Assembly: GCA_019309045.1 (NCBI GenBank)
Contig: JAFDGZ010000014.1
Location: 1-51,166 of the forward strand
Direction of reading: 5' to 3'
Length of the DNA: 51,166 nt
Source: Deltaproteobacteria bacterium
GTDB lineage: Bacteria; Desulfobacterota; Syntrophobacteria; BM002
The translations under genes were made by a program, and so were the position numbers. Shown one piece after another: positions 1-51,166 of the stretch. A model generated the notes under the pieces. It saw only the letters and a program-made list of their open reading frames with translations, was not told the DNA's origin and searched no databases. Each line of letters opens with the position of its first letter. The first letter of the stretch is position 1.

Positions 1-177
1 GCTATACTCGCACGGATGCGGACACACCCGACCCAATACCCCGGGCAGCGGCAAACGCTCCATGATCAACTGCACCGCCTCCACATACTTGCCCTGGCCT
101 ATCAACTGCACATATCCCTGCACATTCACCCCCGCAGGACAACTCACTACACACGGCGCCCGATCCTTCTTGTCTAT
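1..177. repeat. Left copy of terminal inverted repeat
   Basis: Bases 1-114 are the exact reverse complement of 51053-51166. The match continues to base 177 (partner 50990) with only two mismatches, at 115 and 154, both synonymous in the two reading frames, and then ends abruptly. Both copies lie inside different HdrA-like genes, over the start of the GltD-type domain. This is a shared gene segment kept nearly identical, not a transposon end: no transposase or target duplication is visible. Confidence 0.95.
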
Positions 178-672
178 ACAAAAGGTAGAGGGAATGGCCT
201 GAGGATAGTGGCGATAGATAGCCTTTCTGCAATTCAGTCCTTGATTGAAATCTGCCGCCACATCCACAGGGCAGACAGCGGCGCATTCTCCGCAGCCGGT
301 ACAGCGATCCTCATCCACATAGCGAGGCTGCTTAACCACTTCCACCTTGAAGTTACCCGGCTCACCGCTTATGGATTGCACGGTTGTGCGGCTGAGGATC
401 TTGATGTTGGGGTGGGTTGCCACTTCCAACAGCTTGGGAGATATCATGCAGGTGGAACAATCGTTGGTGGGAAAGGTCTTGTCGAGTTTTGCCATGTTGC
501 CGCCAATGCTGCTGTCTTGTTCTAACAGGTAGACTAGAAAACCCGCATTGGCAATGTCTAGAGAGGCCTGCATACCAGCAATGCCACCGCCAACCACCAT
601 GGCAGCCCCGATTGGCTTGCTGCTTACAGTTTTTTCTTTGTTATTGGCGGAATAATCTTCTGTTTTTTCCAT
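1..672 (-). CDS. hdrA: HdrA-like flavoprotein with GltD-type domain, C-terminus cut by window edge
   Basis: The first 224 codons of an HdrA-family protein run off the window. Visible are an FAD-binding glycine motif (GGGIAG) near residue 25, the HdrA motif FPTNDCSTCMISPK near residue 60 with all cysteines (no UGA), and a ferredoxin motif CTGCGECAAVCP. The last stretch (CVVSCPAGVN, then VCPHPCEYS) is the cysteine-rich N-terminal domain of glutamate-synthase small-subunit-like proteins. The full protein is therefore probably an HdrA-GltD fusion that passes electrons between NAD(P)H, flavin and Fe-S clusters. The ATG at 672 starts 25 bp after the end of hdrB, so hdrC-hdrB-hdrA form one operon. 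The fusion is inferred from its beginning only. Confidence 0.9.
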   Translation of the reverse strand, partial: MEKTEDYSANNKEKTVSSKPIGAAMVVGGGIAGMQASLDIANAGFLVYLLEQDSSIGGNMAKLDKTFPTNDCSTCMISPKLLEVATHPNIKILSRTTVQSISGEPGNFKVEVVKQPRYVDEDRCTGCGECAAVCPVDVAADFNQGLNCRKAIYRHYPQAIPSTFCIDKKDRAPCVVSCPAGVNVQGYVQLIGQGKYVEAVQLIMERLPLPGVLGRVCPHPCEYS

Positions 673-697
673 CTGTTCTGCCGCTATCTGTTCCAGG

Positions 698-1549
698 TTA
701 CAGGAGTTTAGCTCTGGCGAGTAGGGGTTGCGGGTCCACCATGTGCCTTGCGAGCCAGAATCCGACCTCACGCAGTCCCATTGCCAGCCCCATGAGTTCA
801 GTAAAGTAGAATATTGGCAGGTAGTAGGAAGCTCCGAACAGCCGTCCTATGTGTTCCTGGTACATATCCAGGTTGGCCTGGCACATCTGACAGGAGACCA
901 CGATGCAATTGGCGCCGGCGCGGAGCGCCCGCTGATAAAGTCGGTGAACTAGCTGAAACACAATATCGGGTCGAGCTACTGCATGGCTCGCTCCGCAGCA
1001 GTCAGTCTTGTGAGGCCAGTCTATAACCCTGGCCCCTAGAGTTGTGAGCAAGACATCCATGTTTTGTGGATTTTCGGGCTGCGCTGCGTCAGTGACTTTG
1101 GGTGGACGATTGGCTACACAGCCGTAATAGCATACGGGTTCCAGGCCAATGAGGGGAGCTGTCACTCGGGCGCGGATCTCTGGCAGCATCCAAGGCTGCG
1201 CGAAAAAGTCCAGCAGATCCCACACTTTGATTTTTCCTGTAAAGCTGAAGTCACTTCGCGGCATTTTCCCTTGGAGGAAAGCCTTTTCGGCCGTTTTCAA
1301 GCGGTTGAAACAGAGAGCGCAAGGAACTACCAGATCCAAGCCCGCCTGTTCCGCAATGACAAGATTGCGCCCTGGCAGAATGAGAGCTGCAACATCGTCG
1401 ATGCTATGGGCTGCGGTAGCGCCGCAACAGTTCCAATCCTCCAGTTCCTGCAGGTGGATTTCCAGCTTTGCAGCCACACTTTCCAGAGACTCCCGGTAGT
1501 CTCTTGCTGTGCCTTCAAGAGAACAGCCCGGGTAGTAACTGACTTTCAT
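698..1549 (-). CDS. hdrB: Heterodisulfide reductase subunit B (HdrB)
   Basis: A 283-residue protein with two CCG-type cysteine motifs, as in HdrB. The N-terminal set is YYPGCSL, WNCCGA and PCALCFNR; the C-terminal set is CYYGC, DCCGAS and SCQMCQAN. In the structurally known methanogen HdrB these bind two noncubane [4Fe-4S] clusters that reduce disulfides. All ligand positions are cysteine here, unlike the Sec-containing CCG proteins elsewhere in the window. I chose the ATG at 1549 because GAGGA lies 8 nt upstream; an upstream start at 1564 adds five residues without a better site. It sits between hdrC and hdrA. Its physiological disulfide substrate in a non-methanogen is unknown. Confidence 0.93.
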   Translation of the reverse strand: MKVSYYPGCSLEGTARDYRESLESVAAKLEIHLQELEDWNCCGATAAHSIDDVAALILPGRNLVIAEQAGLDLVVPCALCFNRLKTAEKAFLQGKMPRSDFSFTGKIKVWDLLDFFAQPWMLPEIRARVTAPLIGLEPVCYYGCVANRPPKVTDAAQPENPQNMDVLLTTLGARVIDWPHKTDCCGASHAVARPDIVFQLVHRLYQRALRAGANCIVVSCQMCQANLDMYQEHIGRLFGASYYLPIFYFTELMGLAMGLREVGFWLARHMVDPQPLLARAKLL

Positions 1550-1570
1550 CGGCAATTTCCTCACTGGCCG

Positions 1571-2140
1571 CTATTTCAAGAGGGATTCGATCTCCTGTCT
1601 GGCTGCCACCGAGTGTGGCCGCAGTGGGAGGCGGCCTTTTCTAAGGAGCTTGAGAGCAAGATTGGTATCGCGCCACCAGGAACCGTCTGCCAATTTCGAC
1701 CACCACTGGCCGCTTACCAGTAGATAGCGAAACAGTATGCCGGCCTCGAACACCCGGCCATGCCTGGCAATCTCATCCATGAAAACCCTGTGAAAACGAT
1801 AGGTGAGTGAGTCGCGCAAGACCACCTTCTCTTTGAGGGCGCGCTGCTTCAAATAATCCATTAGACCGGCGATATCTATCTCGTTAGGACACCTGGTGGT
1901 GCACGTTTCACATGCTGCACAGATCCAGATGGTGCTGCTGCCCAGAGCCAAATCTTTCAAGCCGAGGTGGATGAAACGGATAATTTGATCCGGTGGATAG
2001 TCCATGGCAAAGGTCACCGGGCAGCCATTGCTGCATTTACGGCACTGAAAGCAGGCAGAGGCTTTAATGCCGCTCTCGTGTTCCACCTCTGGCAGAAAGT
2101 CAAAGTCCGGCTCCAGAAAGTTAGTTTGTCCAGTATTCAC
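1571..2140 (-). CDS. hdrC: Heterodisulfide reductase subunit C (HdrC)
   Basis: About 189 residues with two classic [4Fe-4S] motifs, CFQCRKCSNGCP near residue 33 and CAACETCTTRCP near residue 75, followed by the helical C-terminus typical of HdrC. HdrC carries electrons from HdrA to HdrB. No ATG is available at the front. A GTG at 2140 has AGG 7 nt upstream, and a TTG at 2146 is the alternative. It is the first gene of hdrC-hdrB-hdrA, and its stop lies 21 bp before the hdrB start. This is the only hdrB/hdrC pair in the window, so the other HdrA-MvhD units either share it or use other partners. Confidence 0.9.
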   Translation of the reverse strand: MNTGQTNFLEPDFDFLPEVEHESGIKASACFQCRKCSNGCPVTFAMDYPPDQIIRFIHLGLKDLALGSSTIWICAACETCTTRCPNEIDIAGLMDYLKQRALKEKVVLRDSLTYRFHRVFMDEIARHGRVFEAGILFRYLLVSGQWWSKLADGSWWRDTNLALKLLRKGRLPLRPHSVAARQEIESLLK

Positions 2141-2652
2141 ACGCAAGCCTCACTGAAACTGCTGCTTATGAAATGACCGAGGCAACGACCTGCACAACAA
2201 TATTAAAAATAAAAAGAGAATAGATCGCCCAGAAAGCCCCTGTTGTGCAATCATGATCTTCCTATTACCCTGCGAGTTTTAATCCATCTCTCGACAACAC
2301 CTGAGAGGTTCACAAACTGCTATCCGCGAACTCCTCACGTATGCCTGCAGAAAGTGCGATGCGCAAGAATCTTCACAGCCAGGGCATGCAACGGTACTGT
2401 TACACAGCCTGTAGTCTCCAGGGCAGCCCGCACCAGCAGGGAGCTATATTAACAAGTTAAACTTTACTTGACAATATATTCTCCCTCTTGATGTGAACTT
2501 TTTCTTTTACAGTGAGGCATGCATCTGGAGTGCACCTAGCCATACTCGGTTGCAGTAATAGCAGCAGTAAAAAAATTTGTGTTTGCAAAAAGGAACAAGT
2601 TAAAATGATTATAAGGAGGGATTTTGTGGTCCTGCCAAAATTGGAGGTGAAG
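2141..2652. other. Intergenic region between divergent hdrC and acetyltransferase gene
   Basis: About 500 bp without a convincing gene. An exact 9-bp inverted repeat, TGCACAACA at 2191-2199 and TGTTGTGCA at 2241-2249, flanks an A/T-rich tract just upstream of hdrC and could be an operator. A TTGACA at 2468-2473 faces the acetyltransferase, but no good -10 box lies at the right distance, so I do not call a promoter. Confidence 0.5.
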
Positions 2653-3045
2653 ATGGTTCTTACACTGAGACCTGTCACCGCCCAGGATTTTGAGCTTTTC
2701 TGTTCCCTTAGATGTGAGACAGACCTCACACCGGTCAAAGAAAAGGATTATGCTCTCTGGTTTATCAAAGTGCTGAGACGCAAGAGCGACTGGATAGCGG
2801 AAGCGGACGGCAAACCCGTGGGTTTGATCAGTTTGGATAGGGCTAACTGGATCCACATCGCGGTCCTGCCGGAACACAGGAAAAAGGGATACGGCGAAAA
2901 GATGTTGAACATGGTTCCGGTGAAAGGTGTGGTGTGGGCCTTGATTCCCAACACCAACGTGGTGGCTCTGCAGCTGTTCTTGAAGGCTGGATACTCTCGC
3001 TATGAGTTTTCTGGCAATTATGTAATTATGCAAAGAAAGTATTAA
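2653..3045 (+). CDS. GNAT-family N-acetyltransferase
   Basis: About 130 residues with GNAT features: an N-terminal LRPVTAQDFELF strand-helix, a central beta strand (WIHIAVLPEHR), the acetyl-CoA pyrophosphate-binding loop RKKGYGEKML, and the late motif NVVALQLFLKAGY. The substrate cannot be read from sequence. Two nested starts are plausible: GTG at 2626 behind AAGGAGG, and ATG at 2653 behind GGAGG. I chose the ATG because the family fold begins there. The response regulator gene follows 77 bp downstream. Confidence 0.8.
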   Translation: MVLTLRPVTAQDFELFCSLRCETDLTPVKEKDYALWFIKVLRRKSDWIAEADGKPVGLISLDRANWIHIAVLPEHRKKGYGEKMLNMVPVKGVVWALIPNTNVVALQLFLKAGYSRYEFSGNYVIMQRKY

Positions 3046-3122
3046 CTATTTCATCCGTTACTCAGACAAAGCTGGGAGGAGCGCGCTGTCGCTACCAGCA
3101 AAGATTCGCAGAGGGGATATGG

Positions 3123-3509
3123 ATGGCCAAGATACTGGTATTGGATGATGTTGCAGATGCGGTCAATGCAATTACAAGGATCTTGACCAAAAAAGGACAT
3201 GCAGTAGCCGGCTTCACCGAAGAAGACGATGCTTTTACCTATGCCCAGGAGCACAAGGTGGACCTTGCCATACTGGATGTTAAATTAAAGAAAATGTCGG
3301 GGGTGCAAGCATTGCAGAAGTTGAAAAAGATGCAGCCAGACATCAAAGCGATCATGCTCACCGGTTACCCGGGCCTAGATACCGCCGCCCAGTCTTTTGA
3401 GTCGGGTGCTCATGAATATTGTGTGAAGCCAATAGACAGAGACGAACTGGAAATGAAAGTCTCTGTGGTCCTGGCGGGGCTGAAAAACAGAGAGGATGTT
3501 GGGGACTGA
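3123..3509 (+). CDS. Single-domain response regulator
   Basis: A 128-residue stand-alone receiver domain. The acidic pair is D8-D9 in LVLDDV (where VDDE is usual), the phosphoacceptor is D52 in LAILDVKL, and the conserved lysine is in CVKPIDR. There is no output domain, so it probably acts by protein contact or in a phosphorelay. It is strikingly similar to the receiver at 14880-15236, sharing LVLDDV, VDLAILD, IMLTGYP and KPIDR; the two flank the Sec-rich Hdr/Mvh operon. It converges on the kinase at 3514-6036, with only 4 bp between the two stops, which makes that kinase a likely partner. Confidence 0.9.
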   Translation: MAKILVLDDVADAVNAITRILTKKGHAVAGFTEEDDAFTYAQEHKVDLAILDVKLKKMSGVQALQKLKKMQPDIKAIMLTGYPGLDTAAQSFESGAHEYCVKPIDRDELEMKVSVVLAGLKNREDVGD

Positions 3510-3513
3510 AAGG

Positions 3514-6036
3514 CTATCGATCTGCAACACCTGAACCTACTTCCGTGCCTATCTCGGGCTCCAAGGCTATAGGCAGGTGAATAGTAAAAACTGTTCCAGG
3601 ACCTCTCTTGCCGATTTCTTTTCCTTTAAAGATCTCGAGCCATTCAGCAGACAGGGGACTCTCTACTTCAATGTAGCCACCATGTTGCTTGACCACCCCG
3701 AAGCTCACCGACAGGCCCAGCCCCGTACCTTTACCCACCGCCTTAGTGGAGAAAAACGGCTCAAAAACTTTGGTCCTTATTCCAGCCGGAATACCTTCAC
3801 CGGTATCAAGGAAGCAGATCACTATTTCTCCTGAATCTCGGTTGAATCTGGTCCTTATGCCGATGGCGCCATCAGTGCCAATGGCATCATGGGCATTATT
3901 GAGCATATTGATGTATACTTGCTTTAGTTTTTCACTATCTGCAGATATAAGGGGAAGATCTTCTGCAAACTCTCTTACTATATAGATCCGATCCATGTTG
4001 AGGGAGTGTTCCATTACTGCCAGCACTTCTTCAATGGTCAGATTGATATCGGTAGAATCGACCGCAGCTTCACTGCGCCTTGAAAACTCCAGAAGATCCG
4101 CAACGATCTTAGCACAGATCTTGGTTTGTTTTTCAATTGTTTTCAGGTCTTCAAGCGGTTCACTCCCTTCAGGAAAATCGTCTGCCAGGAGTTGAGCATG
4201 GGCTAGAATAATACCTAGGGGGGTATTTATTTCATGGGCTACACCTGCTGCGAGTTGTCCAACAGTAGTCATCTTCTGTGACTCTATCAAGGCTTCGGTT
4301 GCTCTACGCAGCTCTGTCACATCCCTGACAATTCCTTCGCAGCCGTCGAATTTCCCTGAATCGTCCAGCATAGCATTGGCAGTGATGAGTGTATCCAGGA
4401 TACTGCCATCTCTAGTTTTGAACCTGGCCTCGTAATCTTTGACAAACCCCTGCTCTTCAAGAATTTTGCGGAAGGTTGTGGCCTCGGCCACATCAAGGAA
4501 AATATCTTCCAGGGTCAAGGAGTGCCGATTTTGAGAAGAATTCAAGCCCAGCATTTGCAGGCCGCTGGGGTTGATGTCTGTAAGCCTGCCATCCTTACGA
4601 GCTATGAAGATCATGTCTTTCAAGTCTTCGATGAGTTTCTTGTATTTTCTCTCGGATTTAACGAGTTCTTCTGTTCTCTCCTTCACCATTGTTTCCAGGT
4701 TCTCGTTCAAATTATTGATCACTTGGCACTGGTGTTCGAGTTCCTTGTGGGCCCTAGCCAGTTGCTCATAAGATTCTTCCAGCCTTTGCCTCATCTCAAC
4801 TCTTGCAGTAATGTCCGAGAAAATGCCGCTCACGTGGTCAATTTTCCCCTTTTCATCCAAGACTATTCGACTTCTTTCTCGAATCCAGCGAATATCACCG
4901 TCAATTGTTCGTATTCTATACTCCCGCAGGTATATCTTGCCATTCTTGAGCGCTCGTTTAAATCTATCTCTCATGGGGGCGATATCTTCTGGCACAACAA
5001 TATCCGACCATTTCAATTTTCTGCTGTTGAAGTCCTCCATTGGGTAGCCGCTGAGTTCTTCGATCTTATTGTCCAAAAAATCAACAGACCAATCCTCATA
5101 TCCTTTAAAAACCACAGATGGTATAGTGCTGAGCAACATGCGATAGTTTGCCTCGGACTGGGCCAGTGACTGTTCCATCTGTTTGCGTTCGGTAATATCT
5201 TTGAAATTTTCCACAATACCAAGTACTTCACCTCGTTCATTCTTGAAGGGTGTCGCGGTCAGAATACATTGGATCTTCTTGCCATCGAGCCGCTGTTTTT
5301 CAATCTCGATCTCTATGCGGCGTTCACCTAGCAAGATTCGTCTCAGAGGGCATTTGGCCGTGTGGCAGAGGGAGCCTGCGAAAACCTCGTAACACTTGCT
5401 GTCGAGGCACTTTTTCTCTCCCTGTCCTACCAGAGCAGCAAAAGTGTCATTGACCCTAAGCACGTTGAAGTCTTTGTCGACCACTCGCATGCCATCTGCC
5501 GCGGTCTGAAAGATTTGTTCCAGTTCTATTTTGGTCCTGACCATTTCTGCCTGGACCTGTTTGGTTTCAGTGACATCAAAGAATATACCATGCAGTTGCC
5601 GAGGTTCACCTGCCTCGCCACTGATTATAGTGCCTCTGTCTTGAATCCATCTTACCTGGCCTCGTCTATCTCTTATCCTGTATTCTCGTACATAAGGTCT
5701 ATTTTCATTCAAAGCGGCCCTGGTGGCACTTTTTACCGCCTCCATGTCGGCCGCTATGATCAGATCGGACCACTTCATCCGGCGAGAATTGAATACTTCT
5801 TTGGGATATCCTGTCAACGCCTCGATCTTGTTGTCGAAAAAGTCAACGTGCCAATCTCTGTAACCGCGGTAAAGGATGCCGGGAATATTGTCCAATAATC
5901 GCTCATAGTCGACAAGTGCCTCTCGCAAAGCTTCTTCTACGAGCTTCGACCTGGATGCTTCACTCTTTAGTCTTTGGATATGATGCTCGAGCTCTTTGAT
6001 TTTTTCTTCCGGTTTGCTGTCGGTTTTATTCTTCAT
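3514..6036 (-). CDS. Multi-PAS sensor histidine kinase with cysteine-rich PAS domain
   Basis: An 840-residue kinase without membrane segments, so cytoplasmic. Order: N-terminal coiled coil (10-45); PAS/PAC 1 (about 45-160); PAS 2 (about 170-285); PAS 3 (about 295-410), very similar to PAS 1; coiled coil (415-465); PAS 4 (about 465-580); HisKA with H601 in GVAHEINTPLG; and a HATPase domain to about 820 with [12 protein letters not shown] 2 carries C210, C215, C224 and C229, a pattern suited to metal or redox sensing. It lies 106 bp downstream of the Fe-S gene at 6143-6946 on the same strand and may be cotranscribed with the Sec operon. The signal sensed is inferred, not shown. Confidence 0.9.
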   Translation of the reverse strand: MKNKTDSKPEEKIKELEHHIQRLKSEASRSKLVEEALREALVDYERLLDNIPGILYRGYRDWHVDFFDNKIEALTGYPKEVFNSRRMKWSDLIIAADMEAVKSATRAALNENRPYVREYRIRDRRGQVRWIQDRGTIISGEAGEPRQLHGIFFDVTETKQVQAEMVRTKIELEQIFQTAADGMRVVDKDFNVLRVNDTFAALVGQGEKKCLDSKCYEVFAGSLCHTAKCPLRRILLGERRIEIEIEKQRLDGKKIQCILTATPFKNERGEVLGIVENFKDITERKQMEQSLAQSEANYRMLLSTIPSVVFKGYEDWSVDFLDNKIEELSGYPMEDFNSRKLKWSDIVVPEDIAPMRDRFKRALKNGKIYLREYRIRTIDGDIRWIRERSRIVLDEKGKIDHVSGIFSDITARVEMRQRLEESYEQLARAHKELEHQCQVINNLNENLETMVKERTEELVKSERKYKKLIEDLKDMIFIARKDGRLTDINPSGLQMLGLNSSQNRHSLTLEDIFLDVAEATTFRKILEEQGFVKDYEARFKTRDGSILDTLITANAMLDDSGKFDGCEGIVRDVTELRRATEALIESQKMTTVGQLAAGVAHEINTPLGIILAHAQLLADDFPEGSEPLEDLKTIEKQTKICAKIVADLLEFSRRSEAAVDSTDINLTIEEVLAVMEHSLNMDRIYIVREFAEDLPLISADSEKLKQVYINMLNNAHDAIGTDGAIGIRTRFNRDSGEIVICFLDTGEGIPAGIRTKVFEPFFSTKAVGKGTGLGLSVSFGVVKQHGGYIEVESPLSAEWLEIFKGKEIGKRGPGTVFTIHLPIALEPEIGTEVGSGVADR

Positions 6037-6142
6037 ACCGATTTAACCCCGTAAGCTTGTCCAATCTGGACAATCATTCCAGAATTCGACAATATTCGCG
6101 CTCTATTGCTTTTCGGTTGCTTGCCGTTGACAGTAGAAGCAA

Positions 6143-6946
6143 TCAGCGAGTTGGCGGCGGTTCTGCCACTTCGTGCAGAGGAGACCTCTTGTCAGTATTG
6201 AACCCGGGGCGGAAACGGAAGTGGTCGTCCACTATGTCGTTGATCTTTTTGTAAAGTGTTCTGAGGGGGATATCGGCCGGGCAAGCTTCTTCACAGAGCC
6301 CACAGTCCACACAGCGGCCGATCATGTGAAGCGCTCGCACCAGATGGAACATGGGAAATTCTGGCGGAATTTCACCACGAGACACCACGTCTTCACTCTC
6401 GAGTGCACATTCATTGCAAAAACACATAGGACAAATGTTGCGACAACCATAACATTTGATGCATTTTTCAAATTGTTCCAGCCAGGAAAACAACCTTTCA
6501 GGAGGACTGAGTTTTTCCAGAGGTGAACCTTGAAATTCCACGGTCTCGGTGGCTTCTCCTTCGAGCCATTTCTCAGGATATGGCTGTGCACATTGACATG
6601 CTTTTGCCAAACTTGACGGACAGGCTACTCCTAAGGTAATTATCTGTTCATCTGCTATCTGGTTCCAGGCTAACAGCGCTTTGAGAGCCCGCTCGTCGCA
6701 GCCCCTCACCAGGACACCAAAGCGGCTATTTGGCTTTGCCTGCAGGAGAGTTTGCACTATTTTCAACAAAGGGTAACGGGCTCTGCCTGGACCTGATTCA
6801 TCGCCAATAACAAGGTGCTCCACCTCGTCTGCTTGCACGAAAAGATGGGGCCCCACGTGCGCGCCATCCTGTTTGAGTGCCAGAAATCCCTCTATTTTTC
6901 CGGTTGCCAGAAGATCGCGAACAGCCCTTTTTATTTCTTCATGCAT
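6143..6946 (-). CDS. FdhB/FrhB-like iron-sulfur protein of the Hdr-MvhD operon
   Basis: A 267-residue cytoplasmic protein. The C-terminal half has an unusual cysteine cluster, CIKCYGCRNICPMCFCNEC (about 150-170), and a typical [4Fe-4S] motif CVDCGLCEEACP (about 205-216). The N-terminal half resembles the FdhB/FrhB-type domain of formate dehydrogenase and F420-hydrogenase beta subunits (for example GFLALK and VRGCDERALKALL). The start at 6946 overlaps the end of the upstream mvhD by 8 bp, which implies translational coupling. It probably delivers electrons to the HdrA-MvhD unit from formate, ferredoxin or a nicotinamide. The assignment is by domain pattern; the electron donor is not known. Confidence 0.75.
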   Translation of the reverse strand: MHEEIKRAVRDLLATGKIEGFLALKQDGAHVGPHLFVQADEVEHLVIGDESGPGRARYPLLKIVQTLLQAKPNSRFGVLVRGCDERALKALLAWNQIADEQIITLGVACPSSLAKACQCAQPYPEKWLEGEATETVEFQGSPLEKLSPPERLFSWLEQFEKCIKCYGCRNICPMCFCNECALESEDVVSRGEIPPEFPMFHLVRALHMIGRCVDCGLCEEACPADIPLRTLYKKINDIVDDHFRFRPGFNTDKRSPLHEVAEPPPTR

Positions 6947-7418
6947 GTGGCTGGCCCTCCGTTGAATGACTCTGACTTGTTCTAGAGCTGAACTGTGGCC
7001 GATTTTGCTGCAGCAGGTGAGAAAGCGGACCAAGTGAGCGAATCTCTTCAATAAAGCGGGTCATTTCCTGGACATATCTGGATGCTTCTGCCGATGATAC
7101 CCAGACCACCTGCAGTCGTTGTGGTTCTATCCCCAGATAACTCAGCAGGTCCTTCAGGACCGTCACCCGTCTCGCCGTGAGGTAATTACCATACTGGTAA
7201 TGACAATCTCCGAAATGTCAGCCTCCCACAAAAATCCCGTCTGCGCCATTTTGCAGTGCCTTGAGGATATTTTCAAAAGACACTGAGGAGGAGCACATTA
7301 CTCGAATAACTCTAACCTCCGGGGGGTACTGCAGACGGCTGACTCCTGCCAAGTCTGCCCCCGCGTAGGCGCACCAGTTGCAGAGAAAAGCGAGTACTTT
7401 GGGGTGAAATTGTTCCAT
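6939..7418 (-). CDS. mvhD: MvhD-type subunit, selenoprotein (Sec67)
   Basis: A 159-residue MvhD/FlpD-family protein read through an in-frame UGA at 7218-7220. The first part has the family motif [13 protein letters not shown]. The UGA falls in GxxFGDCHY, where relatives have GCHxGDCHY, and the frame continues to the end of a normal MvhD domain. MvhD carries a [2Fe-2S] cluster and passes electrons from a hydrogenase or dehydrogenase to HdrA. The ATG at 7418 lies 17 bp after the preceding hdrA, and the 3' end overlaps the Fe-S gene. It is shorter than the two MvhD copies that carry a winged-helix tail. Without Sec decoding it would look like a truncated 66-residue protein plus a fragment. Confidence 0.88.
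7185..7201 (-). promoter_or_regulatory. SECIS-like hairpin of first mvhD
   Basis: AUUACC and GGUAAU form a perfect 6-bp stem around the 5-nt loop AGUAU. The loop starts 23 nt after the UGA at 7218-7220 and has G in its second position, as bacterial SECIS elements require. The same stem occurs at the same distance in the mvhD genes at 10566 and 25596. Confidence 0.75.
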
Positions 7419-7435
7419 GAGCCATTCCCTCCAGA

Positions 7436-10400
7436 TCAAGACAAAGCAGCCATTACCTGCGTGTTCAGCTGCCTGCGAGTAAAACCCATTAACCGAGCGC
7501 TTCCAGAAGGGCAGGCTGCAGCACAGGAGCCGCAACCTTTGCAAAGGGCACGGTTTACCTCTGAGATATGCAGGACATCGTTAAAAGTGATGGCCCCATA
7601 AGGGCAGACCTCTATGCATCCCATACATCCCGCACAGGTTTCAGGGTTGATCGTTGCAGTCAAGCCGCTGGTCAGCCAGACCTCTTTTGCCAAGACTCCC
7701 ATGGCTCTCGCTACCGTAGCCATGGCCTGCGTCAGTGATTCCTCGATGGACTTGGGATAGTGAGCCAGACCGCAGACGAAGATGCCCTCACTGGCAAAAT
7801 CCACCGGCCGCAGCTTGGCGTGGGCTTCCATAAAAAAACCCTCTTCATTGAGTGGAATTTTCAACATCCTGGCGAGTTCCTCCCCGGCTGCCGGCTCAAT
7901 GGCGCTGGCCAGGTTGACAAAATCAGGGTGTATGACAAAAGAACGCCCCAATACCTGATCAAAGATTTCCACTTCCAGGTCTCCGGCTGCTGTCATTCGC
8001 ACTTGGGGTTTGTTCTCCAGGTCATAACGGCTAAAAAGAATGCCCTTGCGCCGGGCTTCCTGGTAGAGACCTTCCCTGAAACCATAGGTGCGCAGATCTC
8101 TATAAAGAATATAGAGATCGATTTCAGGGTTGAGCTCTTTGATCTTCAGAGCAGTCTGCACACTATGGCTGCAGCATATGCGGCTGCAGTAAGGATGATC
8201 AGGCTGGCGCGACCCCACACACTGAATAAAGACACCGCATCGGCCATCAGTGAGAAGAGGATCACGGCCGGCAATGCGCTCATGGAGTTCGTGCCACAGG
8301 AATATTGCCGGGTGGCTGCCATAGAGATATTCTTTTGGCTGATAGGCAGCTCCTCCGGTTGCCAGGATGACCACACCATGATCTACGGTGATGGTTTCAC
8401 GTTTTGCGCCATTATCAACTAGAGTAGAACGAAAACTGCCGACAAAGCCACTGCAATAAACTAGTTCACTGTTCAGATGGATAGTAATCAGAGGGTGTTC
8501 TTCCACTTGTTGAATCATCTGCCGCAAAAAGGGCTGCACCTCTTTGCCCTCCCAGGTCCAATGAATCATGGCAGCCTGCCCCCCTAGTGCTCCCGACTTC
8601 TCCGCCAGGTGCACGTGATATCCAGCTCGAGCGATTGCCAGGGCTGCGTGCATGCCGGCAAGTCCACCACCAACCACTAGGGCCACGGGCGTAATAGGGA
8701 TCTTTTCCTCCCTCAAGGGTTCCAATAAACTGGCCTTGGCCACAGCCATTCGCACCAGATCCTTGGCCTTGTCGGTGGCAGCATCGGGATCATTTTGGTG
8801 CACCCAGGAATCCTGGTCTCGGATGTTTGCCATCTCAAAGAGATATCTGTTCAGACCGGCAGCCTTCAGTGTTTCCTGAAAAAGAGACTCATGGGTGCGT
8901 GGCGAGCACGACGCTACCACTACGCGGTTGAGATCGCGCTCTACAATGACCTGCCGCAGTTGTTCCTGGGCATCCTGAGAGCAGGAAAAGAGGTTTTCCT
9001 GGACATATACTACATGGGGAAGGGTCCTGGCGTACGCTGCCACCTCTGGCACGCGCACCACACTGCCGATATTGACGCCACAGTTGCAGACAAACACGCC
9101 GATGCGGGGCTTCTGGGAGGAAACGTCCCGCTCCTCAGGATAAGTTCTTGCCCGCACCAGAGTGCCTCGAGCCGGAGCAAGTGCAGTGGAGGCGGCACAG
9201 GCCGCAGCACTGGCCTCGATCACAGAGGAGGGAATGTCTTTAGGCTCCTGGAAGATGCCGCATACGAAGATGCCAGCTTGTGAAGTTGCCACGGGCTTCA
9301 ATGAACTGGTGGCACAGAAGCCATAGCTATTGAGGTCTACTCCCAGTTTCTCAGCAAGAGAAATCACCCCTGCAGGAGGACGAGTGCCTACAGAGAGAAT
9401 CAGCAAGTCGAAAACCTCTTCATGCAGTGTGCCTGCCTCGTCCACATAAGTGATGAGCAAGTTCTTGCTCTGTCGCTCCTGCTCAACGGAATGAACACGG
9501 GAGCGAATGAAGCGTATGCCGTGCTCTTGCCGGGCCCTCTGATAATATTTTTCAAAATCTTTGCCGTGGGTCCGCATGTCCATGAAAAAGATGGCCGCAT
9601 CCAGATGCTGGCGAGCATGCTCTTTGGCAATGACCGCCTGCTTTATGGCGTACATGCAGCAAACGCCAGAGCAGTAAGGGTTGTCACCTTGATTGATGTT
9701 CCTGGAGCCCACGCATTGCAGCCAGGCGATGCTTCTCGGTTCATCGAGATCATAAGGACGCATGAGATGGCCTTTATAAGGCCCGCCGGCACTCAAGACT
9801 CGTTCGAACTCCATGCTGGTGATCACATTGGGGAAATGAGCATAGTTGTACGTATCAAAGGCTGTGGGTTTGAAGAACTCGCTGCCCGGTGCCAGGACAA
9901 TGGCACCCACACTGATGCAGCTTTCCCTTGTTTGATCACTGTAGCGGATGGCTTTGGCTAGACAGATTTTTTCACACAAACCGCAGCCTATACAGCTTTC
10001 ACGGTCAATGGCGTAAGAGAGTGGCACAGCCTGGGGCAGTTTGATATAGGCAGCTTTACGGTGACTCAACCCCTCATTGAACTCGCTGACTGCAGTAACA
10101 GGGCAGTGATCCTTGCACAAACCGCAGCCTGTACAACGATCAGGGTCAACATATCGAGGTCGATGGCTAAGGGTGACAGAGAAATTTCCCGCCTTGCCGG
10201 AGATGTTGGCGACCTCGGTTAGGGTGAGCAAGTCGATGTTGAGATGGCGGCCGACCTCGACCAGCTTGGGCGAGATAATTCACATGGCGCACTCGTTTGT
10301 GGGAAAGGTCTTGTCCAACTGGGACATAAGGCCGCCGATGGCAGGTCCTTTTTCCACCAGATAGACTTTGTAACCGCAATCGGCCAGATCCAGGGCAGCC

Positions 10401-10471
10401 TGCATACCGGCAATGCCCCCGCCCACCACCATGACCGAGCCCACCATGGTTGCTTCACCTTTTGCTGCCAT
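7436..10471 (-). CDS. hdrA: Tandem-fused HdrA flavoprotein, selenoprotein (Sec64)
   Basis: A 1011-residue protein with an in-frame UGA at 10280-10282. Domains: FAD motif GGGIAG (17-22); FPTNECAM-Sec-IISPK, where relatives have Cys, at residue 64; two [4Fe-4S] motifs (113-170); CCMYA segment (about 270); a second cysteine domain starting [10 protein letters not shown] (about 456); second FAD motif GGGLAG (about 600); and two C-terminal [4Fe-4S] motifs (about 945-990). This is effectively two HdrA units in one chain, longer than methanogen HdrA. HdrA is the flavin-bifurcating centre of Hdr complexes, and Sec-containing HdrA is known in methanococci. The start has a GAGAGG site, and mvhD follows after 17 bp. 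The exact role of Sec is inferred. Confidence 0.92.
10248..10263 (-). promoter_or_regulatory. SECIS-like hairpin of hdrA (Sec64)
   Basis: UGGUCG and CGGCCG pair around the loop AGGU (six pairs including two G-U), with the loop starting 23 nt after the UGA. The identical 16-nt hairpin occurs at the same distance in the other Sec hdrA. In the two Cys-type hdrA genes the same codons are used differently and the stem is lost. Confidence 0.65.
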
Positions 10472-10565
10472 TGTCTCTACCTCTCTTTTACAGGGTGCTC
10501 TGGGTCTACAAGTTTCTGATCTACTCGGATATTAAATCAAGACTGGCGTCAAGGAACCTGGCCTC

Positions 10566-11321
10566 TCAACAGCCGGCAAATGTGGGAGTTCTTCCCCTAT
10601 AGCCGTGCAGTACAACCTGGCCCTGATTCTCCATCTCCACTAACAGAGTGGCGACATTTTGAACGCCGAGTCTGGTACGGCTGTCAATCTCCCGGACCGA
10701 TAGCGGACCTTGTTGCAGGCTGGTCCGAATCAAGCTTTTCTTGAATTCATTGCAGAAAGTTTCCCGGATCAGGGTTTTGTAATCTTGCAGTTGAACTTTT
10801 TCTCCGTAGACATTCTGTTGTTGGGTAAGTTGATGCTGCATTCCCAGAAGCCAGCGTACAGTTTCACACTCCAGAGTGCTGTAGACTGCCTCGAGCGTGC
10901 TCTTATGGCGATCCGCATCAAAAGGGCCGAGGTTCGTGAGCACGAGATCGGTCAACTCCCTCACAGTTTCTGCAAAACGTTGTCCTTCAGCTGACGAGAT
11001 CCACCGCAATTGGAGACGTTCCCGGCCAATTCCAGCACAGTCAAGCAGTTCCTGGGTTGCCTGCATCTTTATTTCCGCGTGTTGATTACCATCCAGGTAA
11101 TGACACTCGCCAGGATGTCACCCGGAGACCAAGACAGCGTCGCAACCTGCTTGCAGTGCCTTTACGATGAAAATGGGGTCAACCCGGCCCGAACACATGG
11201 TGCGGATGACCCGGATGCCGGGAGGATACTGCAGGCGGGAGACCCCTGCCAGATCGGCGCCGGCATAGGCGCACCAGTTGCAGAGAAATGCCAAGATCTT
11301 GGGTTTGAAACTGTTGCTCAT
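10566..11321 (-). CDS. mvhD: MvhD-type subunit with C-terminal winged-helix tail, selenoprotein (Sec68)
   Basis: 251 residues read through the in-frame UGA at 11118-11120. The N-terminal MvhD domain has [13 protein letters not shown], and the UGA stands in VSG[14 protein letters not shown] where relatives have Cys. After the MvhD domain (to about residue 150) the chain continues with a helical linker and a winged-helix-like segment ([20 protein letters not shown], about 215-235), also found in the copy at 25596-26354. The ATG at 11321 follows AGGAG by 7 nt. It lies between two Sec hdrA genes in one operon. The MvhD part probably passes electrons to HdrA; the tail could be a docking or DNA-binding module. 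Confidence 0.88.
11085..11101 (-). promoter_or_regulatory. SECIS-like hairpin of second mvhD
   Basis: A perfect 6-bp stem AUUACC/GGUAAU with loop UGGAU starts 23 nt after the UGA at 11118-11120, with G in the second loop position. The stem sequence is the same as in two other mvhD genes of the window, while the loop differs. Confidence 0.78.
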
Positions 11322-11373
11322 TTTGTTTCTCCTGGACAAGAGCATCTGTGGGTTGCACGGGACAGTTGTCCTG

Positions 11374-14300
11374 CTATACTGCGGCTATAATTGCCATCAG
11401 CTGGCTGTCTCTGAAATGGAGCATGTCAATGGCTTTCTCTGGACAGGAGGAAGCACAGAGACCGCAGCCCTTGCAGGACGCCGCGATGTTTACAGCCCGA
11501 AACCCCACCCCGGCAATTTCCTCGAGCTCCATCGCGCCGAAAGGACAAAGCGTCTGACACAAACCGCAGCCAATGCACTTTTCCTGATCAATCGAGGAGA
11601 CAATAGGCTCAACAGTGACGAATTGCTTGGCAAGAATAGTGGCTGCCCTGGCTGCTGCAGCTTGGGCCTGGGCGATGCTCTCCTCCAGCGGTTTGGGGTA
11701 ATGGGCCATCCCACAGAGAAACACACCATCAGTGGCAAAATCCACTGGTCTCAGCTTCATGTGAGCTTCCAGAAAAAACTTGTCATTATTGAGCGGCACC
11801 TTGAATAGTTGCGCCACCCTTTCATGGTCCTCAGGATAGATTGCTGTGGCCAGGTTGAGGAAATCTGCCTCGATAGTAACAGGCAGCCCCAGGACATGAT
11901 CGGTAACCGTGATCCGCAAAAATTTGCCGCCATCGGGGCCTGTTGCTTCTTGCACCACTGGTTTATTTTCCAGCTGATAGCGAACGAAGATCACTCCCTG
12001 TTTTCTGGCCTCAGTATAGAGATCTTCCCGCGGGCCATAGGTGCGCAGGTCACGATAGAGTACGAACACCTGCAGTTCAGGTTTCATTTCCTTGAGTTTG
12101 ATTGCCATCTGCACGGAATGAGTACAGCAGATCTTGGAACAGTAAGGTCTGGCCGGTTCCCGAGAACCAACGCACTGGATAAAGGCTGCTGCCTTGGCCT
12201 GCTGGACCATTTCGGGGTTATTGCTAATGGCGGCTTCCAGTTCGTGCCAGCAGAAAACGAGATCACTTTTCTTATAAAGATATTCGTCCGGTTCGAGCGC
12301 CCTGGCTCCCGTGGCAATAATGGCTACCCCATGGTCAATCTTTCTGTTTCCGTGTGGGGTAACTATGGTGCTCAAGAAATTGCCTACGAAGCCTTTTACC
12401 TCAATGATCTCAGCAGAAGTGAATACCTCGATTTTCGGATGCGATTGTACTTGGTACACCAGATTAGCAACAAAAGAAGAAACATCTTCACCCTTCCAGG
12501 TGGTTCTCATCTGCAGGGCGTGCCCGCCAAGTTGCTCTTTTTTCTCCACAAGGTAGCTCTTGAACCCCTGTTCGGCCAGGCTGAGGGCAGAGGTCATGCC
12601 GGCAACACCTCCACCAATTACCAGGGCGCTGGGTGTAATGGCAACCAGTTCTTCTTGCAGGGGCTCCAGCAGCGCCGCCCGGGCCACTGCCATGCGCACC
12701 AGATCCTTGGCCTTTTCGGTGGCAGCATCCGGATCATCCTGGTGCACCCAAGAGTTCTGGTCGCGGATGTTCGTCATCTCGAGGAGAAAGGGGTTGAGGC
12801 CGGCCGTCTTGAGAGTTTCTTGGAAGAGGGGTTCATGGGTCCGGGGTGAACAAGCAGCCACCACCACCCGATTGAGTCTTTTGTCAATGATTACCTGGCG
12901 CAGCTGCTCCTGGACATCCTGGGAGCAGGAAAAGAGGTTTTCCTCCACGTGGATCACATGGGCAAGACTGGCGGCATAGTTTACTACCTCAGCGACTCGC
13001 ACTACTCTCCCGATGTTGACGCCGCAGTTGCATACAAATACCCCTATTCTGGGTGGCCTTGCCGCAACATCCTGTTCCTCTGGAAAGGATTTTTCCTGAA
13101 CCAGGCTGCCTCGAGCCGACGCCAGTGCAGTAGAGGCGGCACAGGCAGCAGCGCTGGCCTCAGTTACCGAGGAGGGGATATCCCTGGGCCCCAGAAAGGA
13201 ACCACAAGCGTATATTCCAGGCATTGAGGTGCTGACCGGAGTAAAGGAACTGGTTACGGCAAAATGATAGTTGTCTAGAGCAATTCCCAACTTGTCAGCC
13301 AGTTTCCTAGCTGAGGTCGAGGTTTCCAGCCCCACGGAGAGCACCACCATATCAAAGCTCTCTTCATGGAGTCCACCTCGGTCGTCCACATAAGTAATGA
13401 GCAGGTCGTCGCTGCCGGGCTTCTGGGCAACGCTGTGGATCCGACTGCGAATGAAGCGCACACCATGCTCTTGACGGGCTTGTTCAAAGTACCTGTCGAA
13501 GTCCTTGCCGTAAGTGCGCATGTCCATGAAAAATATGGTGGTGTCGAGATGTGTTGCACTGTGTTCTTTGGCGACAATCGCCTGCTTGACTGCGTACATA
13601 CAGCAAACTGCCGAGCAGTAGCCATTGCTGCAGCGGTGCATGTCTCTTGAACCCACGCACTGGAGCCAGGCAATGCGGTTTGGTTCCTGGTGATCCGAGG
13701 GGCGTACCAGCTGACCATGGAAAGGACCCGAGGCACAGAGGATTCGTTCTAGCTCCAGACTGGTCAAAACATTCCGATGGTCATTGTAACCGTGGATATT
13801 GGCTATGGCTGGATTGAAGACGGTGGAACCTGTGGCCAATATTATGGCTCCGGCCCGCAGGGTGAACTGCTGCTCCTGCTCTTGGAAATTGATAGCGCCA
13901 TTGGGGCAGAATTTTTCACAGGCTCGACACTTGCCTTTTTTGACAAAATAGAGGCAAGTTTTGGGGTCTATGACGTATTTGAGTGGTACAGCTTGAGGAT
14001 ACTGCAGATAAATTGCTTTGTGCCGGCTCAAACCCGCGTCGTACTCACTGGTTACCTTTTTGGGACACTTTTCAGCGCACAGGCCGCAGGCCACACATTT
14101 TGCCTGATCCACATAGCGGGGAAGCTGCCTGAGTGTAATGGCAAAATTTCCCACTTTGCCAGAAACAGACTCAACTTCTGCGAGAGTGAACAGCTCTATG
14201 TTCAGATGACGGCCGACCTCGACCAGTTTGGGCGACAGAATTCACATGGAGCACTCATTTGTGGGGAAAGTCTTGTCGAGTCTGGCCATCAGTCCACCGA

Positions 14301-14433
14301 TTGCCGGACCTTGCTCTACTAGAAAAACCTTGAATCCAGAGTTTGCCAGATCTAGGGCAGCTTGTATTCCAGAGATGCCCCCTCCAACAATCAGTACTGA
14401 GCCATAGATTGAAGAAAAGGTGGTAGGTTGCAT
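11374..14433 (-). CDS. hdrA: Tandem-fused HdrA flavoprotein, selenoprotein (Sec64)
   Basis: A 1019-residue paralogue of the 7436-10471 protein with the same two-unit layout: FAD motif GGGISG (18-23); FPTNECSM-Sec-ILSPK with UGA at 14242-14244; ferredoxin-like motifs [12 protein letters not shown] and CRACEKFCP; a CCMYA segment; the [10 protein letters not shown] domain; a second FAD motif GGGVAG; and C-terminal [12 protein letters not shown] and [12 protein letters not shown]. Its second ferredoxin motif has an insertion ([17 protein letters not shown]) shared with the HdrA at 26372-29470, pairing these two as one subtype. The ATG at 14433 follows AGGAG. It is the first large gene after the 14704-14733 promoter and is followed after 52 bp by mvhD. 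Confidence 0.92.
14210..14225 (-). promoter_or_regulatory. SECIS-like hairpin of second Sec hdrA
   Basis: The same UGGUCG-AGGU-CGGCCG hairpin as at 10248-10263, starting 17 nt after the UGA at 14242-14244, with the loop at 23 nt. Flanking codons differ between the two genes while the hairpin is identical. Confidence 0.65.
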
Positions 14434-14879
14434 GGTGCACTCCTGGCTGTTTCTTCATGAGGTTTAGCGGGGGTATACTTGAACGCCATGGTCAGCCCCT
14501 AATTGTCAGCGTTTCCGGGTGATGTATTCTGGTCAGGTGGTGCTGATGGGATGTTGAGCAGGAACTCAGAAGGAGAAGAGGGGCTATTAGCAGCCGTCTA
14601 GTAGCGAACAGTCAGCAGAACCGCAAGCTGCAGCAGGCAGAGCTGGAGGTTGTACTCAAGTCGACAACACTTGCTGCAAGAAGCTGATTGACATCGTAGG
14701 CTCATAATATATAAAGTCACCTGCCAGTGTCAAGAATGCTAGCACAGGTTTGATTCAGCCCATTTGCTATCAGTGGCTGTAAGGTGAGGCGCGTATCGCT
14801 GATTTACCTGTGTCGCACCGCTTTTGCTTTGCGACCACCGGCGGATAACTCGACTATTTTCTCCCTGGGCCGGGACAAT
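14434..14879. other. Leader region of the Sec hdrA-mvhD operon
   Basis: 446 bp without a gene. It holds the promoter at 14704-14733, leaving about 270 nt of untranslated leader before the hdrA ATG at 14433. That is long enough for a regulatory RNA structure, but I recognise no known riboswitch. Confidence 0.5.
14704..14733 (-). promoter_or_regulatory. Sigma-70-type promoter of the Sec hdrA-mvhD operon
   Basis: On the minus strand a perfect -35 box TTGACA (14728-14733) is followed by TATTAT (14704-14709, 18-bp spacer) or the overlapping TATATT (16-bp spacer). It points toward the hdrA start at 14433. Confidence 0.6.
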
Positions 14880-15236
14880 TCAGCTCAAAATCTGTCTTAC
14901 TTTTTCTTCTAGTTTCCGACGATCGATGGGTTTTATGCAGTAGTCATCCGCACCAAGCTCCGCACTTTCAGCTGCAGTCTCATGAGTGGGATATCCTGTC
15001 AACATGATCACTTTTAGATCTGGACGTATCTGCTTCATTTGATTTAGGACGTGAACACCGCTTTGCTTCCGGAGCTTTATGTCCAAAATAGCGAGATCGA
15101 CAGGTTCTGAGCGCACGTAATCGATAGCCTCGTCTTCGTCTGTGAAGCCCACGGTCTGGTATCCTTTCTTGTTCAGAATTTTCTGGATAGCCTTGACCGC
15201 CTCCCAAACATCATCCAGGACTAAAATCGTTGCCAC
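14880..15236 (-). CDS. Single-domain response regulator
   Basis: A 118-residue receiver with acidic residues D8-D9 (LVLDDV), phosphoacceptor D52 (LAILDIKL) and the lysine in CIKPIDR. No output domain. The start is GTG at 15236, behind AAGGAGGG with a 4-nt spacer. It is a close paralogue of the receiver at 3123-3509. It lies upstream of the Sec hdrA-mvhD operon on the same strand but is separated by a promoter, so it may be transcribed separately. It diverges from cooC. A partner kinase is not obvious; the kinase at 3514-6036 is a candidate. Confidence 0.9.
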   Translation of the reverse strand: MATILVLDDVWEAVKAIQKILNKKGYQTVGFTDEDEAIDYVRSEPVDLAILDIKLRKQSGVHVLNQMKQIRPDLKVIMLTGYPTHETAAESAELGADDYCIKPIDRRKLEEKVRQILS

Positions 15237-15677
15237 AATGCCCTCCTTCTACAAAGTTTTTCCTGTCACCCTTATGTTGTCTCGAGTTGAGCGATGCGGT
15301 ATTGGAGAAGCCGGGCGAATTCATAGAAACGACCCGTAGTAATTGGTTGTCAGGCAGGTCTCAGAAGCTCTGCTAGCAGATGTCCATTGCAGCGCGCTAG
15401 AATGGTGCTCCAGCAGGAACCGAGAAAGTTTTCTGCATCCTTTTCCGAAAGATCGCTCAGTCTGGTGACCTTAATCTATCACCATGAAACGGTTGTCTGC
15501 AAGGGGGACAGCTGTTGAAATGGATCAACGCCATTCAGATGGCTTGGGCTGCTTGCAGAGAGAGACAGAGAGCATTCCATTGACATAGCTGGGAGGAACA
15601 CTTAAGATTTAACCTCATGGACGATATACGTGAAGCAGTATCTGACAAAATGATGGACGTTGAATCGAGGGCTTTTT
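15237..15677. other. Intergenic region between divergent receiver gene and cooC
   Basis: 441 bp with no convincing gene. The right end carries the cooC promoter (15580-15608). Nothing else recognisable was found. Confidence 0.5.
15580..15608 (+). promoter_or_regulatory. Sigma-70-type promoter of cooC
   Basis: A perfect -35 box TTGACA (15580-15585), an exact 17-bp spacer and TAAGAT (15603-15608) lie 69 bp before the cooC ATG. Confidence 0.6.
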
Positions 15678-16436
15678 ATGCTGAAGAAAAAAGGCTACAC
15701 AATAGCTTTTGCTGGTAAAGGTGGCACTGGCAAGACTACCCTTGCCGGGCTCATGGTGCGCTTCCTCAAGGAGCACGACATGGTGCCCATACTTGCAGTT
15801 GATGCAGATTCCAATACCAATTTCAACGAGGTGCTGGGTCTCACTGTGGAGGAAACCCTGGGACATGCCCGCGAGCAAATGCGCAAAGACGTTCCCGTGG
15901 GTATAACCAAGGACATGTGGATGGAGATGAAGGTAGAACAGTCCCTGGTAGAGGCCAACGGCTTTGATCTCATCGCCATGGGCCAGCCTGAGGGGCCCGG
16001 GTGCTACTGCGCTGCCAACAATCTGTTGAGCAGATTCATAGATCGCCTGGTGAGCAACTATGCCTATCTGGTTGTGGACAACGAAGCCGGCATGGAGCAT
16101 TTCAGTCGGCTCACTACCAAGGACATCGATCTGCTCATGGTGGTCTCCGACCCCAGTCGCCGAGGCGTGCTGTCTGCCATGCGGATCTTCGAATTGGTTG
16201 ACGGACTGACCCTGCGGGTGGGTCGAAAGTTTCTGCTGATCAACCAGTATCGTAATGGGCTGCCACCTCTCGTTGCTGAACAGATTCAGACTCTGGGCCA
16301 CGAGGCAGTGATGACGGTACCGGAAGACGATCTTATTCGGCAATTCGATCTGGAAGGCAAACCTACAGTGCAACTGCCGCCTGAATCCGCGGCCTGGCAG
16401 GCGGCAAAAGAGATCTATGCCAAACTGCTTTTATAG
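15678..16436 (+). CDS. cooC: CooC/AcsF-type nickel-insertion ATPase for CO dehydrogenase
   Basis: A 252-residue MinD/SIMIBI-class ATPase. It has the deviant Walker A loop GKGGTGKTT (about 13-21), VDADSNTN as the switch region, and GPGCYCAAN with the CxC motif (about 107-109) that binds metal at the dimer interface in known CooC. CooC hydrolyses ATP to help insert nickel into the C-cluster of CO dehydrogenase; the related AcsF serves acetyl-CoA synthase. No cdh/acs genes are in the window, but it fits the Wood-Ljungdahl context of metF/metV. The ATG at 15678 follows CGAGGG with 6 nt spacing; a TTG at 15660 is less likely. A 7-bp hairpin without a T-run lies just past the stop (16438-16461). 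Confidence 0.88.
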   Translation: MLKKKGYTIAFAGKGGTGKTTLAGLMVRFLKEHDMVPILAVDADSNTNFNEVLGLTVEETLGHAREQMRKDVPVGITKDMWMEMKVEQSLVEANGFDLIAMGQPEGPGCYCAANNLLSRFIDRLVSNYAYLVVDNEAGMEHFSRLTTKDIDLLMVVSDPSRRGVLSAMRIFELVDGLTLRVGRKFLLINQYRNGLPPLVAEQIQTLGHEAVMTVPEDDLIRQFDLEGKPTVQLPPESAAWQAAKEIYAKLLL

Positions 16437-16579
16437 TCTGCATGTTTCACTAGGCATGCAGGGGCGGGCCGGCGACTGCTGACAACGAAAGGATGTACTT
16501 CTAGATTGACAGCGCAAGACTGCAGGTGAGATGCATGCATTGTTACCATAAGAACCAAAGAGCATGAAGGAGCGGCAGA

Positions 16580-17188
16580 ATGCGAGTCAAAATTCAGAGG
16601 GCGATTCTCAGTGTCACTGACAAATCAGGTCTGGTGCCTTTTGCCAGATCTCTAGGTGAGATGGCTGTGGAAATTCTTTCTACTGGCGGTACTGCCAGGC
16701 AGTTGCGTGAGGGAGGCATAGAGGTTCGCGACATTTCAGATTTTACTGGCTTCCCAGAGATGCTGGACGGCAGGGTCAAGACGCTGCATCCTAAGGTACA
16801 CGCCGGCATCCTGGCTCAGCGGGACAACCCGGCTCACATGCAAACCATGGCCGAGCATGATTTGCACCCTATCGACATGGTGGTCGTTAATCTGTACGCC
16901 TTTGAAAAGGCCGTAGCTCGGCAAGGTTGTACTCTGGAGGAAGCCGTAGAGAACATTGACATTGGCGGCCCCACCCTGCTCAGGGCTGCAGCCAAGAACT
17001 ATCGACACGTGGCAGTGGTGGTGGATCCAGCTGACTATGACGGCATTATTGCAGAAATGAGAGCAAATGACGGCGCCCTAAGCTTGGAGAGCCGTTTCAA
17101 ACTGGCCAAAAAGGTATTTCGGCTCACTCATGAATATGATGGGGCCATTAGCAGATATTTGGAGAAGGTGCAGCCGGATATCCCCTGA
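16580..17188 (+). CDS. purH: Stand-alone IMP cyclohydrolase (PurH N-terminal domain)
   Basis: A 202-residue protein matching only the MGS-like IMP cyclohydrolase domain of PurH, which closes FAICAR to IMP in the last step of purine synthesis. Typical motifs are ILSTGGTARQLREGG (about 34-48), LDGRVKTLHPKVHAGIL (about 62-78), NLYAFEKAVA, and NIDIGGPTLLRAAAKNY (about 126-142). The AICAR transformylase domain of the usual roughly 520-residue PurH is absent, and the protein ends at a natural stop, so the transformylase must be encoded elsewhere. The ATG follows GGAG by 7 nt. It lies 143 bp after cooC on the same strand. Confidence 0.88.
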   Translation: MRVKIQRAILSVTDKSGLVPFARSLGEMAVEILSTGGTARQLREGGIEVRDISDFTGFPEMLDGRVKTLHPKVHAGILAQRDNPAHMQTMAEHDLHPIDMVVVNLYAFEKAVARQGCTLEEAVENIDIGGPTLLRAAAKNYRHVAVVVDPADYDGIIAEMRANDGALSLESRFKLAKKVFRLTHEYDGAISRYLEKVQPDIP

Positions 17189-17229
17189 CAGGGGCAGCGC
17201 TAGTCGGCCTCTCCATCCGCGTGACCGCT

Positions 17230-17314
17230 GGGTAATTTGGTATCATAAGGGAAAGAATGCCTCATATTTGATGTAATGCAAGCAAATCAACTAATTATCA
17301 AGCGTTTTGTTTAC
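17230..17314 (+). promoter_or_regulatory. Two-box regulatory module upstream of the first CCG selenoprotein
   Basis: GGGTAATTTGGTATC (17230-17244) and TTTTGTTTAC (17305-17314) recur with identical sequence and an identical 75-bp offset at 38125-38139 and 38200-38209, upstream of the other CCG selenoprotein operon. The DNA between the boxes is poorly conserved. This points to a shared promoter or regulator binding region. Apart from this, the 387-bp gap 17189-17575 holds nothing I recognise. Confidence 0.6.
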
Positions 17315-17575
17315 TAGATGGGAGGTTCCTTCCGTCAGATGCTCGACGGCTTTTCTGGTGATTTCTCTGTATCTCCTTGATTTTTCTGAATTTCTATATT
17401 TTGTTCTGTCCGGCATGGTGTTTGCTCCTCACCCAGAAAGGGCAGTGCTGCTATCTTGGCAAGCAGGGGTTTGGGTGATTGATGGAACCTCTGGCCTGCC
17501 CCTGGTTCGACCACGACATGCCGGCGTGCTGGCATCCCGTCGAGTTTGTTGCCAGAGTCGGGGAGGAGGATACTT

Positions 17576-18802
17576 ATGCAAGGTGAGCCGATTATTTTGG
17601 ACAAAAGAGAAAAGCGGAGACTGGCGGCACAGTTTCCAGATCTTTGCCTCACTTGTGGCACCTGCGCCGGTGGTTGTCCGGTAACCGGAGTGGACGGTAT
17701 GGATATGCGTAAAGCGGTGCGCATGGTATTGCTCGGCTTGGAACAGGAATTGATCGATTCCCGGTTTCCATGGATATGTACTCTGTGCGGCCGCTGTGAG
17801 GCAGCATGTCCCATGAACATCGATTTGCTGAAGATGATGCGTTCAGCGCGCAGCCATCGAGAACGAGACAAGGTGCCAGGAGTACTGCACAAGGGCGTGG
17901 AACAGTGCCTCAAATCTGGCAACAACGTGGGCATTCCCAAGGAAGATTATCTGTTTCTGCTGGAGGATCTGGCAGCGGAGCTGGCCGAAGAACTGCCGGG
18001 CTTCACCATACCCATTGACAAGAAAGGGGCCAGAATCCTGGTGACCATCAACTCCAAGGAGCCCTTTGCCGAACCTGAGGACATGTTTTTCTGGTGGAAA
18101 ATCTTTTACGCAGCCAAGGAGTCCTGGACTGTTCCCTCGGAAAACTGGGAAGGCGTCAACTGGGGGCTTTTTACTGGTGATGACGATTCCATGCGCGAGG
18201 TGGTCCGCAGAATTGTGGAGAACTACAAGAAGCTGGAGTGCGAGTATTTACTGTTGCCGGAGTGAGGCCACGCCTACTTTGCGACCAGGCTTGGTCTGCA
18301 ACAATGGTTTGTTGATGAAGGCGTCAAGTTCCTCTCCGTGCACGACCTGTTGAAGGAGTACCTGGAGACTGGCCGGATCAAGGTGGACAAGTCCAAACAC
18401 CCGGAGCTTGCCAGCTATCATGACCCCTGCAATTATGGACGCAAGAGCGAGCGCACCTTTGGGCACGGCTACTATGAGGAGCCCAGGTGGATTACCCAGC
18501 AGTGCGTAGAGTCCTTCGTTGACATGGAGCCCAGCCGGGCCAACAACTTCTGCTGCGGGGCCGGCGGCGGCGCCTGGGCCATGCCCTATGCTGAGGAGCG
18601 CATCTATTACGGTCGGGTAAAGGCCAAGCAGATCCAAGATAGTGGAGCGAAGCTACTGGTGGCTCCGTGCCACAACTGCCGCGACCAGATTATGAAGAGT
18701 CTGCGCAAAGAGTATGACATGATGGATCTGGAGGTGAAGTATCTCTGGGAACTGGTGGCAGATTCACTGGTGATCGACCAGGTCGAATCCAGCAGTGGGT
18801 AG
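17576..18802 (+). CDS. CCG-domain Fe-S oxidoreductase (HdrD/DsrK/TmcB-like), selenoprotein (Sec230)
   Basis: 408 residues read through the in-frame UGA at 18263-18265. Two [4Fe-4S] motifs come first, CLTCGTCAGGCP (about 23-34) and CTLCGRCEAACP (about 64-75). The CCG-type catalytic region follows: LLLPE-Sec-GHAYFATR, where relatives have ECGHA; HDPCNYGR; NFCCGAGGG; and APCHNCRDQI. In this superfamily such cysteines bind a noncubane [4Fe-4S] cluster acting on disulfides, so Sec probably sits at or near that cluster (inference). The ATG follows GGAGGAGG. There is no membrane partner next to it, unlike its paralogue at 39105-40391. A strong terminator follows. Confidence 0.9.
18281..18299 (+). 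promoter_or_regulatory. SECIS-like hairpin of first CCG selenoprotein
   Basis: GACC/GGUC pairs around loop AGGCUU, extended by GC/GC across one bulged U. The loop starts 22 nt after the UGA at 18263-18265 and has G in its second position. Confidence 0.6.
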
Positions 18803-18830
18803 CGACACAAAGGGGCTCTCCAGTCTTTTA

Positions 18831-18872
18831 AAGCCTCTGGGCTAATCAGCTGATTTGCCCAGAGGCTTTTTT
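18831..18872 (+). terminator. Rho-independent terminator after the CCG selenoprotein
   Basis: A perfect 12-bp stem, AAGCCTCTGGGC and GCCCAGAGGCTT, with a 14-nt loop, runs directly into TTTTTT. It ends the plus-strand cooC side and also separates it from the converging ACT-protein gene. Confidence 0.9.
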
Positions 18873-18880
18873 GTCGCTGT

Positions 18881-19906
18881 TCACGTCTTTTTCTGGCGCG
18901 GCGGCAAGGAAGGCTTTTCGAAACAGCGCTCGATCAGCTGGAGTGCCCTTGCCAGATTCTCCTCGGGCACGATTGCCGAGATTGTGGAAACTGCACAACT
19001 CATGGCCAATATGGGAATATGAGCCTGCTCCAGTACGTCTGCCACAGCCTTGGCAATGCCATGGCGGTCGCCAAAGTGTGGCCCATGGAGTGAAAAGCCG
19101 CCAACGGGGCCATGGTGAGTCCAGGAGCCTTCCGGTATCTCTTCTAAAAAAATATGCTGCTGCTCTGCTGATCTTGCTCCCTCGAAACAGCAAACACTCA
19201 AGAGCACTTCCGCCGAAATGGGCAGGGCCACCACAAAAGGCAGTCGGTATCTGCTGCCGTCCAGAGAGGCGAGCACAGTGGCGAAACTGCTTATCTCAAC
19301 CGCCGGCACAAATGCGCTCCAGAGATCCAGCTCGCGCCGGGCCACCACGCCATAAATCCTTATTACCTGCTCCTGATAGCGGGCGACGATTTCCTCGAGT
19401 CGGTCCTGTTGACCATCATAAGCAGCATGCCAATCGGCCGGTGATCTGTAGCTGGGAAAGTGGAAGGGCCGGAAAAGGGAAGCAATGGCAAGTTCACTGT
19501 GCTCTCTTGGAATTATGATGGACATGGCAGAAGGTGAACTGGCTAGGCCGCGAACAGGTATCCCTTGCGCTGTCACCGTGTTGAGCAGGGTACCGGTAAT
19601 GCTTGGTTCATTGTTGTGCGGGAATATGGAAAGAGTGCAAACGTCCTCGGACAGGGCAACACGGGAAAACTGCTCGCCCAGGAGGCTGGCGCTGGCAGCT
19701 CCTGCGCTGCCTTCAGTACAGAAAGCAGCACTCCGCCATTTGTATTCATGGAGGCAGACATAGGTCAGGAGGGTCAAGTTGATCTTGCTTTCTGCCAGAG
19801 GAGAACAGACAGCCCCCACAGTGCACGGCTCGGCTGTGGGCAACAGCGCAGCCACCTGAGCTCCTCTTTGCAGAAGCTTGAAGCCCCCCAGTTTGATTGT
19901 CTCCAT
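18881..19906 (-). CDS. ACT-domain protein, aspartokinase-like regulatory region without kinase
   Basis: About 341 residues. The C-terminal part (GDRHGIAKAVADVLEQAHIP, then ISAIVPEENLARALQLIERC) has the fold signature of aspartokinase-type ACT domains, and an earlier segment (about 110-155, GIPVRGLASSPSAMSIIIP) looks like another. No amino-acid kinase motifs are present. ACT domains bind amino acids, so a sensing role is likely but the ligand is unknown. The GTG at 19912 or ATG at 19906 could be the start; neither has a strong ribosome site. It lies downstream of a receiver gene at the end of the metF-hdrA-mvhD operon, with no transfer signs. Confidence 0.65.
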   Translation of the reverse strand: METIKLGGFKLLQRGAQVAALLPTAEPCTVGAVCSPLAESKINLTLLTYVCLHEYKWRSAAFCTEGSAGAASASLLGEQFSRVALSEDVCTLSIFPHNNEPSITGTLLNTVTAQGIPVRGLASSPSAMSIIIPREHSELAIASLFRPFHFPSYRSPADWHAAYDGQQDRLEEIVARYQEQVIRIYGVVARRELDLWSAFVPAVEISSFATVLASLDGSRYRLPFVVALPISAEVLLSVCCFEGARSAEQQHIFLEEIPEGSWTHHGPVGGFSLHGPHFGDRHGIAKAVADVLEQAHIPILAMSCAVSTISAIVPEENLARALQLIERCFEKPSLPPRQKKT

Positions 19907-19947
19907 AACCACGTGGGCCGAGTTCCACTGACCTTTTTTCGGAAAAG

Positions 19948-20334
19948 CTATTCCGGCATCAAGTTCTCAACCGCCTGCACTAAAGTTTCTGCGTCGACAG
20001 GTTTCGGGATGTAGTCATCAGCCTCCGTGGTCATCCCCTGGGCGTGGGTGTAACTGGTTGAGGGCACTGCTTCACCCACCGCAGTCAGAAGAATAATGGG
20101 AATATCTTGGGTCCACTTGTTCGCTTTTAGTTCAGCACAAAGTTTGTAGCCATCTTTTCGTGGCATCATTACGTCCAGGACGAGGACGTCTGGTTGGCGC
20201 TTTTTGATGGCCTCCTCGCCCTCAATGCCGTCGTAGGCCTTACCAACTTCGTATCCCTTGTTCTTGAGCATCATAGAAACAGTTTCCACCAAATCTGGAT
20301 CGTCATCGACAATAAGTACATATTTTTTTGACAT
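19948..20334 (-). CDS. Single-domain response regulator
   Basis: A 128-residue receiver with the acidic cluster DDD (10-12), phosphoacceptor D54 in LVLDVMMP and the conserved lysine in YIPKPVD. A loop of about ten extra residues (VPSTSYTHAQGMTTEADD) precedes the lysine strand, as in many stand-alone receivers that follow Hdr-type genes. No output domain. The ATG follows GGAGGG with 9 nt spacing. It sits between metF (132 bp upstream) and the ACT-domain gene (41 bp downstream). Confidence 0.88.
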   Translation of the reverse strand: MSKKYVLIVDDDPDLVETVSMMLKNKGYEVGKAYDGIEGEEAIKKRQPDVLVLDVMMPRKDGYKLCAELKANKWTQDIPIILLTAVGEAVPSTSYTHAQGMTTEADDYIPKPVDAETLVQAVENLMPE

Positions 20335-20466
20335 CTCGGATACCCTCCCTTCGATTATGTAAATATTTTTCAAGTGTGTTCTCGCAGAGCTTGCTGCCAA
20401 AAAGTTGAACAAGCCTTGCTGGGCCCACATGGAATCAGGACTGAGCTCGGCGGCAATAGATAACCA

Positions 20467-21405
20467 TCAGGCAGCACTCACCTGTGGCCGCGGATAGAGC
20501 CCAGCCCTCTCCACAATCTCTGGCACCTTTTGCTCCCACTCGATGGCCATAATGTGGAAGCCCCTGATTCCTTCTTCCTCCTTGAGTTCCTCGATCTGTT
20601 CCACGCAAATTTTTATGCCTTCCTCTGCTTGTTTTTCTTTGGGAACACCAGCCAGCCTGCTAATGATCTCATCGGGCACGTCGATACCTGGCACCCGATT
20701 TTTCATATACCTGGCCATGCCTACGTTCTTCATGGGAGTCAAGCCAGCGAGAATTGCCACCTTTTCGTGCAGGGCGCGATCACGAACCTGCTGCAGCCAG
20801 GACTTGAATTTCTCCATGTTGTAGATACACTGCGTCTGGATGAATTGCACGCCGGCTGCCACCTTCTTGGCCAGGCGTGCCACTCTGATTTCAAATGGAT
20901 CTGCAAATGGATTGGCTGCGGCACCGATGAACATCTGCGGTCGTTCTTTCAGTTCAAACCCTCCGATCAGCCTGCCTTCGTCCCGCATTAATTTTACAGT
21001 CTGAATGAGTTGGGTGGAATCCAGGTCGAAGACATTGATACTGTTGGGATGGTCACCGAAGTGCTGGTGGTCGCCCGTCAAGCAGAGTACGTTGTGAATG
21101 CCGAAAGAGGCTGCACCGAGAAGATCGCTCTGGATGGCAATGCGGTTGCGGTCCCTGGTAACCATTTGCAGCACCGGCTCCAAACCCATCTGTTTGATCC
21201 GGATGCAGGAGGCCAGGCTGCACAACCGCACCACAGCGGTCTGATTGTCTGTGACATTTATGGCATCCACATGGTCCTTTATCAGTTCAGCCTTGTGCTC
21301 GACGATCCCGCCGTCACAACTGCGCGGTGGACCGCACTCTGAAGTTACCGCCAGATGTCCTGCTGCAATAATGGCTTCCAGTTTGCTCGGTGTTGTAGTT
21401 TTCAT
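20467..21405 (-). CDS. metF: Methylenetetrahydrofolate reductase (MetF)
   Basis: A 312-residue MTHFR-family TIM-barrel protein. Recognisable are SECGPPRS near the start, TDNQTAVVRL, TRDRNRIAIQSDLLGA, the flavin-region GDHQHFGDH, and the C-terminal GIRGFHIMAIEWE. It reduces methylene-THF to methyl-THF, in Wood-Ljungdahl organisms with electrons from partner subunits. The ATG overlaps the metV stop (ATGA), so the two are translationally coupled. With metV, mvhD and hdrA adjacent it resembles the acetogen MetVF-Hdr-MvhD complex (known from Moorella). The electron source is inferred. Confidence 0.92.
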   Translation of the reverse strand: MKTTTPSKLEAIIAAGHLAVTSECGPPRSCDGGIVEHKAELIKDHVDAINVTDNQTAVVRLCSLASCIRIKQMGLEPVLQMVTRDRNRIAIQSDLLGAASFGIHNVLCLTGDHQHFGDHPNSINVFDLDSTQLIQTVKLMRDEGRLIGGFELKERPQMFIGAAANPFADPFEIRVARLAKKVAAGVQFIQTQCIYNMEKFKSWLQQVRDRALHEKVAILAGLTPMKNVGMARYMKNRVPGIDVPDEIISRLAGVPKEKQAEEGIKICVEQIEELKEEEGIRGFHIMAIEWEQKVPEIVERAGLYPRPQVSAA

Positions 21406-22070
21406 AACTTCACATCCTCTCTTACGATTTTCCGAGGTCCCCCATCTCTGCTACTGGCCCAATCCTTGGGGTCTGTGGGTTGTTCAAATCGCTCCAGCTG
21501 GCCGAGTTCCTTGAGGCGTTCGTAGATGAGATGCCAGCCGCAATCGATTTCTGCATCGACCTCACACTTGCCTTTTTCCGAGCCGCCGCAGGGGCCGTTG
21601 AGCATCCGTTTGGAACATCGTGATACAGGACAAATCCCCCCGGTGGTGGCCAGGATGCACTGGCCACAGGCCTGACATCTCTCGGACCATACTCCCCGTT
21701 CCTCTGTCACCCCGATGAAGCAGGTGTCCACGCCGGGGAAGATGGGTTTGTTGTGATACATCTCCGCCATAAACTGAACACCGGCACCACAGGCCAATGA
21801 CACTACTGCGTCATAATTGTCTATAGTATCGAGAAGTTCACGCAAGTAGTCCTTGTCGCATTGTCTGGTGAGACTGGTTTCTTCGATCTCCATCCGTTTG
21901 CCCTCTTTCGTGAAATAGAGGCGCAAAGACGAGGCCAACACCTGAACCTCTTTGAGTCCACCTGCTTCGCAGACCGTGACGCAGCCGTCGCAGCCGGCAA
22001 TGAGTACTCTGTCGAACTCTTCGATCTGCTTGATTATTTCTTCTATAGACTTGGGTTTTGCCATAATCAT
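21402..22070 (-). CDS. metV: MetV-type Fe-S/zinc partner of methylene-THF reductase
   Basis: A 222-residue protein typical of MetV: an N-terminal GCDGCVTVCEAGG loop, a central flavodoxin-like part, and a C-terminal cysteine-rich stretch with CQACGQC, ICPVSRC and GPCGG. MetV assembles with MetF and delivers electrons to its flavin. The ATG at 22070 overlaps the stop of mvhD by 4 bp, and the 3' end overlaps metF by 4 bp, giving mvhD-metV-metF as one coupled unit. An internal start at 22064 is a weaker choice. Confidence 0.92.
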   Translation of the reverse strand: MIMAKPKSIEEIIKQIEEFDRVLIAGCDGCVTVCEAGGLKEVQVLASSLRLYFTKEGKRMEIEETSLTRQCDKDYLRELLDTIDNYDAVVSLACGAGVQFMAEMYHNKPIFPGVDTCFIGVTEERGVWSERCQACGQCILATTGGICPVSRCSKRMLNGPCGGSEKGKCEVDAEIDCGWHLIYERLKELGQLERFEQPTDPKDWASSRDGGPRKIVREDVKL

Positions 22071-22522
22071 GCGGCCACCTCCCCACTGGGCTTTCCGGGT
22101 CCCTGGCTGACACCGGGCTTTATTGGACTCGGCCCCAGGTTCCTTATTTTTTCGGTCATTTCTCTGGCGATTTCGGCAAATCTTGGGCCCATTCCAGCTG
22201 ACAGGTTGTACATGCCAACCCTTTCAGAGCCGATGCCTATCTGATCCAGGATGCCCTGTACATAGGCCACCCGTTTCTTGGCACGCAGATTTCCTGACTG
22301 ATAGTGGCAATCGCCTTCCAGACAGCCTGCCACGAAAACCCCGTCAGCACCCTGCTCGAGTGCTTTCAAAATGTGGATAATGGCTACTCTGCCAGTACAG
22401 GGTACTTTGACAATTCTGACGTTTGCCGGGTAGCTGAGCCTCATGGAACCTGCCAGGTCCGCTGCGGAATAGGCTCAGTAGCTGCAGCAAAATGCAACAA
22501 TTACCGGTTCGAATTGATTCAT
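22067..22522 (-). CDS. mvhD: MvhD-type subunit, selenoprotein with Sec in the N-terminal motif (Sec16)
   Basis: A 151-residue MvhD with the UGA at 22475-22477, giving FCCSY-Sec-AYSAADLAG at residue 16. In the other MvhD copies this position belongs to [13 protein letters not shown] and is Cys-bearing. Conversely its later motif is AGCLEGDCHY with Cys, where the other three have Sec. The ATG at 22522 overlaps the hdrA stop (TGATG) and the end overlaps metV, so it is tightly coupled. It probably links the HdrA at 22522-25554 to MetVF. The Sec position resembles that of selenoprotein VhuD-type subunits (from memory of the family). Without Sec decoding only an N-terminally truncated fragment would be called. 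Confidence 0.88.
22446..22460 (-). promoter_or_regulatory. SECIS-like hairpin of third mvhD
   Basis: GGACCU/AGGUUC pairs (six pairs, one G-U) around loop GGC, which starts 21 nt after the UGA at 22475-22477. It is shorter and weaker than the other hairpins, but position and loop G agree. Confidence 0.55.
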
Positions 22523-25500
22523 CACTTCATCCCTCCCAAAAGTGCGACCACTTCGGCACTGATCTGCTCATCCTCATAGTGAGCCAGATGAATGGTTCTG
22601 GCCGGGCATTCAGAGACGCAGACTCCGCATCCCTGGCACAAAGCTTTGTCGATTTCGGAAACATTATCTTCATTGATGCGGGGGACACCATAAGGGCAGC
22701 TCATCACGCAGACAAGGCATGCGGCACAGCGGCTAGGATCTACTTCGGCCACGGCCCCTCCCACGCGCAGCTCTTTGCCCGCCAGAAAAGCTCCGGCTCG
22801 AGATGCCGCTGCCAGTGCCTGTGCAATGCTCTCCTGGATGAGCTTGGGACTGTGGGCTGTACCACACAAATAGATGCCCTCTGAAGAAAAGTCCACAGGT
22901 CTGAGTTTGGCGTGTGCCTCTATGAAGAAGCCGTAGGTGTTGCGCGGCACCTTGAGCAGGGATGCGAGCTCCTCGGTGTCAGCGGCCACTGTAGCGGCGC
23001 TCAAGACCACGGCATCAGCGTGCATCTCCACATGGCGATTGAGTACATGATCAATAAAGCTGACCTTCAGAGCGTTGCCGTTGCCTTCTACCTGCGGTGG
23101 TTTTTCCAGAGAATAGCGGTTGAAAATAATGCCCTGGCTGCGAGCTTCCCTGTAGTAATCTTCCAGGAGGCCATACATCCTCATGTCTCGATAGAGAATG
23201 ACGATTTCCATGTCAGGCTTCAGTTTCTTGAGCTCTAGGGCGTGCTTGACAGCTCCCTGGCAGCAGATGCGACTGCAATTGGGATTGCTGTCATTTCTCG
23301 AACCCACGCATTGAATCATCACCAGCCGGTTCCATTTGGAGATCTCGGCACCATTTTCTTTGAGACGTTTGTCCAGCTCCAGTTGAGTCATGACCTGATC
23401 ATGCTCGCCGTGGAGAAATTCACTGGGGTTGTATTCAACTGCACCGGTGGCCACAATGGTCACCCCATGGTCAATCTTCCGTTCATACATGCCCGGCCCC
23501 ACCAGCACTTCAGTGGTAAAGTTGCCTTTGGAGCCGCTGAAGCCCACCACCAGCGCTTCTGTGAGCACCTGAATGTTCGGATGACTCCGGGCCTGGGCGA
23601 TGAGACGTTCTAGATAATCGCCCACATCCATGCCGTCTAGGGTGTGCTGCACCCGGCGAGCCATGCCGCCCAGTTCTTTTTCTTTTTCTATGATAAAAGC
23701 TTGATAGCCCTGCTGAGCAAGATTGAGCGCAGCATTCAGACCTGCCACCCCACCACCTATTACCAGGGCCCGCTGGTTGATTGTCACTTTCTTTTCTTCC
23801 AGGGGCTCGAGCAGGGCAGCCCTGGCTACTGACATGCGCACCAGATCTTTGGCTTTTTCCGTGGCCCTGTCCTTGTCGTGCATATGTACCCAGGAGTCCT
23901 GGTTGCGAATATTGGCCATTTCAAAGAGATACTTGTTCAGACCCACATCGATCAAAGTCTCACGAAACAGTTCTTCGTGGGTCAGGGGAGTACAGGCAGC
24001 CACCACCATGCGGTTGATGCCCTTTTCTCTTATCACCTCAGCCATTTTTACCTGGGTGTCCTGCGAACAGGTGAAGAGATTGTCTTCCACGTGCACCACA
24101 TGCGGCAAAGTTCTGGCATACTCACGCACTGCCGGCACATCCACTATGCCACCAATGTTGATGCCGCAGTTGCACACGAACACCCCTATCCGGGGAGGCT
24201 CCTGGCGGACGTCTTTCTGGGGAGGGATCTCTCGGGTCTTGGTGGTGGTCCAGCGAGCCTCGCTGAGGAGAGCACTGGATGCAGCAGCAGCTCCTGAGGC
24301 CTCCATTACTGCCTGGGGGATATCTTTGGGACCCTGGAGCGTGCCGCAGACAAAAACTCCTGGCCTGGAAGTGGCCAGCGGCATGAAGATGTCGGTGACG
24401 GCAAAATTGTGCTGATTGAGTTCGATGCCGAGGCGCTCGGCCAATTTGGCGGTTCCTTTGCCCACCTCGAAGCCCACAGAGAGCACCACCATGTCGAATA
24501 CTTCACTCTTGGGCTCACCCTCTTCGCTCACGTAGCTGAGCCGCAAGTCACACTCTCCTTCTTTTTCAATGCTGTGGACTCTGGAGCGAATAAAGCGGAC
24601 GCCTTCTTCTTTTGCTCGATTGTAATACAATTCGAAGTCTTTGCCGTAGGTTCGCATATCCATGAAGAAAATGGCAGTATCCAGGTCTTCATGGGCGTGT
24701 TCTTTGGCAATGACCGCCTCTTTGATGGCATACATGCAACAAACTGCGGAACAATAAGAATTGTCGCAGCTGTTTATATTGCGTGAGCCTATACACTGGA
24801 GCCAGGCGATTTTCCGCGGTTCTTCCCGGTCATAGGGGCGCATCAGGTGACCGCGGTAGGGTCCCGAGGCACTGAGAATACGCTCGAATTCGAGGCTGGT
24901 CACCACATTGGGCAGCTGACTGTATTTGTATGTTTCGAAGCGCGACGGATCGAACACCGAGTTGCCGCAGGCGAGCACTACAGCGCCCACATCGATGCTG
25001 GTTCTGCGCGGCTGCTCATCATAGCGCACGGCTTCTGCTAGACAGACTTTCTCACATATGCCGCAGCCAAGGCATACATTTCTGTCGATCACATACCCTC
25101 GCGGGATTGCCTGGGGATACTTGAGGTAAGTGGCAGTGCGCAGGTCGAGACCCTGATTGAACTCATTTACTGCAGTGGCAGGGCAGACTCGCAGACACTC
25201 ACCGCAGGCAGTACACCGTTCCAGATCTATGTAACGAGGATAATTGACAAGTTTTGCCTGAAATTGGCCGGCTTCACCTTGCAGATCCTCAACTTCAGTG
25301 TTGGTGATCAGGTTGATGTTGAGATGTCGGCCCACTTCCACCAGCTTGGGCGATATGATGCACATGGCGCAGTCGTTGGTGGGAAAGGTCTTGTCCAGCT
25401 GCGCCATAATGCCGCCGATGGTTGGTGACTTGTCCACCAGATGCACATAGTAGCCGGACTCTGCCAGGTCCAGGGATGCCTGCATTCCTGCCACGCCGGC

Positions 25501-25554
25501 TCCAACGACCATAACTGTTCCTGTCTTATGATTGGTAGTATTGGAAGATGCCAT
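22522..25554 (-). CDS. hdrA: Tandem-fused HdrA flavoprotein, cysteine form
   Basis: A 1010-residue HdrA with the same two-unit layout as the Sec forms. It has GAGVAGMQA as first FAD motif, FPTNDCAMCIISPK with Cys in the position that is Sec in the 7436 and 11374 genes, ferredoxin motifs CTACGECLRVCP and CLGCGICEKVC, CCMYA, the [10 protein letters not shown] domain, a second FAD motif GGGVAG, and C-terminal CAACLVCVMSCP and CQGCGVCVSECP. The start follows AAAGGAT. It lies 41 bp after mvhD(Sec) and overlaps the next mvhD by one base (TGATG). It is the HdrA nearest to metV-metF and the likeliest flavin-bifurcating core for methylene-THF reduction. Confidence 0.93.
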   Translation of the reverse strand: MASSNTTNHKTGTVMVVGAGVAGMQASLDLAESGYYVHLVDKSPTIGGIMAQLDKTFPTNDCAMCIISPKLVEVGRHLNINLITNTEVEDLQGEAGQFQAKLVNYPRYIDLERCTACGECLRVCPATAVNEFNQGLDLRTATYLKYPQAIPRGYVIDRNVCLGCGICEKVCLAEAVRYDEQPRRTSIDVGAVVLACGNSVFDPSRFETYKYSQLPNVVTSLEFERILSASGPYRGHLMRPYDREEPRKIAWLQCIGSRNINSCDNSYCSAVCCMYAIKEAVIAKEHAHEDLDTAIFFMDMRTYGKDFELYYNRAKEEGVRFIRSRVHSIEKEGECDLRLSYVSEEGEPKSEVFDMVVLSVGFEVGKGTAKLAERLGIELNQHNFAVTDIFMPLATSRPGVFVCGTLQGPKDIPQAVMEASGAAAASSALLSEARWTTTKTREIPPQKDVRQEPPRIGVFVCNCGINIGGIVDVPAVREYARTLPHVVHVEDNLFTCSQDTQVKMAEVIREKGINRMVVAACTPLTHEELFRETLIDVGLNKYLFEMANIRNQDSWVHMHDKDRATEKAKDLVRMSVARAALLEPLEEKKVTINQRALVIGGGVAGLNAALNLAQQGYQAFIIEKEKELGGMARRVQHTLDGMDVGDYLERLIAQARSHPNIQVLTEALVVGFSGSKGNFTTEVLVGPGMYERKIDHGVTIVATGAVEYNPSEFLHGEHDQVMTQLELDKRLKENGAEISKWNRLVMIQCVGSRNDSNPNCSRICCQGAVKHALELKKLKPDMEIVILYRDMRMYGLLEDYYREARSQGIIFNRYSLEKPPQVEGNGNALKVSFIDHVLNRHVEMHADAVVLSAATVAADTEELASLLKVPRNTYGFFIEAHAKLRPVDFSSEGIYLCGTAHSPKLIQESIAQALAAASRAGAFLAGKELRVGGAVAEVDPSRCAACLVCVMSCPYGVPRINEDNVSEIDKALCQGCGVCVSECPARTIHLAHYEDEQISAEVVALLGGMK

Positions 25555-25595
25555 AGTGAATCCTTTGCTGTGTGCACTGAGGGCAAACTCTGGAC

Positions 25596-26354
25596 TCAGG
25601 CCGCCAAACGCACGAATTTGGGCGTGGTTCCCTCGAAGCCGTGCAGATCGGCCTGGCCGCTCCTCTCGAGATCATTCAACCGCAGTGATATTGTGTATAT
25701 GGGCAGGCCTGTACTTCTGGCAATCTCTCGCACTGAACGAGGACCGTCCGCTAGAGACTCTAGAATGAGGGCCTTTTGATATTCCTGCTCTACAGCCAGA
25801 TTGAGAAACTGCCGGAATGTGGACGGCTCAATTTTTTCGTTGTAAACGTTTGCCCGTTCCGTAAGTTGTCGATCCATACCAATAAGCCACCGTATCCTCG
25901 ACGATTTCAACACTGACTCTATTGCTGCTAGAGAAAGCTGGAATTTTTCAGGCGTAAAGGGACCTAGAGATCTGCTTTGTTCACTCAGCTCCGTCACGGT
26001 GTCGGCGAACAGCTGTCCTTCAGCAGCGCTCACCCAGCGAAGTTGCAATCTCTGTCTGCCAATGCCGGCCAAATCCAACAACTGCTCCACTACCGGCATT
26101 CGTTTGGAGGTATAGACATTACCGTCCAGGTAATGACAGTCGCCCAAGTGTCAGCCGAACACAAAAACACTGTCGTAGCCGTTTTTCAAACCCTCCACCA
26201 CATAAAGAGGGTCCACCCGTCCAGAGCACATGGTGCGAATGACGCGAATGGTGGGGGGATACTGAAAGCGCGACACGCCGGCCAGATCCGCACCAGCATA
26301 GGCACACCAGTTACAAAGGAATGCTAGGATCTTGGGTTCATGGTTTGCGTGCAT
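25596..26354 (-). CDS. mvhD: MvhD-type subunit with C-terminal winged-helix tail, selenoprotein (Sec68)
   Basis: 252 residues read through the UGA at 26151-26153. It has [13 protein letters not shown] first and then VFG-Sec-HLGDCHYLDGN where relatives have Cys. The C-terminal part (about 200-250, SVREIARSTGLPIYTISLRL then LERSGQADLHGFEG) reads as a helix-turn-helix with a wing and is shared with the 10566-11321 protein. The ATG at 26354 follows GGAG by 7 nt and lies 17 bp after hdrA. It probably transfers electrons to the HdrA of 26372-29470 or 22522-25554. A DNA-binding role for the tail is possible but unproven. Confidence 0.88.
26117..26135 (-). promoter_or_regulatory. SECIS-like hairpin of fourth mvhD
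   Basis: A perfect 7-bp stem CAUUACC/GGUAAUG with loop UGGAC, the loop starting 23 nt after the UGA at 26151-26153 with G second. It is the longest of the three mvhD hairpins of this type. Confidence 0.8.
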
Positions 26355-26371
26355 GTCAGCTCTCCTAGATG

Positions 26372-29300
26372 TTACAGTTCCGCTGCACCACCTGCCTGAA
26401 TGGCAGCAATAATCTGGCGATCACGAAAGTGAATCATGTCTATAGCTTTCTGCGGACAGGCTGCAGCGCAGACGCCGCACGCCTTGCAGGAGGCGGCGAC
26501 ACTGTCGGCTTTGTAGCCTTTTCCTTCAACTTTCTGCAGTCTGATGGCTCCAAAGGGGCAGGAAGCCTCACAAAGGCCGCAGCCAATACAGAGTTCCTGA
26601 TCTACAACTGAGACGATGGGTTCCACTTCAATGAATTCTTGGGCGAGAATGCTGGCTGCCCGGGCTGCTGCCGCCTGGGCTTGGGCAATAGATTCCTCCA
26701 TGGGCTTGGGATAGTGGGCCAGGCCGCAAAGAAACACGCCATCTGTGGCAAAATCCACGGGACGAAGCTTCATATGAGCTTCTAACAGGAAGCCGTCATC
26801 GTTTCTTGGCACTTTGAAAAACCTGGCAAGTTCGTCAGTGCCCACAGGGATGAGTGCTGTAGCCAGATTGAGGTAATCCACCTGAAATTGTACGGGGCGA
26901 CCGAGTACATGGTCTTCAAGCTGTATCTGAATTTTCTTTTTTCCCCCAACAGTTATTTCTTCCACCAGGGGTTTTGCCTCCTGAGAATAGCGGAAAAACA
27001 GCACTCCCAATTCGCGGGCCTGGCGGTAAAGTGCCTCCCTTTGTCCGTAGGTGCGAAGGTCCCGGTAGAACACATAGACATCAAGATCCGGGTTCTTCTC
27101 CTTTAAACTGATAGCCTGCTGTACGGAAGCTGTGCAGCAAATCTTGGAACAATATGGTCTGTCCTCCTGGCGGGATCCCACACATTGAATAAAGGCTACT
27201 GCCTTTGCTTGGCGGAGCAAATCAGGGTCTTTCTCGAAGAGATCTTCCAGTTCGTGCCAGCGGTGCACCAGTGCACTCTGACCGTAGAGATATTCTGCTG
27301 GTTCGTAAGAGCGGGCCCCTGTGGCTAGAATTGCCACCCCGTGCTCCAGTTGCCGTTGTCCACCGTTTATGGCCACCGTGGTGACAAAATTTCCCACATA
27401 TCCCTGCACCTCTACCACCCGGGTGTCCACAAGTACTTCAATGTCAGGATGCTCGAGAACTTGCTGGCGAAGATCGAGCACCTTGGCTCGCACTTCTTCT
27501 CCCTGCCAGGTCTGCTTCACCTGCAGGCCGTGTCCCCCCAGTTCTCCTTTTTGCTCCACGAGAAATGTGGGGAAGCCTTGCTGGGCAAGATTGAGAGCGG
27601 CGCTCATGCCAGCTACCCCGCCGCCGATCACCAGTGCTTTCCGGGTCAGAGGCACCTGTATACGCTCTACAGGTTCGAGCAGAGCCACTTTGGCCACTGC
27701 CATGCGCACCAGGTCTTTGGCCTTCTCGGTAGCCTTTTCCGGTTCGGCCTGATGCACCCATGAGTCCTGGTCGCGGATATTGGCCAACTCAAAAAGGTAG
27801 CGGTTGAGACCTGCCTCCCTGATGGTTTCCTGAAACAGCGGTTCGTGGGTCCGCGGTGTACATGCCGCAACCACCACTCTATTGAGATTTTCTTTGCTGA
27901 TTGCCTCTCGAATCAAATGCTGGGTATCTTCACTGCAGGTAAACAGATTGTCGGCCACATAGACCACGTGCGGCAAAGTCTTGGCGTAATCGCGGACCGC
28001 AGCGACATCAACCACGTTGGCGATGTTGATGCCGCAGTGACAGACAAATACGCCGATACACGGCTGCTCGGAGCTGACCTGAATTTCTTCGCCGTAACTC
28101 TTTTTTTTGCTCAGGGAGTGGCGAGAGTCGGCAAGGAGCGCTGCTGAGGCCGCTGAAGCCGCTGAAGCCTCCATTACAGCATGTGGGATGTCTTTCGGCC
28201 CTGTAAAGGCGCCGCACATAAAGATGCCGGGACGGCTGCTGGCAACTGGAGTAAAGCAGCTGCTGCGGCCAAAACCATCTTCGTCCAAATTAATGCCGCA
28301 CACTTCCGCAAGTTGCTGGATGCCGGCAGAAGACTGCAGACCCACGGACAGCACCACCAGGTCAAAGATCTCACTGCAGGGAATGCCCTTTTCGTCCACG
28401 TAGTGCAGCTCCAGATCGCCTGCATCCGTGGCACTCGGTTCGATGCTGTGAATGCGGGAGCGGATGAAGCGAACCTGCAGATCCTTTTTCGCTCTGTTGA
28501 AATACTGTTCGAAGTCTTTGCCGTAGGTGCGCATGTCCATGAAAAAGATGGCGGTATCGAGACCCTCTGGAGCGTGCTCCTTGGCTATGATAGCTTCTTT
28601 GATGGCGTACATGCAGCAAACTCCAGAGCAATAGCCATGGCTGCCCTCGTGCAGATCCCTGGAGCCTACGCACTGCAGCCAGGCAATCTTGCGGGGAGTC
28701 TTTTGATCAGAAGGCCTCAGGAGGTGTCCTTGATAGGGTCCGGAAGCACTGAGGATGCGTTCGAATTCCATGCTGGTTATGACGTTGGCGTATCTGCCGT
28801 AGCCGTAGGTTTCCAGCATATGCGGTGCAACTGACTGAAATCCAGGAGCAAGTATGATAGCTCCCACCTGCAACTGGTGCAGCTTGCTTTGTTGCGCAAA
28901 ATCCACTGCCTCAGCCGGGCAGAACTTCTCACACGCCTTGCACTTGCCTTTGCCCTTGGTGAAATAGATGCAGGTTTCCTCATCGATGGCGTATTTCAAG
29001 GGAACTGCCTGGGGATATTTGACATAGGCTGCTTTTCGCTTGTCCAGCCCCATGTTGAATTCATCAGCGACTTTTTTGGGACACTTCTCTGCGCACACCC
29101 CGCAGGCGATGCATTTTTCCATGTCGATGTATCGCGGTTGTTCCCGTACGGCTACAGTGAAGCGTCCGGTCTCGCCAGCCACGCTCTCCACGCTGGCCAT
29201 TGTGAGCAGCTCTATGTTCAAGTGGCGGCCGCATTCAACGAGTTTGGGCGACAATATGCACATGGAACAATCATTGGTGGGGAAGGTCTTGTCCAGCTGT

Positions 29301-29470
29301 GCCATGCCACCGCCGATGGCGGCTGACTGTTCCACCAGGTAGACATAAAATCCGCAGTTCGCCAGGTCTAGGGCTGCCTGGATTCCAGCCACCCCACCAC
29401 CTATCACCATTACCGCGCCTGTGGTGGATTCAGGGTTTGCCGATGGTCTTGCATCCTTTTTGTTCACCAT
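26372..29470 (-). CDS. hdrA: Tandem-fused HdrA flavoprotein, cysteine form
   Basis: A 1032-residue HdrA with FAD motif GGGVAG, FPTNDCSMCILSPK (Cys, no UGA), CIACGVCAEKCP, an inserted ferredoxin-like motif CIYFTKGKGKCKACEKFC, CCMYA, the CIGVFVCHCG domain (about 490), a second GGGVAG (about 620), and C-terminal [12 protein letters not shown] and CKACGVCAAACP. The inserted motif makes it the counterpart of the Sec HdrA at 11374-14433. I chose ATG 29470 because AGGA lies 8 nt upstream; ATG 29479 would add three residues. It is flanked by a metF paralogue and a Sec mvhD in the same operon. Confidence 0.93.
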   Translation of the reverse strand: MVNKKDARPSANPESTTGAVMVIGGGVAGIQAALDLANCGFYVYLVEQSAAIGGGMAQLDKTFPTNDCSMCILSPKLVECGRHLNIELLTMASVESVAGETGRFTVAVREQPRYIDMEKCIACGVCAEKCPKKVADEFNMGLDKRKAAYVKYPQAVPLKYAIDEETCIYFTKGKGKCKACEKFCPAEAVDFAQQSKLHQLQVGAIILAPGFQSVAPHMLETYGYGRYANVITSMEFERILSASGPYQGHLLRPSDQKTPRKIAWLQCVGSRDLHEGSHGYCSGVCCMYAIKEAIIAKEHAPEGLDTAIFFMDMRTYGKDFEQYFNRAKKDLQVRFIRSRIHSIEPSATDAGDLELHYVDEKGIPCSEIFDLVVLSVGLQSSAGIQQLAEVCGINLDEDGFGRSSCFTPVASSRPGIFMCGAFTGPKDIPHAVMEASAASAASAALLADSRHSLSKKKSYGEEIQVSSEQPCIGVFVCHCGINIANVVDVAAVRDYAKTLPHVVYVADNLFTCSEDTQHLIREAISKENLNRVVVAACTPRTHEPLFQETIREAGLNRYLFELANIRDQDSWVHQAEPEKATEKAKDLVRMAVAKVALLEPVERIQVPLTRKALVIGGGVAGMSAALNLAQQGFPTFLVEQKGELGGHGLQVKQTWQGEEVRAKVLDLRQQVLEHPDIEVLVDTRVVEVQGYVGNFVTTVAINGGQRQLEHGVAILATGARSYEPAEYLYGQSALVHRWHELEDLFEKDPDLLRQAKAVAFIQCVGSRQEDRPYCSKICCTASVQQAISLKEKNPDLDVYVFYRDLRTYGQREALYRQARELGVLFFRYSQEAKPLVEEITVGGKKKIQIQLEDHVLGRPVQFQVDYLNLATALIPVGTDELARFFKVPRNDDGFLLEAHMKLRPVDFATDGVFLCGLAHYPKPMEESIAQAQAAAARAASILAQEFIEVEPIVSVVDQELCIGCGLCEASCPFGAIRLQKVEGKGYKADSVAASCKACGVCAAACPQKAIDMIHFRDRQIIAAIQAGGAAEL

Positions 29471-29497
29471 AATTTTCATCCTGTCCGTTATGTTTGG

Positions 29498-30373
29498 CTA
29501 CAGACGAGCTGCATCCAGGATGTCAAGCAGTTTGTTCTCCCAGCCAATGGTGACGATGTGCACGCCGCAGCACCCTGCCTCTTTGAGAGAACGGACGATC
29601 TCCGCTGCGATCAACACACATTCACGCACTCTGTCTCCGGCTTTCTGGATGCGGTTGATTATTGCAGCCGGTATGCTGACGTTGTCCAGATGACGATCAA
29701 TGTAGCGGGCCATCCCCACCGATTTGAGCAGCAGCACCGTGGGAATGATTTTTCCCTTCCGGTCTCCCACCTTTTTGCTGAAGCTGGCATATGCCTCCAG
29801 ATCAAATACCGGGGGGGTAAGGAAAAACTCAGCGCCTGCTGCCATTTTCTTGTCCAGTTCCTGCAGCTCCAGATCAAGGGCCCCACCGGTTGCCCCAGAA
29901 TTAACAAATGAACCTACCAGGAAAGAGGGGGCGCCGCGGAGTTCCACGCCAGCCATATCCCGGCCTTGTTGCAGGGTCTTGATGACGTGCAACAATTCCA
30001 GTAGATCAATGTCGTATACTGCCCGTGCCTTATGGTGATCGCCGTAGCTCGGATCCTCCCCGGTGACAGCCATCACATTGGCCACTCCAAGCGCCTCGGC
30101 TGCCAGCAGGTCTGCCTGCAGAGCCAGCCGGTTGCGGTCCCTGCAGCAGAGCTGCATCACTGCTTCAAATCCCTTGCTTTGCAAGAGTATGGCGCCGCCC
30201 AGAGAACTCATACGCATGACCGCATTGCTCATTTCCGGGACCACAAAGGCGTCTACGCGTCCACGAACCATGACGGCGCTCTCCACCATGTGGGAAACGT
30301 CCACTCCTTTGGGAGGCTCCATTTCGGCCAGAACCAAGAAATCACCGGATATCAATTTTGACTGCATGTTCAT
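29498..30373 (-). CDS. metF: MetF paralogue (methylene-THF reductase family)
   Basis: A 291-residue MTHFR-family protein. Shared with MetF are CRDRNRLALQADLLAAEALG, VMAVTGEDPSYGDHH and GVHIVTIGWE near the C-terminus. It is more divergent than the MetF at 20467-21405 and has no metV beside it. It may be a second methylene-THF reductase, or an HdrA-linked form acting on another folate or C1 substrate. The ATG follows GGGGAG. It lies 27 bp before hdrA and 15 bp after a receiver gene, so the operon runs from the receiver to metF. Confidence 0.85.
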   Translation of the reverse strand: MNMQSKLISGDFLVLAEMEPPKGVDVSHMVESAVMVRGRVDAFVVPEMSNAVMRMSSLGGAILLQSKGFEAVMQLCCRDRNRLALQADLLAAEALGVANVMAVTGEDPSYGDHHKARAVYDIDLLELLHVIKTLQQGRDMAGVELRGAPSFLVGSFVNSGATGGALDLELQELDKKMAAGAEFFLTPPVFDLEAYASFSKKVGDRKGKIIPTVLLLKSVGMARYIDRHLDNVSIPAAIINRIQKAGDRVRECVLIAAEIVRSLKEAGCCGVHIVTIGWENKLLDILDAARL

Positions 30374-30388
30374 AGGATCTCCCCAAGT

Positions 30389-30766
30389 TCATCGAGATGA
30401 GCGCGCCATGGCATTTATAATGGCGAGTACGAGCTCATCCATGCCAAAAGACTTCACATGGTAATAAAATATGCCCTTTTGCCTGATGCGGCTTTCCATA
30501 TCAGGATTATTTTCATCGGTGGTTACTATGATCGGCAGACTTCGATCCATACTCTTGATGATAGAGAGGGCTTCAAAACCTATTTTTTCATAAAGGCAGA
30601 CATCTAGGACCAGGACGTGCACTTTCTCGCATTGCAGGGTGTGAATGACATCCTCGAGATTGTTGACGGCACAGACTTTGTAGCCTTTGTTGGCCACCAG
30701 TTGCTGCAGTTCGGTAGCCAGCTCGCAGCCAGGTTCTCCAATGAGTAGGGTGCCACACTCTGCCAT
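30389..30766 (-). CDS. Degenerate receiver-domain protein
   Basis: A 125-residue receiver-like protein. The phosphoacceptor position D55 is kept (LVLDVCL) and the late lysine region reads YHVKSF, but the acidic pair near the start is replaced: LLIGEPG where LVVDDE is usual. Phosphorylation is therefore doubtful, and it may act as a constitutive or ligand-gated contact module. It is the first gene of the minus-strand metF-hdrA-mvhD-metV operon. The upstream 246 bp hold no convincing promoter box. Confidence 0.75.
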   Translation of the reverse strand: MAECGTLLIGEPGCELATELQQLVANKGYKVCAVNNLEDVIHTLQCEKVHVLVLDVCLYEKIGFEALSIIKSMDRSLPIIVTTDENNPDMESRIRQKGIFYYHVKSFGMDELVLAIINAMARSSR

Positions 30767-31012
30767 GAGCCTCTGTCTTCCTTGTGGAATGCCGCATTTT
30801 TCTGCCTGATACCGCTCTTGCCTAGCAGCAAGCCCTGTGCCTAAGGTGGTAATGTGGTAAAATGGTAGTTATCTCAAGGTGATATCAAATTTGAGCCAGA
30901 GGCGGCCTCAGGAGAGCGAAGCGGTGTGATTGCCCCGGTAGCTAGGCAGATTATGGGATAAGTGGCATTGATTCCATGATAATTCTCTGATTGTGTAAAA
31001 ATGCCCCGACTG

Positions 31013-32374
31013 TTACCAATTTACCCGCAAGTCGTACCTCTTGATCTTGGCTGCCAGGGTTTTTCGGTTGATTCCCAGGATGCGGGCGGCTTGCTGCCGC
31101 TTGCCTTTGGTGCGTCGGAGGATAAACTGAATATAGCGTTTTTCTATCTCCTCCAAGGTGAAATTTTCTTCAGAAAATACCTGAAATTCTCCCTGGCGTT
31201 GGGTGATAAAGGACGGCAGGTGTTCGGGCTGGATTATTTCACAGTCTTCCAGGATAAGGATGCGCTCAATAGTGTGCTCCAGTTCTCGGACGTTTCCCGG
31301 CCAGGCGTAGGACGTGAGCATTTCCAGAGCTGCCTTGGATATACCTTCTACTTTTCTGTTGCTTCTCTTGGAATAAAGGTCGAGGAAGTGGTCTACCAGC
31401 AAAGGAATATCTCCGGTGCGCTCTCGCAATGGCGGCAGATGTATGGGAACCACACTGAGGCGGTAAAAGAGGTCCTCGCGAAAGGTGCCATCGTGGATGG
31501 CTTCGCGCAGGTCCCTGTTAGATGAGGCGATGATGCGAATATCCAGCTTTATTCGCTTCTGACTGCCGACTTTCATGAACTCCCGTTCCTGAATCACCCG
31601 CAGCAGTTTTGCCTGGATATTCAGACTGAGATTGGAAATCTCGTCGAAGAAAAAGGTGCCATGGTTTGCCAGTTCAAAAAGACCGTGTTTTGTCTGATAC
31701 GCTCCAGTGAACGAGCCTTTGACATGGCCGAACAGCTCGCTTTCCAAAAGACTCTCTACCAGGGCGGAACAGTCGACTGGTACGAACTCTCGGTCGGCGC
31801 GGTCGCTGAGGGCATGGATGGCTCTGGCTACCAGTTCCTTGCCAGTGCCGCTTTCGCCGGTAACGAGCACGGTGCTGTGACTGGGGGCAGCCTTCTTGAT
31901 CTTGGCGAACACCTGCCTGATGGCAGGGCTGTTGCCGACAATGTATGGCACCTCGGCTGCTGTGTCCTGAAGATGGACAGCGGAGCCGCAATCCTGGCTT
32001 GCACCGAGGCACTCCTGGGCCCTCGAGATGAGCGCTTCGAGTTCGTCAACCCGGAAGGGCTTTACCAGATAGTCCATTGCTCCGAGCCGAGTACACTGCA
32101 CAGCACTGTCTATGGTGGGATGTCCAGTAATCATGATGACCACAGTATCCGGATAGCTGGCTCGAATGCGCTTCAGCACTTCGATGCCATTCATTCCTGG
32201 CATCATTACATCCAACAAGACTATGCCCACCTTGTCTTTCGCCAGCAAAGACAGGGCTTCGTTCCCATTGGCGGCAGTGTAGTAGGGTAAACCCTGCCTT
32301 TCGAGTATTCGGCCGATGCCAGTGCGAACCACTGATTCGTCGTCTACCACCAGTATGTGAGACCTGTTTTTCAT
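31013..32374 (-). CDS. NtrC-type sigma-54 response regulator
   Basis: A 453-residue protein: receiver (1-120, D55 in LLDVMMP), AAA+ domain (about 145-385) with Walker A GESGTGKE (173-180) and Walker B FFFDEI, and a C-terminal Fis-type helix-turn-helix ([20 protein letters not shown]). The sigma-54 contact loop reads GSFTGA rather than the usual GAFTGA. The ATG at 32374 lies one base after the stop of the kinase gene, so the pair is translationally coupled and very probably cognate. Its targets are not visible; no strong sigma-54 promoter was found next to it. Confidence 0.92.
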
Positions 32375-32375
32375 C

Positions 32376-33881
32376 TCAGTTGCACCCAATTGTATCATCT
32401 CCGCTAATCGTGGGCAGCATAATGCGAAAGGTTGTTCCCTGCCCAGGTGTACTTTCCACTTCAATGGAGCCGCGGTGGGCCTCTATGATTCCCTTGACAA
32501 TGGCGAGGCCCAAGCCGGTGCCAATGACCTGTCTGGTCTTTGGATGCTTAACTCTGTAAAATTTATCAAAAATTTTAGGGAGTTCTTCCGGAGCAATTCC
32601 TATGCCCGTGTCAGTCAATCGCAGTTCGAGGTATTCTCCATGATCCACGGCAGAGAGCGATACCTTGCCCCCTTCAGGAGAGTAATTGATCGCATTGGCA
32701 ACTAGGTTGATAAAGACTTCTTCCATGCAGCGTTCATCTGCCTGGACCATTGGCATTTCCTCGGGCAAGGAAAGTTCAATTTCTACCCCTTGTTCTCGAG
32801 CTCTCTCAGCGAGGAGTGTACAGGTTTCCTTGATGATGCCATTAAGTTGCAAAGGTATTTGCTGCTGTACTGCATGGCCGCTCTCAATGCGAGCCACGTC
32901 CAGTAATTCGTTGATCATGTCCAGCAAGCCCTGGATCTTGTCATGGCCGCGTTGCAGTAGTTCCCGCTGTTTGGCAGTGAGTTCCCCGGCCATTCCTTCC
33001 AGAATCACACTGTGCTGTTGTTTGATTGCCGCAAGTGGAGAACGCAATTCGTGGGATACCTGCTGAACGAAACGGGACTTCATTTCGTCAAGTTCCTTGA
33101 GAGAAGTAATATCGTGAAACACGGTAACGGTGCCCAGCACTTCTCGTTCTGGCCCATACACGAGCCCGGAAAGAGCCCGCAGATGTGTCTGGGCTCGTTC
33201 TAGTTCCTGGACAATATACTCATCCTCCTGCTGTTGTTCCTGCAAGAGGAGGCGCAGCGCTTCAGTCAACTGTTCATCGTCGATAAAGTGAGACAGCATG
33301 GCCGTTGGAGTTGCCGGGGGAGTGAATCCCAGCAGTCTCATGGCAGCAGGATTGTGAAGAACCACCTCCAGGTTGCGATTGGTCACCAGCACCCCATCAG
33401 CCATGCAGGCTACAATAGTGCGGCTACGGCTCTGCTCCATGGCCAGGTCATAGAGGTTTCTTGCTCGTTCTTCCTGGAGCCGCCGAGCCTCCCTTTCCAG
33501 GGCCTGCTTTTCCAGGGCTCTCTTTACTAACAGGACCAGATGGTCTGCCCTGAAGGGTTTGGTAATAAAGTCATAGGCTCCTTTCTTCATGCATTCCACT
33601 GCACTTTCTACCGTGCCGTGGCCAGTGATGATGATCACTGGAATATCTGGGTAGGTCTGGGTGGTTTCCTCCAGGACTTCAATGGCTCCGAGGACTGGCA
33701 TTTTCAAGTCGCACAGCAGCAGATTCACGGGATTGGCAGGCAACAGATCCAGGGCTTCCTTGCCATTGACAGCGGTGAGCACCTGGTAACCCTCGGGTGT
33801 GAGAATACGACTGCAGCCCTCCCTGACGACTCTTTCGTCATCCACCACCAGAATGATTTCTGCCTGCTCTGCAGCCTGCAT
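32376..33881 (-). CDS. Receiver-PAS histidine kinase, partner of NtrC-type regulator
   Basis: A 501-residue soluble kinase with an N-terminal receiver (D58 in LLLCDLKMP), coiled coil, PAS (about 150-265), HisKA with H277 in QVSHELRSPL, and a HATPase domain ending GQGTTFRIMLP with GTGLGLAI. A receiver ahead of its own kinase means another kinase may feed it. The C-terminal half resembles WalK/PhoR-type kinases, unlike the HEINNP-type kinases in the rest of the window. The next gene downstream, coupled to it, is the sigma-54 regulator. Confidence 0.9.
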   Translation of the reverse strand: MQAAEQAEIILVVDDERVVREGCSRILTPEGYQVLTAVNGKEALDLLPANPVNLLLCDLKMPVLGAIEVLEETTQTYPDIPVIIITGHGTVESAVECMKKGAYDFITKPFRADHLVLLVKRALEKQALEREARRLQEERARNLYDLAMEQSRSRTIVACMADGVLVTNRNLEVVLHNPAAMRLLGFTPPATPTAMLSHFIDDEQLTEALRLLLQEQQQEDEYIVQELERAQTHLRALSGLVYGPEREVLGTVTVFHDITSLKELDEMKSRFVQQVSHELRSPLAAIKQQHSVILEGMAGELTAKQRELLQRGHDKIQGLLDMINELLDVARIESGHAVQQQIPLQLNGIIKETCTLLAERAREQGVEIELSLPEEMPMVQADERCMEEVFINLVANAINYSPEGGKVSLSAVDHGEYLELRLTDTGIGIAPEELPKIFDKFYRVKHPKTRQVIGTGLGLAIVKGIIEAHRGSIEVESTPGQGTTFRIMLPTISGDDTIGCN

Positions 33882-34082
33882 GCAATCTCCTGCCTACCGA
33901 AGAATTGATGTCTGCCTCTTCCTAAAGGGAGATGGCGGGGTTACCGTTCTGTCTGTCGCTGCTGGAGCGGCTTGGTCTATCTCCCCCTGCGGAGTCTGCA
34001 ATGCAAGTGGCACAGCAGCGAGGGCTGCCAGCCACTTTTTCTGGATAAACTTTCCCCCTCAGCTGCGACCTCACCCTAGCAA

Positions 34083-36374
34083 TTATTCCGCACCAGATCC
34101 CACTGGCAGGGTCACAAGGAAGGTGGCTCCCTGTCCGGCAGGGCTCTGCACTTCTATGCTGCCGCCGTGCCGCTGAATCACTCCATACACAACAGAGAGT
34201 CCCAGGCCAGTTCCTTTTCCCAGTGGTTTGGTAGTAAAGAAGGGTTCGAATATCTTGTCCAAATCCTCTGGAGGGATCCCGGGGCCAGTGTCCGAAAATG
34301 TCAAGACTATCTGGCTGCCATCAGTCGATGTCTTGCTGACTACGGTGATCTTGCCTTTGCCATCCATAGCGTCAGCAGCATTGAGAATCAGATTGGTAAA
34401 AACCTGTTGCAGTTCACCGGGATCTCCAAGGATCTGCGGCAGTGTAGAATCCAGCTGCAGGACAAATTCAATATTATGAAATAGTGCCTGATGCCGCAGG
34501 AGTTCCACACTCTGTTTGATGACGTCATTTACGTCAAAGAGAAACTTTTGTCCCAGGGACTGACGACTGAACTCGAGCAATCGTGTGACTATTTGTTTGC
34601 AGCGCAATGTCTGGTTGATGATTTCCTGCAGATCCGCACGCCACTGTTCATTGCTGGCAATTTCTTTCATCAGCATATCGGCATAGATGAGAATACCGGC
34701 AAGGGGATTGTTGATTTCATGAGCAACCCCTGCAGCCAGTCTGCCCAGAGAGGCGATCTTCTCCGCCTGCACCAGTTGACGCTGGGTTTGTTCGAGTTGA
34801 CGGCGCATTCTCTCATGCTCCCTGAGATCGGAAAAAATGCCCACACTGCCGAGCTCTCGTTCACCTTCCTGGATAATGGCTGCGGAGAAGTTCACCGGCA
34901 CCTCTTGTCCCTGTTTGTCAGTAAAAGAGATGCGCGTTGGGTTCAGTTTACCCGGGGGACCGTGTTCGTCAGCGCGCATTTTTCTCATGATCTCCCGGGC
35001 CAGTTCTGGATCGTAAAATTGGCTCAACATGCCAGGCTTGCCGACAATCTCTTCCGCCTGGTAGCCGAGAATACGTTCGGCCCCCTCGTTGAAAATCATC
35101 ACCGTACCCGAGGTGTCCGTGACTACAATGCCGTCAACAGAACTCTGGATAATATTCTGGAGAAAGCTGTTGGCTTTGCGTAGCTGACGTTCGATTTCAA
35201 TGCGCTTGGTGAGATCGCGAAGATAGACACATACTGTCCTGCCGCTGCCCAGGCGGCAACCGCTCATGCAGGTCTCATAGATACGCGAGTCACCCTGTTC
35301 CCAATGGGAAAGCTGCAGAGTGCTGCAAAAGCGCAGCTGCTCCTCGTCTTCAAGATCTGCTCGCTGCAGGAGTTCCTTGACCATTTCTTCGTGCTGGCTG
35401 GTGAGCAGCTCAGCGAGTGTCCTGCCTATCAGTTCACTTTTTGGGGAGCCGACGATTTCCGCCATCTTGCTGTTGGCAAAGATGACCCGACACTCCTGGT
35501 CCACCATCAGGATGCCCTCTTGGGTCATTTCGGTGAGGATCTCCACCTTTTTCTGGGCTTCCACTATGGGGGTAATGTCACGTATGGCCTCGTAGCCGCC
35601 GATGACTCTCCCGGAAGGATCAGTGATGAGAGAAGCGTTTACTACCACCGGGATCTCTCTACCGTCTCTACTGCGGATTACGCGTCTTATACCGGCAAGA
35701 GGCCTTCGATACTCCATGGCCTGCCTGAGCACGCACGCATCTGTCTGGCATTCCTTGGTGCAGAGCACCTTGGCACAGGTCATCCGGCCCACTACCTCTT
35801 CGCGCCGATAGCCGGTGAGCTCCTCAAGGTAGCGGTTCATGAAGGTGATCACCAGGTCAGGCCCCACCGTGAAAAAGGGAGTGGGAAAATTTTCTAGAAT
35901 ACTGGAGAGAGTGGCCAGCTTGTCCTGAATCTCCGGAAGAGTATCGAGATCCTCCATTGAAGGCCGCAGGATGGCCAGACAGCCTCCAGGAGCGCCCTGT
36001 ATGTCTTGAATCGCAGAGGCGGATACTGTGAAGGAAAGCCAATTGCCCTGCTCCATTGGCAAGCGAATGTTAGTGCGCAGGGAATTTCGCCTGCCATAGA
36101 GCACTTCTTCTACAAAACAGCTACTCCTGGAGTGGGGCTCCAGATGAAAGAGATCGGCGCAGGAGAGAAGAGGTTTTCCAGAAGAAAGGGTTCTTTTGAA
36201 AAGAGCTTCTGCCGCATTGTTTAGATAGACCAGGCGTTTGCTACTGTCTGCCACCACCACCGCATCAGTGACGTGGGCAAAATAGCGGTGCAGTTCAGAG
36301 CCCCTCAAGTTGCCAGTAGAGGGGGCTTTACCTGCCCTCTCCTGGCTTTGTCTTGCTGGATCAGGACGCTTCAC
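34083..36374 (-). CDS. Multi-PAS histidine kinase with cysteine-rich PAS domain
   Basis: A 763-residue cytoplasmic kinase with four PAS domains (about 27-135, 155-270, 280-395 and 405-520), HisKA with H552 in [12 protein letters not shown], and a HATPase domain ending GQGATFLVTLP. PAS 2 contains C200, C205, C209 and C214, like the cysteine-rich PAS of the kinase at 3514, and PAS 1 has C72 and C86. The HisKA/HATPase half is nearly the same as in the kinase at 36760-37890, a recent duplication. The start is GTG at 36374 with a weak ribosome site. The cysteines suggest redox or metal sensing (inference). Confidence 0.9.
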   Translation of the reverse strand: MKRPDPARQSQERAGKAPSTGNLRGSELHRYFAHVTDAVVVADSSKRLVYLNNAAEALFKRTLSSGKPLLSCADLFHLEPHSRSSCFVEEVLYGRRNSLRTNIRLPMEQGNWLSFTVSASAIQDIQGAPGGCLAILRPSMEDLDTLPEIQDKLATLSSILENFPTPFFTVGPDLVITFMNRYLEELTGYRREEVVGRMTCAKVLCTKECQTDACVLRQAMEYRRPLAGIRRVIRSRDGREIPVVVNASLITDPSGRVIGGYEAIRDITPIVEAQKKVEILTEMTQEGILMVDQECRVIFANSKMAEIVGSPKSELIGRTLAELLTSQHEEMVKELLQRADLEDEEQLRFCSTLQLSHWEQGDSRIYETCMSGCRLGSGRTVCVYLRDLTKRIEIERQLRKANSFLQNIIQSSVDGIVVTDTSGTVMIFNEGAERILGYQAEEIVGKPGMLSQFYDPELAREIMRKMRADEHGPPGKLNPTRISFTDKQGQEVPVNFSAAIIQEGERELGSVGIFSDLREHERMRRQLEQTQRQLVQAEKIASLGRLAAGVAHEINNPLAGILIYADMLMKEIASNEQWRADLQEIINQTLRCKQIVTRLLEFSRQSLGQKFLFDVNDVIKQSVELLRHQALFHNIEFVLQLDSTLPQILGDPGELQQVFTNLILNAADAMDGKGKITVVSKTSTDGSQIVLTFSDTGPGIPPEDLDKIFEPFFTTKPLGKGTGLGLSVVYGVIQRHGGSIEVQSPAGQGATFLVTLPVGSGAE

Positions 36375-36759
36375 GATAAACCGTTCTTTTCATATTCCCT
36401 GCCCCTGGCAGGCACTGGTCGCTGTTGCAGTAAAGATGTGCTCATAGCCCGCCTCTGCAAGATTGTAGAGTTGACAGCCTGTATTGCTTATGGGCCTAGC
36501 TGGCCAGTCTAGTGAATTATAAAGGACGCTGAGGCTTTTTTCAAAATGGCGCCCTCTGTCAGCGGTGTTTTGGCAAGCAGCAGCCTCACCATACACGATA
36601 CGTTGCACATGGCGGTTTACCCTGCTAGGCGCCCGGAGAAAGCAAGCTGGCCGCAGCGTCACTTGCAATAGCAGCAGAATGGCAAGCTGTGGCATAATGG
36701 GCGGCATCATTTTCAGTGCGTCCAGTTTTCCTGCTATCAGCTGACATGTGCACTGCAAG
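36375..36759. other. Intergenic region between two kinase genes
   Basis: 385 bp. A minus-strand open frame at 36390-36845 covers most of it but has no recognisable domain and overlaps the kinase gene, so I leave it out. No clear promoter or terminator was found. Confidence 0.4.
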
Positions 36760-37890
36760 TTATAAACAGCAGAGCTCCTCCCTTTCTGCGCTGCTTGCTG
36801 GAGGCTGCACCGGTATAGTAATGGCAAAGCAAGCCCCCTGTTCACCTGGATTTTCCAGGACTATGGAGCCAGAGTGCCGCTTGATCACCCCAAAGGCCAC
36901 GGCCAGGCCCAATCCTGTTCCCGTGCCTGATGGTTTGGTGGTAACAAAGGGTTCAAATATCTTGTCTGCCAGGTCTTGGGGTATACCAGGGCCAGTGTCT
37001 TCCACCCGGAGCACTATCTCCCTGCTGCCGGCATGGTCCCAGGTGGAGATGGCGATACGGCCTCTGCCCTCCATGGCGTCGGCGGCATTGAGGAGCAGAT
37101 TGGTAACTACCTGCTGGAATTCGTCCGGGTCGCCGACGAGCGGGGGCATGTCCTGCTGGAGATCGAGATCAATGAAGATGTTGTGAAAGATGGCCTGGTG
37201 TTCCAGCATGGCAACAGCCTGTTCAACTGTGAAATTCACATCGAATCTTATTTTTCTTCCCAGAGACTGTCGACTGAACTCCAGCAGACGGTTGGTAATT
37301 TGTTTGCAGCGCAGGGTCTGGGTGATAATTTCCGCCAGATCCTGGCGCCAGGGATTGTTGTCCTCCATTTCTTTCATGAGCATTTCAGCATAGATGAGAA
37401 TACCGGCGAGAGGATTGTTGATTTCATGGGCCACTCCAGCGGCAAGTCTGCCCAGAGAAGCTATCTTTTCTGCATGAAGGACCTGCCTCTGGCTCTCTTG
37501 CAGTTCTCGGCGCAGCCGCAGCTTTTCTTCTGCTCTCTTCAGGGCAACCGTAAGGGCTTCGTCGTGGATGGGCTTGGTGATGAAATCTGAGGCCTTGAGT
37601 TGCAGGGCTTTGATGGCAACTTCGATGTCGCCGTGACCGGTGATGACGATCACTTCAGTGTCTGGCGATTCCGCCTTTATATGTCGCAGCAGCGCGATGC
37701 CGTCCATGCCTGGCATCTTTATGTCGGTGACTACAAGTGCAGGGTGCTCCCGCCGGAAAAGCTCCAACCCTGCCTCTCCATCAGGGGCAGAGAGCACCTG
37801 ATAGCCGGCGTCCTGCAGGGCAATTGAGAGCACCTTGCGAATCCCCTCTTCGTCATCAACCAGCAGAAGTTTCTGGCACTGAACAACCAT
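36760..37890 (-). CDS. Receiver-histidine kinase hybrid
   Basis: A 376-residue soluble protein: receiver (1-120, D56 in VVTDIKMP), a short coil, HisKA with H155 in [12 protein letters not shown], and HATPase with GTGTGLGLAV. No PAS or membrane part is present, so it is driven through its receiver. The receiver shares [18 protein letters not shown] with the receivers of the kinases at 40928 and 47402. The ATG at 37890 follows GAGGA; an upstream start at 37935 lacks a site. Upstream lies the divergent regulatory region to the membrane complex at 38414. Confidence 0.9.
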   Translation of the reverse strand: MVVQCQKLLLVDDEEGIRKVLSIALQDAGYQVLSAPDGEAGLELFRREHPALVVTDIKMPGMDGIALLRHIKAESPDTEVIVITGHGDIEVAIKALQLKASDFITKPIHDEALTVALKRAEEKLRLRRELQESQRQVLHAEKIASLGRLAAGVAHEINNPLAGILIYAEMLMKEMEDNNPWRQDLAEIITQTLRCKQITNRLLEFSRQSLGRKIRFDVNFTVEQAVAMLEHQAIFHNIFIDLDLQQDMPPLVGDPDEFQQVVTNLLLNAADAMEGRGRIAISTWDHAGSREIVLRVEDTGPGIPQDLADKIFEPFVTTKPSGTGTGLGLAVAFGVIKRHSGSIVLENPGEQGACFAITIPVQPPASSAEREELCCL

Positions 37891-38413
37891 TGTCTTTCCT
37901 CGACTAGCTTTGGCCTGCTCTCCTCTGCACCGCAAATGTGCTCGGATCAGTCGTCAATTTTGCGCAAAGTATCACAAAATAACCTGTCAATTGCAAGGCG
38001 TTTTGTGAATATTCATCATGTTACAGCAATAGGACAATCTCCAGATGCACCCCTGGTGCACGTGGTGACGCCGTGGCAAAGTCCACCAGGACCGCTTGGG
38101 TGGTTTCAGGTCAAGGCAGAGAACGGGTAATTTGGTATCGGATGGGACATTATTACACAAAAGGAAAAAATGGCCTTGAATTTGATAGCTTAGAGGGTTT
38201 TTTGTTTACGAGGCGGGGTATTTCCCCCTCTCGCTTGCCGGCGGCCGTTTCTGCAGTATGGATATATCATATTGAAATGTATGACTATTTTATACTGGTA
38301 CCCTTTTGGGCATACGGTTTGCTCCCCATAAAGCCGTTGAGAAGTCTGCACTTTTTTCAAGTCGCTCTCATTGAGATGTGGAGGCCTAGACCCACGGTGT
38401 GGAGTGGAGCCCT
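37891..38413. other. Divergent intergenic region before the membrane redox complex
   Basis: 523 bp between the minus-strand kinase and the plus-strand cytochrome-b-like gene. It contains the two-box module at 38125-38209. No open frame here looks like a gene. Confidence 0.5.
38125..38209 (+). promoter_or_regulatory. Two-box regulatory module upstream of the membrane CCG(Sec) complex
   Basis: GGGTAATTTGGTATC (38125-38139) and TTTTGTTTAC (38200-38209) match the boxes at 17230 and 17305 exactly and with the same 75-bp offset. Both sites precede a CCG selenoprotein gene or operon, so the module probably marks co-regulation. Confidence 0.6.
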
Positions 38414-39064
38414 ATGAACTTGTACGAATTACTGCGAGGCCCTCTGTTGTGGCTGTCCTTTGGGGTGTTTGTCTGTGGGATGATTGTGCGGATCATCCTT
38501 TTTGCCAATTTGAGCCTCAAGAAAGACAGGCCCATTTATCGGTTTTTCAACTGGAAGTGGCTGTGGTTGTCAATCTTTCATTGGCTGATCCCCCTGAACC
38601 AGACAGCGAAAAAGAATCCCATAGTGACGCTGGTGGGATTCCTCTTTCACATCTGCCTGATTGCCACCCCGCTGCTGCTGCTGGCCCACGGGGTCCTCTG
38701 GTACGAATCCTGGCAAATAAGTTGGTGGTATCTTCCTGAAAAAATAGCTGATTACTTGACCCTCGTTACTATAGCTTGCGCCCTTTTCTTGTTAATTCGC
38801 CGGCTGGTGTTGCCCCATGTACGAGTGGTGACCACTTTGGCAGACTATGTTCTTCTGCTGCTCACGGCGGCCCCCTTTGTTACAGGATATCTGGCCTATC
38901 ACCAGTACTTTCACTATGAGACAATGCTTCTGCTGCACATGGCTTTTGGTGAATTGATGCTCGTGGTGATTCCTTTTACCAAATTGAGCCATTTTCTGAT
39001 GTTTTTCGTTTCCCGGGCAGTAACTGGCATGGAGTTTGGCCGCCGAAGCGCTCCCTCCTGGTAG
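38414..39064 (+). CDS. Membrane cytochrome-b-like subunit (NarI/DsrM/TmcC family)
   Basis: A 216-residue protein with about five transmembrane helices: residues near 10-30, 70-92, 105-127, 137-157 and 165-190. Histidines within or near helices (for example FHICLIATP, AYHQYFHYE, LLHMAFGE and KLSHF) are candidate heme b ligands, as in nitrate reductase gamma, DsrM and TmcC. It would exchange electrons with quinone and anchor the CCG subunit. The ATG at 38414 follows GGAG, and the CCG(Sec) gene starts 40 bp downstream. With the tetraheme cytochrome the order matches Tmc-type complexes of sulfate reducers. Confidence 0.85.
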   Translation: MNLYELLRGPLLWLSFGVFVCGMIVRIILFANLSLKKDRPIYRFFNWKWLWLSIFHWLIPLNQTAKKNPIVTLVGFLFHICLIATPLLLLAHGVLWYESWQISWWYLPEKIADYLTLVTIACALFLLIRRLVLPHVRVVTTLADYVLLLLTAAPFVTGYLAYHQYFHYETMLLLHMAFGELMLVVIPFTKLSHFLMFFVSRAVTGMEFGRRSAPSW

Positions 39065-39104
39065 AGCACAGGGTTAAAATTCAATGTCTGCAGAGGAGGA
39101 ATGC

Positions 39105-40391
39105 ATGACAGAGACAGCAAGATCTAGCGCCCAACCGTTCAGCAAGGCAGTGGCAGACAGGATGAATGCCCGTCTGAAAATGTGGCTGGAGATCTGTGCC
39201 CACTGTGGCCTCTGTGCTGATACCTGCCATTACTATCTTGCCAACGACAGAGATCCGAAAATGATCCCGGCCTACAAGGCCAAGAAAGTGCTGGAAGCGA
39301 TCAAGAGAAAGGACAGAGTGGACGAGGCATTTCTTGATGACCTCTACTGGCGAGTCTACGGAGAGTGTACCATGTGCCGCCGCTGTACCATGTACTGTCC
39401 CTTCGGCATTGATATCGCCACCATCACCAGCATGGGGCGCGGCCTGTGCGTATCCCAGGGAAAGGTGCCTGAGAATCTGGTCAAGACCATTGAGAACTAT
39501 CTCGAGCATGGCAATCAAATGGCCATAACCAAGGAGGAATGGATAGACACCCTGGAGTGGATGGAGGAAGAACTCCAGGAGGAGCTCCCTGGAGCCACCA
39601 TTCCCATTGACAAGAAAGGCGCCAATCTTCTCTATACGGTAAATGCCAGAGAACCTAAATTTTATCCCATGGATATTTCCCAGGCTGCCATGATTTTCTA
39701 TCTGGCGGGCGAGGATTGGACCGTGTCCACCAAGGGATGGGATGATACCAATCTGGCCATGTTTGCCGGCGACCTCAAGTGTGCTGCCTATGTGTCGCAG
39801 CTGGTGCGCGATGCTGCCGAGGAACTGGAGGTGAGACGCGTGGCCATTACGGAATGAGGCCACGCCTTGCGTGCGCTTCAGTTTGAAGCGCCTGTCTGGC
39901 TGGGCCGTGATCACAAGTTCGAGGTGGTGCACAGCGTCACCCTATTTGCCGAATATGTCCGCGAAGGACGGCTCAAACTGGACAAGACGGTCTTTGCCAA
40001 TGAGCGGTGCACCTACCAGGATCCCTGCAATGTGAGCCGCAACGGCGGCTGCGGCAGAGATGCCAGGGAAATCATTTCTTATCTCTGCGAGGATTTTGTG
40101 GAGATGGAACCTCACGGAGACTACAATTTTTGCTGCGGCGGCGGTGGGGGAGCCATACCCATGGCGGGCCCATTCAGAGAGCGGCGTCTAAAGGCCGGCA
40201 AGGTAAAGGCCGTGCAGATCCGGGCAACTGGGGCGACTATCTGCATTACCCCCTGTCACAACTGCTATGATCAAATTCGAGATCTCAACAAAGAATATGA
40301 CCTGGGTATCCGAGTTCTCTCTTTTAAAGAGATGTTCGAACAGGCCTTGATTATTCCCGAGGAACTAAAAGCCAAAGACGAAGAAGACTGA
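39105..40391 (+). CDS. CCG-domain Fe-S oxidoreductase of membrane complex, selenoprotein (Sec251)
   Basis: 428 residues read through the UGA at 39855-39857. It has [4Fe-4S] motifs CAHCGLCADTC (about 31-41) and CTMCRRCTMYCP (about 88-99), then the catalytic region AITE-Sec-GHALRALQ (relatives: ECGHA), QDPCNVSR, NFCCGGGGG and TPCHNCYDQI. It is a paralogue of the protein at 17576-18802. In TmcB/DsrK/HdrD such a region holds a noncubane cluster for disulfide or related chemistry; here one conserved cysteine is Sec. The ATG at 39105 follows AGGAGG by 5 nt; an ATG at 39084 has none. It is cotranscribed with the membrane subunit and the cytochrome. Confidence 0.92.
39873..39891 (+). promoter_or_regulatory. 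SECIS-like hairpin of second CCG selenoprotein
   Basis: A perfect 8-bp stem GCGCUUCA/UGAAGCGC with loop GUU. The loop starts 24 nt after the UGA at 39855-39857 and begins with G. This is the strongest of the eight hairpins. Confidence 0.85.
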
Positions 40392-40447
40392 CAGGGCATT
40401 GACAAACCACGGCAGATGCTGGGTGGTCTGCGCTGAGGAGGGCGGGC

Positions 40448-40906
40448 ATGCTGTATCGAGGACGTCTACTGGTATGGATAGCGGTCCTGGCCGGAGGAGG
40501 GCTCCTGCTGGCAATGCAGTTGCAGGCGCAGCCAGAAGAGATCGTTTTGCAGGACCAGGTGGTGTTCGGCCAACATCAGCGGCCTCCTGTGGCGTTTCCC
40601 CACATGCTTCACATAGATGCAGACCTCGACTGCACAACCTGCCACCATCGTTTTCAGCGCGGTGAGAACGTCCTAGACGAGTCAGAGTTAGAGGAGGGTG
40701 CAGAGGGGATCAGCTGCTCTTCCTGCCATAAAAACAGCGCCGGCTTCCAATTTAGCCCCGAGGTTGACCCCACGAAGAAGATATTGAGGCAGGCCTATCA
40801 CCGTATGTGTATCGGCTGTCACCGCGGTATGAGGAAAAAAGAGGTGAAAGGCGGGCCTGTGGCCTGCGGTGAATGCCATATTAGGCCCAAGTCGGCCCAG
40901 CCCTGA
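40448..40906 (+). CDS. Periplasmic tetraheme cytochrome c (TmcA-like, class III)
   Basis: A 152-residue protein with an N-terminal signal sequence (LVWIAVLAGGGLLLAM, cleavage after AQA likely) and four heme motifs: CTTCH, CSSCH, CIGCH and CGECH. Extra histidines (HMLHID, HHRF) could be distal ligands. It is exported and accepts or donates electrons at the periplasmic face. Following the membrane subunit and the CCG(Sec) protein on the same strand, it completes a Tmc-like complex that moves electrons between periplasmic cytochrome, quinone and a cytoplasmic CCG site. The kinase gene at 40928 converges 22 bp away. Confidence 0.9.
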   Translation: MLYRGRLLVWIAVLAGGGLLLAMQLQAQPEEIVLQDQVVFGQHQRPPVAFPHMLHIDADLDCTTCHHRFQRGENVLDESELEEGAEGISCSSCHKNSAGFQFSPEVDPTKKILRQAYHRMCIGCHRGMRKKEVKGGPVACGECHIRPKSAQP

Positions 40907-40927
40907 CTCGGCTTCGCACCTGGGCGG

Positions 40928-42472
40928 CTACTTTACTGGCAGGGTGATGGTGAAAAGAGTACCCTTGCCCGGTTCACTCGATATTTGAATGGTTCCCTTA
41001 TGGCGGTCAATAATGCCGTACACTGTAGAGAGGCCCAGGCCTACACCCTTGCCCTCCTTCTTGGTTGTAAAGAAGGGATCGAAGATCCGCGGCAGGTGTT
41101 CTTCGCTGATGCCACAACCAGTATCGGCCACACTCACCTTGATTTCTTTTTTCTCGCGATGATAGCGACTCGAGATGGACAGAGTGCCGCCCTGGGGCAT
41201 AGCATCCATGGCGTTGAACATGATGTTGAGGAAACATTGCTGAATTTGATCAGCATCAGCGGGCAAGGTCGGCACCTGGGGATCCAACTCGGTTTTGATG
41301 GTGATGTTGTGGAGCTCCAGATTGTGTTCACTGAGGGTGATGCAGCGACTGAGCAAGTCATTGACGTTTACTTCACAGACTTCCAGCTTGGATTTTCGGG
41401 AAAAGGCCAGCAGGCTGGAGACGATTCTCGAGCATCTGCTGGTTTCGCTTTCCATGAGGGTGAGGTACTTCTGAAACTTTTCTCTATATTCCGGGGTGAG
41501 CTGACCTCGCTTGAGAATTCGCAGCATGAGTCGGACGTAGTTGAGGATGCCGGACAGGGGATTATTGATTTCGTGAGCCACGCTGCCCGCCAGTTTGCCG
41601 AGAGATATCATCTTGTCCTGGTGCAGCAGTTTGGCCTGATCAGCAAATTGTTGCTCCAGCTTTCTTATGTCTCTGAGATCACGGAAGAAGGCAACAATGC
41701 CGATCTCCTCGTCTCCTTCGAAGAGGCTGCTGGCTGAGAGCTGTACCGGCACGTTGCTGCCATCTTTGGCAATGAGGGTGTTTTCGTATACGGACAGTCT
41801 GTATTTGCCGCCATAATTGTCGCTGTAGAGGATCTGTTTGATCCTGTCAGCATCTTTCGGGGAAAAGAAGAAATCAAAAGACTTCTTGCCAATAACCTCC
41901 TCTTTGGTATAGCCGAGCATTTTTTCCAGACTTCTATTGAAAGTGTTGACGATGCGCTGCCGATCACAGGCGAGAATGCCGTCCATGGAGCTCTCGATGA
42001 GATTTTTTTGAAAGTTGTATGTCTCTGCGAGCTTGTCTGCCGTGTCCATCCATCTCTCTTCCAGCACAGCCGTATAGTCGCGCAGCTCCTTTCTGGTGTG
42101 ATAACGTTCCTTGGCCCGTTTGAGGGCGATTTCCAGGGCTTCATTATGAATAGGTTTGGTAATGAAATCAGAGGCATCGAGTTGCAGCGCCCTTATTGCC
42201 AGTTCCATATCCCCATAGCCGGTGATAACGATCACCTCCCTGTCCGGGTCCTCGGCCTTGATTCTGCGCACCACCTCGAGCCCGTCCATGCCGGGCATGC
42301 GAATGTCGGTGATGACTATCTGACAAGGATGCTGGCGCAGCAGTTCAATGCCGCTTTCCCCATCTGCTGCTGTGAATACTGTGTAGCCGGCATCTGTCAA
42401 TTCAATGGCCATGACTTTGCGGATGCTCTCGTCGTCGTCTATGAAAAGGATACGCCACTTCTTGGCAATCAT
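40928..42472 (-). CDS. Receiver-PAS histidine kinase
   Basis: A 514-residue soluble kinase: receiver (1-120, D56 in VITDIRMP), coiled coil, PAS (about 155-270), HisKA with H300 in [13 protein letters not shown], and HATPase with GKGVGLGLS. The receiver shares [18 protein letters not shown] with those at 36760 and 47402. The ATG at 42472 follows GAGGAG; an in-frame extension to 42652 lacks support. It converges on the Tmc-like operon and diverges from the sigma-54 activator at 42928. Confidence 0.9.
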
Positions 42473-42667
42473 GGCAGCAGATCTCCTCTGTTGCAGTCTC
42501 GAGGGCTGGGGCTGATATGCTCCTCCCAGCGGACAGCACTGGCCATCGTGCCAGGCAGTCCCGAAACTGGAGAATGGCCCGCCTCCCCACGAGGTGCCCC
42601 GCGGGCAGTTGTCTCTACTTTTCTGGTTGCAGGTACCTTTCGGGCATGACAATCAGCATGATTGTTT

Positions 42668-42697
42668 ACTATAACAGCACTTACTCTAGCATAACAA
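42668..42697 (-). promoter_or_regulatory. Candidate sigma-70 promoter of the 40928 kinase
   Basis: TTGTTA (42692-42697) and TATAGT (42668-42673) are separated by 18 bp on the minus strand, facing the kinase start at 42472. Confidence 0.4.
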
Positions 42698-42798
42698 GTT
42701 GCCTTCCTGCTCATGCAGCCTGGCCACAGGCAGGCGGCAGGTCACTCGGGGTGTGGTGGCTGAGGTCCGCGACTCTCTCCCGAGCATGGGGGGCACTT

Positions 42799-42825
42799 TT
42801 GGATCAACCGTGCTTGTGATAGAAT
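42799..42825 (+). promoter_or_regulatory. Candidate extended -10 promoter of the sigma-54 activator
   Basis: TTGGAT (42799-42804) is followed at 15 bp by TGATAGAAT, an extended -10 box (42817-42825), about 100 bp before the ATG at 42928. The short spacer lowers confidence. Confidence 0.35.
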
Positions 42826-42927
42826 TTCAGCCAATACCGGTCCAATATCAAACCTGGACACTTGAGGGCTGAGCGGCCTCGACAGAGGAAGACAACCGGA
42901 GCCTTGACAAAGGTGGGGAGGAGAGCC

Positions 42928-44676
42928 ATGCCGGTCACCCGGGCTGCAACTGATATCATTTTTCATGAACAATTGAGCCAGCTGTTAGAGAACTTAGGAA
43001 TCGGTGTCTTCACTGTGGACAGGGATCGTCGTATCACTTCTTTCAATCAAACTGTCCAGAGACTTACAGGCTTCAGTGAGGAGGAGGTGCTCGGCAGACA
43101 GTGCTACGATGTATTTTACAATGACCTCTGCCACGGCGAGTGCATGTCCCGGGACGATATCCAAAAGGCAGGAAGGCCACAGGCCTTTGACATGGAAATT
43201 CAAGACCAGAAAGGGAATCGTCACCGAATCACCAAGCTGGTTTCTCCCCTGCTGACCAGCGATGGGCGTGTGAGCGGCTGCATTGAAATTTTTCAGGATT
43301 TTTCTATTTTCAGCGAACTGCTCGAACGTATCCGCTATGGTGAACACAGACTCAAGCTCATTCTTGATAATCTGGACATTGGCATCTTTACCGTCAACAG
43401 AAGCGGCCATGTTATGTCTTTCAATTCAGTGGCTGAGACAATCACCGGCTACAAGCGCCGGGAGATTCTCGGCCAACACCACGCCAAGTTCATGGGCTGT
43501 GACCGCCCGGAGGTGAGATGTCTGCTGAATGAGTCGATCAAGACCGGGAAAAAACTCGCAGATCATCACAGTCATCTGGTCACCAAGGACGGTTTGAGTC
43601 TGCCCATACGGGTAAGTTTCCTGGCCCTGAGAAACGAGAGTGGCCAGATTGTGGGGGGCCTGGGAACTTTTCAAGACATCTCCCTGATCCAGCAGCTCAA
43701 TCGTGCCATAAGCAAGACCTATACCCTCGACGATATGGTCGGCAAAGATGGATTGATGCAGCAGATCTTCGAGATTGTGCCGGTGGTTGCTGCCAGCGAG
43801 GCGAATGTGCTCATCGAGGGTGCCACCGGTACCGGTAAAGACCTGCTGGCCAAAGTAATCCACAAAATTTCCAGACGCAAGGACAAGCCTTTTGTAAAGG
43901 TGAACTGCGCAGCGCTGCCGGACAGCTTGCTCGAATCTGAAATGTTCGGCTATGTGAAGGGGGCCTTCACCGGCGCAGACCAGGACAAGCCTGGAAGGTT
44001 CCAGGAAGCGGATGGCGGCACGATCTTTTTGGACGAGATAGGCGATTTGCCCCTTTCTTTGCAGGCAAAGCTTCTCAGAGTACTCGAAGACAGGGAGTTC
44101 TATCCTCTAGGTGGCAGAAAGCTCACGCGGGTAGACGTACGCATTATTGCCGCCACCAACCAGGGGCTGGAGCGTCTGGTGAGAGAACGAAGGTTCAGAG
44201 AGGATCTTTATTACCGCTTGCATGTCATGCGCCTGGAATTGCCGCCGCTCAACAAGCGGCGGGGCGACATCCCTCTGCTGATCGATCGCTTCATCAGGCG
44301 CTACAACGCTACCAAAGGAACAGCTATTGGCAGAGTCTCCGAGCAGGCCATGGATGGGCTCCTCAACTATCAATATCCTGGCAATATTCGCGAATTGGAG
44401 AACATCATGGAACATGCCTGCATCCTCTGCCAGGGAAGTGTCATAGAGTGGCGGCATCTCCCGAAATATCTGAGGGTGCCGCTCGACCAGAATCACCATG
44501 AAAGGCCTGCTACAGAGTGGCAGACCTCCGAACATGGCGAGCATGATCAGGAAAAAAGGCAAATATTGACGCAACTTCGCCAGAACCAGTGGCATAGGCA
44601 AAAGACAGCCAGGGCCCTCGGCATTGACCGCACTACTCTGTGGCGCAAGATGAAAAAGCACAATATCGTGCCTTAG
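42928..44676 (+). CDS. PAS-PAS sigma-54-dependent activator with cysteine-rich PAS
   Basis: A 582-residue protein: PAS 1 (about 12-125) with C59, C68 and C72; PAS 2 (about 133-250); AAA+ (about 265-505) with Walker A GATGTGKD, the canonical GAFTGA loop and Walker B TIFLDEIGD; and a C-terminal Fis-type helix-turn-helix (KTARALGIDRTTLWRKMKKH). It has no receiver, so its signal enters through the PAS domains, possibly redox or metal through the cysteines. The ATG at 42928 follows GGGGAGGAG. The downstream region has GTTGC dyads and a sigma-54 promoter (45019-45034), making the kinase operon at 45073 its likely target. Confidence 0.92.
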   Translation: MPVTRAATDIIFHEQLSQLLENLGIGVFTVDRDRRITSFNQTVQRLTGFSEEEVLGRQCYDVFYNDLCHGECMSRDDIQKAGRPQAFDMEIQDQKGNRHRITKLVSPLLTSDGRVSGCIEIFQDFSIFSELLERIRYGEHRLKLILDNLDIGIFTVNRSGHVMSFNSVAETITGYKRREILGQHHAKFMGCDRPEVRCLLNESIKTGKKLADHHSHLVTKDGLSLPIRVSFLALRNESGQIVGGLGTFQDISLIQQLNRAISKTYTLDDMVGKDGLMQQIFEIVPVVAASEANVLIEGATGTGKDLLAKVIHKISRRKDKPFVKVNCAALPDSLLESEMFGYVKGAFTGADQDKPGRFQEADGGTIFLDEIGDLPLSLQAKLLRVLEDREFYPLGGRKLTRVDVRIIAATNQGLERLVRERRFREDLYYRLHVMRLELPPLNKRRGDIPLLIDRFIRRYNATKGTAIGRVSEQAMDGLLNYQYPGNIRELENIMEHACILCQGSVIEWRHLPKYLRVPLDQNHHERPATEWQTSEHGEHDQEKRQILTQLRQNQWHRQKTARALGIDRTTLWRKMKKHNIVP

Positions 44677-44815
44677 TGCATCGATTCGCAGATACTGTGA
44701 CGTATTCTGCAGATTTACCTCGAAGCAGTTTCTCAGTCAGCACTAAGTCCTGTGTCAATAAGTTCGTCATTTAACTTATGCATTGAAGGACTTGGCTCGG
44801 AAAGTAATTGATATG

Positions 44816-44919
44816 GTTGCTGCTGCAACGGTTGTTGCAACAATGTTGCATCATGAGCGCAACACAGTAACCATTGAAATTAGCACCAAATAACATAGAA
44901 ATGTTGCTATTTATGTTGC
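44816..44919 (+). promoter_or_regulatory. GTTGC/GCAAC dyad cluster, candidate activator binding sites
   Basis: GTTGC-N4-GCAAC (44816-44829), the perfect palindrome TTGTTGCAACAA (44832-44843), TGTTGC-N9-GCAACA (44844-44864), then TGTTGC at 44902 and 44914. They lie 100-200 bp upstream of the sigma-54 promoter, the usual place for enhancer sites, right after the activator gene. Confidence 0.6.
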
Positions 44920-45018
44920 ATCTCCCCATCCCTGCAAGACTCTGGTATATAGCCTCTCTAGTGATTTAAAGTTAGTAATATCAACTACTTGTAGCAGCCA
45001 TTTTAATCCAATTCCAGA

Positions 45019-45034
45019 TGGCATGGACCTGGCA
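45019..45034 (+). promoter_or_regulatory. Sigma-54 promoter of the heme-sensor kinase operon
   Basis: TGGCATGGACCTGGCA has GG and GC at the correct -24/-12 spacing and matches the TGGCAC-N5-TTGCA consensus except at two positions. It lies 38 bp before the ATG at 45073, with AGGAG between. Confidence 0.6.
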
Positions 45035-45072
45035 TGACTTTGAATTGAACCCTGCCTCCTGCAAGGAGCATC

Positions 45073-47409
45073 ATGGCTTTTTCCGGAACTGCCCAGTCAA
45101 TCCTAGGTGCCCTGGCAAACTTCAAACGGAGCTTGGGCCTGCAATTGAGCCTGGTAGTAGGCGTCATCTTTCTAGTGGCAGTGCTCGTCTTTACTTACTC
45201 CCTGGTTTCCTTCCAGGAAAAACTGGCCTTCCAGCGCATGGTGGACAATGTGGGCCGCTTCAGCGATGCTGTCAAACGAAGCACCTACTATAGCATGCTC
45301 AAGAACCAGCGAGAGAGTTTGCACGAGATCATAAAGGCAATCGGGGCGCAGCCAGGTGTAGAGAAGATCAGAATCTTCAACAAGAACGGCGCCATCATGT
45401 TCTCGAGCCTCAAGCAGGAGATCGGCACCAATGTGGATATGCAGGCCGAGGCCTGTTATGCCTGTCACCGGCGGGATAGGCCTCTCGAGCGCTTGAGCAT
45501 GGGGGATCGCAGCAGAATTTACCGCAATCCGAGCGGCTATCGCGTCCTGGGGATGATCAATCCCATCTACAATGAGCCTAGCTGTTGGCAGGCCAGCTGC
45601 CACTATCATCCTGAATCTCGTACTGTTCTTGGTGTACTCGACATAGGCTTGTCTCTCAAAGAGCTGGATCAGGAGATCAGTGCTACCAAGACCAGGACGG
45701 TGCTCTTTGCCCTGTTGATGTTCGTCGCGGTGTCCGCCATCATGGCGGTATCTGTGAACCATTTCGTAAACAAACCCATTCGTCGCCTGGTTTCAGCCAC
45801 CAAAGAGATAGCCAATGGCAATTACGACCAGGATCTGGGGCCGGTTCCTGACAATGAGATCGGTCATCTTGCCCTCTGTTTCGACGAGATGCGGCGCAAT
45901 ATTGGTGAGCAGGCTCGAGCGCTGCAGAGAAGCAAACAAGAGTATCAGATGCTCTTTGAAGAGGTGCCTTGCCAGATAACAGTGCAGGACCGTGAATTCC
46001 GCATAGTAAGGACAAATCGGGCCTTCGAAGAAAAATTCGGCAATCAGGTGGGTGAATACTGCTATCGGGCCTACAAAGGCAGGGATAGCAAGTGTGAGGT
46101 GTGCAGTGTAGACAAGACCTTTCGGGATGCTCAGCCCCACTCCAGCGAGGAAGTCGTGGTGAAGAAGGACGGCAGCAAGGCCTATATTTTGGCATTCGCC
46201 ACTCCAATCTTCAATGAGGCAGGTGAAGTCACGGCCGCCATGGAGGTCTCCCTCGACATCACCCAGGTGCGTGAACTGGAAGAAGAACTTAAGCGCTCCG
46301 AGGAGAAGTACCGCACGCTTTTCAACAGCGACCCCAATCCAATATTTGTCCTGGACTATCATACCCTGGAGATCCTCGATGCTAATGAGCGGGCTCTGGA
46401 GGACTATGGCTACTCCAGGCAAGAATTGCTGGGCAGGAGTTTTCTGGATCTTGCCGATCCTGAAGAGAGGGAAAGACTCAAGAGAGCCCCATGGCATCAG
46501 AAGAGCGCTATCTACAAGGTAAGGCACCGCACAAGGAGCGGTGGGCAACTCGTGGTGAACATCAGCTTTTCAAACCTGAGCCACATGGGGCAGGATGCGA
46601 TCATCGTTACCACCTCAGACGTGACTGAACGGGTGAGAAGTGAAGAGCAGCTGGTGCAGGCAGGCAAGATGGCCACCCTTGGGGAAATGTCGGCAGGTGT
46701 GGCTCATGAGTTGAATCAGCCTTTGTCAGTGATAAAGACTTCGTCCAGCTTTCTCCTGAAAAAAATTGCCCGGGGCGAGCAGATGGACGCTGAAATCTTG
46801 CAGACTCTTGCGGAAGAAATGGACAGTCAGGTGGATCGAGCTTCGCAGATTATCAATCATCTCCGCCAGTTTGGCCGCAAAACAGAGATTCGCAAGGTCA
46901 ATGTCCAGCTGAATGAGTGCATAGAGGGAAGCTTCACCGTGCTCGGCCGCCAGCTTGAAGTACATGGCATTCGGGTGGAGCTCGATCTAGACGGCAATCT
47001 GCCCCCTATCAAGGGAGACAGGAATCGGCTGGAACAGGTATTTCTCAACCTTATTATGAACGCCCGTGATGCCATGGACGAGAAAGAAGCGCTCAGCCGA
47101 GACGAAAAGGTGGACAAGGTGCTCACCATTGCTTCCTACCAGGAGCATGGTGAAGTGGTGGTAGAGATTGCCGACACCGGTGTGGGCATGAGTGAAGCAG
47201 TGCGGGAAAAAATTTTCGAGCCCTTTTTTACAACCAAGCCGGTTGGCAAGGGCACCGGCCTCGGCCTTTCCATCAGTTTTGGCATAGTCAGAGACTACGA
47301 CGGCCGCATTGAAGTGGAAAGCGTGGAGGGGCAGGGCACTCTGTTCAGGCTGAGGTTTCCTGCTGCCGAAGAGGAGAGGGAGGAGGCCATGGAGGTGGCA
47401 GGTGGCTGA
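45073..47409 (+). CDS. Transmembrane sensor kinase with periplasmic heme-c motifs
   Basis: A 778-residue kinase: TM1 (24-44), a periplasmic domain (about 45-205) with CYACH (128-132) and CWQASCH (171-177), TM2 (208-228), HAMP (about 230-285), PAS with C330, C341 and C344, a second PAS (about 405-520), HisKA with H545 in [10 protein letters not shown], and HATPase with GKGTGLGLS. CxxCH binds heme c; the second motif has four residues between the cysteines, which is unusual. It may sense periplasmic redox state or a ligand such as NO, CO or O2 (inference). The ATG follows AGGAG and is probably driven by the sigma-54 promoter at 45019. It overlaps the next kinase gene by 8 bp. Confidence 0.92.
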
Positions 47410-48991
47410 AGCAGATAGGCACCGGCTTCTTCTGATCGACGATGAGGAGGGCATCCGCAAAGTGATGGCTATAGCCCTGCGTGATGCCGGCTATGAGGTC
47501 TTGCTCGCCGAAAGCGGCGAACAAGGCATTGAGGTATTCACGCGTGAACGTCCCATAATTGTGCTCACTGATATCAAGATGCCAGGGATGGACGGGCTCG
47601 ACGTATTGCGGAAGGTCAAAGAGATGGATGCGGATGCCGAAGTGATCATGATCACCGGCCATGGTGAAATGGAACTTGCTATTCGCGCTTTGCAGTTAGA
47701 AGCCTCTGATTTTATTACGAAACCTATTCACGACGAAGCTCTAACCCTGGCCCTGAAACGGGCGGAGGAAAAGATCAGTCTCAGGAGGCAACTGCGTGAC
47801 TACACAGAAAACCTGGAGCGTAAAGTGGCGCAAGCCACAGCTGAGATCAAAAGAATCAACGATTTTCAGGCAAGCTTGATCGACAATTCTCTGGATGGCA
47901 TTGTGGCTGCCGATGAACAGGGCCGCCTGGTGATTTTCAACAGTAGTGCTCAGAGGCTGACCGGCTACGGCTACCAGGAGGTAGTGGGCAAGCTGCGGCT
48001 TCAAGATCTCTTCCCTCGCCAAGTGGTCGAGCATTGGTGTCGGTTTGGGGAAGAGGGGCAGCATGCTGGCACCGTGAGCAGGGGAGACTATCTGGACGCT
48101 ACCATCAGAGACCGCAGCGGCAGAGACATTCCGGTTCGTACCACTGGGGTGACACTGCGCGATCAGGAAAGAGTGATCGGCTGTGTTGTCTTCTGCCAAG
48201 ATTTGCGCGAGATCCACCGTCTGCAAGCACAGTTGATTCAAACCGAACGGCTGGCAGCAACAGGGGAGACTGTGGCCAGTTTGGCACATGCCATCAAGAA
48301 TATAGTTGGTGGCCTGAAAGGCGGCATGTTTGTGGTCAATAAAGGTTTCGAAGGAAACAATCAGCAGTATCTGAGGCAAGGCTGGGACATGGTGCAGCGC
48401 AACATTGGCAAGATATCTACCCTGGCTATGGATCTGCTCACCTACTGCAAAGATCGCCGCCCTGAATTCACGCTGACGGAGGCAGCTCAAGTGGTAGCCG
48501 AGGTGGCGGAGTTGCTCAAACCACGAGCAGATGAATTTGGCGTTAAGCTGATAATAGAGAGCACGGGCGATCAGCAGCCGGTGGCTATGGATGCCAACGG
48601 CATTCATCAAAGTCTGGTCAATCTGGTCAACAACGCCATTGATGCCTGTCGCCCGGAGGTCTGTGGACACCGGCATGGAAAGGTTGTACTCCGCACCTGC
48701 CGGCAGCCTGGGTGGGCGGTTTGTTTTGAGGTGGAAGACAATGGCTGCGGCATTGCCGAAGAGGATAAGAGCAAGCTTTTTACCACCTTCTTTAGCACCA
48801 AGGGGGCCGAAGGCACCGGCCTCGGTCTACTGAATGTGCAGAAAATTGTTGATGAGCATGGCGGTCGTGTGGAGGTGGAATCGCGAGTAGGCAGGGGTTC
48901 ACTGTTTCGAATCTTGCTTCCTGAGAGGCCAGGGGAAGGTGAGCAGGGAAGCAGCGAAAACGATCAAGTGCTCGATACCAGTGCCCAGTAG
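47402..48991 (+). CDS. Receiver-PAS histidine kinase, coupled to heme-sensor kinase
   Basis: A 529-residue soluble kinase with receiver (1-120, D57 in VLTDIKMP), coiled coil (about 120-155), PAS (about 158-270), a divergent HisKA with H296 in SLAHAIKNIVGG, and HATPase with GTGLGLLNV. The start is GTG at 47402 with GGAGG 6 nt upstream, and it overlaps the preceding kinase gene by 8 bp. That suggests the heme-sensor kinase phosphorylates this receiver, forming a kinase-to-kinase relay (inference). The receiver belongs to the same family as those at 36760 and 40928. Confidence 0.88.
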   Translation: MAEADRHRLLLIDDEEGIRKVMAIALRDAGYEVLLAESGEQGIEVFTRERPIIVLTDIKMPGMDGLDVLRKVKEMDADAEVIMITGHGEMELAIRALQLEASDFITKPIHDEALTLALKRAEEKISLRRQLRDYTENLERKVAQATAEIKRINDFQASLIDNSLDGIVAADEQGRLVIFNSSAQRLTGYGYQEVVGKLRLQDLFPRQVVEHWCRFGEEGQHAGTVSRGDYLDATIRDRSGRDIPVRTTGVTLRDQERVIGCVVFCQDLREIHRLQAQLIQTERLAATGETVASLAHAIKNIVGGLKGGMFVVNKGFEGNNQQYLRQGWDMVQRNIGKISTLAMDLLTYCKDRRPEFTLTEAAQVVAEVAELLKPRADEFGVKLIIESTGDQQPVAMDANGIHQSLVNLVNNAIDACRPEVCGHRHGKVVLRTCRQPGWAVCFEVEDNGCGIAEEDKSKLFTTFFSTKGAEGTGLGLLNVQKIVDEHGGRVEVESRVGRGSLFRILLPERPGEGEQGSSENDQVLDTSAQ

Positions 48992-49021
48992 GACCAGCCA
49001 GTACGGGAGGGAGAAAGAGCT

Positions 49022-49504
49022 ATGGTGCAATACAGCAACATTTTGTTTTGCAGTGACTTTTCTGAAGAGGCAGAGATGGCCTTTCACCATGCCGTAGATT
49101 TCTGCCAGCGCTATGGTGCCAGGCTGCATGTACTCCATGTGCTTCACTCGGGCTACAAATACCTTCGCCATGTGGTGGACGAATATGTGGAGGAAGGCCA
49201 GGATGAGCAAACTGCGGATCCTGAACTGCTTGCCAAGGCGGAAGAAGATCTCAAAAAGAGGTATCAAGGAAGACTGCAGGAGTGCCGGGAGGTGAACTTT
49301 CAGGTCAGGGTCGGGGTGCCTTTTGTGGAAATTGTTCGCTACGCCCGGGAGAACAAGGTGGATTTCATCATAATGGGCGCATCCGGGAGTTCTGAACTCA
49401 ACAAGCAGAGTTTTGGCAGTACAGTGGAGAATGTGGCCAGAAGAGCGCACTGCCATGTAATGGCGATTCGCAATCCAGAAAAGGCCTTCAAACTGCCTGG
49501 CTGA
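49022..49504 (+). CDS. Universal stress protein (UspA family)
   Basis: A 160-residue Usp domain. An N-terminal strand (NILFCSDFSEEAEMAF) and the C-terminal ATP-binding signature (GASGSSELNKQSFGSTVENV, about 120-139) are clear, followed by CHVMAIR. Such proteins bind ATP or form dimers in stress and energy limitation. The gene lies 30 bp after the kinase and probably belongs to the same operon. The ATG follows GGAGGG. Its function within the relay is unknown. Confidence 0.9.
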   Translation: MVQYSNILFCSDFSEEAEMAFHHAVDFCQRYGARLHVLHVLHSGYKYLRHVVDEYVEEGQDEQTADPELLAKAEEDLKKRYQGRLQECREVNFQVRVGVPFVEIVRYARENKVDFIIMGASGSSELNKQSFGSTVENVARRAHCHVMAIRNPEKAFKLPG

Positions 49505-49600
49505 AGAAGGCACAAGTCAGCCGGGGCTGCTCGGCCACGGCTGCCGCCTGCCAGGGAGCCGGAGCTACCCTGAAAGCGTGTAGCGAGGAGGTATGGTTGT

Positions 49601-50029
49601 ATGAAAAAGAAAAAAGTGCTAGTGGTGGACGATGAACTCGATATGCGCACCTTTATCTCCACCCTACTCGAGACCAGCGGCTATAAACCGATCATTGCCA
49701 CCAATGGTGAAGAAGGTTTGCAGAAAGCCCTGGCTCACCAGCCGGAGGCGATAATTCTCGATGTGATGATGCCCAAGGAAGGCGGCATCCAGATGTATCG
49801 AGAGCTGCGAACCAACAAAGAGCTGCGGCACATTCCTGTCATAATGTTGTCGGCCATTTCTCGCAGGACTTTTTTCCACTCGCAAAAGATGTTGAATACC
49901 TACCGCGGCCAGGAGGTCCCAGAGCCGGAAGCCTATCTGGAGAAACCGCCTGAGACAGAGGAGTTCCTACGCACTCTGGAAAACTGCCTCGGCTGTGTGT
50001 CGGAAAAAAATGCTGCCCCAGAATCCTGA
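49601..50029 (+). CDS. Single-domain response regulator
   Basis: A 142-residue receiver with acidic residues D10-D11 in VVDDEL, phosphoacceptor D54 in IILDVMMP, and lysine in YLEKPPE. Between the last strands it has an inserted stretch of about ten residues (FHSQKMLNTYRGQ) seen in several stand-alone receivers. It follows uspA by 97 bp. The ATG follows GGAGG. It could be the terminal receiver of the kinase relay encoded just upstream. Confidence 0.88.
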   Translation: MKKKKVLVVDDELDMRTFISTLLETSGYKPIIATNGEEGLQKALAHQPEAIILDVMMPKEGGIQMYRELRTNKELRHIPVIMLSAISRRTFFHSQKMLNTYRGQEVPEPEAYLEKPPETEEFLRTLENCLGCVSEKNAAPES

Positions 50030-50134
50030 GGGATTTAGCCTGGCTTGCCAGCGCGAGTCCCGGCAGCAAGCAGGTCAGCGCAAAGCGGCAGTGCCTGTAC
50101 CAGAGCATATCTTTTGCTAGATGAGGTATGAAGC

Positions 50135-51166
50135 ATGGCAAAGAACATAGGCGTGTATGTCTGCCACTGCGGCACTAATATCGCCGGCAAGGTGAACACA
50201 GAAGAAGTTGTGGCTTTTGCCAGGGGGTTGAAAGATGTAATTGTGGCCCGGGACTACAAATTCATGTGCTCGGACCCCGGTCAGGAAATGATCCAGCAGG
50301 ACATCCGCGACTTTGGTTTAAACAGAGTGGTAGTCGCCTCCTGTTCTCCTCGGCTGCACGAAAAAACCTTTCAGGGGGCATGTCAGAGGGCCGGTGTCAA
50401 TCCCTACCTTTTCCAGATGGCGTGCATCAGGGAACACTGCTCCTGGGTGGTGGAAGATCCCGCAGAAGCAACGGACAAGGCAAAAGCGCTCGTGGCAGCC
50501 GCGGTCAGCAGGGTGCACTACCATGAGAGTCTGGCTGCCCGGGAAGTGAGAGTGCATCCTGACGTCCTGGTCGTGGGAGCAGGTATTGCCGGTATTCAGG
50601 CAGCCCTGGATATTGCCAGGTCGGGCAATCAGGTTTATCTGGTGGAAAGGGAGCCTTCCATTGGGGGACACATGGTGCAGTTCGACAAAACTTTCCCCAC
50701 ACTTGACTGTGCCGCCTGCATTTCCACGCCCAAGACAGTTGCGGTGACACAGGAGCCCAATATCCACCTGCTTTCTTATTCCGAAGTGGCCGAGGTGAAC
50801 GGCTACGTGGGAAATTTTACCGTCAAAGTTAGGAGAAAACCCCGCTATGTTCGCGAAGACCGCTGTACCGGCTGCGGTCTCTGTGCAGAGGCATGTCCGG
50901 TGTCTGTGCCGAGCCAGTTCGATGAATATCTGGGAAGCCGCAATGCCATCTACCGTCACTTTCCCCAGGCTGTGCCCATTACCTTCACCATAGACAAGAA
51001 GGATCGGGCGCCATGTGTAGTGAGTTGTCCTGCGGGGGTGAATGTGCAGGGCTATGTGCAGTTGATAGGCCAGGGCAAGTATGTGGAGGCGGTGCAGTTG
51101 ATCATGGAGCGTTTGCCGCTGCCCGGGGTATTGGGTCGGGTGTGTCCGCATCCGTGCGAGTATAGC
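50135..51166 (+). CDS. hdrA: HdrA-like flavoprotein with GltD-type domain, C-terminus cut by window edge
   Basis: The first 344 codons of an HdrA-family protein. It begins with the canonical N-terminal HdrA domain (IGVYVCHCGTNIAG), has CSDPGQEM and CSPRLHEKTF, an FAD motif GAGIAG (about 149-154), FPTLDCAACISTPK with Cys only, and CTGCGLCAEACP (about 248). From about residue 290 it enters the GltD-type cysteine domain (CVVSCPAGVN, VCPHPCEYS), identical in protein to the end of the gene at 1-672. Unlike that gene it has the extra N-terminal domain. It probably encodes an HdrA-GltD fusion transferring NAD(P)H electrons. The ATG at 50135 follows GAGG. Confidence 0.9.
   Translation, partial: MAKNIGVYVCHCGTNIAGKVNTEEVVAFARGLKDVIVARDYKFMCSDPGQEMIQQDIRDFGLNRVVVASCSPRLHEKTFQGACQRAGVNPYLFQMACIREHCSWVVEDPAEATDKAKALVAAAVSRVHYHESLAAREVRVHPDVLVVGAGIAGIQAALDIARSGNQVYLVEREPSIGGHMVQFDKTFPTLDCAACISTPKTVAVTQEPNIHLLSYSEVAEVNGYVGNFTVKVRRKPRYVREDRCTGCGLCAEACPVSVPSQFDEYLGSRNAIYRHFPQAVPITFTIDKKDRAPCVVSCPAGVNVQGYVQLIGQGKYVEAVQLIMERLPLPGVLGRVCPHPCEYS
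50990..51166. repeat. Right copy of terminal inverted repeat
   Basis: Reverse complement of 1-177 with two mismatches; the last 114 bp are identical. The upstream DNA of the two genes is much less similar, so the identical block has sharp ends. Confidence 0.95.

Follow-up and report, generated by a model that had tools for sequence, protein, structure and literature searches.

Selenocysteine (Sec) forms of CCG-domain iron-sulfur proteins have been described in several sulfate-reducing and related bacteria. In the part of their survey dealing with this family, Zhang and colleagues (2006; PMC1794560) listed a Sec-containing "Fe-S oxidoreductase (GlpC)" in Syntrophobacter, Desulfotalea, and Desulfovibrio, and reported that its gene shares an operon with Sec hdrA and frhD in Syntrophobacter and Desulfotalea. 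The selenoprotein tabulations of a 2026 review include an Fe-S oxidoreductase-like (GlpC) protein with the motif UGH (PMC13188914), and the passages on Hdr proteins in the Desulfobacterium autotrophicum genome paper name Sec-containing HdrD4 and HdrF2. For the fold, the sections on cluster binding in PMC13083937 describe EtfD, in which Cys503, Cys538, Cys581, and Cys584 hold a linear [3Fe-4S] cluster, D1, and Cys637, Cys672, Cys673, Cys709, and Cys712 together with His583 hold a noncubane cluster, D2, ∼8 Å from D1; the His ligand makes D2 non-catalytic. The same sections give the bridging Cys of HdrB as Cys81, the second Cys of a CX2C motif.

The stretch of DNA analyzed here (51,166 nucleotides, "the window") contains two genes, each with a Fer4_8 ferredoxin part and one CCG domain by Pfam (Table 1). 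Read with TGA as Sec, both are open throughout: the TmcB/HmcF-like gene encodes 428 residues and the soluble HdrD-like gene 408, and each contains just one TGA before its end, at residues 251 and 230, respectively. The two contexts, ITE-U-GHAL and LPE-U-GHAY, share E-U-G-H-A, and in both the UGA coincides with the invariant Cys of E-C-G-H in homologues. The open frames and the homologue column described below thus bear out the sequence-only reading, which had placed Sec at the Cys of an ECGHA motif in both CCG proteins.

Table 1. Positions of the two Sec-containing CCG genes, their Sec codons and hairpins, and the neighbors of the TmcB-like gene, numbered within the window.
Feature	Positions	Strand	Evidence
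tmcC-like membrane anchor gene, first of operon	38399..39064	+	NCBIfam NF045723 TmcC, 241.5 bits (curated cut-off 240)
TmcB/HmcF-like selenoprotein gene	39105..40391	+	Pfam, NCBIfam, alignment of relatives, predicted structure
UGA codon, Sec251 (E-U-G-H-A)	39855..39857	+	Open frame, homologue column
SECIS hairpin, 8 bp, loop GUU	39873..39891	+	Covariation; synonymous conservation peak
tmcA-like tetrahaem cytochrome c3 gene	40448..40906	+	NCBIfam NF045722, 83.6 bits (below cut-off 114); CxxCH motifs; kept position after tmcB
Soluble HdrD-like paralogue (GlpC-type), selenoprotein gene with Sec230	17576..18802	+	Open frame, NCBIfam, orthologues
UGA codon, Sec230	18263..18265	+	Open frame; TGA in 36/36 close orthologue loci read
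SECIS hairpin GACC-AGGCUU-GGUC, bulge and short lower stem	18280..18300	+	Core stem identity; synonymous conservation

The column corresponding to residue 251 held TGA, TGC, or TGT, with no exception among the homologues read. In a set of 123 non-redundant homologue rows it was Cys in 82 and Sec in 41, and never Ser or Ala, with at least six Sec/Cys switches on a quick tree that counts changes irrespective of direction. The soluble paralogue has UGA in nearly all close orthologues (∼45 genomes) and Cys in more distant clades. Apparent TAG or TAA codons inside some homologues were considered as possible pyrrolysine codons and rejected; in the eight loci checked, none fell within the aligned protein except one terminal stop.

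Downstream of the UGA in the TmcB-like gene, a hairpin pairs from G19-C37 to A26-U30 (numbered from the U of UGA). Across 11 Sec genes 96.6% of its cells were paired, with high covariation relative to shuffles and slides and with both-side changes at three pairs, whereas in 11 Cys genes 42% of cells were paired, no better than shuffles, so the hairpin has been lost in the Cys orthologues. Synonymous conservation in the Sec forms was highest gene-wide at codons ∼+4 to +13 after the UGA, reaching in 7-codon windows 0.89 against a mean of 0.47 for the TmcB type and 0.98 against 0.51 for the soluble type; Cys forms had no such peak. In the soluble gene the hairpin region ranked first for synonymous conservation among 309 windows, and its core stem was identical in 31/31 distinct sequences. 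Covariation together with a conservation peak confined to Sec genes excludes a chance hairpin. The case for a SECIS element rests on these two signals, since an Rfam search of the window returned no family at its gathering threshold and hence no SECIS call. The sequence-only reading had also noted an 8-bp hairpin after the second UGA and called it the strongest in the window; the hairpin is there, but in a ranking of the 10,226 40-nt windows on the + strand by folding energy its best one comes 21st, and stems of 10–13 pairs occur elsewhere. Of the six regions following a UGA in the window, this one folds most strongly (−29.5 kcal/mol, z −3.4).

The source genome encodes SelA (621 bits), SelB (397 bits), and tRNA-Sec (74.8 bits). 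SelB was found in 105 of 118 relatives, which makes it a weak test of Sec decoding because it is nearly universal there. A SelB hit was absent from six MAGs with UGA forms (G017, G019, G039, G046, G088, and G096; four are 67–94% and two 97–99% complete), as might be expected if the UGA were a true stop, a sequencing or assembly error, or a codon for another amino acid; given UGA at one column in tens of genomes, a covarying SECIS, and Sec machinery in the source genome, we consider that highly improbable. The Cys- or UGA-only column, the covarying hairpin, the synonymous conservation peak, and the SelA/SelB/tRNA-Sec complement make it near certain that the two genes encode a selenoprotein pair in a sulfate-reducing-type bacterium.

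NCBIfam models placed both Sec proteins nearest HmcF, TmcB, and DsrK, with all curated cut-offs missed. The TmcB-like protein scored highest against HmcF (469 bits over nearly full length, cut-off 750), followed by TmcB (398 bits over nearly full length, equivalog cut-off 735) and DsrK (206 bits, cut-off 400). Identity as HmcF was rejected on score and because the neighboring genes match TmcC and TmcA better than HmcE and HmcA; identity as DsrK was rejected likewise on score, and the genome has a genuine, Cys-containing DsrK (744 bits) at another locus, in a dsrMKJOP cluster whose dsrMJOP genes were named by gene order and sequence rather than family search. Although it fails the TmcB cut-off and has Sec in place of Cys, the protein is predicted to work like TmcB, because its gene sits between those for a TmcC-like anchor and a TmcA-like cytochrome in a conserved order: tmcC-tmcB is retained in most homologous loci and tmcC-tmcB-tmcA, the order of TmcB itself, in many, Sec or Cys. 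Five near relatives (L056, L058, L060, L064, and L065) have the order hdrA-mvhD-metV-metF-tmcC-tmcB-tmcA-cooC-like-purH(N)-hdrD(Sec), at loci with enough flank and as far as each contig reaches; the window holds the same kinds of genes in a different arrangement. The conserved tmc/hdrA/metF block suggests that Tmc exchanges electrons with one-carbon metabolism. Around the tmc operon (31013–48991), PAS sensor histidine kinases and sigma-54 regulators are dense.

Several other genes in the window belong to the same functional context. Two HdrA genes (7298–10531 and 11374–14463, both −) have UGA in NECAMU and NECSMU, the known Sec HdrA CxxU site, and two MvhD-like genes (6726–7580 and 10521–11384, both −) have UGA in GGUHFGDCHY and SGUHPGECHY; with the two CCG genes, this makes six selenoprotein genes likely in the window. 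Two further, UGA-free HdrA genes lie with metF-like genes at 20467–30373 (−), one set also including mvhD- and metV-like genes, and we interpret these sets as probable Hdr-linked methylenetetrahydrofolate reductase modules. The N-terminal, IMP cyclohydrolase portion of PurH is encoded on its own (202 aa; 16580–17188, +), in a gene conserved next to the Sec HdrD gene. A third Sec HdrD-like paralogue in the genome (L167, 13614–14942, −) lies ∼4 kb from dsrMKJOP. A plasmid search gave matches of only ∼26%.

The single-sequence AlphaFold model of the soluble paralogue was unusable (pLDDT 35), and structural analysis was based on the TmcB-like protein (pLDDT 91.4). Its best fold match was EtfD (9OJN, TM 0.72 by query length), followed by LutA and HdrB chains, in agreement with the HdrB/HdrD/DsrK relationship recognized from sequence; a PDB search found no solved structure of DsrK or TmcB. 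The chain comprises two 4Fe-4S motifs (residues 31–98), a degenerate N-terminal CCG half containing Sec251, and an intact C-terminal CCG half. Profile alignment paired U251 with EtfD Cys581, H253 with His583, and A254 with Cys584, and HhAlign comparisons with HdrB-like and EtfD-like proteins of the same genome placed residue 251 identically. In HdrB terms, Sec251 corresponds to Cys78, the leading Cys of an N-terminal CX2C that is degenerate here, and Ala254 to the bridging Cys81. Among 59 aligned relatives, the only invariant Cys were eight in the ferredoxin part, five in the C-terminal CCG set (C308, C343, C344, C384, and C387, a set that does not include residue 251), and residue 251; the remaining D1-ligand positions were not conserved as Cys.

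With all five C-terminal Cys ligands present, a noncubane cluster is predicted in this protein. Because Sec251 aligns with EtfD Cys581, the other D1 ligands are gone, and the C-terminal set is invariant, Sec251 is probably the orphan first Cys of a lost N-terminal cluster site, facing the kept cluster. The earlier expectation of a selenolate near the noncubane cluster is thereby supported, its position coming from alignment to EtfD and HdrB (∼17% identity for EtfD). The accompanying claim, that the Sec residue is itself a cluster-holding CCG Cys that could tune the cluster potential as a direct ligand, fits less well. In its favor, the EtfD equivalent of His253, two positions after Sec251, is a ligand of the noncubane cluster, and with the other cluster lost the Sec251 side chain could turn to the remaining one. 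However, the five canonical ligands are complete, the homologous EtfD Cys serves the other cluster, and Sec251 matches the first CX2C Cys rather than the bridging one; since the half-site's other ligands are gone and the C-terminal set is invariant without it, tuning by ligation is the weaker reading, and we regard it as unlikely. Sec251 is most likely a lone, non-ligating reactive selenol that faces the noncubane cluster rather than holding it.

We favor, with modest confidence in the model as a whole, a mechanism in which Sec251 is a non-ligand opposite the noncubane cluster and a disulfide-type substrate is split between cluster and selenolate. The TmcB-like protein would carry out catalysis on the cytoplasmic side of a Tmc-type complex ordered as periplasmic cytochrome c3 (TmcA), membrane anchor (TmcC), and the Sec protein with its two 4Fe-4S and one noncubane [4Fe-4S] clusters, the direction of electron flow being conjectural. 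HdrB has a second, N-terminal cluster site, of which only Sec251 is left here; this residue would sit on the opposite side of the active-site cavity to the cluster that is kept. The substrate would be cytoplasmic, either the disulfide or trisulfide of a DsrC-like protein or a small disulfide compound. It would be cleaved with the Sec251 selenolate on one side and, on the other, the noncubane cluster's open iron, which His253 may gate; the selenolate would assume the role of the second noncubane cluster of HdrB. Stated most strongly, a selenol would here stand in for an entire noncubane cluster, and one such cluster plus one Sec would split a disulfide in a membrane complex that connects cytochrome c3 in the periplasm with thiol or one-carbon metabolism in the cytoplasm; we put this forward tentatively, as clearly less probable than not. 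If true, it would be a mixed Fe-S/Se two-electron active site without description in the literature searched.

Some points weigh against the favored model. The site could do no more than relay electrons, given that the His makes EtfD D2 non-catalytic, and the His is not universal: a Cys-bearing TmcB-like subgroup (L176 and L177) has ECGT for ECGH, keeping the Cys where the His is lost. Sec is also not essential to the protein's role, because Cys orthologues exist at 76–79% identity. Sec251 might have no substrate chemistry, instead shielding the cavity from irreversible oxidation or acting as a faster electron-relay or redox-switch residue, as proposed for [NiFeSe] hydrogenase. Cys forms are indeed common and working in the same operon type, and FadF/DgcB relatives without the D1 Cys are thought, in the sections of PMC13083937 that discuss them, still to pass electrons to D2. 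Retention of Cys or Sec in all 123 homologues is, however, stricter than mere protection predicts, and we judge this explanation decidedly unlikely. The position at which Sec and Cys naturally interchange indicates where the reactive spot lies in Tmc-, Hmc-, and DsrK-type subunits, which is of value because their cytoplasmic partner and chemistry are unsettled; the ECGH Cys is also present in DsrK of the source genome. Because Sec and Cys orthologues can be paired within a single operon type, the role of this conserved Cys is directly testable, and Sec offers a 77Se spectroscopic handle on the noncubane cluster site.

Compared with EtfD, the TmcB-like protein shares the C-terminal noncubane Cys set and the His at the +2 position, but its chain has no membrane domain and has lost the linear-cluster ligands except the Cys that is Sec here. 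With HdrB/HdrD it shares an HdrC-like ferredoxin part, the HdrB-like CCG fold, and the intact C-terminal CCG motif; HdrB/HdrD proteins have two complete CX(n)CCX(n)CX2C motifs and two noncubane clusters, whereas here the N-terminal motif is down to one Cys/Sec, the Cys81 position is Ala, and only one of the two noncubane sites is kept. DsrK resembles it in having just one CCG-type half intact and in the ECGH motif. Judged by sequence, both Sec proteins belong to the predicted Fe-S oxidoreductase-like selenoprotein family (GlpC, COG0247, PTHR43551; UGH), having an in-frame UGA in U-G-H aligned with the homologue Cys, a SECIS just after it, and genomic Sec machinery. This family is already known, and the window agrees with its accounts (PMC1794560; PMC13188914) in U-G-H, a bacterial SECIS, occurrence in Desulfobacterota, Cys homologues, and association with Sec HdrA and FrhD/MvhD. 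The passages of those accounts on this family give no structural role for Sec and no Tmc operon link, and the relevant portions of two papers mentioning both TmcB and selenocysteine yielded no report of a Sec TmcB. Within the literature searched, the connection with a Tmc-type operon and the predicted assignment of Sec to a vestigial half-site therefore appear to be new.
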